Translations under genes and position numbers: made by a program
Part shown: in pieces, positions 1-64,000 of the stretch
How the letters are laid out: the number at the start of each line of letters is the position of its first letter
Position numbering within the stretch: the stretch's first letter is position 1
Origin: Melioribacter roseus
GTDB lineage: Bacteria; Bacteroidota; Ignavibacteria; Ignavibacteriales; Melioribacteraceae
DNA length: 64,000 nucleotides
Assembly: GCA_020722065.1 (NCBI GenBank)
Contig: DYLK01000003.1
Coordinates: 62,001 to 126,000 of the forward strand
Direction of reading: 5' to 3'
The notes under the pieces: generated by a model
The model's database searches: none
What the model was told of the DNA's origin: nothing
What the model saw: the letters and a program-made list of their open reading frames with translations, nothing else

Positions 1-1331
1 GAGTTTGGAACGCGGGAATACGAGCAATTCCTTTTGAAAATGCAACAATAAATATTTCAGCGGAACAATTAGATTTTGGACAAGTAGAAATCGGTCAAGA
101 ATCAGAATACCAGAATATTGTAATCAAAAATTTTGGAAATGAACCACTTAATATTACAAATATCGAAAATACAGTTGGAGATATTAGTCTAACTTTTGAT
201 AATCTCCCAATTGAATTGGCAGCTTATGATTCAGCAATTATTACTGTTCAATTTGTCCCAAATGCCGATTCTGTTTTTTCTGATAACATAATTATTACAG
301 CCTCAGGAAATACATACGAAATATCAGTTTCGGCAGAAGGATATTTCATTCAGGAGGCTTACGAACATACAATCTACACTTCTACAGGAAGAGCAGATTT
401 GGGTTCATTAGCAACACTTGATTTGCAAACTGCTAATTCAACTGTAGTTGGTCAAACTACTTTTTCAGCTGCTCGTTCTGTAACATATAATCCATTAACA
501 AACAAACTTTGGGGAATAGGTGGTTTAGTTTCTCAAAATGCGGATATTATTGTAATATCCAGCAAAGATGGACAAGGATTTAAGAAATTTACATTGAATA
601 ATGTTTATGATGCAATTGCTTTTGACCCAAATGGAATTCTTTATGGTGTAACTGACGATGAAAAATTATATACAATAAATACTGAGAATGGCGAAGAAAC
701 TTTTATTGTTAATATCCCTACACGAATGGCGTCAATTACTTTTAGACCAACTTCATCTGAGTTGTGGGGAAGTTTAAGATCAAATACTACTAAAGATATG
801 ATTGTTAAAATAGATTTAACTACAGGAGATACAACTCTTGTTGGAAGAACTGGCTTAAATAATGTACTTTGGGGAATGGCATTTGATAATGATGACAATT
901 TATATGCAGTTCAAGGAACAGAATATCAGGAAAGTACTTTATTAAGTATCAATTCTAATACTGGAGTTGGAACAGCAGTCGGTTTAACTGGAAGAAAAGG
1001 ATTAATGGGTTTAACGTTTGCACGAGATGGATTGGTTGGTATTGAAATTAGCGACAACAATAATCCTACAAAATTCGATTTAATGCAGAATTATCCAAAT
1101 CCATTCAATCCAACAACAAAAATTAGTTATACATTGTCAGAAACAAGTCAAGTTGAACTTACTGTTTTCAATTCGTTAGGACAATCAGTAGCCACTTTAT
1201 TTAATGGAGTTCAAACTTCAGGAAATTATTCAATAGATTTTAATGGGAAAAATTTGGCAACTGGCGTTTATTTTTATAGATTAAAAGTAAACGAAAAAAT
1301 ATTTGTTAAAAAGATGATGTTATTGAAGTAG
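1..1331 (+). CDS. T9SS-exported surface protein, 5' end outside the window
   Basis: The frame is open from base 3 to a TAG at 1329-1331, so this is the C-terminal part of a longer gene; the TTG at 216 is not a convincing start. The first about 110 visible residues form an Ig-like choice-of-anchor D (HYDIN/ASPM-like) domain with the motifs LDFGQVEIGQ and IKNFGNEPLNI. A repetitive region follows with phrases such as KLWGIG, AFDPNGILYG and AFDNDDNLYAV, typical of a beta-propeller. The last about 85 residues are a type A T9SS sorting domain (MQNYPNPFNPTTKISYTL, then GVYFYRL and a final KKMMLLK). The protein is therefore expected to cross the outer membrane by T9SS and be anchored or released at the surface. 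Its target is unknown. Confidence 0.88.
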   Translation, partial: VWNAGIRAIPFENATINISAEQLDFGQVEIGQESEYQNIVIKNFGNEPLNITNIENTVGDISLTFDNLPIELAAYDSAIITVQFVPNADSVFSDNIIITASGNTYEISVSAEGYFIQEAYEHTIYTSTGRADLGSLATLDLQTANSTVVGQTTFSAARSVTYNPLTNKLWGIGGLVSQNADIIVISSKDGQGFKKFTLNNVYDAIAFDPNGILYGVTDDEKLYTINTENGEETFIVNIPTRMASITFRPTSSELWGSLRSNTTKDMIVKIDLTTGDTTLVGRTGLNNVLWGMAFDNDDNLYAVQGTEYQESTLLSINSNTGVGTAVGLTGRKGLMGLTFARDGLVGIEISDNNNPTKFDLMQNYPNPFNPTTKISYTLSETSQVELTVFNSLGQSVATLFNGVQTSGNYSIDFNGKNLATGVYFYRLKVNEKIFVKKMMLLK

Positions 1332-1420
1332 TATTATCATTTTATTTGTTTTGAAAAGAAAAAAATAGAAATAGTTTCATAACTAATAACTAAATCTAAC
1401 AAAAAATATATGGAGGTCTT

Positions 1421-4400
1421 ATGAGAAAATTATTTTCTCTAATACTTACAATATTGTTTTTCACTTCGGCACTTGTTATTCAAGGACAAGATAAGAAGGA
1501 AGAAAGCAATATTAAAATTCAGAAATATGAGCTAAAAGCATCTGTTCCGCAATTAAGAACAGATTCAAAAGACGCATATTTATCTGAAGGATTCGAAGAT
1601 ACTTTCCCGCCGACAGGTTGGGTTTTATCCCCTGGCACGGGAACTGACTGGATGCAAGGCACAGGTACAACTCATGGTCCTGGAAGCGTTGTTGAAGGTA
1701 CAAAAGCAATTTTTTTTGATGATTATAACTATGATGCAGGAGTTGTTGCTACAATCACATCTCCAGCAATTGATTTAACCTCCGCCACAACACCAATTTT
1801 AGAGTTTTATTATTGGGACGGAGGAGACGGAGATTTTGTTGAAGTGATGATTTCAACTAACGGTGTGGATTTTTCTAATATCTACAATACTCCAACTACA
1901 GTATCAACTTGGACAAAGCAAATGGTTGATTTGACTGCTTATGCAGGTCAAACGGTTTATATCCAATTTGTTGGTACGAGTGTTTATGGTTACACAAATC
2001 CGCATATCGACCAATTTGTAGTCGGTGAAGCTCCTTCTGATCCTGTTCAAACAATAAATTATACAGGTGTTAATTTTGGAATGAATGAAACAAATTCTCT
2101 TGTTACAACTGGGGATGTTTTCATCATTTCAAATACAGGTGGTGGAACACTTGCAATTTCGTCTGTTTCTGGATTTGATGGAACACCATTTTCAACCAAT
2201 TTTGATGAAACAATTCAATTAACTGCTGGACAAGCTGATACTTTTGCTGTTAATTTTATGTCATCAGTTGAAGGCGATTTTTCTGCACAATTGATTATAG
2301 CTTCAAATGGTGGAACAGATACAATTACAGCAACTGGATCGGCTTATGATCCTGCATTGCATTATATGGAAGGATTTGAAACGGCAGTTCCTCCAACAGA
2401 TTGGCAAGCTAATATTCTTTCAGGCACATATAATTGGGAACAATATACTTGGTCTTTATCAGTTGAAGGGTCAAATGTTGCCAAATACAATTCATTTTAT
2501 GCTGCTGTTGGGTCACAAGCAGAATTAATTTCGAGTAGATTAGATTTATCACAAGTTGCTAATAATTTTGTCTCTTTTTACTATGCACACCCAACAACTT
2601 CTGCTTCATATACCGATTTTCTTGAAGTATATTTTTCTGAAAATGATGGAACAGATTGGGTACCAGTTGATACAATTCTTTACCAAGATTATTATTGGCA
2701 TTTCATGAAATATAATGTATCTGATTATGTTTCAAATACATCTTCTACCCAATTTAGAGTGAAATTTGTTGCAACATCTGATTTTGGTGTAAGTCAATAT
2801 ATTGATAAAGTAATTTTACCATTGAAATATGTTAGCCCAGCTTCAGTTGATTGGTGTAATTTGCAATATCCTGGTTCATTTAATGGAGTAGCTGGAGATG
2901 AATATTCAGTTTACGGACAAGTATATGAACTTGGTGTTACTGACTCAACTGGACAAGGTGCAGGAATTGAAGTTTGGTTTGGATTAAATAATTCAAACAC
3001 AAATCCTGCAAATTGGGATGAATCAGTTTGGAGAACAGCAGTATATAATGTTGACTCTGGAAATAACGATGAATATATGTTTACCGATGTAATCACTGAA
3101 AATGCAGGAACATACTACTATTCATTCAGATATCGCCTTGATGGTGGTGCATATTCTTATGGTGGATATAGTTCTACTGGTGGTGGTTTTTGGGATAGCA
3201 CAAATTACGTAAATGGCGAAATGGTTGTTGAACAATTAGTTTCTCAAGTCCCATTTTCTGAAGGATTTGAAACTGGATATTTCCCACCACTTGGTTGGAC
3301 AAATGAAGATGGTTTGTGGATGACAACAACTGAATCACATAGCGGTAGTTATGCTGCAAAAGTTAGATACAATCATACTGGAGTTGCAATTCTTCAAACA
3401 AATCCAATTGTAATGCCAGATACAAACATTATGCTTTCATTCTGGTGGAAAGATGATGATATGTCTGCCCCAAATATTTCTGGTCACGACACTACATTTT
3501 GTGAAATTTCAACAAATGGAACAGATTGGACAACATTAACTTATTTAGCTGCACAAACACACTCAACTTCATATATCAATTATACAACTGATATTTCATC
3601 TTATGCTGGACAAACTATTCAATTAAGATGGAGAGATGTTACAGATAGAGCTGGTGCAGCTTATGGAACTGGAGTTGATGATGTTGAAATTTATGCATAT
3701 CAATATGGACCTGGAGTTGCTACAAATCCAATTCCTGAAAATGGTGCTATTGATGTTCCAATAAATTCAAGTGTAAGTTGGGTAAATCCACCAACAACCT
3801 TCTACAATAAACTTTATGGTTCTGAAGATTATGCAGCAGTTGCAAATATGGATTCATCAGCTTTACAACTTGATGGTTCAGTAGATACAACAGTTTATTC
3901 TTATACTACTCCTGAAAATGGATTTCCATACGAAACTGCAATTTATTGGAGAGTAGTTGAATTTGACTCGCTCGGAAATGAATCTGTTGGCGATGTTTGG
4001 TCATTCACAACAGAAGCAAATTCTCATCCAGCACCATTTGATCTTTATGCTTATGGTAATATTGGATTTGTTCCATTATCTTGGAGTTTTGTACCACCTT
4101 CAGAACCTAATTCTTTTAATGAAGGTTTTGAATCTGGTGCAATTGATTCAAATTGGTCAAATATTGATCAAGATGGCGATACTTTCACTTGGGGAATTTG
4201 GTCTGCTTTTGTGAACTCTGGAAATTATTCAGTTTCAAGTTTTTCATATATAAATTCTACTGGTGCATTAACACCAAACAATTGGTTAATTACACCTGCT
4301 GTTGAACTTGGTGCAACACCATCTCTTACTTTCTACGCTGGTGCTTCAGATGACAGTTGGTATCAAGAACATTTTCAAGTAAAAGTTTCTACAGTTGGAC

Positions 4401-7015
4401 AAGATACTTCAACATTTACTACAGATTTACTTGATGTTACACTTGGGTCAGATGCTGCTGGAGTATTCAAGCAATTTACTGTTGATTTAAGTGCTTATGC
4501 AAATCAAACTGTATATTTAGCTTGGGTTCACAATAATGTTTCAGATCAATACAACTTATCATTAGATGATATTACAGTAACTGGTTTGGCAGGTGATACT
4601 AAATTATCTTTCAATTTTGAAAATAAATCAGAAATTGAACAATTCAAAATTGTTAGCACACCAAAAGATACACAACTTCCATTGAAGAAAACTGTTTCAG
4701 AAAGTGCCTCAAGTTATAAAGAAAGAGTTGATAAATTTACAGCAACTCACGTAAATAAAATTGAGTTACCAAAATCTTTACAACATTTCAATGTTTATAG
4801 AAATGGTGAAGTTATTGCTACTTCTGATACATTAATGTATGTTGATTATAACTTCCCAGCATATAATCAAGATTATACTTATTATGTAACAGCAGTTTAC
4901 GAAGATGCAGTTGAATCAGATCCAAGTAACGAAGCAACTGCTTATGTTATTGATCCAGCTACTGTTATCTTCTATAATGATTTTGAAGAAGGAACATTAC
5001 CAGAATATTATACAGTAGTTGATGCAAACAACGACGGTTACACTTGGGGAGCTTATAATGGTGCATCACAAAGTGGTGAATATTCAATGGCAATTCGATG
5101 GAATTCAACACAAGCAATGAACGATTGGGCTTATATAGGTCCAATAAACTTACATGCTTCCGAAAATTATAACCTTTCATTTGGTTATCGTGCACAATCA
5201 GCTACTTACCCTGAAAATATGGCAGTTTATTTAACAGATGCTATTGATAGTTCAAAATCTATAGTTGCCACTTTGTTTGATTCAACAGGTATTGCAAATA
5301 CTGAATATTCAAATTTCAGTACAAGTTTCGGAGTTCCAGCTGAAGGACAATACTATATTGCTTTCTATGGCTATTCAGATGCTGATATGTGGCGACTTGC
5401 AGTTGACGATGTTCTATTAATTGGAAATGGCGAATTAGTTGAACCAGTTGATTCATCAATTGTTTTCTTTGATGATTTTGAAGATGGGACAGCAAATTGG
5501 CAATTACTTGGAGCTTGGGGATTAGTTACATCAGAAAATTATTCTCCTGTACATTCCTTAACAGAAAGCCCTGATGGACAATATCCTGATGATGCGTTAT
5601 ATTATGCTTCAATGGTAAATGGAGTCGATTTATCTGAAGCTCTTGATGCTGAACTTTCTTTCTTCGCAAAATACGAAATTGAAGAAGGTTTCGATTATAT
5701 GTATGTTGACATTAAATATGATGGAATTTCAGGGTGGAGAAATCTAACTGCAATCGATGGAGTTTCCAATGGTTGGGAACAAATAGTTCTTCCATTAGGC
5801 GGTTATGTTGGACAAACAGGCGTTAAAATTAGATTCAGATTTGATTCCGATGCTGGCTTCACAATGGACGGTATGTACATTGATGATGTTCAAATTCGAA
5901 TTTCAAATGACGATTTGAGCGCCCCACTTGTTGATTATGACGGACCACAAGACGAACAAGGTACTATTGGAAAATTTGTTATCGCTGCTGATATTACTGA
6001 CATTTCTGGTGTAGCTTATGCAGGCGTTGGATATGTAGTTGATCCAATTGATAGTAATGTCACACCAACTGTAGTTCTTCCAGATTCAGTTGAAGGTAGT
6101 ACTTATTATTTCTCAATTCCAGAACAAGATGCTGGTGCAAAAGTCTATTTTGGAATAGCAGTAGCAGATTCAGTTGGAAATATCGATACAGTTGTATCTC
6201 CAAGTGGATATGCTTTCTCTTATATTTCTGGTAATTATTTAATGTACGATGATAACGAAGTTACATTCGTTCTCGAAATTCCAGTTGGAGCTTCAGTAGC
6301 AAAAAGAATTTCGTTACCTGAAAATACTTCGACAACGCTTGTAAATACATTATTAAGAAATTATACAGATATGAATCGTCCAAATGGAGAAATTGATGTT
6401 CATGTTTGGGCTGATAACTCTGGTGTCCCTGGAAATGATCTTATTACCCCAATTAGAACTTATCCGTGGGCAACACAATCTTACCCATACAGAATGACTG
6501 AAATTGATTTACGTCCATATTCCGAAAATTTAAGCGGAATGACTGGCGATTTCTGGGTTGGTTTTTCTGTCCCAGCTGAAAACACTACAACAGTTTGGAT
6601 GACATTAGGACGCGACGCAGCTGATCTAAATGGAGATACACGTTCTTTCGTATTTAACGGAAGTGCTTGGTCAATGTACGATAGAGAGTTTCATTTTAGA
6701 GCAATTACTGATGCATTTGACCAAGTCGGAATAGATGAAAACCAAATTCCTGATAAATTTGAATTAATGCAAAACTATCCAAACCCATTTAATCCTGCTA
6801 CAACAATTAAATTTGCATTACCAATATCATCAAATGTTGAAATGAAAATTTATAATGCTATCGGACAAGAAGTTGCAACAATTGTAAATAAACAACTAGA
6901 AGCTGGTTATCATTCAGTAGTATTTGATGCAAGCAAATTAGCAAGTGGTTTGTATATTTACAGAATTCAAGCTGGTAACTTTGTTTCAGTGAAAAAAATG
7001 ATGTTATTAAAGTAA
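1421..7015 (+). CDS. Large multidomain T9SS-exported protein with six choice-of-anchor J-like modules
   Basis: This 1,864-residue protein starts at ATG 1421 behind a TGGAGG ribosome-binding site and has a signal peptide (MRKLFSLILTILFFTSALV). MAM/cleaved-adhesin-like (choice-of-anchor J) modules, each opening with a phrase like EGFE or DFEEG, begin near residues 56, 315, 610, 896, 1184 and 1349. A choice-of-anchor D domain lies near 219-312 and FN3-like stretches near 765-870 and 1115-1175. The C-terminus from about residue 1777 is a type A T9SS sorting domain (MQNYPNPFNPATTIKFAL, ending KKMMLLK). No protease catalytic motif is evident, so an adhesin or surface-binding role is inferred. It shares its sorting-domain type and orientation with the gene upstream, and a strong terminator follows. 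Confidence 0.9.
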   Translation: MRKLFSLILTILFFTSALVIQGQDKKEESNIKIQKYELKASVPQLRTDSKDAYLSEGFEDTFPPTGWVLSPGTGTDWMQGTGTTHGPGSVVEGTKAIFFDDYNYDAGVVATITSPAIDLTSATTPILEFYYWDGGDGDFVEVMISTNGVDFSNIYNTPTTVSTWTKQMVDLTAYAGQTVYIQFVGTSVYGYTNPHIDQFVVGEAPSDPVQTINYTGVNFGMNETNSLVTTGDVFIISNTGGGTLAISSVSGFDGTPFSTNFDETIQLTAGQADTFAVNFMSSVEGDFSAQLIIASNGGTDTITATGSAYDPALHYMEGFETAVPPTDWQANILSGTYNWEQYTWSLSVEGSNVAKYNSFYAAVGSQAELISSRLDLSQVANNFVSFYYAHPTTSASYTDFLEVYFSENDGTDWVPVDTILYQDYYWHFMKYNVSDYVSNTSSTQFRVKFVATSDFGVSQYIDKVILPLKYVSPASVDWCNLQYPGSFNGVAGDEYSVYGQVYELGVTDSTGQGAGIEVWFGLNNSNTNPANWDESVWRTAVYNVDSGNNDEYMFTDVITENAGTYYYSFRYRLDGGAYSYGGYSSTGGGFWDSTNYVNGEMVVEQLVSQVPFSEGFETGYFPPLGWTNEDGLWMTTTESHSGSYAAKVRYNHTGVAILQTNPIVMPDTNIMLSFWWKDDDMSAPNISGHDTTFCEISTNGTDWTTLTYLAAQTHSTSYINYTTDISSYAGQTIQLRWRDVTDRAGAAYGTGVDDVEIYAYQYGPGVATNPIPENGAIDVPINSSVSWVNPPTTFYNKLYGSEDYAAVANMDSSALQLDGSVDTTVYSYTTPENGFPYETAIYWRVVEFDSLGNESVGDVWSFTTEANSHPAPFDLYAYGNIGFVPLSWSFVPPSEPNSFNEGFESGAIDSNWSNIDQDGDTFTWGIWSAFVNSGNYSVSSFSYINSTGALTPNNWLITPAVELGATPSLTFYAGASDDSWYQEHFQVKVSTVGQDTSTFTTDLLDVTLGSDAAGVFKQFTVDLSAYANQTVYLAWVHNNVSDQYNLSLDDITVTGLAGDTKLSFNFENKSEIEQFKIVSTPKDTQLPLKKTVSESASSYKERVDKFTATHVNKIELPKSLQHFNVYRNGEVIATSDTLMYVDYNFPAYNQDYTYYVTAVYEDAVESDPSNEATAYVIDPATVIFYNDFEEGTLPEYYTVVDANNDGYTWGAYNGASQSGEYSMAIRWNSTQAMNDWAYIGPINLHASENYNLSFGYRAQSATYPENMAVYLTDAIDSSKSIVATLFDSTGIANTEYSNFSTSFGVPAEGQYYIAFYGYSDADMWRLAVDDVLLIGNGELVEPVDSSIVFFDDFEDGTANWQLLGAWGLVTSENYSPVHSLTESPDGQYPDDALYYASMVNGVDLSEALDAELSFFAKYEIEEGFDYMYVDIKYDGISGWRNLTAIDGVSNGWEQIVLPLGGYVGQTGVKIRFRFDSDAGFTMDGMYIDDVQIRISNDDLSAPLVDYDGPQDEQGTIGKFVIAADITDISGVAYAGVGYVVDPIDSNVTPTVVLPDSVEGSTYYFSIPEQDAGAKVYFGIAVADSVGNIDTVVSPSGYAFSYISGNYLMYDDNEVTFVLEIPVGASVAKRISLPENTSTTLVNTLLRNYTDMNRPNGEIDVHVWADNSGVPGNDLITPIRTYPWATQSYPYRMTEIDLRPYSENLSGMTGDFWVGFSVPAENTTTVWMTLGRDAADLNGDTRSFVFNGSAWSMYDREFHFRAITDAFDQVGIDENQIPDKFELMQNYPNPFNPATTIKFALPISSNVEMKIYNAIGQEVATIVNKQLEAGYHSVVFDASKLASGLYIYRIQAGNFVSVKKMMLLK

Positions 7016-7040
7016 TTGATTCAAAACACATTTATGAAGA

Positions 7041-7070
7041 AGCCGATCGTAAGATCGGCTTTTTCATTTT
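7041..7070 (+). terminator. Rho-independent terminator after the 1,864-aa surface protein
   Basis: AGCCGATC (7041-7048) pairs perfectly with GATCGGCT (7053-7060) around a GTAA tetraloop and is followed directly by TTTTCATTTT. It sits 26 bp after the TAA stop. Confidence 0.9.
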
Positions 7071-7097
7071 ATTATAGGATAAAATTTCATAAATTTG
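7067..7097 (+). promoter_or_regulatory. Candidate glmS promoter (Bacteroidota-type -7 box)
   Basis: TAAATTTG at 7090-7097 matches the TAnnTTTG -7 consensus known from Bacteroidota. The -33 position 19 bp upstream reads TTTT rather than TTTG. The box lies 32 bp before the glmS ATG and just after a terminator, which is where a new transcript should begin. Confidence 0.5.
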
Positions 7098-7129
7098 CGA
7101 CAATTAAAAATTAAAACGAGAAAACAAAT

Positions 7130-8962
7130 ATGTGTGGAATAGTTGGATATGTTGGAGAACAAAATAGTGCTCCAATTCTTATAGATGGTTTAAAAAGATT
7201 AGAATACCGTGGTTATGATTCCGCAGGAATTGGAATAATATGCGATGGAAAAATTGAATTAGTTAAAGAAAAGGGAAAAGTATCTGTTTTAGAAGAAAAA
7301 ATAAATGGAAATGATATTAATGGGACAACAGGAATCGGACATACGCGATGGGCAACTCACGGCGTACCAAATCAAATAAATGCACACCCACATTTTAGCT
7401 CTGATAACGAACTTATGTTAGTTCATAATGGAATTATTGAAAATTATAAAGAACTAAAAGAATTTTTACTAAGAAAAAACTATTCATTCAAAAGCGATAC
7501 TGATACAGAAGTACTTGTTAATTTGATACATTATTTTTATTCAGAAAATTTATCACTTTTTGAAGCAACTAGACAAGCTCTTTTGAAAGTGAACGGGACT
7601 TATGGAATTGCAGTTTTATCTCGAAATAACAAAGAACGAATAGTGATTGCGAAAAATGGTTCCCCATTAGTAATTGGGTTAGGAAAAGGAGAAAATTTTA
7701 TAGCATCTGATGTTAATGCACTTATTTCACATACAAAAAATGTAATTTATCTTGAAGATGGAGAAATTGGTGAAATTACAAAGGATTCATATTATATCAA
7801 AAGTCTAAATAACGATTCAATTGAAAAAGAAGTAAATAAAATTGAAATGGATTTAGACGAAATTACCAAAAGTGGGTATCAACATTTTATGTTGAAAGAA
7901 ATTATGGACCAACCAAATTCACTGAACGATACAATTCGCGGAAGAACAATTTTAGAAGAAGGAATTTCAAAGTTAGGTGGACTTCAAGGTTTTGAAGAAC
8001 GAATTTTGCAATCAAAAAGAATTATTATTTCTGCTTGTGGCACTTCGTGGCATGCAGCTTTAGTTGGCGAATATCTTCTTGAAAAATGTACTGGAATTCC
8101 TGTAGAAGTTGAATATGCTTCTGAATTTAGATATCGAAATCCAATAATCAGTTCAGAGGATACAATAATATTCATTTCACAAAGCGGTGAAACTGCAGAT
8201 ACACTTGCTGCACTTAAAGAAGCAAAAAGAAAAGGGGCATTAGTACTTGGAATTGTTAATGTTGTTGGAAGTTCGATAGCACGTGCGAGCGATGCGGGAG
8301 TTTATATTCACGCTGGACCCGAAATTGGAGTTGCTTCGACAAAAGCATTTACCTCACAAATAGCAGTTTTAATACTTATTGCACTTTTACTTGGTAGAAG
8401 AAAAAACCTATCAATCGTTGATGGAAAAGAAATAATTCAGTCATTAAATAGTATTAGTGATTTGGTTCAAGAAGTTCTGGAGCAAAATTCTGTAATAGAA
8501 AAAATTGCAGAAAAATTTGTAAATGCTAAAAATTTCCTATATCTCGGAAGAGGAATTCACTTTCCTGTAGCGTTAGAAGGAGCATTAAAGTTAAAAGAGA
8601 TTTCCTATATTCACGCCGAAGGTTATCCAGCGGCAGAAATGAAACACGGACCAATTGCCCTAATTGATGAAAATATGCCAACGGTTTTTATAGCTCCAAA
8701 GGATGCAATTTATGAAAAAGTTATAAGCAACATTGAGGAAGTCAAAGCCAGAAATGGGGAAGTTATTGCAATTATTGATAAAGACGATAAGTATATCGAA
8801 AATTTAGTAGATCATGTTATCAGAATTCCAAGAACAAATGAATTGCTAATGCCTATTTTAACTGTGATTCCATTACAATTGTTAGCTTATCACATTGCTG
8901 TAAAAAAAGGGTTAAATGTTGATCAACCAAGAAATTTAGCAAAAAGTGTAACGGTTGAGTAG
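7130..8962 (+). CDS. glmS: Glutamine--fructose-6-phosphate aminotransferase (isomerizing)
   Basis: GlmS makes glucosamine 6-phosphate from fructose 6-phosphate and glutamine, the entry step to peptidoglycan and LPS amino sugars. At 610 residues it has the family's normal length. The start is fixed because the N-terminal nucleophile Cys follows Met (MCGIVGYVGE). The glutaminase domain covers about residues 1-220 with GHTRWATHG. Two SIS sugar-isomerase domains follow, with SACGTSWHAAL and SQSGETADTLAALKEAKRKG in the first and AEMKHGP in the second. The C-terminus PRNLAKSVTVE is the conserved end that closes over the active site. Carbamate kinase follows after 18 bp, probably in the same transcript. 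Confidence 0.97.
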   Translation: MCGIVGYVGEQNSAPILIDGLKRLEYRGYDSAGIGIICDGKIELVKEKGKVSVLEEKINGNDINGTTGIGHTRWATHGVPNQINAHPHFSSDNELMLVHNGIIENYKELKEFLLRKNYSFKSDTDTEVLVNLIHYFYSENLSLFEATRQALLKVNGTYGIAVLSRNNKERIVIAKNGSPLVIGLGKGENFIASDVNALISHTKNVIYLEDGEIGEITKDSYYIKSLNNDSIEKEVNKIEMDLDEITKSGYQHFMLKEIMDQPNSLNDTIRGRTILEEGISKLGGLQGFEERILQSKRIIISACGTSWHAALVGEYLLEKCTGIPVEVEYASEFRYRNPIISSEDTIIFISQSGETADTLAALKEAKRKGALVLGIVNVVGSSIARASDAGVYIHAGPEIGVASTKAFTSQIAVLILIALLLGRRKNLSIVDGKEIIQSLNSISDLVQEVLEQNSVIEKIAEKFVNAKNFLYLGRGIHFPVALEGALKLKEISYIHAEGYPAAEMKHGPIALIDENMPTVFIAPKDAIYEKVISNIEEVKARNGEVIAIIDKDDKYIENLVDHVIRIPRTNELLMPILTVIPLQLLAYHIAVKKGLNVDQPRNLAKSVTVE

Positions 8963-8980
8963 GAGAATACTGATTATTTT

Positions 8981-9922
8981 ATGTCTCAAATTGTAGTTAT
9001 TGCACTCGGAGGAAATGCACTTTTAAGGGGAAATGAAATTGGTTCAATTTCAGAACAAGAAAGAAATTCTCGAAGTACAACAGAAAATCTTATCAATTTA
9101 ATTAAACAAGGTTATGAAATAATTATAACGCATGGAAATGGTCCGCAAGTTGGAAATATTGTTCTTAGGAATGAGGCGGGTTATTCAAAATATAAAATTC
9201 CGAGAATGCCACTTGATATTTGTGTTGCCGATTCACAAGGTGGAATTGGTTATATGCTCGAAAGGCAATTATTAAATACATTAAATGAAAATAAGATAAA
9301 AAAAAATGTAATTACATTAGTTACGCAAGTTTTAGTTGATAAAAATGATATTGCATTTCAAGATCCAACCAAACCTATCGGAGGATTTTATCTTAAAGAA
9401 GAAGCACAACTCCTGCAAAAATCAAATTCTTGGATATTTAAAGAAGATCCAAGAAAAAGAGGTTGGCGAAGAGTTGTTCCTTCACCAAAGCCAATTGAAA
9501 TACTAAATCGTAAAATTATAAGTCAGCTTTCAAAAGAAGGTAATATTGTAATTGCTTCTGGAGGTGGTGGAGTTCCTGTTTATTTAGATGAAATTGGAAA
9601 TCTTCAAAGAGTTGAAGCAGTAATTGACAAGGATTTAGCTGCAAGTTTGCTTGCACAGGAAGTAAATGCCGATAAGTTTATTATTCTTACCGATGTTCCA
9701 AAAGTTTGTTTGAATTTTAATAAGCCAAATCAAATTGAACTTGATACACTAACAATTTATGAAGCTGAAAAGTATATCAAAGAAGGACATTTTTCTGCTG
9801 GTAGCATGCTTCCTAAAATTCAAGCTGCAATTAATTTTGTAAAAGTGACAGGTAAAGAAGCAATTATTACAGAAGCATCTACATTAACAAAAAATTTAGA
9901 AGGCACAAAAATTATTAAATAA
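8981..9922 (+). CDS. arcC: Carbamate kinase
   Basis: This is an amino-acid-kinase-fold enzyme that reversibly transfers phosphate between ATP and carbamate. The 313-residue length is normal. Family motifs are visible: IALGGNALL at residue 7, ITHGNGPQVGN near 49, DICVADSQGGIGYMLE near 80, ASGGGGVPV near 188 and LTDVPKV near 235, ending in the FSAGSMLPKIQAAI stretch. No arginine deiminase or ornithine transcarbamylase gene is adjacent. It therefore probably handles carbamoyl phosphate from another source, such as agmatine, allantoin or purine breakdown; that link is inferred. It sits directly behind glmS and before a tRNA gene. Confidence 0.95.
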   Translation: MSQIVVIALGGNALLRGNEIGSISEQERNSRSTTENLINLIKQGYEIIITHGNGPQVGNIVLRNEAGYSKYKIPRMPLDICVADSQGGIGYMLERQLLNTLNENKIKKNVITLVTQVLVDKNDIAFQDPTKPIGGFYLKEEAQLLQKSNSWIFKEDPRKRGWRRVVPSPKPIEILNRKIISQLSKEGNIVIASGGGGVPVYLDEIGNLQRVEAVIDKDLAASLLAQEVNADKFIILTDVPKVCLNFNKPNQIELDTLTIYEAEKYIKEGHFSAGSMLPKIQAAINFVKVTGKEAIITEASTLTKNLEGTKIIK

Positions 9923-9927
9923 AAATT

Positions 9928-9957
9928 CTTGTGTGTAAAAGTAAATTTATATATTTT
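9928..9957 (+). promoter_or_regulatory. Candidate tRNA-Phe promoter
   Basis: CTTG at 9928-9931 and TATATTTT at 9950-9957 are separated by 18 bp. This is close to TTTG/TAnnTTTG, with the last G replaced by T. The tRNA begins 22 bp downstream of the -7 box. Confidence 0.45.
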
Positions 9958-9979
9958 TACGGCTCAAAATTATGATGAT

Positions 9980-10052
9980 GGGCAGATAGCTCAGTCGGTA
10001 GAGCAAAGGACTGAAAATCCTTGTGTCGGCGGTTCAATTCCGTCTCTGCCCA
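9980..10052 (+). tRNA. tRNA-Phe (anticodon GAA)
   Basis: The 73-nt sequence folds into a full cloverleaf. The acceptor stem GGGCAGA pairs with TCTGCCC, the D arm is GCTC/GAGC, and the anticodon stem AAGGA/TCCTT encloses the loop CTGAAAA, giving GAA for phenylalanine. The T arm is GGCGG TTCAATT CCGTC with one G-T wobble. The discriminator base is A at 10052, and the CCA tail is not encoded (CAA follows). Confidence 0.97.
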
Positions 10053-10053
10053 C

Positions 10054-10087
10054 AAAAAAGCGATTTTATTCCGAAATCGCTTTTTTT
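10054..10087 (+). terminator. Terminator after tRNA-Phe
   Basis: AAAAAAGCGATTT at 10054-10066 pairs with AAATCGCTTTTTT from 10075 and ends in a run of T. It lies immediately downstream of the tRNA 3' end. Confidence 0.88.
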
Positions 10088-10123
10088 ATTTTAAAAGACA
10101 CATAAACATCTATTTCTTTTTCA

Positions 10124-10154
10124 TTTTACTAACATTTCAAAGTTTGTATATTTG
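10124..10154 (+). promoter_or_regulatory. Candidate promoter of the manC-rpiB-pyrK-pyrD-folC operon
   Basis: TATATTTG at 10147-10154 is a perfect TAnnTTTG -7 box. The -33 position 19 bp upstream (10124-10127) is TTTT, an imperfect match to TTTG. It lies 28 bp before the first ATG of the operon. Confidence 0.55.
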
Positions 10155-10182
10155 CAACACAAATTATAGAATATAGGATTTT

Positions 10183-11256
10183 ATGAACGTTTATGCAGTA
10201 ATAATGGCTGGTGGAGTTGGCTCACGATTTTGGCCAAGAAGTCGAGCAAAAACACCTAAACAATTACTTAAAATTTTTAGTGATGATACAATGATTCAAG
10301 CTACAATTAAACGACTTGATGGTTTAATTGATTCAGACAAAATATTAGTTATTACAAATCAAATTCAAAAAGAACAAATAATCGAACAATTACCTGAAAT
10401 CCCAATTGAAAACATTATTGCAGAACCTTTTGGCAAAAACACTGCTCCATGTGTTCTTTTAAGTGCTATAATTATCAATAAACTTAATCACGATTCAATT
10501 ATTGTAACTTTGCCTGCAGATCATTTGATTTTAGATGAGATGCTTTTTAAAGAAACATTAATAAAAGCGATTGAATTTGCTTCGAACAATAAAGCTCTTG
10601 TAACAATTGGTATTAAACCTAGTCGCCCAGAAACTGGTTATGGCTATATTCAAATAAATGAAAATGACAAAGAATCAAGCGATTCAGTTTATAAAGTGCA
10701 AACCTTTGCTGAAAAACCTAATCTTTCAACTGCAAAAAGATTTGTAAGTTCTGGGGACTTTTTCTGGAATTCAGGAATGTTTATTTGGAAAAGTACTGAA
10801 ATATTGCAAGCTTTTGAAACATTACTTCCTGATATGTATGAAGAATTAATAAAAATTGAGAATGTAATAGGGACTTCAGAATTCGATGCAACTCTAACTC
10901 AAATATATGGTGAAGTTAAACCTATCTCAGTAGATTATGGAATTATGGAAAAATCACCGTTTGTATATATGGTAAAAGGTGATTTTAATTGGAATGATGT
11001 CGGAAGTTGGGAAGCAGTATATCAACTTTCTAATCAAGATGAGAATCACAACACAAAAATTGGCAATATCTTTACTGAAAAAACTTATTCTTCATATATA
11101 TATAATCCAGAAAAATTTACTGCAGTAATTGGTTTGGATAATTTAATTGTAATTGAAACAAAAGATTCATTGTTAATTTGTAATAGAGAGAATGCTCAGT
11201 CAGTTAAAGATGTAGTTGAATATTTAAAAATTAATAATCAAACAGAATTATTATAA
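10183..11256 (+). CDS. manC: Mannose-1-phosphate guanylyltransferase
   Basis: The enzyme makes GDP-mannose from GTP and mannose 1-phosphate for polysaccharide and glycan synthesis. The 357-residue protein is the single-domain form without the C-terminal isomerase domain of bifunctional proteins. The nucleotidyltransferase signature AGGVGSRFWPRSR followed by PKQLL is at residues 9-28. TLPADHLI near 107, TGYGYIQ near 151 and FAEKPN near 174 are also seen. The last base of its TAA is the first base of the next gene's ATG, so it opens a translationally coupled operon. Confidence 0.93.
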   Translation: MNVYAVIMAGGVGSRFWPRSRAKTPKQLLKIFSDDTMIQATIKRLDGLIDSDKILVITNQIQKEQIIEQLPEIPIENIIAEPFGKNTAPCVLLSAIIINKLNHDSIIVTLPADHLILDEMLFKETLIKAIEFASNNKALVTIGIKPSRPETGYGYIQINENDKESSDSVYKVQTFAEKPNLSTAKRFVSSGDFFWNSGMFIWKSTEILQAFETLLPDMYEELIKIENVIGTSEFDATLTQIYGEVKPISVDYGIMEKSPFVYMVKGDFNWNDVGSWEAVYQLSNQDENHNTKIGNIFTEKTYSSYIYNPEKFTAVIGLDNLIVIETKDSLLICNRENAQSVKDVVEYLKINNQTELL

Positions 11257-11915
11257 TGAAAAAACAATTGATAACAGAAGAAATTGTTTTACAATTGTAT
11301 AAAAGTGGGAAAAGTATTCTCGATCTTGAGAAGGGAGCATTGATAACTCCAGCAGCAATGGATGTTATCAAACAGTATAAAATTAAAATTGAATTCAATC
11401 ACAATCTAAGAAAAAGCAATTCTATAGAAAATGGAGCAATAACTACTGAAAAATTGAAAATAGCAATTGGTTCAGATCATACTGGATTTGTTATAAAAGA
11501 AGAGATAAAACTTTATATTAAAGAAGTTACAACATGTGAAATAAATGATGTTGGAACATTTACAGATCAAGCATGCGATTATCCAGATTTTGCTTTTCAA
11601 GTTGCAAAGTTAGTAAGTTTAAAAGAAGCGAATTTCGGAATTCTTTTTGATGCCACAGGAATTCCATCAGCAATCACTGCGAACAAAGTCCCTGGAATTC
11701 GAGCAGCTACATGTTATAATGAATTTTCAGCACGAAGTTCTCGAGAACATAATAATGCTAATATTTTAGTTCTAGGAGCAAAAACTCTTGGAATTGCATC
11801 AATAAAATCAATTATTAAAGTGTGGCTTAATACTAATTTTTTAGGGGAAAGACATCAAAAAAGAATTGATAAAATAACAGAAATTGAAAAACAATTTCTG
11901 TTAAAAGGTTTATAA
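11256..11915 (+). CDS. RpiB/LacAB-family protein with EutQ/EutT-like N-terminal extension and altered catalytic loop
   Basis: Residues about 67-219 match the RpiB sugar-phosphate isomerase family: IAIGSDHTGFVIKEEI, DVGTF, CDYPDFAFQVA, then SREHNNANILVLGA. The His equivalent to E. coli RpiB His99 is kept in SREHNN. The catalytic loop, normally CGTGxG, reads FDATGIP here, so the usual Cys is Asp and two anion-hole glycines are changed. The N-terminal about 45 residues (LITEEIVLQLYKSG, then GALITPAAMDVI) resemble the N-terminal segment of EutQ/EutT proteins of microcompartment loci. Ribose-5-phosphate isomerase activity is therefore uncertain; another aldose/ketose phosphate or a non-catalytic role is possible. 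It overlaps manC and pyrK by one base each. Confidence 0.8.
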   Translation: MKKQLITEEIVLQLYKSGKSILDLEKGALITPAAMDVIKQYKIKIEFNHNLRKSNSIENGAITTEKLKIAIGSDHTGFVIKEEIKLYIKEVTTCEINDVGTFTDQACDYPDFAFQVAKLVSLKEANFGILFDATGIPSAITANKVPGIRAATCYNEFSARSSREHNNANILVLGAKTLGIASIKSIIKVWLNTNFLGERHQKRIDKITEIEKQFLLKGL

Positions 11916-12670
11916 TGTCGGTTGTAATAAAAGATTTTCGGATTATCTCCAATCAAAGAGCTTCAGAAAATATTTATCAATTAATAGTTAATGCTCCAGA
12001 AATTGCAAATATTGCCAAACCTGGGCAATTCTGTAATTTATTGCCTAATAATGGAGCTTATCTTCGAAGACCTTTTTCAATTTCAGATGTCGAAGATGAA
12101 AATGTAGCTTTTCTTTATGAAATCGTTGGGACTGGAACTGAAGCAATTTCAAACTTAATGGTAAATCAAACAATTAACATCGAAGGACCGTTAGGAAATG
12201 GATTTACTATAGATTCACAGAAATTAGCAATATTGCTTGCTGGAGGGATTGGTTATGCTCCGTTTCCATTTCTCATTAAAACTCTAAATAAAAAGAAAGT
12301 TAATTTTAAACTTTATCATGGTGTTAGAAATTCAAAATATTTAATCCAAGATGACTATCCTAAAGAAATTTCATCGGATGATGGTTCTATTGGTTTCAAA
12401 GGAAACGTTCTCGAACTATTTGAAAAAGAAAATAAATGGGAGTATGATTCAATAAAAGTCTATTCATGTGGACCAACACAAATGTTAAAAGCTTTGAAAG
12501 AATATTTTGAAAACTTAAAAGTTGATATTGAGTTATCTACTGAAAGTAGAATGGCGTGTGGAATCGGAATTTGTCAAGGTTGTCCAATAGAAAAAGCTGA
12601 TTCAAGTGGTTTTTTGTTAGTTTGTAAAGATGGTCCTGTTTTTAATTCAAAAGCTATTAAGTTTTTATGA
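11915..12670 (+). CDS. pyrK: Dihydroorotate dehydrogenase B, electron-transfer subunit
   Basis: PyrK carries FAD and a [2Fe-2S] cluster and passes electrons from PyrD to NAD+ in pyrimidine synthesis. The 251-residue protein shows the FAD-binding LRRPFSISD (about residues 50-58), the nucleotide-binding LLAGGIGYAPF and YSCGPTQMLKAL. The cluster ligands are in the C-terminal ACGIGICQGCPIE stretch (Cys-x4-Cys-x2-Cys) plus a Cys in LLVCKDGPVF. The partner pyrD follows with a four-base ATGA overlap, which confirms the assignment. Confidence 0.95.
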   Translation: MSVVIKDFRIISNQRASENIYQLIVNAPEIANIAKPGQFCNLLPNNGAYLRRPFSISDVEDENVAFLYEIVGTGTEAISNLMVNQTINIEGPLGNGFTIDSQKLAILLAGGIGYAPFPFLIKTLNKKKVNFKLYHGVRNSKYLIQDDYPKEISSDDGSIGFKGNVLELFEKENKWEYDSIKVYSCGPTQMLKALKEYFENLKVDIELSTESRMACGIGICQGCPIEKADSSGFLLVCKDGPVFNSKAIKFL

Positions 12671-13581
12671 TTGATTTATCAGTAAATATTGGTGGTTTAC
12701 AACTAAAAAATCCAATTATTCTTGCATCTGGAACAGTTGGTTATGGAAATGAAATCTCAGAATTTATCGATTTGAGTGAAATAGGTGCAATTGTAACTAA
12801 ATCAATCTCATTAAAACCAAGAAAAGGGAATGCTCCTGGGAGAATAATAGAAACTCCTTCTGGGATGTTAAATGCTATTGGTTTAGCAAATATTGGTTTA
12901 AGGGAATTCATATCCCAAAAAATACCTTTTCTAGAAAAAGTAAAATCCACTTTAATTTGCAACATTGCTGCAAGTTCTTTTGAAGAATATAAAATTTGTG
13001 TTGAAGAATTAAAAGATATAAATATCATCCAAGCCTTTGAAATTAATGTATCTTGTCCAAATGTAAAAGATGGTGGCTTACTTTTTGGAAATGATTTAAA
13101 TGCAGTAAAAACAATAACTTCCATACTTCGTCCAGTAACAAATAAACCACTTATTCTTAAATTATCTCCTAATACTACTTCAATTTGGAATTTTGCTCAA
13201 GTAGCTAAAGATGCAAATTGGAATGCGGTTTCGGCAATTAACACACTTGTTGGCACTTCATTCGATATTTATACGAGAAAACCTAAAATTAAAAATATTA
13301 CGGGAGGACTTTCTGGAGCAGCTATAAAGCCGATTGCATTAGCTAAGATTTTAGAAATTAGCAGAAATGTAGAAATACCAATAATTGGGATTGGTGGAAT
13401 TATGAACTGGAAAGATGCAATAGAATTTATGATTGCGGGCGCTTCTGCTGTTCAGATTGGGAGTGCAAATTTTATAAATCCAAAAGTCAGTATTGAAATT
13501 CTTGATGGAATTAAAGAATTCTGTGAAACACAACAAATCGAGAACGTATCAAATTTAACTGCAAGTTATAATCTTTTATGA
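12667..13581 (+). CDS. pyrD: Dihydroorotate dehydrogenase B (NAD+), catalytic subunit
   Basis: Class 1B PyrD oxidises dihydroorotate to orotate on FMN in the cytoplasm. The 304-residue protein begins LSVNIGGLQLKNPIILASGT, as the class does. It has the catalytic-base Cys in EINVSCPNVKDGG near residue 132, the Lys-containing KPLILKLSPN, and the FMN-phosphate motifs GIGGIMNWKDA and GASAVQIGSA near the end. Adjacency to pyrK distinguishes it from fumarate-dependent class 1A. It overlaps folC by four bases. Confidence 0.95.
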   Translation: MIDLSVNIGGLQLKNPIILASGTVGYGNEISEFIDLSEIGAIVTKSISLKPRKGNAPGRIIETPSGMLNAIGLANIGLREFISQKIPFLEKVKSTLICNIAASSFEEYKICVEELKDINIIQAFEINVSCPNVKDGGLLFGNDLNAVKTITSILRPVTNKPLILKLSPNTTSIWNFAQVAKDANWNAVSAINTLVGTSFDIYTRKPKIKNITGGLSGAAIKPIALAKILEISRNVEIPIIGIGGIMNWKDAIEFMIAGASAVQIGSANFINPKVSIEILDGIKEFCETQQIENVSNLTASYNLL

Positions 13582-14834
13582 CATACGAACAAGCAACAGA
13601 AAAAATCTATTCCCTTCATCAATTTGGTATTAAACTTGGGTTAGAAAACATTCAAGCATTTTTACAATTGTTAGGAAATCCAGAAAAAAAGTTAAAAACA
13701 ATTCACATTGCTGGTTCAAATGGAAAGGGTAGCACATTATCATTCATATCTTCAATATTGATGGAGCACGGTTATAAAGTCGGTTTTTATACTTCCCCAC
13801 ATTTAGTAGATTATTCTGAAAGAATTAGAATAAATGGGAATAATATTTCAAAAGAATTTGTTACAGATTTTGTCAATAAATTCAGTAATTATATAGATGA
13901 ACATCAGATAACTTTTTTTGAAATTGGAACAGCGATGGCATTTCAGTATTTTTATGAAAATAATGTAGATTTTGCTGTTATAGAAACTGGACTTGGGGGC
14001 AGATTAGATGCAACAAATGTTATAAATTCCAAATATGTTGTTATAACGACAATTAGTTTAGAGCATACTAATATATTAGGGAATTCAATTGAAGAAATTG
14101 CTAATGAGAAAGCGGGAATTATTCATGATAACTCAAATGTATTTGTTGGGTATTTATCAGAAAAAGCAAAAAAAGTTATCAATGAAAAATCAAAATTAAC
14201 ACACTCAAAGTTTTATAAAGTAGAAGATTATGTTTCACAATTACCGGAGCACGTAACAATTAGAATTAATAATAAATTACTTAATATTTACAAAACTGAG
14301 CTTCTCGGCAATTATCAACTAAGAAATGTTTCATTAGCAGTGTTAGTTGCAAATGTTGTTTTAAGTGAAAAATTAAGGATAGATAAAACTTTAAATGGAA
14401 TTGATAAAGTTAGAAAAAATAGTAAGTTACGAGGAAGATTTGAAATATATTCAAATAGTCCATTAGTTATTTTTGACTCAGCACACAACATTGAAGGCAT
14501 TGAAGTGTTTTTAGATTCATTCAAAAAAATGAATTTAGCATGCAAAAAAAAAGTAGTAATATTCGGTGGGATGAGAGATAAAGCGGTTATGCAAATATTA
14601 GAAAAATTAAATGAAATATTTGACAAATTTTATTTTACTTCAATAAATTATGAAAGGGCATTAAAAATATCTGAATTAATGCAAATTGGGAGTACCCTAA
14701 GAATCAGAGGACAAGCTCTTGAAAACCCAGCAAAATTTATTCGTGAATTTTCTGAAAAGAGTTCGTGCTTAGTAGTTATAGGAAGTATTTATATTTTAGG
14801 AGAAATCTTGAAAAAATTGGAGCACACTATTTAG
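13578..14834 (+). CDS. folC: Folylpolyglutamate / dihydrofolate synthase
   Basis: FolC ligates glutamate to dihydropteroate or folates, using ATP. The 418-residue Mur-ligase-type protein has the phosphate loop HIAGSNGKGSTLSFISSIL near residue 42 and YTSPHLVDYSERIRING near 73. FFEIGTAMAFQYF near 114, IETGLGGRLDATNV near 136 and ISLEHTNILG follow, then the C-terminal domain motif IFDSAHNIEG near 296. It is the last gene of the overlapping manC-to-folC operon. A new promoter for the helicase begins about 10 bp later. Confidence 0.94.
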   Translation: MTYEQATEKIYSLHQFGIKLGLENIQAFLQLLGNPEKKLKTIHIAGSNGKGSTLSFISSILMEHGYKVGFYTSPHLVDYSERIRINGNNISKEFVTDFVNKFSNYIDEHQITFFEIGTAMAFQYFYENNVDFAVIETGLGGRLDATNVINSKYVVITTISLEHTNILGNSIEEIANEKAGIIHDNSNVFVGYLSEKAKKVINEKSKLTHSKFYKVEDYVSQLPEHVTIRINNKLLNIYKTELLGNYQLRNVSLAVLVANVVLSEKLRIDKTLNGIDKVRKNSKLRGRFEIYSNSPLVIFDSAHNIEGIEVFLDSFKKMNLACKKKVVIFGGMRDKAVMQILEKLNEIFDKFYFTSINYERALKISELMQIGSTLRIRGQALENPAKFIREFSEKSSCLVVIGSIYILGEILKKLEHTI

Positions 14835-14843
14835 TTCTCATTT

Positions 14844-14875
14844 TTTGGTTAAATTTTATCGTTTCCTTATATTTG
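14844..14875 (+). promoter_or_regulatory. Promoter of the PcrA/UvrD helicase gene (TTTG-N20-TATATTTG)
   Basis: TTTG at 14844-14847 and TATATTTG at 14868-14875 are separated by 20 bp, a full match to the Bacteroidota sigma-A consensus TTTG-N19/21-TAnnTTTG. The expected transcript start near 14882 lies between an upstream in-frame start codon at 14845 and the ATG at 14899. This is why the ATG is chosen for the helicase. Confidence 0.75.
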
Positions 14876-14898
14876 CACTTCAAAAAAAATGGTTTATT

Positions 14899-17073
14899 AT
14901 GAAAATCTTAGAATCGTTGAATCCTGTGCAGAGAGAAGCAGTAGAATGTATAAAATCTTCCCAAATGATAGTTGCTGGTGCTGGGTCAGGAAAGACAAAA
15001 GTTCTTACACACAAAATTGCTTATTTAATTGAAAATGGCTATGAGCCATCTTCAATTTTGGCTTTAACTTTCACTAATAAAGCCGCTCAAGAAATGAAAG
15101 AAAGAATTAAAAAACTTGTTGGAAAAAAGGCTGACGAAATCTGGATGGGGACTTTTCATTCTGTTTTTGCTAAAATTTTAAGAGATCACGCTGATAAAAT
15201 TGGTTATTCAAGAAATTTTTCGATTTACGATAGAGAAGATTCAGTACAACTTGTACAGCATGTTATACAAGAACTAGAGATTTCACAGGATTTATATATT
15301 CCATCACGAATTCAACATAAAATTAGTAATCAAAAAAATCATCTTATAACTGTTGAAAACTATCGTCAAAATTTTGTTGTAACATTAGCTGACCAACATT
15401 TTGTAAAAATTTATGAATTATATGATAGTAGATTAAAAGAAAATAATGCAATGGATTTTGATGATTTATTAATAAAACCGTTAGTATTATTCAAAAATGA
15501 ACCAAAAATCCTAGCAAATTATAGAAATCGCTTTAAATATATTTTGGTTGATGAATATCAAGACACTAATAAAGCACAATATAATTTGATTAAGGAATTA
15601 AGTTTTAACAAAACAAAAGTATGTGTTGTTGGTGATGATGCTCAAAGTATTTACGGTTGGCGTGGAGCAGATATATCAAATATTTTAAGTTTTGAAAAGG
15701 ATTTTCAAAAAGTTCAAATTTATAAATTGGAACAAAATTATCGTTCAACAAAAAATATTTTGAATGGAGCTAATTCAGTTATTTCTAATAATAAAAATCA
15801 GCTTAAAAAAAATCTTTGGACTGAAAATAAAGAAGGTGAAAAAATATCAATAATTCGTTGTTCTGATGAAAAAGACGAAGCTTATCAGATTTCTATGCAA
15901 ATCAAAAAAGAAATACAAAAACGTAAAATTTCACTAAACGACATTGCCATTCTTTACAGAACAAATGCTCAATCGCGAGCATTAGAAGATGCACTACGTC
16001 GCGAAAAATTGCCATATCAAATAATTGGTGGTGTAGAATTTTATCGCAGAAAAGAAGTAAAAGATATTGTTGCTTATCTTCGAGTTTTGGCTAATCAGAG
16101 TGATGAAGAAAGTTTATTAAGGATAATGAATTTTCCACAAAGAGGCATTGGAAACACATCTATTGAAAAAATGCTCGCTTTTTCTCGTAGATTAGATATT
16201 ACTTTTTTCAAGACAATGGCACGTATTTTTGAAGTAATTGAAGTAAAAGAAAGAATTCAAAAAAATGTTAAGCAATTCAAGTTATTGCTTGATAAATACG
16301 TACAATTGAAGGATAAACTTTCGCTTTATGAATTAACTTCAGCTTTGGTTGATGAATTGGGAATTATTAAAACATTTAAAGAAGAAAATACAAAAGATTC
16401 GATGCAAAAAAATATGAACATCCAAGAACTTCTAAATGCAATTCATGAATTCTCTCAAAAAAATAAAAATGCTACAATTGATGATTATCTTGCTGAAGTT
16501 TCTTTAATGGCAAGTGTTGATGAACTAAACAATAGCACTCAACATATTACATTAATGACAGTACACAATGCAAAAGGGCTTGAATTTGATGTTTGTTTCA
16601 TAATCGGTTTGGAGGAAGATTTATTTCCAATCAGTTCTAAATATGATACAGATGCTGACATTGAGGAAGAAAGACGGTTGTTTTATGTTGCATGTACTCG
16701 GGCTAAAGAAAAATTATATTTAACTCACGCACGTTCACGTTACAGATTTGGCGAAGTAGCTTACCAGGATCGTAGTAGATTTATTAACGAAGTTGATCCT
16801 GCAACTGTGTTTAATGAAAAAGATCCGACAGAGGTTCGTTCCGGCAGAAAAAGAAAATCATTTTATGATGATTTATACAACGACGATTTAGATGAACTTG
16901 GACTTGATAGAAGAACTTATAGAGTCGGAAGTAGAGTATCACACGAAGTTTTTGGTAGTGGAAAAATTCTTGCAATAGAAGGAAATGGTGAAGAAGCTAA
17001 AATTACTATTCATTTTGAAGACCATGGAAAAAAGAAAATGGTTGCAAAATATGCAAGGTTAAGTTTAATTTAA
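14899..17073 (+). CDS. pcrA: UvrD/PcrA-type ATP-dependent DNA helicase
   Basis: This superfamily 1A 3'-5' helicase works in nucleotide-excision repair and replication-fork upkeep. From ATG 14899 it has 724 residues, normal for PcrA. Motifs are in order: Q-motif LNPVQREAV, Walker A AGAGSGKTKVLTHKI (about residue 29), TFTNKAAQEMKER, Walker B VDEYQDTNKAQY, GDDAQSIYGWRGAD, QNYRSTKNIL, LMTVHNAKGLEFDV and RRLFYVACTRAKEKLYL. The end SHEVFGSGKIL to YARLSLI is the Tudor-like domain of PcrA/UvrD that contacts RNA polymerase. The open frame extends 54 bp upstream to 14845, but that extension covers the promoter. Confidence 0.95.
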   Translation: MKILESLNPVQREAVECIKSSQMIVAGAGSGKTKVLTHKIAYLIENGYEPSSILALTFTNKAAQEMKERIKKLVGKKADEIWMGTFHSVFAKILRDHADKIGYSRNFSIYDREDSVQLVQHVIQELEISQDLYIPSRIQHKISNQKNHLITVENYRQNFVVTLADQHFVKIYELYDSRLKENNAMDFDDLLIKPLVLFKNEPKILANYRNRFKYILVDEYQDTNKAQYNLIKELSFNKTKVCVVGDDAQSIYGWRGADISNILSFEKDFQKVQIYKLEQNYRSTKNILNGANSVISNNKNQLKKNLWTENKEGEKISIIRCSDEKDEAYQISMQIKKEIQKRKISLNDIAILYRTNAQSRALEDALRREKLPYQIIGGVEFYRRKEVKDIVAYLRVLANQSDEESLLRIMNFPQRGIGNTSIEKMLAFSRRLDITFFKTMARIFEVIEVKERIQKNVKQFKLLLDKYVQLKDKLSLYELTSALVDELGIIKTFKEENTKDSMQKNMNIQELLNAIHEFSQKNKNATIDDYLAEVSLMASVDELNNSTQHITLMTVHNAKGLEFDVCFIIGLEEDLFPISSKYDTDADIEEERRLFYVACTRAKEKLYLTHARSRYRFGEVAYQDRSRFINEVDPATVFNEKDPTEVRSGRKRKSFYDDLYNDDLDELGLDRRTYRVGSRVSHEVFGSGKILAIEGNGEEAKITIHFEDHGKKKMVAKYARLSLI

Positions 17074-17088
17074 TGGAATTTTAAACAA

Positions 17089-17115
17089 AAAAAGCCCGTT
17101 TATCGGGCTTTTTTT
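17089..17115. terminator. Bidirectional terminator between the helicase and Rrf2 genes
   Basis: AAAAAGCCCG up to 17098 pairs with CGGGCTTTTT from 17104 around a TTTAT loop. A runs on one side and T runs on the other let it serve both convergent genes. Confidence 0.9.
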
Positions 17116-17129
17116 TAAAACTAAGTTTT

Positions 17130-17594
17130 TTATCCGTTGCTTTCATGTGTGAAGTTAGCAATCATCTCTTCATTTTTTTTTAGCATATCGTTATATTCTT
17201 GAGCAACTTGCTGAACATTTTTGCTTGAAATCAGATTGAAGATTTTATTCCTCAAATCATTCCATTCTTCGTGTAACGGACAAGGATTTTCATCAGAGCA
17301 CTCTTTTAATCCTGTTATGCAAGTCAAAGTTATTACGGGACCTTCAATTCTTTCAACAACTTCAAGTATTGTACTATTTAATGCTAATTTTGTTATTCTA
17401 AAACCACCACCGCGACCTTTAAATGAATCAACAAAACCAAATTTTGCCATTCTTTGTAAAATTTTAGCTAAATAGTGCGAAGGAATATCTTCTGTTTTCG
17501 CAATGTCTGATGACATTACAAGTAAGTCTTTTGGAGCTCTTGCCAAGTATAATATTGCTCTTATCGCGTATTCACCAGTCTTTGTGTAAATCAT
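17130..17594 (-). CDS. Rrf2-family transcriptional regulator, probable Fe-S sensor
   Basis: The 154-residue protein has the N-terminal winged helix of the Rrf2 family: YTKTGEYAIRAILYLA, then DIPSHYLAKILQRMAKFGFV and the wing GRGGGFRI. Three Cys near residues 90-105 (TCITGLKECSDENPCPLHEE, spacing C-x6-C-x5-C) fit a [2Fe-2S] cluster site as in IscR, NsrR and RsrR, so redox, NO or Fe-S status sensing is likely. The spacing is neither classic IscR nor NsrR, and no isc or suf gene is nearby, so the regulon cannot be told from the window. A GAGGTAAT ribosome-binding site at 17595-17602 supports the ATG at 17594. Confidence 0.9.
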   Translation of the reverse strand: MIYTKTGEYAIRAILYLARAPKDLLVMSSDIAKTEDIPSHYLAKILQRMAKFGFVDSFKGRGGGFRITKLALNSTILEVVERIEGPVITLTCITGLKECSDENPCPLHEEWNDLRNKIFNLISSKNVQQVAQEYNDMLKKNEEMIANFTHESNG

Positions 17595-17662
17595 ATTACC
17601 TCAAGAATTTATAAAAAAGATACGTTTGTCTATTATCAAGATAATTAAATAAGATTTTTTTG

Positions 17663-18283
17663 TCAAGTTTTAGATAGGAAAAAAGTTGATTTGTCCGAAA
17701 TTATATTGATATTATTATTTAACGCTAATTTTAATTCAGATTCAAATTGATGAATTACTTCAATTGCAATTAACGCATGGATAATTGGGTTGTTTAAATA
17801 TTCGTTTTTTATAATTTTAGCATTAAATTTTTCCAAAAAATGATGAATAGTTTTTGATTGTTCATAATTGTAACTAATGATTAATTTTCCATATTCAATT
17901 TCTTCTACGATTTCACAAAATTGTAATGTTTCTATTCCATTTTGATAATATGTTTTCCCTAAAAGACCAACTCCAAGTTTAATTCCTCCAAAGTATCTAA
18001 TTGAGACTAATAATGTATTTTGCAATTGAAAATGATTTATTGCATTAAGTAAACGAACACCAGCAGTTCCATTCGGTTCACCATCATCAGAATATTTTTC
18101 AAAATTAGGATGAAGTTTCCATGCATAACAAATATGATTTGCATCATAAAACTCATTTTTTAGCTTTTGAAATATTTGTTCAATCTCAATTTGAGATTTT
18201 ATTGGAAATGCTTTTCCAATGAAAAGTGAACTTTTTTCCTTTTTTCGAGATTCGACGGCTGATTTAATTGTGTTAATTTTCAT
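17663..18283 (-). CDS. YigZ/IMPACT-family protein
   Basis: This 206-residue protein begins MKINTIKSAVESRKKEKSSL. The conserved block is HICYAWKLH, SDDGEPNGTAGVRLLNAI and LLVSIRYFGGIKLGVGLLGK, the UPF0029/IMPACT N-terminal domain, followed by the DUF1949-like C-terminal half. Family members are linked to translation control and are of uncertain biochemical role. The frame runs 42 bp further upstream to 18325, but the extra 14 residues are hydrophobic and unlike the family, so the inner ATG is preferred. Confidence 0.88.
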   Translation of the reverse strand: MKINTIKSAVESRKKEKSSLFIGKAFPIKSQIEIEQIFQKLKNEFYDANHICYAWKLHPNFEKYSDDGEPNGTAGVRLLNAINHFQLQNTLLVSIRYFGGIKLGVGLLGKTYYQNGIETLQFCEIVEEIEYGKLIISYNYEQSKTIHHFLEKFNAKIIKNEYLNNPIIHALIAIEVIHQFESELKLALNNNINIISDKSTFFLSKT

Positions 18284-18599
18284 ATAATTTTTTAGAAATA
18301 AACTCAAAATAACACAATTTGCCATTTTTTTTATTGTAGATTAAACCAATTCATCCAATTCTAAATATCAGTCAACTATTTAAAATCTTTTTGTGAAAAG
18401 AATAAAGAATTATTATGGACAATTATTTTGCCAAGAATTATCAGAACGAATTCGATGAAAGTTTTACCGAGCGGGGTTTATTTCTACAAATAAGAAATTT
18501 TGAAATGTTTTAAACAAAGACACAGGATGATTATGCTTAAGTAGTTACAAAGAATTTTCTTATTTTTCAATAGAAAGATTAATTAAATAGGAAATAAAA
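18284..18599. other. Intergenic region without a convincing gene
   Basis: This 316-bp gap lies between the divergent YigZ and aminotransferase genes. I see no RNA gene or strong hairpin. A 32-codon frame at 18415-18513 has no recognisable homology and no ribosome-binding site worth calling. A short stretch resembling the end of a T9SS sorting domain lies inside it and is listed separately. Confidence 0.6.
18455..18493 (+). pseudogene. Possible remnant of a T9SS sorting-domain coding sequence
   Basis: Read from ATG 18455, the bases encode MKVLPSGVYFYK followed by TAA. The phrase SGVYFYK matches the near-terminal strand of type A sorting domains, compare ATGVYFYRLK in the protein ending at 1331. 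The rest of the domain is absent, so this may be a scrap of a lost surface-protein gene. Eleven codons is very little evidence. Confidence 0.3.
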
Positions 18600-19790
18600 A
18601 TGGTCAAAATTTCACCAGCTAAAAGAACTGAAAATATTAAATATGCTGTAAGAGATATTGTTTTAATTGCTCAAGAAGTTGCAAAATCTGGTAAAGAGAT
18701 GCTTTATTTAAATATTGGAGATCCAAATTTATTTGATTTTGCTCCGCCAAAACAAATGATTGAAGAAACTTACAAAGCGATGATGATTAATAAAAATGGA
18801 TATGCACCATCATCAGGAATTGAAATCGCACGCGAATCAATCAAACGGGAAGCAACACGAAAGGGAATTACTAATATTCACGATATTTTTGTTACAACCG
18901 GTGCCAGTGAAGCAATTGAACTTGCTCTAACTGCCTTAGTTAATGAAGGCGACAATGTTTTAACTCCAACACCAGGATACCCACTTTACACAGCCGTTGC
19001 AAGTAAATTACAAGCAATTGAAAATCCTTATTTTCTTGACGAAAAAAACGGCTGGCAACCAGATATTGAAGATATAAAATCAAAAATAAATGAAAAAACA
19101 AAAGCAATAATTATCATAAATCCAAATAATCCAACAGGTTCAAACTTTTCTAAAGAAACTTTACTTGAGTTGATAAATATTGCAAAAAAGCACAATCTTG
19201 TGATTTTTGCTGATGAAATTTACGATAAATTGCTTTTTGATGGCGAAAAACATATTTCTATTGCTTCACTCGATTCTGAAGCTCCAATTATTACTTTTGG
19301 TGGTCTTTCGAAAAACTATGTAGTCCCTGGTTGGCGAGTCGGTTGGGGAATTATCAGCGGAAATATTGGAATTCTTTCTGATTATATTGAAGCAATAAAT
19401 AAGATGTTGCGTGCAAGATTATCCGCTTCTCATCCAATGCAATATGCTATTCCCGCAGCTTTAGACAGTAAAAATGAACATCTAATTGAAATTATGGCTA
19501 AACTTGAGCGAAGAAGAAAATTAACAGTCGAAATGCTAAATGCAATAGATGGAATTAGTTGTGTTCAACCGAAAGGAGCATTTTATGCTTTCCCAAAAAT
19601 TGAAATTGAGAAATCAGATACAGAATTTGTCATCAATTTGATAAAAGAAACGGGAGTTGTGGTTGTCCCTGGCGATGGTTTCGGTCAGAAGCCGAACACA
19701 AAGCATTTTAGAGTTGTATTTTTACCAACAGAAATTCAACTTGAAAAAGCTTATTCAAGTATTTCAATTTTTATGAAAAAATATCTTTGA
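18600..19790 (+). CDS. PLP-dependent class I aminotransferase, AlaA-like (alanine/aspartate type)
   Basis: This 396-residue fold-type I aminotransferase has [15 protein letters not shown] at residue 39, [15 protein letters not shown] for the substrate loop, and [12 protein letters not shown] for phosphate binding. [10 protein letters not shown] near 178, the aspartate in [11 protein letters not shown], the PLP lysine in [18 protein letters not shown] near 245 and the C-terminal FRVVFLP with its carboxylate-binding Arg are also present. The pattern is closest to alanine aminotransferases (AlaA and archaeal AlaAT). Aspartate or a broad 2-oxoacid range remains possible. It stands alone upstream of uvrA. 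Confidence 0.9.
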
Positions 19791-19888
19791 TAGATAATCT
19801 TTTGATTTTTGACTTGATTAGGAATTGTGATGTTGATTTTTCCCTTCTAAATGGAAAGGAAATGGTATGATTTTGAGAAACGAGATTT

Positions 19889-22696
19889 ATGGAAGATAAA
19901 TACATAATTATCAAAGGAGCGCGCGAGCATAATCTTAAAAATATTGATTTGCGAATCCCAAGAAATTCTTTTTCAGTAATTACTGGACTTTCGGGTTCGG
20001 GAAAATCATCACTCGCTTTTGATACAATTTATGCCGAGGGTCAGCGAAGATATATAGAATCGCTTTCGGCTTATGCACGACAATTCCTCGGAATGCTCGA
20101 AAAACCAGATGTCGATTTAATCCAAGGTTTAAGTCCTGCAATTTCAATTGAACAGAAAACAACTGCTGGAAATCCGCGTTCAACAGTTGGAACTGTAACT
20201 GAAATTTATGATTTTTTAAGATTATTATATGCTCGAGTTGGGGAAACATATTGTTATCAATGTGGAAGAAAAGTTGAAAAGCAAAATCCAGAAAAAATGA
20301 TAGAAACAATTATTTCAGAATTTGCTGGGAAAAAAATTCTGATTTTAGCTCCAATCATCAAAGGAAGAAAAGGCCATTATAAAGAATTATTTCAAGAAAT
20401 TTTTAGAGATGGATTTTTAAGAGTTCGAGTAGATGGCGAAGTTTACGAAATTAGAGAGAATTTTCAAGTTGAGAGATACAAAATTCATAACATTGAAATT
20501 GTTGTAGATAGACTAACAGTAAGCGAAAAATCTGAAAGAAGAATACGGGATTCAGTTGAAATTGCTTTGAATTATGGTAGTGGAACAATTATAATAAATA
20601 ACGAAAATTCAGATAAGCTATTTAGCAGACATTTAACTTGTAATTATTGTGGAATTAGTTATCCAGAACTTGCACCCAATTCATTCTCATTCAATTCGCC
20701 TTACGGTGCTTGTTCCGAATGCGAAGGTTTGGGAGAAAAAAAAGAAATTTCACTTGATTTAATTATTCCAGATTGGAATTTATCGATAAATGAAGGTGGC
20801 ATTGAAGCTATCGGTAAACCACGTCCAACATGGTTTTTCAATCAAATAGAGAGTATTTCACAGAAATATGGTTTTACTTTTGATACAAAACTGAAAAATT
20901 TTACAGATGAACAAAAGAAAATTTTGCTTTATGGAACAGATGATATTATTAAGATAAAATATAAACTATCAAAAGGGGATGAAATTGTATATGACCACAA
21001 GTACAAAGGAATTATCAATTTTGTAAGACAATATTTCGAAAATACTTCATCAAATCAAATTAGAGAATGGGCTGAATCTTTTATGACAACAACAACTTGT
21101 CCCGTTTGCAATGGCGGTCGTTTGAAAAAAGAATCGCTTGCAGTAAAAATTGAAGGTTTAAGTATTTCAGAAATAACAAATAAACCAATTAGCGAAGCAA
21201 AAATATTTTTTGATGAACTAACTTTTCGAGGAAGAAATGAAATCATTGCTGAACCAATTTTAAAAGAAATTAGAAAACGAATAGAATTTCTTTCGAATGT
21301 TGGGTTAGATTATTTGTCGCTAAGTCGTTCTGCGAGAACTCTTTCTGGTGGCGAATCACAGAGAATTCGATTAGCATCGCAAATTGGGTCGCAACTTGCT
21401 GGGGTTTTGTATGTACTTGATGAGCCGAGTATCGGTTTGCATCAGAGCGATAATATTCGCCTGATAAATTCTCTTAAACATTTACGCGATTTAGGAAATA
21501 CAATTATTGTTGTTGAACATGACCGCGAAACAATAGAAGAAGCCGATTATGTTGTCGATTTGGGACCTGGGGCTGGGGAACATGGCGGAAAAGTTTGTGT
21601 TGCTGATACAAAAAATAATTTACTTTCAAATCCTGAATATGAAAAATCGCTCACTATTAAGTATCTGAAAAATATTATTCAAATTGAATCGCAACCAAAA
21701 ATTAGAGATGGAAATGGGAAATTCATTGAATTAATTGGTGCGAGTGGAAATAATCTCAAAAATGTGAATTTGAAACTTCCACTTGGGAAATTAATCGTTG
21801 TTTCGGGCTTGAGTGGTTCAGGAAAATCAAGTCTGATTAATGAAACACTCGTAAGAATCCTGATGAAAAAATTCTATAAATCAAAAGTTGTTCCTTTGCC
21901 ATTTAAAGAAATTCGTGGGACAGAAAATATCGATAAAATCATAGAAATAGATCAATCTCCAATTGGCAGAACTCCGCGTTCAAATCCAGCAACTTATACG
22001 GGACTCTTTACAATTATCAGAGAATTATTTACAGATTTACCAGATTCAAAAATAAGAGGTTACAAACCAGGAAGATTTAGCTTCAATGTTCCAGGCGGCA
22101 GATGTGAAGATTGTGAAGGAGACGGTTTGAAGAAAATCGAAATGAACTTTTTGCCGAATATTTATGTAAAATGTGAGACTTGCAAAGGAAAAAGGTACAA
22201 TAAAGAAACGCTTCAGATTTTATACAAAGGCAAATCTATAGCAGATGTTTTAGGAATGACTGTTGAAGAAGCACTTAAGTTTTTTGAAGATTTCCCGCGA
22301 ATAAGTAGAAAAATACGTGCTTTGGACGATGTTGGTTTGGGTTATATTACACTCGGACAGCAAGCAGTTACACTTTCTGGCGGGGAAGCTCAAAGAGTGA
22401 AGTTGGCAACAGAATTAAGCAAAGTTGCTACAGGAAATACATTATATGTTCTTGATGAACCAACTACAGGTTTGCATTTTGAAGATGTGAAAATACTTTT
22501 GCAAGCTCTAAATAAAATTGTAGATAAAGGAAACACTGTTCTTATTATTGAACATAATGTTGATGTGATAAAAACGGCAGATTATATTATTGATTTAGGA
22601 CCAGAAGGCGGTGAAAATGGTGGATATATAATAGCCGAAGGAACGCCAGATGAAATTAAGTCAAACACTAAAAGCATAACTGGAAAATATTTGTAG
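19889..22696 (+). CDS. uvrA: Excinuclease ABC subunit A
   Basis: UvrA is the damage-recognition ATPase of nucleotide-excision repair. The 935-residue protein has two ABC ATPase halves: Walker [21 protein letters not shown] near residue 33 and [16 protein letters not shown] near 643, with signature and Walker B stretches [24 protein letters not shown] and [24 protein letters not shown]. Zinc-finger Cys pairs occur in CYQCGR, in CNYCG with CSECEG, in CPVCNGG, and in CEDCEGDG with CETCKG. The start [19 protein letters not shown] is typical of the family. The helicase partner lies about 3 kb upstream but in a separate unit. Confidence 0.97.
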
Positions 22697-22705
22697 ATAA
22701 ACAAG

Positions 22706-22744
22706 AATATTTCCACCTAAAACAGCAAATTAGGTGGAAATATT
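22706..22744. terminator. Long perfect hairpin between convergent uvrA and NUDIX genes
   Basis: A 15-bp perfect stem (22706-22720 with 22730-22744) encloses a 9-base loop. No T tract follows on either strand, so it may block or stabilise 3' ends rather than act as a classic intrinsic terminator. Its right arm overlaps the stop codon of the minus-strand gene. Confidence 0.7.
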
Positions 22745-23204
22745 AATAAAATGTTACTTCATGACTTTTATATGATTTACCTTCGTAAATGAATTTGGCA
22801 CTAAAGAATTTTTCTTGTTCTAACCACGGAATAAATATTTTATCACCATCCCACAAATTTAGATTAGTAATATCTTCATCGTTAATCCAATGTAACTCTC
22901 CTTCATTAGAATCAATAATTTCACCTTCAAAATCATCAATGATAAAAAGGAAAACGTGCCAATCGTTTTTCCCATCAAAATTTGGGAATGAAATAAAACC
23001 TTTCATTTTCAGTGATTTTACTGAAAGTCCAGTTTCTTCTTTTACTTCTCGAGTGGCACATTCTTCAGGATTTTCACCAATTTCAAATTTGCCCCCAACA
23101 CCGTTCCATTTTCCTTCGTGGTAATCATTTTCCTTTTTATTTCTGTAAATCATCAAAGTTTTACCATTTTTCCTGATATAACAAAGTGTTGCAAGAATGT
23201 TCAT
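22743..23204 (-). CDS. NUDIX hydrolase, MutT/MTH1-like
   Basis: The 153-residue protein carries a full Nudix box, GGKFEIGENPEECATREVKEETGL at about residues 37-60 with the REVKEET core. The preceding KWNGVGGK and the overall length resemble 8-oxo-dGTP diphosphatases that clean the nucleotide pool. Substrate is not certain from sequence; other dinucleotide or nucleoside triphosphate substrates are possible. Its ATG shares one base with the stop of hldD (TAATG), so it is translated from the same transcript. Confidence 0.9.
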   Translation of the reverse strand: MNILATLCYIRKNGKTLMIYRNKKENDYHEGKWNGVGGKFEIGENPEECATREVKEETGLSVKSLKMKGFISFPNFDGKNDWHVFLFIIDDFEGEIIDSNEGELHWINDEDITNLNLWDGDKIFIPWLEQEKFFSAKFIYEGKSYKSHEVTFY

Positions 23205-24178
23205 TACGCAATAAACCCATTTTTAAGAAGATAATTTTTTACATAATCTTCAATTCCATCTTCAAGTGAAGTAAATTCTTGCGAAAAACCAACACTTCGC
23301 AATTTACTTATGTTTGCTTCAGTATGATATTGATACTTGTTTTTAAGAATTTCAGGCATTTCTATGTATTTAATGTTTTTTTCTCTTTTCATATTCAAAA
23401 AAACAGCAGAAACCAAATCGTTCCAACTTCTTGCTTTGCCCGTTCCAACATTAAAAAGACCATTTTTATCTACATTTTCCATAAAAAATATTGAAACATC
23501 TACCACATCTTTTACATAAATAAAATCTCGAAGTTGTTCGCCATCAGCATATTCATTTTTGTAAGATTTAAATAATTTTACCTCTCCATTTTCTAAAATT
23601 TGCTTATATGCTTTAGTTACAACACTTTGCATTTCTTCTTTATGAAATTCATTTGGACCATAAACATTAAAGAACTTCATCCCAACTACTTTATTGAATA
23701 GAGATTCATTTTTAATCCATCTATCAAAAAGGAATTTTGAATAGCCGTACATATTCATCGGACGAAGTTTATCGAGTTCGTCAATATTATCATCGTAGCC
23801 ATTTTCACCATTTCCGTAAGTTGCTGCCGACGATGCGTAAATGAATCGTGCACCACGTGGAATTGAGTATTTTACAAGTTCAGTTGAGTACTTATAATTG
23901 TTATCAATCAGAAAATCTGCATTTGTTTCGGTAGTTGAAGAACAAGCCCCAAAATGAAAAAGTGTTTCAATTATGAATGGAATTTTTTCGTCTAAAAGAA
24001 GTTCAATGAATTTTGTTTTGTCAATAAAATCATAAAATTTTAATCCGCGTATGTTTTTCCATTTCTCTTTTGTCCCAAGTTCATCAACAATTACGATGTT
24101 ATCATATCCTAATGTGTTTAATTTCCAAACTAAAACACTCCCTATAAATCCTGCTCCGCCAGTAACAACAATCATCAT
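23204..24178 (-). CDS. hldD: ADP-L-glycero-D-manno-heptose 6-epimerase
   Basis: HldD converts ADP-D-glycero-D-manno-heptose to the L-glycero form used in the LPS inner core. The 324-residue short-chain dehydrogenase/reductase-fold protein has the NADP-binding TGGAGFIGSVL at residue 6, SSAATYGNG near 116, and the catalytic YGYSKFLFD pair near 145. FFNVYGPNE, RDFIYVKDVVDV and the late FNVGTG follow the HldD/RfaD pattern. The kinase and nucleotidyltransferase of the same pathway are split genes at 62687-64000. Confidence 0.95.
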   Translation of the reverse strand: MMIVVTGGAGFIGSVLVWKLNTLGYDNIVIVDELGTKEKWKNIRGLKFYDFIDKTKFIELLLDEKIPFIIETLFHFGACSSTTETNADFLIDNNYKYSTELVKYSIPRGARFIYASSAATYGNGENGYDDNIDELDKLRPMNMYGYSKFLFDRWIKNESLFNKVVGMKFFNVYGPNEFHKEEMQSVVTKAYKQILENGEVKLFKSYKNEYADGEQLRDFIYVKDVVDVSIFFMENVDKNGLFNVGTGKARSWNDLVSAVFLNMKREKNIKYIEMPEILKNKYQYHTEANISKLRSVGFSQEFTSLEDGIEDYVKNYLLKNGFIA

Positions 24179-24248
24179 TTCTCCATTAAATATGAATTAA
24201 ATTATTATTTTAACATTCAATTATCGTAAAAAAATTGTGAAAATTCAG

Positions 24249-27200
24249 ATGATAAATACAATAAAAAAATTACTTAATGAAAGAATATTGGTTCTTGATG
24301 GTGCAATGGGAACAATGATTCAAAGATATCTATTATCAGAAAATGATTATAGAGGGAATGAATTTGCAAATCATAGTCACAATTTGAAAGGGAATAACGA
24401 TATTCTTTCAATTACAAAGCCCGAAATAATTAAAGAAATACACAAACAATATCTTGAAGTTGGAGCTGATATTATTGAAACGAACACTTTTAATGGAACT
24501 TCAATTTCGCAAAAAGATTACGGTTTAGAAAATTTATCATATCGAATAAATTACGAATCTGCTAAAATTGCAAAAGAATTAGCAGTGGAATTTACAAATC
24601 AAAATCCACAAAAACCTCGTTTTGTTGCTGGTGCTTTAGGCCCAACAAACAAAACTTTATCAATGTCGCCAAATGTAACTGACCCAAGTTTTAGAGAATA
24701 TACTTTTAATCAATTTGTTGAAAGCTACAAAGAACAAGCAAAAGGTTTGATTGATGGCGGAGCAGATATTTTACTCGTAGAAACAATTTTTGACACATTA
24801 AACGCAAAAGCTGCATTATTTGCAATTGATTTGTTGAGCGAAGAAATTGGGAGAGATATTCCAATAATGATTTCAGGAACGATTGTTGATTTAAGTGGAA
24901 GAACTCTTTCTGGGCAAACAACCGAAGCATTTTGGATTTCAGTAAAGCACACGCGAAATTTATTAAGTATTGGACTAAATTGTGCTTTAGGTCCAAAACA
25001 AATGCGTCCGTTTATTTCGGAATTATCAGAAAAAGCAGATGTTTATATAAGTCTTTATCCAAACGCTGGTTTGCCAAATGCTTTTGGAAATTATGATGAA
25101 ACTCCAGAATTGATGATTGAAGTTCTTGATAAATATGCTGAAGAAGGTTGGATAAATATTCTTGGAGGTTGTTGCGGTACAACTCCAGACCACATAAAAG
25201 TTTTTGCTGAACATTCCAAAAATCTAAAACCAAGAAAATTGCCGAAAAAGAAAAAGGAACTTCAATTAAGCGGTCTTGAACCACTAAATTTTCGAGAAAA
25301 CATAAATTTTGTAAATATTGGAGAAAGAACGAATGTTGCAGGTTCAGCAAAATTTAAAAATCTGATAAAAGATGGGAAATTTGAAGAAGCACTTTCTGTC
25401 GCAAAAGAACAAGTAGAAGGTGGAGCTCAAATTATTGATGTAAATATGGATGATGCAATGATTGACGGAGTTTTTGCAATGCGAAAATTCCTAAATTATG
25501 TTGCAACTGAACCAAATATTTCAAAAGTTCCAATAATGATAGATTCAAGCAATTGGGAAATAATAGAAAATGCGATGCAAGTAATTCAGGGAAAGGGAAT
25601 AGTAAATTCAATTAGTTTGAAAGAAGGCGAAAAAAATTTTTTAGAGCAAGCAAAAAAAATCAAAAAATATGGTTTTGCCGCAATTATAATGGCATTTGAT
25701 GAAAATGGACAAGCTGATAATTTAATTCGCAAAAAAGAGATATTTACTCGTGCATATAAATTGTTGAGAGAAAAAGTAGATTTTCCAGAAGAAGATATAA
25801 TATTTGACTCGAATGTTTTTGCAATTGCAACTGGAATTGAAGCACATAATAATTATGCTGTTGATTTTATTGAATCTGTCCGATGGATAAAGCAAACTTT
25901 TCCAAATGTGAAAACTTCTGGGGGAATTAGTAACGTTTCATTTTCATTTAGAGGAAATACTTTTGTTAGAGAAGCTATTCACGCGGTTTTTCTATTTCAT
26001 GCAATAAAAGCTGGTTTAGATATGGGAATTGTAAATCCAAGTCAATTAATAGTTTATGATGAAATTCCATCAGAAATATTATTAGCAGTTGAAAATCTTG
26101 TTCTAAATAGAACAAACAATGCAACTGAAAAATTGCTTGAAATGGTTGAAAATCTTAAAAGTGATGTTAAAAAAGATAAAATAAATCAAGATTGGCGAAA
26201 GGAATCAGTTGAAAAAAGACTTGAACATAGCATAATTAACGGAATTACTGATTTTATAGAAGCCGATGTTGATGAAGCCAGAATAAAATTGAAAGATTCT
26301 TTGTCAGTTATTGAAGGTCCGTTGATGAACGGAATGAATATAGTTGGTGATTTTTTTGGTCAAGGAAAAATGTTTCTTCCACAAGTAGTAAAAAGTGCAA
26401 GAGTTATGAAAACCGCAGTTTCATTTCTAATTCCACATATCGAAAAAGAAAGAAAACTTAGCGGAAATGTTGCACAATCTTCTGGTAAAATTCTTCTTGC
26501 AACAGTAAAAGGCGATGTTCACGACATTGGAAAAAATATTGTTGCAGTCGTTTTAAGTTGTAATAATTATGAAATAGTTGATTTAGGAGTAATGGTCCCA
26601 AACGAAAAAATACTTTCAACTGCAATTGATGAAGGTGTTGATGCAATTGGATTAAGTGGTCTAATTACGCCATCTTTGCACGAAATGGTACATATTGCAA
26701 AAGAAATGGAAAGATTGGGTTTGGATTTGCCTTTGTTGATTGGCGGAGCCACAACTTCCACAATTCATACTGCAGTTAAAATTGACCCAGAATATAGTGG
26801 AATTACAACACACGTTTTAGATGCCTCTCAGTCAGTTTCAGTAGTTAGTAAAATTTTATCGGCAAAAGATGAATTTCGTAGAAAAAAGAAAGAAGAATAT
26901 GCCAAAATTCGAAGAATTCATGAAAAAGGGGAGGATAAAAATTACATTTCTCTTGTTGAAGCAAGAAATAATAATTTTAAAATAAATTGGAATACCAATC
27001 CACCATTTCAACCCAAGCAAATTGGCATTTTTGAATTTCTTGATGAAAGTATAGCAACTATCCAAAAATTCATAGATTGGTCACCTTTTTTCCATACTTG
27101 GGAAATGAAAGGGAAATATCCTGCAATTCTTACAGAAAAAAAATATGGAAACGAAGCCCAAAAACTGTTTGATGATGCTCAGAAAATGCTTGCACAAATT

Positions 27201-27908
27201 GAATCTGAAAAATGGCTAAAAATGAATGGAATAGCGGGAATTTTTCCAGCTAATTCAATTGGAGATGATATTGAAATTTATAGTTCTGATGGCAAAAAGT
27301 ATTTATCAAAATTGCATTTTTTGCGAGATCAAAGAAAAAATAATAAAAATATCAATCTTTCTTTATCTGATTTTATTCTTCCAAAAGAAAGTAATCAAAC
27401 AGATTATATCGGAATGTTTGCAGTTTCCGCAGGAATTGGAATTCAGCATAAAATTGAAGAATTCAGAGCCAGAAATGATGAATACAACTCAATTTTGATA
27501 CAAAGCATTGCCGATAGATTAGCAGAAGCATTTGCAGAATTTGTTCATTGGAAAATTCGAACAAATATTTGGGGTTTTTCGAATGAAGAGATTAATATTG
27601 AAAATCTAATTGCAGAAAAATATATTGGAATTCGACCTGCGCCAGGTTATCCAGCACAGCCAGATCATACTGAAAAGCAAATAATCTTTGATTTACTAAA
27701 CGCAGAAGAAAAATGTGGAATTACGTTAACAGAATCGTATGCCATGTTGCCTACTGCTTCGGTTTGTGGACTAATATTTTCGCATCCCGAAAGTAAATAT
27801 TTCTCAATTGGGAAAATAAGTAAAGACCAAGTTGAAGATTACGCTAAAAGGAAAGAAATATCGGTTGAACAAGTTGAATATTGGCTAAAACCACACATAA
27901 ATTATTAG
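24249..27908 (+). CDS. metH: Cobalamin-dependent methionine synthase
   Basis: MetH transfers a methyl group from methyltetrahydrofolate to homocysteine through bound cobalamin. At about 1,220 residues it is the full-length form. The homocysteine domain opens [14 protein letters not shown], with zinc Cys in LNCALG and [10 protein letters not shown]. The pterin domain has [11 protein letters not shown] and [12 protein letters not shown]-type motifs. The B12 domain has the cobalt-ligand motif GDVHDIGKN near residue 760. The C-terminal activation domain has [20 protein letters not shown] 24249 is chosen; a GTG four codons earlier (24237) is an alternative. The window shows no B12 riboswitch in the 58-bp gap upstream. 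Confidence 0.96.
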
Positions 27909-27915
27909 GAAAATT

Positions 27916-28440
27916 ATGAAAACAAATAGACTTAAACTCTTTATTATTATATTCTTAACAACTTTCTCACTTCAATTATTAGCACAAAATCATAAGGAAG
28001 TTTTCCCTTCAGACTCAAGTTATTCGTTGAAATATCCCAATGATTGGATGACAATTCCATCAGTGAAGAAAATGAATGTAATGATAGTTAGCCCTAAAAT
28101 AAGTGAAAAAGATAGTTTCCAGGAAAATGTAATAGTTTTTTCAGAAAAGATAGATGAAAAACTGACACTTGAGGAAATTTATCAGAAATTTCAAAAGGAA
28201 ATTCCCACCAAAGTGAAAGCATATAAACTAATTGAGAAGGGAAATACTAAAGTGAACAATTTGGAAACTATTTGGTTTGTGTTTGAACAAGGAAATGAAA
28301 CAAAAAACTTGGCTTATATTTTTCATAAAGGGGGAAATAGCTATGTCGTTTTAAGTACAGCAAAAACAACAACTTATGCTGAATATGAAAAATATTTTAA
28401 GGAAATTAGTTATAGTTTCAGATTCAGAAAAAAATTCTGA
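27916..28440 (+). CDS. Small exported protein, PsbP/DUF1795-like
   Basis: This 174-residue protein has a signal peptide (KLFIIIFLTTFSLQLLAQ) and a single domain beginning YSLKYPNDWMTIPS. It continues through VIVFSEKIDEKLTLEEIYQK and ends SYVVLSTAKTTTYAEYEKYF. That layout resembles PsbP/DUF1795-type periplasmic or lipid-anchored proteins of unknown role; the match is by eye only. It starts 8 bp after metH. The last 45 codons and stop, plus 20 bp, occur again exactly at 46630-46788, at the far end of an 18-kb inserted segment. Confidence 0.75.
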   Translation: MKTNRLKLFIIIFLTTFSLQLLAQNHKEVFPSDSSYSLKYPNDWMTIPSVKKMNVMIVSPKISEKDSFQENVIVFSEKIDEKLTLEEIYQKFQKEIPTKVKAYKLIEKGNTKVNNLETIWFVFEQGNETKNLAYIFHKGGNSYVVLSTAKTTTYAEYEKYFKEISYSFRFRKKF

Positions 28441-28460
28441 AATTCAATCGTTTTCTGAAC
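28302..28460 (+). repeat. 159-bp perfect direct repeat, left copy
   Basis: I compared the two copies base by base and found no difference over 159 bp. This copy is the 3' end of the exported-protein gene (to its TGA at 28438-28440) and the following 20 bp. Identity stops abruptly at both ends: 28301 is C and 28461 is G, against T and C at the other copy. Confidence 0.97.
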
Positions 28461-28816
28461 GTGATTTTTTCCGTAATTTTTTGAATAAACTTGACTTTTA
28501 CAGATTAACAAAAGTATATTTTGTAAATAACAAGTTATTTGTACTATTTACATATAATAGTTTATATATAAAATTTTTAGCTATTCTATCAGTGAGGCAC
28601 TAAAGGAAAAAGATATACAATTTTGGCATATTAAGGTTATTAGTTGTGTCCAAAATCACATTAATACCATATATCATCTTTATCGGATTGAATCTCTAAC
28701 CAGAAAACTATAACTTAATAGTAAGAATTACAATAAGTAAAATCCTTGAAATATTTTATGGTTTTAGAATGAATAATAAAGTAAGACATTTAATTAAAGA
28801 TGAAGGCATAAGTAAA
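28461..28816 (+). other. Left end of the inserted segment, non-coding, with a candidate promoter
   Basis: These 356 bp hold no gene. TTGAC at 28491-28495 and TATATTTTG at 28515-28523 are spaced like a -33/-7 pair and could drive the four-gene module. If so, the leader is nearly 300 nt long. A 14-bp sequence at 28476-28489 recurs at 46606-46619, near the other end of the segment. Confidence 0.5.
28491..28523 (+). promoter_or_regulatory. Candidate promoter of the giant surface-protein module
   Basis: TTG at 28491-28493 (within TTGAC) is followed after 21 bp by TATATTTTG, a near match to TAnnTTTG with one extra T. It is the best promoter-like pair before the four-gene run. Confidence 0.4.
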
Positions 28817-31800
28817 ATGAAAAAAGCACTATTTTTATTATTACTAACTTTTAGCTCTTTGTTTTCTCAGAGTTCAAATTGGAGTTCATTTATTTCATTT
28901 CCAAATTACCCTTCTCCTTATTTTAGCGATTGGGAAAGAAATCCTAACATTGGTAGCTTAAATATCAATTATTTTGGAACTGCACCAGTGCAATTCTATT
29001 TTGAAGTAATTATGACAATTGATGGTTATGGCGAGGCAATTAAAGGAAGAACGGATAACCGTGAATATTTATCAGGACCAGTTTCAGAAGTACTTACTTT
29101 TAATGATATATCTGACTAGCAAAGCACAACTATAAATCCTGATTTAGAAAAGCTCGTATTACAAACTGGAATGCTCCCCGAATCAAATTACTCATTGTGT
29201 GTAAAAACAAGAGCAGTTAACGGTGAATTACTTACAGAAACATGTGTTGATTTTGAGATTTCAATTCCAAATCCACCAGAATTAATTTTTCCTGAAGATG
29301 AAGGAGCAATCGATTTGGGACAACCAACATTTATGTGGAATCCGATAAATATTCCACATGATGTAGATGTTTATTATAATTTTAAATTAGTTCAAATACT
29401 AGAAGGGCAAACAAAATATAGAGCAATACAATCCAACATTCCAATTCTAGAAACAGAAATAGTAAATTCAAATTTATATTCATATAAATTAGATGATTAT
29501 CAACTTGAAGAAAATGCAAGTTATGCATGGCAAGTTCAGGCTGTAAACGATGAAGGAATGCCTCTTTCAACTAATAACGGTTATTCCGATATTTTTTCTT
29601 TTACTTACGGAAACAAAAATTCGGAATTAAACATTGACACGCTCGAGGTAATTGAAAATGTAGCTTATTTAATTGATATAAATCAGCTCTCAGTTGTTAA
29701 GAATGAAGCATTTTATACACTTAATGGAATTGCAACTTTACTATTTATAAAATCAGATGAAAGCAAGGTTCAACTTGAAGTAAGTGTTCAGAACTTGATG
29801 GTTCAGCAATTTGGAGATGATAACCCGATTTTGCTTGGTGGTAATATTAACGGTGATCTTGTTGATGATATTTTCCCTTCAAGCATTACTGGAACGTATT
29901 TTAATCCGCGTAGTTTTGATTTGCAAATTCCTTATCAATTTATGATTAATGGTGTTTTTAATATTGGTGATCAAACCGAAATTCCTTTGAGCGGAAATCT
30001 TCTTTACGAACATGGTGTATTAAGTGGCGAGCTTATGGCAACAGCTCAAGATGGAATTTCTCTTCTTTCTTTTGGAAGTGAAATAGTTCGATATAATATT
30101 AGTTCTGCACAGTTGAAATTCCCAAGTCTTGAAATTGATTTTACGGGTTCATTTTCATTTTTTGATGGCATGCCAATGGCAATGAGCGATGAATTTACAA
30201 TGTCGTCAAATGGAGATTTTGCATTTAATTTTTCTTCTGAAATTCCTTTCGAAGTTTCACTTTCTTCTACATCGGATTTTTTGAAATTAGTAATTAATAG
30301 TTATCAAGGAAGTGTGAGCGGAAATATTTACACACAGAAATATAATTTCAATGTTTTAACTGATAGTAAAATAGAATTTAACGCTAATCCAGATAATTCA
30401 TTTGGTGCAGATTTAGAATTATTATTATCACCAAATTCAATGAAAGTAATTTCATTTTATCCAAGTGAAGATTTTGAAAATAACTATATTGATCTTGGTT
30501 GGCTAAAATTCAAAATGGAGAGAATGAACTTAAATGCTCTTTCTTATGCAAACAGCGAATGGGATTTTGATTTTTCATTAGATGCGAAGTTTAACTTACC
30601 AAATTTTAGCGAGATGGATTTCCCAACCATACATGGAGTTACATTTACTCCAACAGGATTGAAATTCCCTCAGATAGATTTTGACAATTTCTCAATTCCA
30701 AATATCGATTTTGCAGGATTTGCTTTGGAAATTTACGGTTTGAGAATGCAGCCTTTTACTTTTGATTTATCCACTTGGACGCCTGGCTCAATTGCTAATT
30801 TTTCATTCGATTTTGATTCATATTTAACTTTTCCTAATTTCCCTGAAGGAAGTGCTGCTGAATTCTTTGGAGATGGAATTAATATTTCGCCTAATATCAC
30901 TGGTGGGAAATTTAATTTTGAAATTCCTACAATTAATTTTACGAATCCTCTAACACTTTCAATGCTTGATAATTTTAAATTCAATGTAAATGAAATATCA
31001 GGTTCATTAGGTTCAGATTTTGATGGTGTTAATTTTTCGTTTCTCCCAAATATCAAATTAAAAGGCGATTTAGTTTTGCCTCCAGCTTTCGGTTGTGAAG
31101 ATGGCGAGGAAACTGTTATTTCGATAAATAATGGAATTACAGTAAGCGGAGACGGAAAATTAAGCGGTGAAATTACAAATATTGTTCCCGAATGCCCAAT
31201 AAAATTTGGAATGGTTTCACTCTTTTTTTCTAATAGTAAACTGCAGTTTACAAACGAAGAAAATCAAAAAATTATTCTTGAAGGAAATGCTGGAATAAAA
31301 TTTAGTAATGCAATGGAAACAGACCCAATTGGCAATTTAAGTGCAAAATATGATATAATGAACAACGATTTGATTTACCTCAATGGCTCAATTAACGATA
31401 AATTCCGTTGGAATATTGGTGGCGAAAATCCACTTTTAAGTTTTATGATAAACTCAGCTAATATCAACAATAGAATATTAGAAATCGATGGAAGAAATTC
31501 TGTTGTGTTTGGTTCCACAGAGTTTGGAGTTACTTTTGACCAATTCCAAATAAACTTGAGCGACCTTAAAATTGAAAGCGGGTCAATCTTTTTTGACAGC
31601 GGTTTCAACTTAAAACTAACTGGAATTGAAGACAATAATTTTGTGATAACAACAGAGCCATTTGGGACAAAGCTAAATGGCGAAGCAGGATTAATGTTGT
31701 CATTACCTGACCAAATTTCTATCAGCAAAGATGGAATAAAAGTTATTGGAGATGGAACTGCCGAAATCAATTTTAATGGAAAAAACTATTCTGGAATTGG

Positions 31801-34800
31801 TGTTAAATTCTCAAGTGATTTTGCGTTTAATATGCAAGATTTTTCTGTTAAAAACGGGATGATTGAATTTTTCTCAAATGGAAATAGATTAGCTTATTGG
31901 GATGAAAGTGGATTTGTTCCAGATATTAATTTCTTCTTGAATTATATAATTCCAGAAAAGCTACCTTTACCTACATTGGATTTGGCTTATTTACAATTAA
32001 AATCTAATGACAGTCTTTTGGTTAACGTTGTTCCAAACGGCGATGAAGTTACAATTTCAACTTTTGAAGGGAAACCAATTCCGCTTGTATTTAAGGGATT
32101 GCAATTCAATGAACCACTTCCTCCACAAATTGATGTTACATTTAGTTTAACTGTAAACACTAATTCCGAAGCAGTTACTGGCGGACAAATATTTGTAAAT
32201 ATTCCAGAAGAATTTAGAGATGATTTCGACCTTTCTAAACTTGGAATTCCATATCAAATTCATTCAATATTTTATGGTGAGATAGAAGGCAATTACGGCT
32301 TTAAACTTGTTGGTAAAGCAAAGTTATTTGAAACTGAACTAAATTGTTCAGATTCACTTTCCCTTACAATTACAAATGCTGGAAATCTGATTGGTTCAGT
32401 TGATTGCCCATTAGAAACCACAATTCCAATGGTTCCAGAAAGCAACAAACTAAATTTAGTTATGAATAGAATCACGGGTGAATTTAATGTTGATTTATTA
32501 TCACGAACAATAGATTACGATTTTGCACTCGATTCCGATATCCGTTTCCAACTTGACGAAAGCAGTACTTGGGGCGTTTGGACTTTGCTTGGCGTAACAC
32601 CAGATGGAATTGAATTCCGCGATAGCAGAGTTGATTCAGTTGCAATTCCAAAAATATCTTTACCAAACTTTGATATTTCAATGTCAAATATTTCTTTACC
32701 AAATTTAAGTTTTACTAATGGAGTAAACGGTTCAAGTGGAACTTGGAATTTTGAATTTGGAATGGACGTTGATATGTCATTCCCACAATTAGGATTTTCA
32801 ATAAAAATACCAAGTGCTGACGGAATGAGTTTAACGCGTAGCGGCTTCCATTTCCCAAATATTTCGATAAGCGATTTGCCAGATAGTCTTTCATTTGATT
32901 TAAGCGGATTTGTAATTCATCCAACTGGATTCAGATTCCCACAAATAGATTTTAATTGGTTCGATCCTTTATCAAGCGAAATTGATTGGAATTTTGATTT
33001 CGACCTTAATGTTGATTTACCAAAAGTTGTTGGCGATATTAGAACACTTTCTTTTAGTGATGTCCATTTTAATGAAGGAATGTTTAGCGGTGAATTTCCT
33101 ACTATAAATTTTGGCTTAGGCGAGCTTATTTTACCGATGGGAAATGGGTTGGATTTCAACATCACTGGAATTACAACAAATTTCTTTAACAACGAAGGTT
33201 TGCAAGGACTTAATTTCGGTTTCAAAGGTCAATTGAAGATGCCAGAATTTGCAACTTGCGAAAATTCTAACGGAACGCTTTACGATATTTCACAAACAGA
33301 ATTAACTTTTGGAAGCAACGGATTTTTAAGCGGAAGAATTGAAAATTTTGCACCAACTTGTCCTATAAATTTAGGATTTGGGAAATTCAATATCACATCG
33401 TCATCGCTTGAATTTGCAGCAAACGATAGTTCACAATCTGCAGTTATCGATATGCAAGGAGCTATAAAAATTGCAACTGGCGGACAAGACACAGTTACAG
33501 CAAATGGTTCGTTAGTAATGAATTTGATAAACGGAGAACTTATTGATGGCGAAGTACAAATTAACGAGCAGTTCGTTCTTAATCTTCCAAAAGAAAATCC
33601 GGTTTTAAGATTTATAGTTAACAGTGCAGTTTACAATAAAAATGGTCTCGCTATTAACGGAAACAGTCAAATATTATTAGAAGGTGGAAATACACTTCCT
33701 GTGAATTTTCAAGAATTTATGTTTGACCCAATTCAGTTTAAAGTTTTAAGCGGTTCTATTACAATTGCCGATTCACTTTCTCTTTTGCTAAAAGTTGGAG
33801 AAGATAGAATTGATTATTCGCTTGTTCCTTACAATTTCATTTTAAATGAAAATCAAACAGCTAAAGTCGGTTTGAAAGGCGGCGTTACAATTGATGCAAA
33901 TGGAATTTCAGCAAATGGCGAAGCTCTTGCATCAATAAATTGGAGTGAAGAATTTAACTTCGACGGACTTCGAGCAGATTTTTCAGATGATTTCAAAATG
34001 AGAATAGCACCTTTTGGAGTCGAAGAAGGCAAAGTTGACATTTTCAGAAATGAGAACAAAATTGCAACTTACGACAATAGCGGTTTGCATCTTGGTGATA
34101 TTTTCGGAATAATTCCTTTACCAGAAAGAATTCCATTACCAAGCGAAGAAATAGCTTATCTTCAAATAAAAAATGGCGAAACGGTTCTTGTTCAAACTGA
34201 ATCAGTTCCAAACGGAACAAGAATTTCTACTCGAGCAGGGGAATCTGTAAAATTAAAAATACCTGGACTAAAATACGGAAGTGAAAATGCTCCTGAATAT
34301 AATGTTCAATTCAGTGTTGTAATAAATCCTTCTGATAGACAAATTGTTGAAGGTGAAATCACTATTGATGCAACTGAAGATAATCCTTCACTATTGAATT
34401 TGAGAAGTAAAGGAATTCCTGTTGATATTAAACAAATTCGTTACGGAAAAAATTCGAGCAATGTTTATCAACTTACTTCACAAGTAAAGTTTGAATTACC
34501 AAGTATGCTTGCTAATTTCCCAGTCGATATTGAGAATTTAGAGATAAATCAAGATGGTTTAGCAGGAACAATAAATTTAGGTCAATATTTTGACCATTAT
34601 CCAGAAAATGAAATTCCAACTTTGGCAAGCTCACTTGTTGGTGAGAATGCTTTGATAACATTAGAAGGTGTTAACGCAAGTTTTGGAGCGAATAAAGCAT
34701 TCAAATTTTCGGGTAAATTTATTCCTAAAATGTTTATTGACAATGGCGACACTTCCAAAATTCACTATTCTGCTGAATGGATAAGCGCACAAAATAAATT

Positions 34801-37800
34801 CTCTTTTGGTCTTGACCTTGCTGAAGGACAAGATATAAATTTGGGTATTGCCCAGTTTGTTCCAACAGCATTTGGTGAGCAACCTGCAATGAAGTTGGAA
34901 TTTACTGAAAGTCCAACTTCGGATTTTGCTTTTATCTTAAACGGACAAATATTGTTTGATAGTTTTGGCGAAGCAAATGAATTTTCGCTTGATTTCAGAA
35001 ATATGCAAATCACAAAAAATAATTTTTCTGTTGATGATTTAAGTTTGCCAAATATTGAAAATGCGTTACAATTTGAATTATTCAAATCAAGATTCCAAAT
35101 TTATGATGTAAATTTAAATGGAGTTAATCACCATGGAATTTCATTTTCATACAATGATGGCGTATTTAAAGTTGAATTAGCAGGAAAACTTACTTTCTTT
35201 GATAAGGAAATTATGTTTGCCGGTTTGGGAATTGACACACACGGTAACTTCACAATGCCAAATGTCGATTTTATTACAGCTCCATTAGTAGTTGTTGATA
35301 ATTTCTTAACTCTTACAAAAGTAAGATTAAACAACAATAAATTGGATATTGGTGGGTCAGCTAAATTGCCAAAACCAGCTGCTGATGATAATCATTTTGA
35401 TTTCAATTTTAGTATTAATCCAGATGGAACTTTTGAAGGATTAAGCGGAAATGAATTTGTATTGATTGATGAAACAAGAAGTGGACTTGGTGGTGGAGAT
35501 GCTTCGGAATACAAGTTCTGGATCGGAAATTTTGATGCTCGATATTTAAGTTTAACTCTCGATTTTGAACACATGCAACAAAGCACAATACAAATAGTTG
35601 CGGATGTTTATTTTAACGATGACGCAATTGGTATTGGTAATCGCGGTGTTGGAACAATAACTCCTGGATTAACTGTTGATTTTACAGGAAGAACAGAATT
35701 TGGTCCCGTTTCTATTCCTGGAAGTTTAGGAAATGTTAACTGGGAAATGTTGCAAATTCATATTGAGCAAGTTAACTTAAACAATGAGAACGGATTTGAA
35801 TTTGAACTAACTGGAAACTTTAGCTTGGGAATATCGGGAGTTGAAGGCGGACTTAATTTTGGTGGCACTGACCGTGGTGGTTTGATAATTACTTCAACTG
35901 GAGGTATTGAAAATTTCGGTAATTCCATTAGCGGTGGAAATTTTTCAATTCTTGATGTTGTAACAGTTACTGTTCAAAATGTTGGATTTAGCTCAACTCC
36001 AACAGATATTATTATTACAGCAAATACATCTTCAGGAAATTCAGTAGGGACTGAGAATCGAACAATTCGCGTAAATAATTATTTCAGTTTTGGCGGAAGC
36101 GTTGATATTGCAGGATTTATGAGTGGCGGAATTGACAGATTGTTAACATATAGTACTGATAACGGCTTTGCTCTTCTTATCGAAAATGCAAATCTAGAAA
36201 TTGAAAATGTAATTTCAATGAGAATGGATTTGATATATGAAAGTATTGGCGGAAGTTATAAAATATTAGCTGGAGCAACTGGAAATCTTGACATGGGCGG
36301 ATACGAAGTTATTGTTGTTGGAAAAGTTGCAACAGGGAGTTTCGGTTTCTTTGTCGCAGTTGATGGTTTACAGATTCCTTTAGGTCCTGTGGTGTTAGCA
36401 GGTGTTGGAGGCGGATTCTTCTACAATCCAACAACTCAAGATGTAAATTTAGTTAAATCACTTTGCGGATTAGGCAATAGTAGTGCAAGTAGCAAAATAA
36501 AAATTCCAGATAATGCCTCTTTTGCAGTTTTTTTATATGCTTCTTTAGCTTTTGCTGAAGATGATATAATACAAGGTAGAGTTTTACTCTCACTTGTTGG
36601 AACAAGTTATTTTTCACTTGATGGCGATTTAGTATTCCTTTCACAAGATGGTAGATTATATGGAACAGTAAGTTTGCAAGCAGATTTTGACCACGGCTAT
36701 CTTGATGGAAATATTCAAGTATTTATGAAAGTGCCACATTTGATTGATGGAAATGGAACACTTGCATTCTATATTTATGGAAGAGATACATGGGCTGTAA
36801 TGGGTAATTCACATGCAACAGTTGTTAGCTTCTTTGATGTTGATAATCGTTTGTTCATTGGACCTTCAGGTTTCTTGCTTGGAATGGAAGCACATGCCGG
36901 ATTTGATGTTTGGATAATTGAAGTTGATGCAGGTTTCGAAGCACAGATTTGGTATATCGAAAATGTAAGTTGGGGTGCTTATGCAACGGCTTATGTTAAA
37001 GCAGCACTTTGGGCAAACATTGCTTCAGCAAAAGGTTGGTTAAAATGTGCATTGTTCGGTGAACCAAATTTCTATATTTATGGTGAAGCGGGTGTATCAG
37101 TATCTGTGCTTTGTTTTAGTGGTTCAGCTTCAGTTTGGGCAAAAATATCCGCTGCCGGTGTTGATGGTGGTAAAGGACACGATTCGGAAATGTCAAGATT
37201 GATTGACGAAGCACAAGGAACCTGTGAGGAGGCACAAGCTCAAGCAGATGCAATTCAGGGTGCTGTTAATAATCAACCTCCACCATCATTTACATTAAGC
37301 GATGAGGAATTAGCACAAGCTTATGCAAATCTTTCAGAATGGGCAAGAAAATATAAATATGGAACCCAAACGGAACGAACAGAAGCATGGCAATTCTTTT
37401 TATCAATAAGAGAAGTAGAAACAAACATCCCTGGTATACCTGTTTTCACAAATATTGGTGGGGAATTTGAGCTCTATAATCTTGTTCTAAATGAAATATA
37501 TTTAGGTGAAAGAGCACCATCACAAAATGATTATTCAACAGCTTTATCTTCTCTTGATAGTGCACTTACTGCATATTCCGAAGTTCGCAACGAATTTATG
37601 GCTAATGTTGACCCAAGTCTGATTGCTCTTGAAACAATTTCAAATGACTTTGATACAGTTAGCAATATGCCAATAAATATGGCTGGGTTAAGCGAACCTC
37701 AGTTTGAAGAATATATTGATGCAAATGGTCAAACAAGAACAAGAATTGTTGCTGGTACACAACCAAGTTTTAGTGTAGATGCAGAATTAGATTCGCAAAA

Positions 37801-40800
37801 CAAACAAGCAATTACTGAAACAGTTGCCAGTGCTGAAGCTTTTGAAGAACAAGTAATGGCGCAAATAGCAAATCTTGATCAAAATATTCAAAAGATTGAA
37901 ACAATTTTAGTCGGTGCAAACGGTAATGGCGGAGCAGAAAAACTTGCTTCATCTTATGGATCGATGATGACAAGTATTTCAAATATATATACAAATAAAT
38001 TCATCCAAGATAAAAAAATGTATAATTGGGCTCATAATTACAGAGGAATAATGGCTTCCCAAAACACTAATATTGTAACTGTAATGCGTGTAAAATCGTA
38101 TATGGTTTACAACCGTGGATGGACATATTTGCGAGATCTTACAGCTAATCGTGTTCGAAAATTAGCATCTTTAGCTGGAAATGATGGTGATGCAGAAGCT
38201 AATACAGTAATTTCAAGTTGGAACGATTATCACTCGCGAGTAAGTGAAGATGTATTTAAGGATTGGGCTTTGGGTGAAGCTACATCAAAAGGTGTTATGT
38301 TGTGGTCAACTTTACCAAAAGAAGGATTAAATGCTGTAAAACAATCGAGTATGGATCTTGTTAATAATGATGTTAACGATAAGAAAAATGTAATAAATAC
38401 TCTTAGAGAATTTCAAACAAGTTTTTCAAATCAAATTCAAGATTTATATACTTCGCTTGCTACTTTATACGAGAAGAAAGCGGATATTCTTAACTTGCTT
38501 ATCTATGATAGACAAACTCGTAATTTAAGTACGACAGATTTAGTTAATCAAAAAACAGCAATAACAAGAAAAATGGTTTTGCCTAACATTTCTTTCTTCC
38601 AAGCATCAACTGTTGACCAAGGAATGTATGCAAAGGCAGTTATTATTTGGAGAGCAACTGGAAATGATGGTCCAAATAAATACTTGGTTGATTATGTAGA
38701 ACACTCTCCATATAATCCTCTAAAAGGTTTTGCCTCTATTGGAAATGTTGGCTGGTTACAACTAAATTATCTTCCAGAGATGGGCAGAACTAGTTTTGGA
38801 CCAACAACTTTTTATGTAAAAGCAAGAAACCCAATTGGTTACACAATTGAAAGAAATCTTACTTTTACTCCAACTTTTAGTAATACTGATAACGTAATAT
38901 TTAACAATATTGATATTATATCAGAAGAACAGGACCTTACACCTCCTATTGTATATAGTGATATAAATTTCCCTGAAGGATTTATTTCTCAGAATATTGA
39001 AGGACAAACTGGATATAAAAAATATTACACAGGAAATCCAAATCTTGTAAGCGCCTCTTGGGAAGCGTATGATGGAGAATCTGGAATTCGAGAATATCTT
39101 TACAAATTTGTTGAAGTAGAAAATCCTGATAATCTTAGTGGTGGAATGAATCAAACTCCTATTCATGTAACGCCTAATGGAACAAATTTTAACTTTACAC
39201 CAGAATTTATCCCTGGCACAACATACTTTATGCCATGTGCTGTTGAAAATATAATTTCTACTTTAATACCTCAAACTACAAACAATGGCAGAAGTAATGT
39301 TAATTTGAATACTGTGAACTTAAGTAACAATTCAGCTTATCAATTGATTGTATCTGCGGTAAATGGCGATGGACTTTCTTCCTCAAATTGTGGTGGATTA
39401 AAACAAATATTAATTGTTGACACAACTCCACCAAGTCAGCCTGGAAGAATACAATACCCAATTCAACATTTTCCACCATTTGTATTGCCAGGTTACACAG
39501 TTATAAATACAGTTGAGGAATTACCAAGTATTAAAGATGGTTATCGGTTCAATAGGTTAATTTATACAGGTCCTCGTAACACTTCTGAAGCAGAATTTCC
39601 AATTGAATGGAATAATGCAAGTGATGATGAATCTCATATACTTAATTATGAATATAAAGTTACAAATAAAAATAATCCAAGTGTTACAACTGAATGGTTA
39701 AATGCTGGTGTTGTAGAATCATTAATAGGACGAATTCCAAAAAGAAGCGTAACATTAAGAAACAATATACCTGGTTTAGAAATACTAAATTATGTTGACT
39801 CATTTTATGTTGATATTCGAGCAAAAAATTATGCTCAACTTTCTGGTGAATCAATTCGCTATAATTTCAAAATATTTGATGATACTGCCCCAACAAATCC
39901 AAGTGTGGCTTTTGCATATTCTCCAGATGGAACGCGACCTGTTTTATTATTTAAAACTCATTCACTTGACCCTGAATCTGGAATAGATCACTATGAAGTA
40001 GCAGTTAGTTCTCAGCCAAATAATGTATTTGATTATTTGCCTTGGGAACTAGCAATTCGTATTAATCCTTCAGATATTATGCAAAATGGTAGCTTTACAC
40101 TTCGTGGAGTTCCAGAAAACACAAAAAGTTACATTGCAGTTCGTGCAGTAAATAAACAAGGACGTAAGAGTAGATACTGTTACACAGGACCATATTATCA
40201 AGATAATACAAAACCGCTTACACCAGGTGTTAGTCTTGATAAATTTAGTATAAATGGAAGAATAACTTTATCTATGACCTTTTCGAATGTTAGAGATTTG
40301 GAATCTGAAATATCAAAAGTTGAATATAGAGTTCTTAAAAAAACTGTTGGAAGTACCAAATGGTCAGAGGTTCAGAATTGGACAGAATCTCCAACTTTAA
40401 CTTCTGCGGCTTTGGATCTTTCACGATTTAATGTAAATGCTTCAGACAGAATAAAAGTTTACGTAAAATCTACTAATTCTGTAGGTCTTGTATCAAATTC
40501 TGGAGAGAGAGAAATATTGCTTGATACTACACCTCCTGTAACACCAACTATTAGTTTGTTTATTTCAGGAATTTTACAAAATAAAACAATTAATATGTCT
40601 TTTGGTAATATTTCTGATCCACAAACAGGCATTGATAGAATTGAATATAAAGTCTATAAACAACGAGCAACAGCTTACCTGGGTTATATTGAACTATCCG
40701 ATTGGATAAGTAATGGAACTAATGTAAATTCGAGTTTTGCTTATCGGCTCTATAACCTTGAACCTGGGAATAGAATTAAAATAAAGGTACGCACTATCAA

Positions 40801-40852
40801 CAGAAATGGTTTGATTTCAGAAACTGCGGAAGTTGAAAAAACATTAAATTAG
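28817..40852 (+). CDS. Giant exported protein (about 4,010 residues), interrupted by an in-frame TAG
   Basis: The ATG at 28817 gives a signal peptide (MKKALFLLLLTFSSLFSQ). The frame meets TAG at 29117-29119, codon 101, then stays open in the same frame to TAG 40850-40852. Residues straight after the stop (QSTTINPDLEKLVLQTG) run on naturally, so one gene is split. Next come an FN3-like domain near residue 150 and two tandem copies of a beta-rich module of about 720 residues (30600-34600). Further glycine-rich beta repeats, a helical region near 37200-38500 and four or five Ig/FN3-like repeats each opening DTTPP or similar follow. No T9SS sorting domain is present. I do not recognise the family; a fibrous or adhesive surface protein is inferred. 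Confidence 0.8.
30600..34600 (+). repeat. Tandem protein-level duplication of about 720 residues inside the giant protein
   Basis: Landmarks recur in order. LKFPQIDF (near 30660) matches FRFPQIDF (near 32930); ECPIKFG (31190) matches TCPINLG (33356); LAYLQLKSND (near 31985) matches IAYLQIKNGE (near 34150); LGIPYQIHSIFYG (near 32240) matches KGIPVDIKQIRYG (near 34410). The last three pairs are about 2,166 bp, or 722 codons, apart. The DNA has diverged, so this is an old duplication. Boundaries are approximate. Confidence 0.7.
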
Positions 40853-40899
40853 AAAAAGAAAATGAAATTTATTCTTTTAAGATACTCCAAGGAGAGAAG

Positions 40900-42846
40900 A
40901 TGAAGAAAATATTTGTGTTTATCGGGTTGTTTATTGCAATTAACTTTGCAAATGCACAGTCAAAAAAAGATTTTTTTGTTGTGCCGACTCCCGATTCTTT
41001 GGCGATATATTTAACGTTTAGCCCAAATGCAAATACAGTTTATAATATTTATAGGCAAACTCCGCAAGGATTTGTGCAAGTAAATAAAAATCCAATTCGT
41101 GTTGAATTAGAAGCCGAACATGCAAAAATAATTTTAGGAAACGATTGGTCATTTATTACGAAGACGCTAGGAACTGATAATTCGCAAGATGTTTTGTTAT
41201 CGCTAAAGAGAAATGATTTTTCCTCATCTATTCTGTCTTTGGTAAGTCAAAAAGCAGCAACAGTTGCTGGAAAATTGAGTTGGGATTCCAAACAAACTGG
41301 TAATCAGCATTACAAAATTATTTTCTCTTCTGTTTTGGGTGTAAAGAAAGATTCACTTGAAAAAACTGTAAATACAGATTTTCGTTTGCCAAAATCACCA
41401 TTTGACTTAAAAGTAGAAAATGTGAACAACCAAGTTCAATTAAAGTGGAATTATCAAAAATGGAGCGGAGATTATTCTGATATTGGATTTCAGTACAATA
41501 TTTACAGAAAAGATGGGAACAGTGAATTTCGAAAAATCAACAAAGAAATAATTGTTCGAGATGACAATTCAAAGCCAAATTATGATGATATTTTATTAAA
41601 GGTAGGTGAAGAATATTCTTACTACGTTACAATCGTTGACCCAGCGGGAAACGAAAGTAAACCCTCAAATATTGTAAAAGTAAAATTGGAAGATGTCGTT
41701 GCCCCAAGTATTGTTACAGGATTGCAATCAACTTCTACATCAAAAGGTCTTTTATTAACTTGGAATATGTCGCCAGAATTGGATGCTAAAGGCTATAATA
41801 TTTATAGATCAAAAATGGCAACAGGCAAAAATAAAAAACTTAATAAAGAACTAATTTCATTTGATGCCCCTTCTTTTATTGATTCAACCATTTCGCAAAG
41901 TGTTCAAAATTTTTACAAAGTTTCTGTTGTTGATACTGCGGGAAATGAATCAGAATTGAGTAATGCTTATGCTGCAACACTTGCTGATATAAAAATTCCA
42001 GATTCGCCCAAAAATGTAGTAGCAAAGCCTATTAATGGATTTGTACAACTATCTTGGAAAAAATCAGAAGAAAAAGATTTAGTAGGTGCAGTAATTTATC
42101 GTGGATTGGACAGCAATATAACAGCTCGAATTTCTGCTCCAATAATGCAAACAACTTATGTAGATAGCGGTTATAATAATCTTGGATACAATTATGGAGC
42201 AAAGGTTCATTATTATGTAAGTTTTGTTGACAGTTCAAAAAATGAGAGCAAAAAAATACACTTAATTGTTGATGTCCCAGATGTTGAAGCTCCAATATTA
42301 CCAACAAATTTTAGAGTTGAAAATAAAAATGGTATTTATGTTGCAATTGAAGTAAATGCAAGTGTTTCGCGAGATGTTGCAAAATATTTTATTTATAAAA
42401 AAGAAGGAAGTGGAAAGCAAAATTTGCTTTGCGAAGTTTCACAAGCTCCGTTTTCTTTTCGTGATTCGAATGTTGTAAAAGGGAAAACATATTTATATGC
42501 TATTTCTGCAATCGACAAAGCAGGTAACAAAACAAAAATCTCTGACGAAATAGAAGTATTTGTCCGCGATTTTAATGCTCCACCAATTCCAAGAAATGTG
42601 TGAGCAAAACTTCAAAATGGAAGTGTAAATCTTGTTTGGGCTAAAGTTACAGATTTTGATTTTGTTGGTTACAATGTTTATCGTTCAAATTTACCATCGG
42701 GAACCTTCAAAAAATTAAATGAAAAACCAATTACCGATTTGAACTATATTGATAAAACTGGAAATAATTCAATGTTCTACAGAATATTATCTGTTGATAC
42801 ATCGGGAAACGAAAGTAAACACGAGAGAAGCATTGCAGTTAAATAA
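40900..42846 (+). CDS. Exported fibronectin type III protein, interrupted by an in-frame TGA
   Basis: A signal peptide (MKKIFVFIGLFIAINFANAQ) follows an AAGGAGAG ribosome-binding site. After an N-terminal domain of about 160 residues come FN3-type repeats, each with a line such as GYNIYRSK, FYKVSVVDTAGNESELS or YLYAISAIDKAGNKTK. The frame stops at TGA 42601-42603 (codon 568) in the middle of the linker to the last FN3 repeat. Beyond it the same frame encodes that repeat intact (VNLVWAKVTDFDFVGYNVYR to FYRILSVDTSGNESKH) and ends at TAA 42844-42846. The full product would be 648 residues including the stop position. It is likely a surface or periplasmic partner of the giant protein. Confidence 0.8.
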
Positions 42847-44833
42847 AATAATATTTTTCGTTTTTTTTATTACAGTTTACAGTTTTGGTCAAAGTGCCTA
42901 TCAAAATGCAGTAACCGATTTTGAAAATGGAAATTACAAATCTGCAGCAATAGCTTTTGAAAAATATTTTGAAGAAAATCCGTCAGATGCGGTGGCATTT
43001 CAGTATTTGGTTAATTGCTATTTGCAGCTAAAAGAATATCAAAAAGCGATTCCTGTTATTGAAAAGGGAATGAAGGATTTTCCAATTAATAACGATTTGA
43101 AACTAGTTTTAGCAAAACTTTATCTAAATGAAAGGCAGTTCCTAAAAAGTGAAAAGATACTTGTAGTGCTTGAAAAACAAAACTTTGAGCCTTTGGAAGT
43201 TAAAGATTTACTTTCTAAAATCTATTTTAATATTGCAGTTGTTGAAGTTGAACAAAGTGAAAATTCAAAGGCAATTGAAAGTCTTAAAAAAGCTGAAAAA
43301 TATGGGATGAAAAATCCAGAGCTTTATGCACTAAAATCTCAATCATATATTGCTCAAAAAGATAATGAAAGTGCGGAAAAGGCAATTGATGAAGGCTTAA
43401 AGCATTTTTCACAAAGTGAACTTTTACTAAGAACAAAAGCAATATTGTTGATTGAATCAAAAAAATACGAAGATGCAATTAAAATTCTTGAGCCAATTTG
43501 GGAAAGAAATAAATCAGATTTAGAAGTAGGTCTGCAATTAGCAATCCTTTATCGAATAAAAAATAAAGTAAAATCTGCTTTTGATATTTACAACACGTTG
43601 CTTGAAAAATATCCGAATGAACGTAGAATTTATGATGAAATGAAAACATATTTTGTTCTACTTGGCAAACAAAGCGATCTTCGTCAACTTTTAGAAAAAA
43701 TGAAAAATGTTTTCCCAAATGATAAAAATATAGATTTTGAAATTGCGGAATCTTATGTAAATGAAAAAAATGATTCGACAGCAATTTTGAAATACGAAGA
43801 AATACAAAACGAAAATGGATTGTCGGTTGAGTTAGTTCTAAAACTTTCGGAGTTGTACAAAAATACCAATCAAATTCAAAAATCCAATGAACTTTTGAAT
43901 TCGGCAATTGAAGCAAAAATATATGATAAAAAAATCTTCCAAAATCTTGGGAAAAATCTTGAATCAATTGATGATTTTGAATTTGCAAGATTAACTTATC
44001 AACGATTCATTTCAGCTTATCCAAAAGATTCAGAAGCATATTTGAAAATGGGTGAATTGTACAAGTCAAAAGAGAATTACAAAAAAGCGAAAGAGTTTTT
44101 TAAACAAGGTTTAGATATTGAAGAGAGTCCCGAATTACTTTTTGGTTTAGCTGAGATTTACGAACAAGAAAAAGATGCAAAAACTGCTGTCGATTTTTAC
44201 AAAAAAGCATTTTTAGTAAGTGTTGATAAGATAAGTGAAAATCAGAACATAGTAAAAACAAAAATCTCAAATTCCAAAACGCTTCAAGAAATTAAAGATG
44301 ATTCTGAAAATTCAATTTCAAAAGAAGATATTGAGAATCTAAAATTAATTGTGCAATCCAGCTTTGAAAAAATAATAAATCTTGCAAACGCTTACGAAGC
44401 CGAGACAGTTGTGTCTCAAAAACTATCAGAAAATCCGCACAGCCCTATTTTATTGTACTTCCAAGCCGAAATATATTTCAAGCGAAATGAATTTAATGAT
44501 GCGGAAAAATATTATTTAATGGCACTGAACACAAATTCTTCATTTGAAGATGCTCACCTGAAATTAGGCGAAATTTATAAGAAACAGAATAAAATTGAAA
44601 AAGCAATTTTAAGTTATAAACGTGTTTTAGGAATAAATCCTAAATCATCAGAAGCATACAAACAATTAATTGTTCTTTCTCAGCAAGAAGGAACTATTTC
44701 TCAATTATGCGACGAATGGCAGAAAATTTATTCAGTAAATGCAGAAAATAATATTTTAAAAGAATACTTAATTGAAGTTTTGCATAAATCTGGAAGATTT
44801 TCGGAAGTTAGAGAACTATTAAATCAAAAGTGA
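42833..44833 (+). CDS. Exported TPR-repeat protein
   Basis: A TTG start at 42833 gives a clean signal peptide (MQLNKIIFFVFFITVYSFGQ) and overlaps the end of the FN3 gene by 14 bp; the frame extends up to 42749 but without a better start. The 666 residues are almost entirely helix-turn-helix tetratricopeptide-like repeats, for example YQNAVTDFENGNYKSAAIAF, AYLKMGELYKSKENYKKAKE and AHLKLGEIYKKQNKIEKAIL. Such periplasmic TPR proteins usually act as scaffolds for envelope assemblies. Its tight linkage to the next, barrel-like gene (4 bp) suggests they work together in exporting or anchoring the giant protein; that is inferred. Confidence 0.82.
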   Translation: MQLNKIIFFVFFITVYSFGQSAYQNAVTDFENGNYKSAAIAFEKYFEENPSDAVAFQYLVNCYLQLKEYQKAIPVIEKGMKDFPINNDLKLVLAKLYLNERQFLKSEKILVVLEKQNFEPLEVKDLLSKIYFNIAVVEVEQSENSKAIESLKKAEKYGMKNPELYALKSQSYIAQKDNESAEKAIDEGLKHFSQSELLLRTKAILLIESKKYEDAIKILEPIWERNKSDLEVGLQLAILYRIKNKVKSAFDIYNTLLEKYPNERRIYDEMKTYFVLLGKQSDLRQLLEKMKNVFPNDKNIDFEIAESYVNEKNDSTAILKYEEIQNENGLSVELVLKLSELYKNTNQIQKSNELLNSAIEAKIYDKKIFQNLGKNLESIDDFEFARLTYQRFISAYPKDSEAYLKMGELYKSKENYKKAKEFFKQGLDIEESPELLFGLAEIYEQEKDAKTAVDFYKKAFLVSVDKISENQNIVKTKISNSKTLQEIKDDSENSISKEDIENLKLIVQSSFEKIINLANAYEAETVVSQKLSENPHSPILLYFQAEIYFKRNEFNDAEKYYLMALNTNSSFEDAHLKLGEIYKKQNKIEKAILSYKRVLGINPKSSEAYKQLIVLSQQEGTISQLCDEWQKIYSVNAENNILKEYLIEVLHKSGRFSEVRELLNQK

Positions 44834-44837
44834 GAAA

Positions 44838-46535
44838 ATGAAAAGAATTTTACTTGTATTAATTGTTTTTATATCATTTGTTAAAGGTCAAACAAGTTCA
44901 GATTCTACTGAAGTTGACTTGAGTATAACAAACAAATTGAACGATTATATTGCCCCTTCCATCTTTACTATTTCGGGAGAAGCAGGAGTTTACGGTGAAT
45001 TGTATTCAACTAATAGCGAAATAAAACGAAGACCTAGCTCAACCGGAAGAATTTTTCTTCGTCCAACTATTCAGTTTTTTCAAAATTTTTCAATGTCGCT
45101 TGATTTATTTCTTTCAACTGAAGGAAGCGGTTACAGACAAAATATAAACAGAATTGCAATTCATCCAACGTGGAGTTGGGGAACTGCTCATGTTGGAGAT
45201 TTTAATCATAAGTTTTCTGAATATTCGATAAATTCGGTTAGTATTCGAGGTGCGGGAGTTGAAATATATCCAGGTTGGTTTCGTTTTCAAATAATTGGAG
45301 GACAAACAAAACAACCAATTATTGCAAATAAGTACAATTCTGTCTATTCTCAATATCTTGCTGGTTTGAAAATTGGCGTGGGGAAGAAAGAATCTTCTTA
45401 TTTCGATATAAATTTAGTCGCTGCAACGGATGACAAGAATTCTATTCCGAATTCTATTTTTGTAACTGATACAACAGCTTCGTCTGTTTCTCAATCGGGG
45501 GTTACTCCAAAGGAAAATATTCTATTAGGATTAGAAACAAATTTGAATATTGTAAGTAATATTTTAAGATTCAAAGGTGAAATTACAGGAAGTTATTTTA
45601 CTAACGATGCAAACGCTGAAACTGTTGATTTTGATGGCTTACCACAATTTGTTGGGGAAATGTTTCATCCGCGAACAACAACGAATGTTGATTATGCTTT
45701 TAACACAGCGTTGGATTTTAGATATGACTTTTTTGACGCAAATGTTATGTTCTCTCAAGTAAATCCAGGGTTTCAGTCGCTTGGTGTGGTTTCTGTAATA
45801 AATGATAAAAGAAAATTTTCCTCTGGGATAGGATTTAAATTTTTAAATAATATGTTGATGTTTAAGATTCGTTACGATCATCAAAATGATAATTTGCTTA
45901 ATCAAAAAGCATTTACACTTTCGAGAAATACGATAGGTTTCATCTCTATCATTCGTCCAATTTCTGAATTATCAATTATAATCAATGTAATAAAAAATGA
46001 TATGAATAATGATAGTGAAAGCGATACAACAAAAATTGACAACAAGATTCTTTCAATAAACGGAAATGTTTCATATCAATTTGATGTGATGAAGATTCAA
46101 AATTCTGTTATGATTGGATATTCAAATCAAACATCCAACAATTATAATTTCTATTCTCCAGTTGAAAATAAAATTACTGTTAACAACTTTTTTGCTAATC
46201 TAAATACAACGATCGATAAACATTGGTCTGTTGGACCTGGTTTTTCTTTAGTAAAAATTAGCAGTTGGACTGGAGCAGAAAATCAGACACTTTCGTTGAA
46301 TCTAAAAGTTAATAATCGTTTGTTCAGCTCGAAGTTGATGAATACATTAATGTTCTCATTTTCACAATCAGAATTTACGAATGTCTATCTTGTAAATTTC
46401 CAATCTTCATTCCGTTTTACAAAATCAGATGAGATAAAACTTAAATTAAGATACTCAATAACAGACTATTCCAATAATTTAACTCCAAACTTTTGGGAAA
46501 ATATTGCAAGTTTAGGTATTATTCATAAACTTTAA
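44838..46535 (+). CDS. Predicted outer-membrane beta-barrel protein
   Basis: The 565-residue protein has a signal peptide (MKRILLVLIVFISFVKGQ). It then shows alternating short amphipathic strands throughout, for example FRFQIIGGQTKQP, DALDFRYDF-like and FKFLNNMLMFKIRYDH stretches. The last strands include DEIKLKLRYSITDYSNN and a C-terminal IASLGIIHKL. The composition (rich in Asn, Ser and aromatic residues, few Cys) fits an outer-membrane barrel. I do not recognise a named family; it is not an obvious PorP/SprF or TonB-dependent receptor. As the last gene of the four-gene module it may be the outer-membrane pore or anchor. Confidence 0.7.
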   Translation: MKRILLVLIVFISFVKGQTSSDSTEVDLSITNKLNDYIAPSIFTISGEAGVYGELYSTNSEIKRRPSSTGRIFLRPTIQFFQNFSMSLDLFLSTEGSGYRQNINRIAIHPTWSWGTAHVGDFNHKFSEYSINSVSIRGAGVEIYPGWFRFQIIGGQTKQPIIANKYNSVYSQYLAGLKIGVGKKESSYFDINLVAATDDKNSIPNSIFVTDTTASSVSQSGVTPKENILLGLETNLNIVSNILRFKGEITGSYFTNDANAETVDFDGLPQFVGEMFHPRTTTNVDYAFNTALDFRYDFFDANVMFSQVNPGFQSLGVVSVINDKRKFSSGIGFKFLNNMLMFKIRYDHQNDNLLNQKAFTLSRNTIGFISIIRPISELSIIINVIKNDMNNDSESDTTKIDNKILSINGNVSYQFDVMKIQNSVMIGYSNQTSNNYNFYSPVENKITVNNFFANLNTTIDKHWSVGPGFSLVKISSWTGAENQTLSLNLKVNNRLFSSKLMNTLMFSFSQSEFTNVYLVNFQSSFRFTKSDEIKLKLRYSITDYSNNLTPNFWENIASLGIIHKL

Positions 46536-46629
46536 TCACATAGGAGATTTTTATTGTGTTGTCAGATATTTGCAAAAATAAATTATATGAATTGAAATAA
46601 TCTTTATTTTTTGAATAAAAAAAGGGACT

Positions 46630-46788
46630 AAAAAACTTGGCTTATATTTTTCATAAAGGGGGAAATAGCTATGTCGTTTTAAGTACAGCAAAAACAACAA
46701 CTTATGCTGAATATGAAAAATATTTTAAGGAAATTAGTTATAGTTTCAGATTCAGAAAAAAATTCTGAAATTCAATCGTTTTCTGAAC
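46630..46788 (+). repeat. 159-bp perfect direct repeat, right copy (orphan gene fragment)
   Basis: It is identical to 28302-28460. Here the 45 codons have no upstream part of their gene, so they are a dead 3' fragment. The last 17 bp of this copy also encode the final codons and TGA stop of the minus-strand MazG-like gene. Confidence 0.97.
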
Positions 46789-47083
46789 CTGGGGAGCCTT
46801 TTTTTAACCTATTTTGGTATTTACTAAGAATTTCTTCGAGCAAAATTTCAGCATCAATTTCAGTTTTGTTAAGTAAATTAAAAATTGAGTAAAGTAAATC
46901 GCCAATTTCCAGCTTTAATTCTTTTGTAATCTGAACTTGATTTTTTCCATAGTTTGTTGATTTCAGAATTTCCTTTGAAACTTCACCCAGTTCAGATAAA
47001 ATATCAAGAATAATTGTAACTTCATCAGAAGTTAAAGAATTAGAATCGGTAAAAACTTTTACTTTTTGTTGTAGTACATTCAT
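46772..47083 (-). CDS. MazG-like nucleotide pyrophosphohydrolase
   Basis: This short all-helical protein of 103 residues has the MazG-type signature EVTIILDILSELGEVSKEIL and KLEIGDLLYSIFNLLNK (E-x2/3-E ... E-x2-D). These coordinate Mg2+ in NTP or dNTP pyrophosphatases used in nucleotide-pool cleaning. The start ATG shares bases with the stop of the aldehyde dehydrogenase gene, so it is translated from that transcript. Its last five codons and stop lie within the right 159-bp repeat. The same bases follow the exported-protein gene in the left repeat. Confidence 0.8.
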   Translation of the reverse strand: MNVLQQKVKVFTDSNSLTSDEVTIILDILSELGEVSKEILKSTNYGKNQVQITKELKLEIGDLLYSIFNLLNKTEIDAEILLEEILSKYQNRLKKGSPGSEND

Positions 47084-48660
47084 TATTTCTTTTTGAATTC
47101 TTCAATTATTTTTTGAACATCTGATTCAGAAATCCCTTTCCCAAAATTAGAGCCTGTTTTTTCAATTTTATTGTTGGAAGAAATAAATGGATCTACTTTT
47201 GGATTTCCAGCACGGGCAAGTAGTCTTTCTTCTATCGAATTAGTAAAACTTGTGGTTTGCAATTTCGATTTAGTTTCATCTGAAAATGAATTTAAAGAGT
47301 GTCCAGGAGTTAATGGATTAGTTTCGAATGCTAAAGTTTTTATATTAATAAGATGTTTAGCCGAAACATTTTCCGAAATACTTGAACCAGCCCAAGTTCC
47401 AACACCAAGTGTTAATGAAGGCATAAGTGCTGTCGTAAATCCTACTGCACCAAGTGAGCTTGGGGAATTTACTACAATTCTAAATGCTGGCTTTTCAAGT
47501 GCAAACTTCATAATAATATCTCTATCATTTGAATGAATTGAAAGAGTGTGTCCTAATCCACCATTTTGTAAAATTGCAATTGATTTATGGCAACCATCTA
47601 ACCAACCATCTACAGTGTAAAAAGCTAAAATTGGAGATAATTTTTCTTTCGAAAGGGGATGATTTTCGCCAATTTCATCGCAAAATGCTATTAAGACTTT
47701 TGTGTTTTGCGGAACGGAAAATCCTGCAATTTCAGCAATTCTTGTAGCAGGTTTTCCAACAATTTCGGCATTAACCCTTCCATTCTTTTCAATAATAGCA
47801 GCCAACTTTGTTTTTTCTTCATCAGATAGAAAGTAAGCACCTTGCTTTTTTGCAATTTCAATTGCTTTTTCACGAATTGGTCTATCAACAATCATTGCTT
47901 GTTCAGACGAGCACAAAGTTCCGTTATCAAAAGTAGTTCCTTTAATAATGTCTGTAACAGCTTTTTCTACGTCTGCAGTTCTTTCAACAAAAGCAGGAAC
48001 ATTTCCAGAACCTACTCCCAAAGCTGGATTTCCAGTACTATATGCAGATTTAACCATTGCATTACTTCCGGTTGCCAAAATTATTCCAATATTTTCATCT
48101 TTCATTAAAGCGTTTGTCCCAGGTAAGGTGGGGAAAGACATACATTGAAAAAGTTCCCGAGGAGCACCAGCTTTATAAGCAGCTTCGGCAACAACTTGTA
48201 ATGCTTCTTTTGTACATTCTACAGCCGAAGGATGAGGTGAAGCTACAAATCCGTTTCTACTTTTTGCAGAAATTATTGCTTTATACATCACTGTTGAAGT
48301 TGGATTTGTAGTTGGAATTAAAGCCGCTACAACTCCCATTGGTTCAGCAATTTTAACAATTTTGCCATTTTCTAAAACTTCAATTATTCCAACAGTTTTT
48401 AGATCTTTAATTGATTCATAAACATTTTTAGTAGCGAATTGATTTTTTAGTACTTTATCCTGCCAAATACCAAAACCAGTTTCTTCAAAAGCCATTTTTG
48501 CTAATCTTTCGGCTTCCTTAAATCCAGCATCAGCCATTGCTTTAACAACTTTATCTACTTGTTCTTGTGAAAAATATTTAAATTCCTTTTGTGCATCTTT
48601 AGCTTTTAGTACTAAATTACGTACTTCTTGAATTGATTTAAGATCTTTATCAACGTTCAT
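47083..48660 (-). CDS. CoA-acylating acetaldehyde dehydrogenase, EutE/AdhE-N type, with C-terminal helix tag
   Basis: The 525-residue enzyme belongs to the acetylating aldehyde dehydrogenases that turn acetaldehyde, NAD+ and CoA into acetyl-CoA. Visible are PMGVVAALIPTTNPTSTVMY near residue 109, KSRNGFVASPHPSA, ILATGSNAMVKSAYSTGNPA and the catalytic Cys in DNGTLCSSEQ near 250. The dehydrogenase domain should end near LLARAGNPKV. A flexible stretch (FISSNNKIEKTGSNFGKG) and a final amphipathic helix, SESDVQKIIEEFKKK, follow. Such a linker plus helix is how enzymes are targeted into bacterial microcompartments, which makes that role possible here. No alcohol dehydrogenase domain or shell gene is present nearby. 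Confidence 0.92.
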   Translation of the reverse strand: MNVDKDLKSIQEVRNLVLKAKDAQKEFKYFSQEQVDKVVKAMADAGFKEAERLAKMAFEETGFGIWQDKVLKNQFATKNVYESIKDLKTVGIIEVLENGKIVKIAEPMGVVAALIPTTNPTSTVMYKAIISAKSRNGFVASPHPSAVECTKEALQVVAEAAYKAGAPRELFQCMSFPTLPGTNALMKDENIGIILATGSNAMVKSAYSTGNPALGVGSGNVPAFVERTADVEKAVTDIIKGTTFDNGTLCSSEQAMIVDRPIREKAIEIAKKQGAYFLSDEEKTKLAAIIEKNGRVNAEIVGKPATRIAEIAGFSVPQNTKVLIAFCDEIGENHPLSKEKLSPILAFYTVDGWLDGCHKSIAILQNGGLGHTLSIHSNDRDIIMKFALEKPAFRIVVNSPSSLGAVGFTTALMPSLTLGVGTWAGSSISENVSAKHLINIKTLAFETNPLTPGHSLNSFSDETKSKLQTTSFTNSIEERLLARAGNPKVDPFISSNNKIEKTGSNFGKGISESDVQKIIEEFKKK

Positions 48661-48819
48661 TTTTTACCAAAATTATTAAATGAAACTTAAAAATTGTTTA
48701 GATAAACTGCAATTAATTAAAAGAGATATTCGATCTAAACTCTTACAAATAAAAAGAAATATTTTGTTATATAACTAAGATTCAATTATTAAGTGCGACA
48801 AAAATATGATTTCTATTTT

Positions 48820-48850
48820 TTTGACTTTGTACACTGAATAGTTATATTTG
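48820..48850 (+). promoter_or_regulatory. Promoter of prs (TTTG-N19-TATATTTG)
   Basis: TTTG at 48820-48823 and TATATTTG at 48843-48850, spaced 19 bp, match the Bacteroidota consensus exactly. The prs ATG is 40 bp downstream of the -7 box. Confidence 0.75.
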
Positions 48851-48890
48851 TAATCTTTCATTTATAAAAATTAAATTTAGTGAAAAAATA

Positions 48891-49835
48891 ATGGACTTTG
48901 GACCAAGAGTATTTTCAGGAACATCGAATCCGAAGTTAACGGAAGAAATTGTTCAATATCTAGGAATTGAACCTGGAAAAGTTGAAATTAAGCGATTTAG
49001 TGATGGTGAGATTTGGATAAAATACCGTGAAAATATTCGTGGTCGCGATGTTTTTATCGTTCAACCAACAAATCCGCCAGCTGATAATTTACTTGAATTG
49101 CTGATTATGATAGATGCCGCCAAAAGAGCTTCAGCAAAAAGAGTTACAGCTGTAATACCTTATTTTGGATATTCAAGGCAAGATAGAAAAGATCAACCTC
49201 GAGTATCACTTGCAGCTAAATTAGTGGCAAATATGATAACTCACGCAGGAGCGGATAAAGTTATTTCGATGGATTTACACGCTCCGCAGATTCAAGGTTT
49301 TTTTGATATTCCTTTTGATCATTTATACTCGTCTCCAATATTTTTGCGAGTATTTGAAGATAAAAAAGATAATTTAGTTGTAGTTTCGCCAGATGTTGGC
49401 GGAATAAAAGTTGCACGTTCGTTTGCCAAAAGATTAGAGTTAGGTTTGGTTGTGATAGACAAAAGGCGACCAAGTCAAAATGTTGCTGAAGTAATGAACA
49501 TTATTGGCGATGTAAAAGGCAAAAACGTTCTTCTTGTTGATGATATTATTGATACTGCTGGAACTTTTGTAAATGCTATTAAAGCATTAAAAGAAAATGG
49601 AGCAGAAAAGATATACGGAGCTGTAACACACGCTGTTTTATCTGGCGCAGCTTACGAAAGAATAGAAAATTCAGAAGTTTCTAAATTATATGTTACTGAT
49701 ACAATTCCATTACGCAAAGATTATGCAGGAAGTAAAATAATTGCAAAATCATCAGCAAATATTTTAGCTGAATCAATTTTAAGATCTAATAGACATCAAT
49801 CTGTTAGTTCGCTGTTTGAAAATAATAAAGAATAA
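48891..49835 (+). CDS. prs: Ribose-phosphate pyrophosphokinase
   Basis: Prs makes PRPP from ribose 5-phosphate and ATP for nucleotide, His and Trp synthesis. The 314-residue length is normal. It shows FSGTSNPKLTEEIVQYLG at the start and FSDGEIWIKYRENIRGRDVF. YFGYSRQDRKDQPR near residue 97, DLHAPQIQGFFDIP near 130 and the PRPP-binding VLLVDDIIDTAGTFVNA near 215 complete the set. It begins the run prs-rplY-pth. rplY follows after 20 bp with its own AGAGGTGATG ribosome-binding site. Confidence 0.97.
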   Translation: MDFGPRVFSGTSNPKLTEEIVQYLGIEPGKVEIKRFSDGEIWIKYRENIRGRDVFIVQPTNPPADNLLELLIMIDAAKRASAKRVTAVIPYFGYSRQDRKDQPRVSLAAKLVANMITHAGADKVISMDLHAPQIQGFFDIPFDHLYSSPIFLRVFEDKKDNLVVVSPDVGGIKVARSFAKRLELGLVVIDKRRPSQNVAEVMNIIGDVKGKNVLLVDDIIDTAGTFVNAIKALKENGAEKIYGAVTHAVLSGAAYERIENSEVSKLYVTDTIPLRKDYAGSKIIAKSSANILAESILRSNRHQSVSSLFENNKE

Positions 49836-49855
49836 TTAATATAAGAGGTGATGTA

Positions 49856-50482
49856 ATGGCAGAAATTACAATTTCCGCAGTTAAACGTGACTTTAAGACA
49901 AAAGGTGAGAGAAATCAGAGTAGACGCGATGGTAAAATCCCGGGAGTTATGTACGCAAAAGGTACAGAACCGGTTTCAATATTGATAAATGCCTCTGAAA
50001 TTAATCCATTAATTTACACAAACGAAAATCATATCGTTTATTTAACAATTGATAATCAAGATGCAATACGTTGTGTTTTGAAAGATGTTCAATTTCATCC
50101 AGTAACTGATAAAATTATTCATGTCGATTTTATGGGATTAACAGCTGGACAAGCAATTGAAATGGAAGTCCCAATTCGTTTTGTTGGGACAGCAAAAGGT
50201 GAAAGAGAAGGTGGAGTTGTTACTCATATTCTTCATAAATTACACATTTCATGCTTACCAAAAGATTTACCAGAAGTAATTGAAATTAATGTGAAAGACG
50301 TTGAACTTGAAGGAACAATTTTTGTGCGTGATTTGAAATTTGAAAATTTAAAGATTTTAAATGACGAAGATACATTAATTGTTGCGTGCCATGTTCCACG
50401 TGAATCAGATTTCACTACTGATAAACCAGCTTCAGCTGAACCAGAAGTTATTACTAAAGGTAGAAAAGATAAAGAAGAGTAA
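49856..50482 (+). CDS. rplY: 50S ribosomal protein L25/CTC form
   Basis: L25 binds 5S rRNA. The 208-residue protein is the long CTC type: an N-terminal L25 domain (KRDFKTKGERNQSRRDGKIPGVMY) and a second beta-rich domain (GGVVTHILHKLHISCLPKDLP). An acidic/basic tail ends GRKDKEE. The prs-rplY-pth order is conserved in many bacteria and supports all three calls. Confidence 0.95.
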   Translation: MAEITISAVKRDFKTKGERNQSRRDGKIPGVMYAKGTEPVSILINASEINPLIYTNENHIVYLTIDNQDAIRCVLKDVQFHPVTDKIIHVDFMGLTAGQAIEMEVPIRFVGTAKGEREGGVVTHILHKLHISCLPKDLPEVIEINVKDVELEGTIFVRDLKFENLKILNDEDTLIVACHVPRESDFTTDKPASAEPEVITKGRKDKEE

Positions 50483-50491
50483 ATCTGTAAA

Positions 50492-51070
50492 TTGTCTCTA
50501 CGAATAATTTTTGGGATAGGTAATCCTGGAGATAAATACGAAAATACAAGGCATAATATTGGATTTAAGATTTTAGATGTCTTTGCAGAAAAACATGATT
50601 TACAATTTACTAAAAGCAATAGTTTATTTTTATCTACGGGAAGTAAATTAAATACTTCCCCTTTTTTATTGATAAAACCAACAACTTATGTTAATCTAAG
50701 TGGGAAAGCCGCTGAACAAGTTTTATTAAATTATGATATTAACATCAAGGATTTCTTAGTAGTTGTGGATGATATTAATCTACCAGTAGGTGAAATTAGA
50801 ATTAGAAAAAATAGTGGAGATGGTGGACATAATGGTTTATTCTCCATCATTGAACAACTAAAATCTAAAGAATTTCCAAGAATAAGATTTGGTGTTGGAA
50901 ATAATTTCAAACAAGGTGAAATGGCGGATTTTGTTTTATCAAAGTTTGATTTAGATTCAATAGATCTTGTTAATATTAAAGTACAAACAGCAGTAAAATT
51001 GATAGAAAATTTTATTGAAAATGGTTATGAAGGTTTAATAAATACTTTTAGCAAGATTAACAATTATTAA
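50492..51070 (+). CDS. pth: Peptidyl-tRNA hydrolase
   Basis: Pth recycles peptidyl-tRNA released from stalled ribosomes. The 192-residue protein has the family's conserved lines IFGIGNPGDKYENTRHNIGF (catalytic His in TRHNIGF), LLIKPTTYVNLSGKA, VVVDDINLPVGEIRIRKNSGDGGHNGL and FPRIRFGVG. The start is a TTG at 50492, 9 bp after the rplY stop; no ATG lies close enough to restore the N-terminal strand. Confidence 0.94.
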   Translation: MSLRIIFGIGNPGDKYENTRHNIGFKILDVFAEKHDLQFTKSNSLFLSTGSKLNTSPFLLIKPTTYVNLSGKAAEQVLLNYDINIKDFLVVVDDINLPVGEIRIRKNSGDGGHNGLFSIIEQLKSKEFPRIRFGVGNNFKQGEMADFVLSKFDLDSIDLVNIKVQTAVKLIENFIENGYEGLINTFSKINNY

Positions 51071-51113
51071 TATTAATTTATTGTTAAGCAATAACTTACA
51101 TTAGAATTATAAG

Positions 51114-51144
51114 TTTGTTTAACTATAAAAAAAGTTTATTTTTA
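51114..51144 (+). promoter_or_regulatory. Promoter of the rpsF-ssb-rpsR-rplI operon
   Basis: TTTG at 51114-51117 and TATTTTTA at 51137-51144 are spaced 19 bp, matching TTTG-N19-TAnnTTT with the last base changed. Transcription would start near 51151, just before the leader hairpin. Confidence 0.6.
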
Positions 51145-51164
51145 CACGTTCTTTTTAAAACCCT

Positions 51165-51194
51165 GCTCTATGGAAGGTCCGTAGAGCCTTTTTT
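51165..51194 (+). promoter_or_regulatory. Leader hairpin before rpsF, candidate S6:S18-binding autoregulatory site
   Basis: GCTCTA (51165-51170) pairs with TAGAGC (51182-51187). The apex reads TGGAAGGTCCG, and CTTTTTT follows. A leader hairpin carrying a CCG trinucleotide next to its stem is the known mark of the S6:S18-responsive mRNA element found before rpsF in many bacteria. The T run also makes it a possible attenuator. The placement fits either; which applies is inferred. Confidence 0.5.
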
Positions 51195-51227
51195 AACAAC
51201 AAATTAGTCCAAAGGGAGAAAACCTTA

Positions 51228-51659
51228 ATGAAAGAAAGACATTATGAAAGTGTTGTCTTAATTAATGCCGCTTTAGAAGATGAAAAAATTCAAGAAATCA
51301 TCGGAAAAATAAAAGAAATGCTAATAAACGGCGGCGTTACAAACCTAGAAGTAGAAGACTGGGGACGCAAAAGATTAGCTTATGCCGTTAAAAAATCAAA
51401 AACTGGCTACTATGCACTTTTCCGTTATATCTCTACACCCGATTTTATCTCAAAAATTGAGAGATACTTCAATCTGAATGAACAAATCTATCGGTCACTA
51501 ACAATCCAACTTTCTAAAGAAGATATTGCATATAATGCAACAAAATCATTAGAAAATGAAAATGTCCCAGAAGAAATTGAATTAGACCCAACTTCTGAAA
51601 TAGTTGAAGATGAGACTGAAATAACATTTGAAGAAAATGTAACTGATGAGAATGAATAA
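51228..51659 (+). CDS. rpsF: 30S ribosomal protein S6
   Basis: S6 binds S18 in the platform of the 30S subunit. The fold region is YESVVLINAALEDEKIQEII, LEVEDWGRKRLAYAVKKSKT and YYALFRYISTPDFISKIER. The 143-residue protein carries an acidic C-terminal tail of about 45 residues (EEIELDPTSEIVEDETEI), longer than the compact S6 core. The ribosome-binding site is AAAGGGAG. It is followed by ssb, rpsR and rplI in the canonical order. Confidence 0.96.
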   Translation: MKERHYESVVLINAALEDEKIQEIIGKIKEMLINGGVTNLEVEDWGRKRLAYAVKKSKTGYYALFRYISTPDFISKIERYFNLNEQIYRSLTIQLSKEDIAYNATKSLENENVPEEIELDPTSEIVEDETEITFEENVTDENE

Positions 51660-51678
51660 GATTTGGAGAGGTTAAGTA

Positions 51679-52146
51679 ATGGCTGAACTAAAAATGCCTG
51701 AGTTGAATTTTGTAACGGTTGCTGGTAATTTAACAAAAGCTCCGATTTTTAGAGAAACATCATCTAACACACCAGTTGTCAATTTTCATATTGCTGTTAA
51801 TAGAAGATATAAAGATGGACAAAATCAGTGGCAAGAAGATGTTTGTTATGTCGGGATTGTTGCTTGGAATAAATTAGCAGAAAGTTGTAAAGGAAGACTT
51901 AACAAAGGAAGTGCAGTTCTTGTTGAAGGAGAATTGCAAAGCCGTACTTTCAAAACAGAAGAAGATAAGAATCGTACAATTGTCGAAATTAAAGCTAAAA
52001 GAGTTCAATTTCTAAACAAAATCAATAAAAACGAAGATGAAGAAGGAATATCTGTTTCTGAAGAATATATTGATGATAGTGGGATTGAAGACAGCTCATT
52101 TGACAAATTCTTAACTGAAGAAGAATCAAAATTGATTAATGAATAA
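51679..52146 (+). CDS. ssb: Single-stranded DNA-binding protein lacking the usual C-terminal tip
   Basis: The OB fold covers about residues 8-115 ([57 protein letters not shown]). It lies between rpsF and rpsR, the normal place of the main ssb gene. The acidic tail ends [17 protein letters not shown] instead of the almost universal DDDIPF-type tip that recruits partner proteins. No frameshift restoring that tip is visible. Either the partners bind differently or another SSB does that work. Confidence 0.93.
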
Positions 52147-52157
52147 TGGAGATAAAA

Positions 52158-52367
52158 ATGAAATCTAAAAAAGTAACTAGAGTTTTTGAAGGTCATATTG
52201 ACTATAAAGACTCTAAAAAATTAATAAAATTTATTAGTGATCAAGGGAAAATTATTCCTAGAAGAGTAACTGGTTTAAGTGCAAGTCAACATCGCAAATT
52301 AGTTATTGCTATAAAAAGAGCAAGACAATTGGCTTTTCTTCCATACGTAGCAGAATCGATAAAATAG
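52158..52367 (+). CDS. rpsR: 30S ribosomal protein S18
   Basis: The 69-residue protein has the S18 core [36 protein letters not shown] and [17 protein letters not shown] 52158 is chosen because GGAG at 52148-52151 is at ideal spacing; an in-frame ATG at 52146 overlaps the ssb stop and would lack a binding site of its own. Confidence 0.95.
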
Positions 52368-52377
52368 AGGAGAAACA

Positions 52378-52821
52378 ATGAAAGTTATTTTAAGAAAAAA
52401 TCACGATAAACTTGGGAAAATCGGTGAAATTGTTGAAGTTAAAAGCGGTTTCGCAAGAAATTTCCTTTTCCCACGCAAAATTGCATACATTGCAACAGGT
52501 GGAAATATTTTAGCATTAGAACAAGAAAAAAAATCTGCAACAAAACGTGAAGCCGCTGAATTAGCTAAGGCTCAATCTTTTGCTAGTGAGCTTGAAAAAA
52601 TATCAGTAACGATTACTGTTAAAGTTGGTGAAGATGACAAATTATTTGGTTCAGTTACAAGTCAAATGATTGCCGATGCTATTAAAGAAAAAGGTTTTGA
52701 AATAGACAAACGAAAAATTGAACTTGAAGATTCAATTAAAGCACTAGGTATTTACGAAATAAAAATAAAAGTACACCCTGAAGTTTTAGCTACTGTTAAA
52801 ACTTGGGTTGTAAAAGAATAA
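52378..52821 (+). CDS. rplI: 50S ribosomal protein L9
   Basis: The 147-residue protein has the N-terminal domain MKVILRKNHDKLGKIGEIVE and GFARNFLFPRKIA, a long connecting helix, and a C-terminal domain with DKLFGSVTSQMIADAIKEKG and IKIKVHPEVLATV. The ribosome-binding site is GAGGAG. It ends the rpsF operon; secD follows after 36 bp. Confidence 0.96.
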   Translation: MKVILRKNHDKLGKIGEIVEVKSGFARNFLFPRKIAYIATGGNILALEQEKKSATKREAAELAKAQSFASELEKISVTITVKVGEDDKLFGSVTSQMIADAIKEKGFEIDKRKIELEDSIKALGIYEIKIKVHPEVLATVKTWVVKE

Positions 52822-52857
52822 TTGTTTAACTAATTCAAAAATTAAAACGAAATTAAA

Positions 52858-54741
52858 ATGAAAGAATTTAGATTTAAACTAATATTAATTTTAGCATTTA
52901 TCGGTCTAAACTTATATTTACTATATCCAACTTACCAAGATTACGTAAATACTGAAGAAATTAAACAAGAAATGAGTATAATTTCTAAAAAAATTAAGAA
53001 AAAGAACCCAACAATTTCAGAATTGGAGTTAAATAAAAAACTTTCTTATAAAGAAGATAGTATCCGCGTTTCTAATCCTTCCTATAAAAATTCAAGCGAA
53101 AAACGAGTAAAATTAGGTCTGGATTTGCAAGGTGGTATGTACTTAGTTCTTGAAGTTAACACTGGTAAATTGTTAGAAAAACTTGTTCAAGAACCAGATA
53201 ATACAATTAAACAAATTTTAGCCGAAGCTGAAGCAATAGCAAAAGTTACAGATGAAGACTTGGTTTCGTTAGTTGCTAAGAAATTACAAGAAAAACAAAT
53301 CAGATTAAGTAGATATTTCGGAAATGTCCGAGAATCTGATAATGAAATTATTGCTAAACTAAAAGCTCAAGAAGAAGATGCTGTAAAACGAGCGATTGAG
53401 ATTATAGAAAATCGTGTAAATCAATATGGTGTTTCTGAACCTAATATTCAACCACAAGGGGCAAGAAGAATAATTGTTGAATTACCTGGTATTTCTAAAG
53501 AAGAAGAAGCTAAAAGATTGTTACAAGGTCGTGCTTTGTTACAATTTTCACTTGTTAAAGATCCTGAATTTACAGTGAAAATAATGAATGCAATCGATCA
53601 ACACCTTGCACAAATAACTGGTGGAATTGATAGTACAACCGCTAAGCAAGATACTTCAAAAAAATTATCAGAAGAGGAATTCAGGAAACAACATCCTTTC
53701 TTTGCAGTTGCAATTATTAATCCACAAAGTCCTGTGGCCGATGCTTTTGTAAAAGAACAAAATGTGGCATTACTCAAAAATTATTTTGCAAGACCTGATG
53801 TTCAAGCGATAATACCAGAGAATGTACAATTTGTTTTTAGTGCCAAACCGACAATTACTGAAACTAACGAAAAAGTTTACAGAATGTACTTGGTTAATAA
53901 AAATCCCGAACTTACAGGTGAAGTAATTGTTGATGCTCAAGCAAATATCGATCCACAGACAACTGCCCCAATAGTTTCTATGCAGATGAATTCTGAAGGT
54001 GGTTTGGAATGGGCAAGAATTACTGGTGCAAATGTAAATAAACGAATTGCAGTTATTCTAGATGGAGTTGTTTACACAGCTCCGACTGTAATGGGAAAAA
54101 TTACTGGTGGAAGATCGCAGATTGAAGGTTCAGAAAATCTTGAAGAAGCAAAATTACTTGAAATTGTGTTAAAAGCTGGAGCTTTACCTGCTCCTGTTGA
54201 TATAATTGAAGAAAGAACTGTTGGACCATCTTTAGGACAAGACTCAATTTATCAAGGTCTAATGTCATCAGTTGTTAGTTTTGTTTTTGTTGGATTGTTT
54301 ATGCTATTATACTATAGAACAGGTGGTGCGGTTGCTGGTTTATCACTTTTCTTAACATTATTGTTTATTATGGGAATTTTAGCTGGATTTCACGCAACAT
54401 TAACATTACCTGGTATAGCTGGTATTATTTTAACAATAGGTATGGCGGTTGATGCTAACGTAATTATTTATGAGAGAATGCGAGAAGAATTGGCTTCGGG
54501 TAAAACATTAAAGTCTGCAATTTCTGCTGGCTTCACAAATTCTTATTCTGCAATTATAGACTCAAACATTACAACATTTATAACCGGTGCTATTCTTTAC
54601 CAATTTGGTAGCGGTCCAATTCAAGGATTTGCTCTTACTTTAATGATTGGTATCGTAATAACTTTATTCAGTGCTTTTGTGCTATCTCGAGTAGTTCTCG
54701 ATATTATGGTTGCAACTGGTATGAAAATTAATCTTGGTTAA
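52858..54741 (+). CDS. secD: Protein translocase subunit SecD
   Basis: SecD with SecF uses the proton gradient to finish export through SecYEG. The 627-residue membrane protein has a first transmembrane helix at about residues 5-24 and the motif KLGLDLQGGMYLVLEV near 85. A periplasmic domain includes IENRVNQYGVSEPNIQPQGA. After about residue 460 come five more helices, with TIGMAVDANVIIYERMREEL near 530, the conserved AVDANVIIYER line. secF follows after 21 bp. Confidence 0.96.
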   Translation: MKEFRFKLILILAFIGLNLYLLYPTYQDYVNTEEIKQEMSIISKKIKKKNPTISELELNKKLSYKEDSIRVSNPSYKNSSEKRVKLGLDLQGGMYLVLEVNTGKLLEKLVQEPDNTIKQILAEAEAIAKVTDEDLVSLVAKKLQEKQIRLSRYFGNVRESDNEIIAKLKAQEEDAVKRAIEIIENRVNQYGVSEPNIQPQGARRIIVELPGISKEEEAKRLLQGRALLQFSLVKDPEFTVKIMNAIDQHLAQITGGIDSTTAKQDTSKKLSEEEFRKQHPFFAVAIINPQSPVADAFVKEQNVALLKNYFARPDVQAIIPENVQFVFSAKPTITETNEKVYRMYLVNKNPELTGEVIVDAQANIDPQTTAPIVSMQMNSEGGLEWARITGANVNKRIAVILDGVVYTAPTVMGKITGGRSQIEGSENLEEAKLLEIVLKAGALPAPVDIIEERTVGPSLGQDSIYQGLMSSVVSFVFVGLFMLLYYRTGGAVAGLSLFLTLLFIMGILAGFHATLTLPGIAGIILTIGMAVDANVIIYERMREELASGKTLKSAISAGFTNSYSAIIDSNITTFITGAILYQFGSGPIQGFALTLMIGIVITLFSAFVLSRVVLDIMVATGMKINLG

Positions 54742-54762
54742 ATATTAGGAGAAATTAAATAA

Positions 54763-55902
54763 ATGCGAATATTTCAAAATGTAAACATAGATTTCTTAGG
54801 AAAAAGAAAGATTTGGTATATGGTTTCATCGAGTTTGATTCTATTGGGAATAATAAGCTTTATTATTCGTGGTTTGGAATTTGGAATCGATTTCCAAGGT
54901 GGAACTGAAATTGGACTTGCTTTCCAAAAACCTGTAGATATTTCTGAAATTAGAAATCAAATAAACTCAATTGGGTTAGGACAAGTGGAAGTTAAAACAT
55001 TTGGTAGTTCAAAAGGTGTTTTAGTTAGAACTGAATTGCAAGCTATTCCAAAAAATCTATTTTCAAAAATTGAAAGTAATATCAAATCTTCAATCAATTC
55101 AATTTTGCCTAATATTGAATTTACGACATTAGAAAGAACTGAAAACTCAGTTACTTTCAAATTCCAAAATGCTGACACAGCAAAAATAATTTCGGAAAAA
55201 CTGCTTGAAAATGGTTATCAAACAACTTATACAAATGACGAACAATTTGGTAAGAATGTTGTAATCAGAGTTGGTATTTCTGATTGGATTAAAGAAAATA
55301 TTAAAGGGAAATTCTCGGGTAACAACTTTATTATATTAAAAGAAGAACAAGTAGGTCCAAAAATTGGCGAAGAATTAAAATCGGATGCTTTTATTGCAAT
55401 TATTTTAGCAATTATCTCGATTATGGTTTATTTGGCTTTTAGATTTAAATTTATCTTTTCAATTGGTGCAGGTATAGCGTTATTTCACGACGTTTTAATT
55501 ACACTTGGACTTTTTTCGTTACTTTACGGAGTTTTTGATTATCTTAATTTGGAAATCTCAATTAACGTTGTGGCTGCATTTTTAACATTAGTTGGTTATT
55601 CAATAAATGATACAGTTATTGTTTTCGATAGAATCAGAGAAAATTTGAAAATCCACAAAACTGCTTCATTAGAATCTAATATTAATCACGCAATCAACCA
55701 AACTTTTCCAAGAACTGTAATTACATCTTTAACCGTTTGGTTGGTTACTGTTATTTTATTCTTTTTAGGTGGAGACGTTTTACGAGGATTTGCGTTTGCT
55801 CTATTTATTGGAATTATAGTTGGTACTTACTCATCAATTTATGTCGCTTCGGCAATAGTTTATGATTATTCACTTAAAGCCAAAAAGAAAATAGAATTTT
55901 AA
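54763..55902 (+). CDS. secF: Protein translocase subunit SecF
   Basis: The 379-residue partner of SecD begins with a helix (IWYMVSSSLILLGIISFII). It then has FGIDFQGGTEIGLAF, a periplasmic domain, and five C-terminal helices including VGYSINDTVIVFDRIRENL, the SecF counterpart of the SecD line. GPKIGEELKSDAFIAI precedes the helical block. The gene ends before a strong bidirectional terminator. Confidence 0.96.
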   Translation: MRIFQNVNIDFLGKRKIWYMVSSSLILLGIISFIIRGLEFGIDFQGGTEIGLAFQKPVDISEIRNQINSIGLGQVEVKTFGSSKGVLVRTELQAIPKNLFSKIESNIKSSINSILPNIEFTTLERTENSVTFKFQNADTAKIISEKLLENGYQTTYTNDEQFGKNVVIRVGISDWIKENIKGKFSGNNFIILKEEQVGPKIGEELKSDAFIAIILAIISIMVYLAFRFKFIFSIGAGIALFHDVLITLGLFSLLYGVFDYLNLEISINVVAAFLTLVGYSINDTVIVFDRIRENLKIHKTASLESNINHAINQTFPRTVITSLTVWLVTVILFFLGGDVLRGFAFALFIGIIVGTYSSIYVASAIVYDYSLKAKKKIEF

Positions 55903-55920
55903 CGAGCTAAAATATTATAA

Positions 55921-55954
55921 ATTAAAAATCCCGATTTTTGTCGGGATTTTTAAT
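55921..55954. terminator. Bidirectional terminator between secF and pdxJ
   Basis: A 14-bp perfect stem (55921-55934 with 55941-55954) with core AATCCCGA/TCGGGATT encloses the loop TTTTTG. A and T runs on the two sides serve both convergent genes. Confidence 0.92.
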
Positions 55955-55985
55955 TTTAAACTAATACTTGAAAAGAAATAAACAA

Positions 55986-56702
55986 CTATCCGTTTTTAAT
56001 AAGATTTCGCATCGTATGAATTGCTTCTTCTAATCCAAAAAATACCGAACGAGCTATTACGGCATGACCAATACTAACTTCATCAATGCCTTCTATTTGG
56101 CGAAATTCTTTAATATTAAGATAATCCAAACCATGACCAGCATTAACACCAAGTTGCAATTTTTTAGCATGTTTAACAGCTAACCTAATTTTTTCCATTT
56201 CATCATACATTTCATCTTCTGACTTAGAATTAGCAAAAATTCCAGTGTGAATTTCAATAAAATCAGTATTTATTGACGAAGCCGCGTCAATCTGATTAAT
56301 TTCTGGTTCGATAAATAAAGAAACAGGAATGTTGGCAGAATGTAATCTGTTAATTGCATTTCGAAGAGTTTCAAGATTATCAACAACATTCAAACCACCT
56401 TCAGTTGTCAATTCTCGGCGTTTTTCTGGAACGATTGTTGCCAATTCTGGTTTTACTTCGCAAGCAATTGTAATTATTTCGTCAGTAGCAGCCATTTCCA
56501 AATCTAATTTTGTTGTTAACAATTCTTTTAGTAGAAAAACATCAGAATCATTTATATGTCTTCTATCTTCACGGAGATGAACAACAATTCCATCAACACC
56601 GAACTTTTCGGCAAGCAAAGCAAATGTTACCGGATTTGGGTGTTTTTCACCACGAGCATTTCGTAAAGTAGCTACGTGGTCAATATTTAGTGAAAATTTC
56701 AT
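55986..56702 (-). CDS. pdxJ: Pyridoxine 5'-phosphate synthase
   Basis: PdxJ condenses 1-deoxyxylulose 5-phosphate with 3-amino-2-oxopropyl phosphate in the DXP-dependent vitamin B6 pathway. The 238-residue barrel shows SLNIDHVATLRNARG at the start and VHLREDRRHI near residue 40. EMAATDEI, VPEKRRELTTEGGL and IEIHTGIFA follow, then NAGHGLDYLN and EVSIGHAVIARSVFFGL. pdxA is not in the window. Confidence 0.96.
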   Translation of the reverse strand: MKFSLNIDHVATLRNARGEKHPNPVTFALLAEKFGVDGIVVHLREDRRHINDSDVFLLKELLTTKLDLEMAATDEIITIACEVKPELATIVPEKRRELTTEGGLNVVDNLETLRNAINRLHSANIPVSLFIEPEINQIDAASSINTDFIEIHTGIFANSKSEDEMYDEMEKIRLAVKHAKKLQLGVNAGHGLDYLNIKEFRQIEGIDEVSIGHAVIARSVFFGLEEAIHTMRNLIKNG

Positions 56703-56723
56703 TTTTTTCTCATTTTGATTTAT

Positions 56724-57509
56724 CTAAAAGGTAAAATGTTTAATTTTTTCTCCTTTTTCACCTATTTCTGTCATTGCTTCAATTCCTATTTGTAAATGCA
56801 AATCAACATACTTAGTAGTTACTTTTTTGTCAGATTCTTCCGTTTTTATACCTTGTGGAATCATTGGTAAATCCGAAACAAGAAGCAAAGCACCACGTGA
56901 AATTTCGTTAACATAACCAGAAATGAATAAAGTTGCAGTTTCCATATCAATTCCAATTGCTCGGGAAATTCTAAGCTTTTCTTTGAAATTATTATCAAAT
57001 TCCCATAATCTTCTATTTGTTGTGTAAACAACACCTGTTCTATATTCCATATTTTTAGCTAATATTTTTTCAGAAACGAACTTATGTAATTTGAAAGAAG
57101 GCAAAGCTGGAATTTCGGGAGGCATATAATCGTTACTTGTTCCTTCACCACGAATTGCTGCAATTGGTAAAATAAAATGTCCGATTTCAGTAGTTTTTTT
57201 CAAACCACCACATTTACCAAGTAATAATACACTTTCGGGTTTTCTGGCAGAAAGCAAATCCATAATTGTGGCTGTATTCGGAGAACCCATTCCAAAATTG
57301 ATGATGCTTAAATTATTTTTATTTGTCGCCGATTGCATTGGTCTGCCAATACCTTTGATTTCAACATCAAACATTTTTGCAAATTTTTCAACATAATTAT
57401 TGAAATTTGTTAAAAGAATATAATCAGCAAGTTCTGTTATTTCTGACCCTGTATATCTTGGCAACCAATCGCGAGCAATATCAAATTTTGAAATTTCTCT
57501 ATAATTCAT
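56724..57509 (-). CDS. amn: AMP nucleosidase
   Basis: This 261-residue phosphorylase-fold enzyme should split AMP to adenine and ribose 5-phosphate. It shows IINFGMGSPNTATIMDLL near residue 68, LLGKCGGLKKTTEIGHFILP near 95, AIRGEGTSNDYMPPEIPALP, and GIDMETATLFISGY near 187. It is about half the length of E. coli Amn because it lacks the N-terminal regulatory domain, as is usual in this phylum. It overlaps the PAP2 gene by four bases. The product ribose 5-phosphate links it to the pentose-phosphate enzymes elsewhere in the window. Confidence 0.9.
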   Translation of the reverse strand: MNYREISKFDIARDWLPRYTGSEITELADYILLTNFNNYVEKFAKMFDVEIKGIGRPMQSATNKNNLSIINFGMGSPNTATIMDLLSARKPESVLLLGKCGGLKKTTEIGHFILPIAAIRGEGTSNDYMPPEIPALPSFKLHKFVSEKILAKNMEYRTGVVYTTNRRLWEFDNNFKEKLRISRAIGIDMETATLFISGYVNEISRGALLLVSDLPMIPQGIKTEESDKKVTTKYVDLHLQIGIEAMTEIGEKGEKIKHFTF

Positions 57510-58042
57510 AATAACCTTAATTTTTTAATGATTAATGCAGCAAAATATCCAATAATAGTCCCAACTATCGCACCTACAAAAATATCTGCGGGATAGTGAA
57601 CTCCAACAATTGGGCGCGATAATGCTACTAAAATAGCAATTGTGAAAAAAATATACTTAAAACGTGAATAGAAAATTGATAAAAAAGTGGCAACTGCAAA
57701 ATTATTAACCGCATGAGAAGATGGCATCGAAAAAGATTTTGAACATTTTACAAGTAAATTTACATTTTCAAGTACATTACAAGGACGAATTCGTTCGAAA
57801 AAATTTTTTAGAAACGATGAGGCAACTTGATCTGAAATTGTAACAACAAGTAAAACTGAAATAGCAACAATTTTGCCCTTTTTACCTTCTTTAAAAAATA
57901 ATATTAGCCAGAAAATCAAATAAACCAAGATCCAACTTTTTAAATCTGTAATAAATGGGAAAAATTTATTAGAAATTGGATTTGAAATTGTGGAATTCAA
58001 AAAGCGGAAGAGTTCGATATCTATATTTTCTAAAATATTCAT
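57506..58042 (-). CDS. PAP2-family membrane phosphatase
   Basis: The 178-residue integral membrane protein has the three acid-phosphatase motifs: KNFFERIRPC near residue 80, SMPSSHAVNNFA near 105 and SRPIVGVHYPADIFVG near 142. Transmembrane segments surround them (SWILVYLIFWLILFF, KIVAISVLLVVTI, YIFFTIAILVAL, AIVGTIIGYFAALI). Likely substrates are undecaprenyl pyrophosphate or lipid phosphates, as in PgpB/YbjG; sequence alone does not decide. Confidence 0.9.
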   Translation of the reverse strand: MNILENIDIELFRFLNSTISNPISNKFFPFITDLKSWILVYLIFWLILFFKEGKKGKIVAISVLLVVTISDQVASSFLKNFFERIRPCNVLENVNLLVKCSKSFSMPSSHAVNNFAVATFLSIFYSRFKYIFFTIAILVALSRPIVGVHYPADIFVGAIVGTIIGYFAALIIKKLRLL

Positions 58043-58149
58043 AAGTAAAATTCGTTACGCAAAAATAGGTTATACATTATTAACTACAAAATGCCATTTT
58101 CTAATATTTGATTATGCGAAAAAAGAGTAAGAAAAAAGTCTAAATTCAA

Positions 58150-58157
58150 TATATTTG
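58150..58157 (+). promoter_or_regulatory. Candidate -7 box for the ymdB-folD-deoC operon
   Basis: TATATTTG matches TAnnTTTG and lies 21 bp before the ymdB ATG in the 136-bp divergent gap. No TTTG is seen at the -33 position, so it is weaker than the boxes before uvrD or prs. Confidence 0.35.
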
Positions 58158-58178
58158 ATTTCGAAAAATTAAAGAAAA

Positions 58179-58979
58179 ATGATGTTAAATATTTTATTTA
58201 TTGGTGATATTGTCGGACAAGCAGGAATGCAGATTGCTGAAACTTGGTTACCTAGTTTGATAAAACAAAATCACGCAGATTTAGTAGTAGTAAATGCGGA
58301 AAATGCTTCAGAAGGGAAAGGCGCGACAGAAAAAGAAGCTGGAGTTTTATTCAATCTTGGGGCGACAGTTTTAACAGGTGGAAATCACACATTTGAAAAA
58401 GCACTTTCGCAAGAATATCTTAAAAAAGAAAGACGGTTTTTACGACCGCTAAATTATCCACAAGGAACTTACGGTTTCGGATTTTATATTGCCGAAACAT
58501 CAAAAGGAAAAGTTGGTGTAATTAATTTGCAAGGAAGGACATTTCTTCCCCCAATTGATTGTCCATTTCGTGCTGCTGAATGGGCAATTAAGAAAATTAA
58601 AGAGCAAACAAATATTATTTTTATTGATTTTCATGCTGAATCAACTGCCGAAAAATTAGCACTTGCAAATTTTGTTAAAAATGATGTTTCAGTTTTTGTC
58701 GGCACTCACACACACATTCAAACTGCTGACGAAAGAATTTTTGATTCGGGAATGGCATATATTTCTGATGTTGGAATGACAGGACCTTATGATTCAGTTA
58801 TTGGAATGAAAACAGATGCTGCAATTAATAGATTTTTATATCAAACACCACAAAAATATTTGGTTGCTACTGATGAACTTCGACTTTCAGGAATATTAGC
58901 AAAAGTAAATCCAGAAACAGGAAAAGCAACATCAATTGAAAGAATATTAATCCCAGAATTTGTGAGAACTCGAGAATGA
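58179..58979 (+). CDS. ymdB: YmdB-family metallophosphoesterase
   Basis: The 266-residue calcineurin-fold protein has metal-site lines ILFIGDIVGQAGM, VVNAENASEGKGAT, VLTGGNHTFEK, IIFIDFHAESTAEK and VFVGTHTHIQTADERI. The family hydrolyses 2',3'-cyclic nucleotides in vitro and controls biofilm and motility switches in Bacillus. The ATG overlaps nothing upstream; its TGA overlaps the folD ATG. Linkage to folD and a tRNA methylase is common in this group. Confidence 0.92.
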   Translation: MMLNILFIGDIVGQAGMQIAETWLPSLIKQNHADLVVVNAENASEGKGATEKEAGVLFNLGATVLTGGNHTFEKALSQEYLKKERRFLRPLNYPQGTYGFGFYIAETSKGKVGVINLQGRTFLPPIDCPFRAAEWAIKKIKEQTNIIFIDFHAESTAEKLALANFVKNDVSVFVGTHTHIQTADERIFDSGMAYISDVGMTGPYDSVIGMKTDAAINRFLYQTPQKYLVATDELRLSGILAKVNPETGKATSIERILIPEFVRTRE

Positions 58980-59857
58980 CAATTATTGATGGAAAGTTGA
59001 TTTCCGAGCAAATTATATTGGAATTGAAAGAAGAAACTGCTAAAATTATTCAGAAAAGGGAAAGAGCCCCAGGATTAGTTGCAATTTTGGTCGGAGAAAA
59101 TCCAGCCTCAAAAGTTTATGTAAATTCGAAGAAAAAAGCATGTGACAATATCGGATTTCATTCTGAAGTATTAAAACTGAGCGAAAATATTTCTGAATTG
59201 GAATTAGTGGAAATTGTTCAAAAATATAATGAAAACGAACTATTTGATGGAATATTAGTTCAACTTCCTCTTCCAAAACATATTTCTGAAGACAAAATAA
59301 TCGAAACAATTTCCTCTGAAAAAGATGTTGATGGATTTCACCCAATCAATGTTGGGAAATTATCTATCGGGCAAGATTCACTAATTCCGTGTACACCTTA
59401 TGGAATTTTGGAATTGCTGAAGCGATATAAGATTCAAACAGTTGGAAAACATGTTGTAGTTGTGGGAAGAAGTAACATTGTTGGAAAACCAATTGCAAAT
59501 TTAATGTTACAAAAAAATAATAATGCTAACTCTACTGTTACAATTGTTCATTCCGCAACAAAAAACATTTCTCATTATACAAAACAAGCAGATATTTTAA
59601 TTGCCGCAATTGGGAAAGCAAATTTTATTACAGCAGAAATGATAAAAGAAAATGCAACAATAATTGATGTTGGAATTAATAGAATTGAAGATTCAAATTC
59701 ACCAAAAGGTTATAAATTAGTTGGTGATGTAGATTTTAATTCCGTTTCTGAAAAAGCGGAATTTATCACTCCAGTGCCAGGCGGAGTTGGACCAATGACA
59801 ATTGCAATGCTAATGAAAAATACTTACAAAGCATATTTAAGGAATATTAATAAATGA
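58976..59857 (+). CDS. folD: Bifunctional methylenetetrahydrofolate dehydrogenase/cyclohydrolase
   Basis: FolD interconverts 5,10-methylene-, 5,10-methenyl- and 10-formyl-tetrahydrofolate. The 293-residue protein has [20 protein letters not shown] near residue 39 (Tyr and Lys of the active site), [14 protein letters not shown] near 88 and [42 protein letters not shown] near 160 and the C-terminal [15 protein letters not shown] are also present. It overlaps both neighbours by four bases. It feeds one-carbon units used by MetH. Confidence 0.96.
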
Positions 59858-60720
59858 ATAGTTTAATCGATAAAGTTGTATCCGAAGTATTTATTGAAAA
59901 ATCATTACATAGTTTTTATTGTAACTACAAAACTTGCGAAGGTTGGGAAAGAAATGTTGTAGAGCAACCAAAAGCAGTAGAAAATATCGTAAAAAACGGT
60001 GCAGATAGAATTGCAGCTGGTTTGGGAATTGGTTCACAAATTGCAAATTTAGAAATTGCAAGAATGATTGACCATACTTTGCTAAAAGCCGATGCTACTC
60101 CAGAAGATATTACCAAACTTTGTCTCGAAGCCAAACAATTTGAATTTGCATCTGTTTGTGTAAATCCAAGTTATGTTGCACAATGTTCAAATATTCTAAA
60201 AAACACAAAAGTTAAAGTTTGTACAGTAATTGGATTTCCACTTGGAGCAACTACGACAGAAGTAAAACGATGGGAAACTGAACAAGCAATTTCGAATGGA
60301 GCGGAAGAAATTGATATGGTAATTCACGTTGGAAAACTAAAATCTGGCGATTACGATTACGTTTTTAATGATATAAATCAAGTTGTACGAGCATCTAAAA
60401 AAAATAACGCTATTTGTAAAGTGATAATTGAAACATCTCTACTTACTGACGAAGAAAAAGTAAAAGCTTGTCTAATTGCAAAAGAAGCAAAAGCTGATTT
60501 TGTAAAGACTTCCACTGGATTTAGCAATGGCGGAGCAACTGCTGGAGATGTCGCTTTAATGAAATACGTCGTAGGAAGTTCAGTCGGCGTAAAAGCTTCA
60601 GGTGGAATTCGTTCGACAGAAGACGCAATAGCAATGATTGAAAGCGGAGCTGATAGAATTGGAGCAAGTGCAAGCGTAAAAATTGTTTTAGGCGGAAAAA
60701 CAGAAAGTGGTTCATATTAA
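59854..60720 (+). CDS. deoC: Deoxyribose-phosphate aldolase with N-terminal extension
   Basis: DeoC cleaves 2-deoxyribose 5-phosphate to acetaldehyde and glyceraldehyde 3-phosphate. The barrel starts about residue 68 ([16 protein letters not shown]) and shows [21 protein letters not shown] and [11 protein letters not shown]. The Schiff-base Lys is in [15 protein letters not shown] near 207 and the second Lys in [12 protein letters not shown] preceding extension of about 65 residues opens with an amphipathic helix ([13 protein letters not shown]) and holds a Cys pair ([11 protein letters not shown]). Such extensions occur on microcompartment-targeted enzymes; here that is an inference. Total length 288, against about 220-260 for common forms. 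Confidence 0.94.
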
Positions 60721-60959
60721 TGATTTTAGATTTAATTGTTCATTTTGATTTAGATGGATTTACAAGCGAAATACCATCGCTAAAAGGTGTTGAAAGTTGG
60801 GCAAAAACTGAAGATGAATCGATAGAAAATGTTATAGAGCAATTACAATTTTACTTCAATATTTCTGATAAGAAAGAAATCAAAATAGACCTTGCAAGAA
60901 AGGAATCTAAAAAAAATATCTACAAAATTGTATTGAAAAATGAGACATTCAATTACTGA
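60720..60959 (+). CDS. Small HicB/UPF0150-like protein
   Basis: The 79-residue protein begins [20 protein letters not shown], then LKGVESWAKTEDESIENVIEQL. This is the beta-beta-alpha layout of the HicB/UPF0150 fold (DGF...EIP.L.G....G.T.EEA...). It has no DNA-binding C-terminal domain and no HicA toxin neighbour, so a toxin-antitoxin role is unlikely. It lies between deoC and trmH with overlaps of 1 and 20 bases, so it is expressed with them. Function unknown. Confidence 0.75.
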   Translation: MILDLIVHFDLDGFTSEIPSLKGVESWAKTEDESIENVIEQLQFYFNISDKKEIKIDLARKESKKNIYKIVLKNETFNY

Positions 60960-61530
60960 TAAACGAGTTAATCGAATAAGAGAAATTGCAGCGAAAAGAC
61001 AGTTCAATTTACGTCTTGTGATGGAAAATATTCACGATCCACACAACGTTAGTGCAATTTACAGAACTTGCGATGCAGTTGGAATTCCCAAAATAACGCA
61101 AATTTATACAGTCGAAAAATTCCCAAAATTGAAAAAATCATCTTCATCATCTGCAAGCAAATGGATTGAAACCGAAAAGTTTGTTTCATATCAAGAAATG
61201 GTAAATTCTCTGAAAAATGAAAATTTCGAAATAATATCTTCTTGTTTAGATGAAAAAGCCGAAAGTATTTTTGAAGTAGATTTTACAAAGAAAATTGCAA
61301 TTGTTGTTGGGAATGAACATCGTGGAATTTCAGATGAAATGCGGGAATTGTCTGATAGATTAATCTATATTCCAATGTTTGGAATGGTTCAAAGTCTAAA
61401 TGTATCAGTTGCAACTGCAGTTATTTTATACGAAGTACTAAAGCAAAGATTAGCTTCTAAAATGTATGAGAACAATAGAATTGAAGAAGAAGAACTGGAA
61501 AAAATTGTAATGAAATGGAGAAAAAAATAG
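60940..61530 (+). CDS. trmH: TrmH-family tRNA (guanosine-2'-O-)-methyltransferase
   Basis: This SPOUT-fold enzyme methylates the ribose of a tRNA guanosine, probably G18. The 196-residue protein has NIHDPHNVSAIYRTCDAVGI near residue 31 with the catalytic Arg. KWIETEKFVS, IAIVVGNEHRGISDEM near 122 and the knot line IPMFGMVQSLNVSVATAVIL near 146 complete the match. It begins 20 bp inside the preceding small gene. Confidence 0.93.
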   Translation: MRHSITDKRVNRIREIAAKRQFNLRLVMENIHDPHNVSAIYRTCDAVGIPKITQIYTVEKFPKLKKSSSSSASKWIETEKFVSYQEMVNSLKNENFEIISSCLDEKAESIFEVDFTKKIAIVVGNEHRGISDEMRELSDRLIYIPMFGMVQSLNVSVATAVILYEVLKQRLASKMYENNRIEEEELEKIVMKWRKK

Positions 61531-61629
61531 CCCCAAAAGTTCGTTTTTATTGCGTTATTTTATGTTTTATCTCAACCGAAATAAACTTAAATTACTATAT
61601 TTAGTTGATATTTTTTAAGGTGTACAATT

Positions 61630-62685
61630 ATTAAAAAACTTCTGATATTGTTAGTGTTTTCTACATTTTTTGCTCAAGAAACAACTAAAGTTGATTCCTT
61701 TTTTGTTGGGATGAAAATTAAAGATTTTTCAATTGATAAAAATTCCTTTTGGCTTGCAAGTGAAGGAAATGGAATTATTGAATTTTCACCAAACGAGAAT
61801 ACTTGGAAAACTTATTCATCAGAAAATGGGAAGTTATCAAACGATATTTTTTACGCAATTTCGCAAGCTGGCAAATACGTTTTTGCTGGTTCGATTGATG
61901 GACTTTTTATCTTTGATAAGCGAAAAAAAAGATGGAGCAAACGTAAATTTAGCATTGGTGGACAACTTGGAAATTACATCCGTTCTCTTGAATACGACGA
62001 AAAAAATAAAACAATGTGGATAGGCCGATTTCAATTTTTAACTCAATTTAATATGAAAAAACGGCGTTTTGAAAATTATGATTTAACTCAAAACAACGAC
62101 AATAAATCAAATTCGGTTACAAAACTTAAAGTGATTGATGAAAATCTTTGGGTTGGAACAGAAAATGGACTATTTTCAATTCCACTTGAACAAGATTTTT
62201 CAGAAAGTTTACAATACAATTACTTTGGAAATTCACTAAACTATTTCCCAAATTCAGGGGAAAAAATATCTATTTCTGCTATTCTAAAAGAAAAAGAGAA
62301 TTATTGGTTTGGATGCAATGAATTTAGAACAAAAGAAAATCCCGAATTTAATCTTGGTGGATTTTACAAATATGATGGAATGAATTCTTGGCTGAAAATT
62401 GATAAAAATATTGGAATTAATGCAGATGGAATTTCAGATGCAATTGTTATCGGAAATTTTATCTTTGTAGCAGTTTACGAATTTGATGAGAATACGAAAC
62501 AAATTTATGGAAGAGGCTTGAACTTGATAAATCGTTCAAATGGTAAAATAATTAAAATTTCAAGTGAATCTTTACCTGAACAAATTAATAAAATTCATTA
62601 TTTGGATGGAAATTTGTGGCTTGCTTCTGATAATGGATTATTCAAGATGCAACTCGAAAACAGATTTTTCAATTGGGAAAATTGA
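61630..62685 (+). CDS. Exported beta-propeller (Reg_prop-like) protein, probable ATT start
   Basis: Repeated lines SFWLASEGNGIIEFSPNENT, YVFAGSIDGLFIFDKRKK, NLWVGTENGLFSIP and NLWLASDNGLFKMQ are the two-component-regulator propeller repeat, here without kinase domains. The first ATG lies too far inside. Read from ATT at 61630 the N-terminus becomes MKKLLILLVFSTFFAQ, a clean signal peptide, with AAGGTG at 61617-61622 at good spacing; TTG 61648 is the other choice but trims the signal. The gene is followed after one base by hldE1. A periplasmic or surface role is inferred. Confidence 0.75.
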   Translation: MKKLLILLVFSTFFAQETTKVDSFFVGMKIKDFSIDKNSFWLASEGNGIIEFSPNENTWKTYSSENGKLSNDIFYAISQAGKYVFAGSIDGLFIFDKRKKRWSKRKFSIGGQLGNYIRSLEYDEKNKTMWIGRFQFLTQFNMKKRRFENYDLTQNNDNKSNSVTKLKVIDENLWVGTENGLFSIPLEQDFSESLQYNYFGNSLNYFPNSGEKISISAILKEKENYWFGCNEFRTKENPEFNLGGFYKYDGMNSWLKIDKNIGINADGISDAIVIGNFIFVAVYEFDENTKQIYGRGLNLINRSNGKIIKISSESLPEQINKIHYLDGNLWLASDNGLFKMQLENRFFNWEN

Positions 62686-62686
62686 G

Positions 62687-63679
62687 ATGATTAAACTAAA
62701 ACGACTAAATGAATTAAGTAAACAAATTAAAGGAAAACGAATCGCAGTAATTGGCGATATGATGATTGATGCATATTTTCAAGGTGTTGTTAACAGAATT
62801 TCACCTGAAGCACCAGTGCCAGTTGTTGATATTGATAACGAATTTTTTAGATTTGGCGGGGCAGCAAATGTAGCGAATAATATTGTCCACTTAGGTGGAA
62901 TTCCAATTCCGGTTGGAATTATTGGAAACGATAATTATGGTAAAATATTCAAAAAATTGCTTGATAAACAAAATATTTCGTCAGAAGGAATTATTGTTGA
63001 TTCTGAACGACCAACGACAGCAAAAGTCCGAGTAATTGCCGAAAGTCAGCATCTTGTTAGAATAGATAAGGAAGTCAAAACTGATATTTCAAATAAAATC
63101 GAGCAAAAACTTCTTAATTATTTCATTAAAATTGTTAATAATATAGATGCTGTAATTCTTCAGGATTACAACAAGGGAATTCTGACAAGGAGAATTATTT
63201 CTGAAATTATTGATATTTCTAATAAAAATAACAAAATTATTACTGTCGATCCAAAGTTTAAAAATTTCTTTGAATATAAAAATGTTACACTTTTCAAACC
63301 AAATAAATCTGAAATTGAAAATGCTTTTGCAATTAAGTTTGAAAATGAACAAATGTTGATTGAATACGGACAAAAATTGCTTGAAAAAAATAATGCAAAA
63401 TCAGTTTTAATTACTTTGAGTGAAAAAGGAATTATATTGTTCGAAAAAGGCAAAAGTGAAATTACGCGAATTCCAACAAAAGCAAGAAAAGTTGCAGACG
63501 TTTCTGGAGCTGGTGATACTGTAATTTCAACACTCACTTTAGCTTTAACTGCTGGAGCAAGTTTAGAAGAAGCCTCATTTTTAGCAAATTACGCGGCTGG
63601 AATTGTCTGCGAAGAAGTTGGAATAATTCCAATTGACCACGAAAAGTTATTCGAAGAAGTTAAATTGAGTATAAAATGA
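62687..63679 (+). CDS. hldE1: D-glycero-beta-D-manno-heptose-7-phosphate kinase (HldE kinase half)
   Basis: This PfkB-family sugar kinase acts in ADP-heptose synthesis. From ATG 62687 it has 330 residues. It shows [20 protein letters not shown] near residue 18, [38 protein letters not shown], and the anion-hole/catalytic [15 protein letters not shown] near 270. The frame runs upstream to 62564 inside the preceding gene, but the sequence there does not fit the family. It overlaps the nucleotidyltransferase gene by four bases, so the two HldE activities are separate proteins here. Confidence 0.94.
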
Positions 63680-64000
63680 GTAAAATTATACTAAATCACA
63701 ACGAATTACTAAATGAAATCCTTATTATTAAAAATAGTGGAAGAAAAGTGGTTTTTACAAATGGTTGCTTTGATATTCTTCACGCTGGACATGTAGATTA
63801 TCTCAACAAAGCAAAATCTTCAGGCGATGTTTTAGTTGTAGCTTTGAACAGCGATGCTTCAATTTCCCGAATTAAAGGCGACAAACGACCAATTGTCCCT
63901 TTCGAACAAAGAGCTTTTGTAATTTCAAATTTACAATGTGTTGATTTTGTAACAATTTTCGAAGAAGATACACCAGCTAAAATCATTGAAAAAATTCTAC
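63676..64000 (+). CDS. hldE2: D-glycero-beta-D-manno-heptose 1-phosphate adenylyltransferase (HldE nucleotidyltransferase half), 3' end outside the window
   Basis: The 108 visible residues include the cytidylyltransferase-fold signature [19 protein letters not shown] (HxGH) near residue 25, [20 protein letters not shown] and the later [18 protein letters not shown]. These are typical of RfaE domain II. The ATG overlaps the kinase stop (ATGA). The gene runs off the window. Confidence 0.95.

Follow-up and report, generated by a model that had tools for sequence, protein, structure and literature searches.

How did an 18-kb segment of predicted surface-protein genes come to lie between two perfect direct copies of a gene's 3' end? 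The question is raised by the window, by which we mean the whole 64,000-nucleotide stretch of Melioribacter roseus DNA analysed here, and the answer reached below is that the locus records a real, recent insertion that duplicated a gene junction and was most likely brought about by general recombination. The insertion site is laid out as follows:

24237..27908, + strand: metH (B12-dependent methionine synthase), left neighbour (Pfam)
27916..28440, + strand: PsbP-like exported protein gene (psbP), intact, with 139 bp at its 3' end falling in the left repeat copy (weak PF01789 match, below the cut-off)
28302..28460, + strand: left repeat copy (sequence identity, genome-wide copy search)
28461..46629, no strand: inserted segment of 18,169 bp, which the congener G077 lacks (empty-site alignment)
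46630..46788, + strand: right repeat copy, comprising an orphan psbP 3' fragment and the last 17 bp of mazG (sequence identity)
46772..47083, - strand: mazG-like gene, intact, its 3' end inside the right copy (PF03819)
47083..48660, - strand: aldehyde dehydrogenase gene (aldh), right neighbour (PF00171)

As an earlier note on this DNA had reported, positions 28302-28460 and 46630-46788 form an exact direct repeat of 159 bp in the same orientation, with 18,169 bp between the copies. The identity stops sharply, the adjoining base differing at both ends, and the whole genome (2.38 Mb in 69 contigs) holds just these two copies of the sequence. In a census of exact forward repeats of at least 40 bp over 1.79 Mb (75%) of the genome, this pair is the only exact repeat of at least 60 bp with copies on the same contig more than 1 kb apart, the remaining long within-contig repeats (458, 328, 173 and 75 bp) having copies less than 0.8 kb from each other, and it lies far beyond chance expectation. 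Three of the latter are perfect tandem-type repeats (458, 328 and 173 bp at C37:24231, C31:108497 and C20:9111, respectively; copies 0.5-0.8 kb apart). Several contigs of the genome also have short near-identical stretches in common, often at contig ends, which form a dispersed repeat (C22:37127-37500, C11:6614-6990, C50:1-390, C10:28823-29010 and the end of C34).

The final 139 bp of the PsbP-like gene and a further 20 bp make up the left copy; on the right stands an orphan fragment of that gene that lacks a start, both as previously described. What had been missed is that the final 17 bp of the repeat are the 3' end, stop codon included, of the convergent mazG-like gene, so that the right copy is required to complete mazG. 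Since the 3' ends of both genes fall within the repeat, psbP on the left and mazG on the right remain intact; what has been duplicated is the stretch where the two convergent genes meet, with neither of them broken.

Comparison of the interval between metH and the aldehyde dehydrogenase gene in relatives, which the earlier note had proposed, revealed an empty site. G077, a member of the same genus (100% complete by score and 92-94% identical in DNA over this region), has metH, psbP, mazG and aldh but not the segment, and the flanks of the window, when joined through a single repeat copy, align to it over 299 bp with zero gaps. Because the collapsed copies match G077 gaplessly over this length, the window carries a clean insertion and, with it, a duplication of 159 bp. 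The neighbouring genes are well conserved in G077 (90% identity for the PsbP-like gene, 92% for the mazG-like gene and 96% for the aldehyde dehydrogenase gene); the order metH-psbP is common to G077, G075 and genus g31, an arrangement that is old within the family, and in G076 and G078 mazG adjoins aldh. The four congeners compared, two of which are incomplete (77% and 85%), yielded no relative of the segment's barrel gene, and gain of the operon in the Melioribacter roseus lineage is the simplest reading. The repeat copies show 0 differences from each other over 159 positions and 15 of 159 from G077, all 15 common to both copies, which supports the view, already expressed in the earlier note, that the event was recent. 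Under a simple clock, the age of the insertion would be at most ~20% of the divergence time from G077 (95% bound), an estimate that is loosened if gene conversion occurred or if the assembler merged variants.

Comparison with other genomes indicates that the segment is one conserved four-gene operon together with its upstream region:

28640..28768, + strand: upstream region, approximate limits, with short blocks common to other operon copies (alignment)
28769..40852, + strand: gene of a giant exported beta-rich protein, 4,027 codons, TAG-interrupted (comparison with relatives)
40900..42846, + strand: Fn3-type exported protein gene, TGA-interrupted (comparison with relatives)
42749..44833, + strand: TPR protein gene, start probably near 42815 (Pfam TPR families, relatives)
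44838..46535, + strand: large outer-membrane beta-barrel protein gene (predicted structure)

Because about 130 bp 5' of the giant gene match the other copies in short blocks, the insert corresponds nearly exactly to one transcription unit plus its upstream region, of which positions 28640-28768 are probably the promoter. G002, G004 and G005 have the same giant-Fn3-TPR-barrel order, as does G003 in two copies; cut-off contigs from G035 and G073 and a number of Ignavibacteria at greater distance show it too. Within the family, the operon is patchy in its occurrence. The two copies of the operon in G003 are divergent from each other. The barrel protein of the window is 46-56% identical to the barrels of the family's closest operons and is placed beside the copies of genus g2 in the tree, on a long branch and with modest support (80/85). 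As the composition of the segment is ordinary for the genome (rank 16 of 132 windows; GC content of 32.2%, genome 31.0 +/- 1.0), it does not indicate a foreign origin. A viral origin was considered and rejected, as the barrel protein has no relatives in viral contigs and no convincing phage families were found.

Two of the four genes are interrupted. The open reading frames at 28769-29119 and 29171-40852 are a single giant gene split by an in-frame TAG at 29117-29119, a position at which all five relatives checked have an open frame with Trp, and the Fn3 gene has an in-frame TGA at 42601-42603 through which six relatives read, with open frames of 653-654 aa. Besides this TAG and this TGA, the two reading frames have no further breaks, and those of the TPR and barrel genes are open. 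Reassignment of a stop codon was rejected as an explanation: all three stops end ordinary genes, and no suppressor tRNA was found in the part of the genome read. With nonsense codons in two of its four genes, the surface operon is apparently now damaged; it may be decaying, or the nonsense codons may vary among cells. The model of the barrel protein (mean pLDDT 73) has its best match among solved structures in chain B of the Mtr complex (Z 19.4), and its predicted fold matches that of large outer-membrane barrels, a likeness of fold that shows no function. No significant structure match was obtained for a 601-residue stretch of the giant protein (model mean pLDDT 71).

As to what brought the operon in, domain-family searches bear out the earlier observation that the segment holds neither an integrase nor a transposase. 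There are two tyrosine recombinases in the whole genome, one passing the NCBIfam cut-off for XerD and the other best matching XerC, below the cut-off; G077 likewise has two, and no serine recombinase was found in the genome. With no integrase or transposase in the segment, only XerC/XerD-like proteins genome-wide and no serine recombinase, both an island with its own integrase and an IS-type insertion are disfavoured. In line with this, the segment has no transposase family match of the kind expected of a composite transposon or IS element and its duplication, at 159 bp, is not the short target duplication of such elements, and the window contains no inverted repeats of at least 30 bp. The insert edges have only short matches elsewhere in the genome. 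There is no tRNA or other known RNA at the insertion site, the sole such RNA in the window being a tRNA-Phe at 9980, and RNA structure at the right junction is within the range of shuffles. The genome has no Ku, which disfavours Ku-dependent end joining. All five genomes of the genus have a ComEC family match, which alone is insufficient proof of competence. The earlier note had offered two sources for the footprint, integration at a gene's 3' end and a single crossover: given that only the XerC/XerD-like pair is available, the former is disfavoured, and the latter, unproven as it is, fits better. It had also called the mobiliser unknown; none is indeed seen, and this may mean that no dedicated mobiliser took part.

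Since the usual DNA-inserting enzymes are not seen, ordinary recombination is probable, and we lean, if only slightly, towards a scenario in which the operon entered the psbP/mazG junction after the split from G077, probably through RecA-dependent recombination rather than through a dedicated recombinase. The exact two-copy repeat, the empty site in G077 and the lack of a barrel gene in the four congeners, as opposed to the conserved operons in other genera, argue for it; RecA as the agent, a circular or linear form of the incoming DNA, and the donor are the parts of the proposal that we infer. A circle bearing the psbP/mazG junction could have integrated by one crossover. Alternatively, during natural transformation, recombination at the junction could have anchored one end of the incoming DNA and the other end could have been attached illegitimately, a sister chromosome supplying the duplication. 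Either route would yield the order gene-repeat-cargo-repeat-gene, with the neighbours intact.

The inner edges of the insert carry possible traces of such an exchange:

28461..28484, + strand: first 24 bp of the insert, resembling the interior of mazG (46937-46960), suggestive only (alignment, 20/24)

This mazG-like 24-mer lies just inside the left copy (AT-matched null 0.0007), and its match grows to 27/31 when the final 7 bp of the repeat are included (null 0 of 3000), the motif TCTGAAC at the left junction being common to the interior of mazG; just inside the right copy, 13 of 20 bases are psbP-like in register (null 0.0025). These weak traces, which were noticed after the fact and comprise few bases, follow the order predicted by a single crossover and serve as a lead. 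Against a single crossover with a diverged donor, however, stands the expectation that the copies should be hybrid, yet two identical 159-bp copies are present. Flanks of 65-83% identity beside a perfect 159-bp core thus call for gene conversion, a near-identical donor, a two-step history, or traces that arose by chance.

The type of insertion is already known, and the present locus is a fresh instance of it. As in Campbell-type single-crossover insertion-duplication, DNA absent from a relative lies between direct copies of chromosomal sequence, one copy of which is found in the empty site of G077, the neighbours are kept and no recombinase is needed; unlike there, no circle is seen here, and the incoming DNA would need to have carried 159 bp of near-identical homology. 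For the T6SS immunity arrays of Vibrio cholerae, the model proposed is homology-facilitated illegitimate recombination during natural transformation (PMC5361080), where likewise a whole gene module is inserted beside a displaced 3' gene fragment without an integrase, but the fragment displaced in our case is an exact duplicate and not the ancestral gene pushed aside, and competence is inferred from ComEC only. In Streptococcus pneumoniae merodiploids, transformation generates duplications by unequal crossing-over (PMC3784515), with incoming DNA bridging two chromatids and becoming surrounded by the duplication, as could be the case here; those duplications, however, span ~100-900 kb as compared to 159 bp.

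Genomic islands that occupy the 3' ends of genes resemble the locus in that their direct att repeats equal the 3' end of a gene, which is left whole. Here, the 3'-end-restoring repeats are present, but neither a site-specific recombinase of the segment's own nor multiple sites with the same ends were found, and the target is a pair of protein genes, not a tRNA. That the segment is an integrase-type island with its att site at the 3' end of psbP, the integrase having been lost or being supplied in trans, agrees with the clean empty site and the identical copies, and the repeat does hold a 7-bp inverted repeat (TTCAGAA-AAAAA-TTCTGAA). This motif is not retained in G077, though, and may be a terminator; the only recombinases on offer are the XerC/XerD-like pair, and G077 too has two tyrosine recombinases; the repeat contains no dif-like site scoring better than shuffles (with an E. 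coli-like pattern, none was found elsewhere in the part of the genome read either); and the operons of G002, G003 and G005, some with flanks read short, are without comparable flanking repeats. We therefore consider such an island unlikely. More doubtful is a surface-protein operon that is mobile yet lacks a recombinase of its own, which would move and loop out by homologous recombination through long host-derived repeats and exist in integrated and circular forms in only part of the population; if this were true, cells would gain or lose the giant surface protein together.

The main doubt on the insertion reading concerns an integrated versus a circular form. An overlap of exactly 55 bp joins the ends of nine pairs of contigs, and, contigs that read N aside, no other tested length does so, which indicates a de Bruijn short-read assembly with k=55, in which the 159-bp repeat is one graph node. 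An integrated and a circular segment would look alike in such a graph, so that the path through the node was the assembler's choice and small differences between the copies could have been merged; the segment might really be a separate circle carrying the repeat, or be integrated in part of the population. We regard this as rather improbable, as both repeat-segment junctions must, by graph reasoning, be in the reads for such a path and none of the segment's genes was recognised as a replication gene. Read pairs generally resolve repeats as short as 159 bp, which also counts against it. Least probable in our view is an older insertion or tandem duplication with repeats homogenised by gene conversion and a segment lost from G077 by recombination between them. 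Such recombination would leave exactly the site seen in G077, and decayed mazG- and psbP-like traces do occur at the inner edges, but the copies have all 15 differences from G077 in common and none between them, and the operon is in none of the four congeners compared.

With its insert, its empty site and its duplication all open to inspection, the locus is a clean, near-fresh footprint of the gain of a whole surface operon without a visible mobile element in an uncultured family. It also highlights a conserved uncharacterised operon (giant beta-rich exported, Fn3, TPR and large barrel proteins) across Ignavibacteria. Away from the insertion, G077 has between the aminotransferase gene and uvrA (19791-19888 in the window) a gene for a probable membrane protein of 258 aa (L039, 6237-7013) that is absent from the window. 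A protein of 1,864 aa, likely a substrate of type IX secretion, is encoded at 1421-7015; its domains are of the cleaved-adhesin and MAM-like kinds, and a Por_Secre_tail sorting domain lies at the C terminus.
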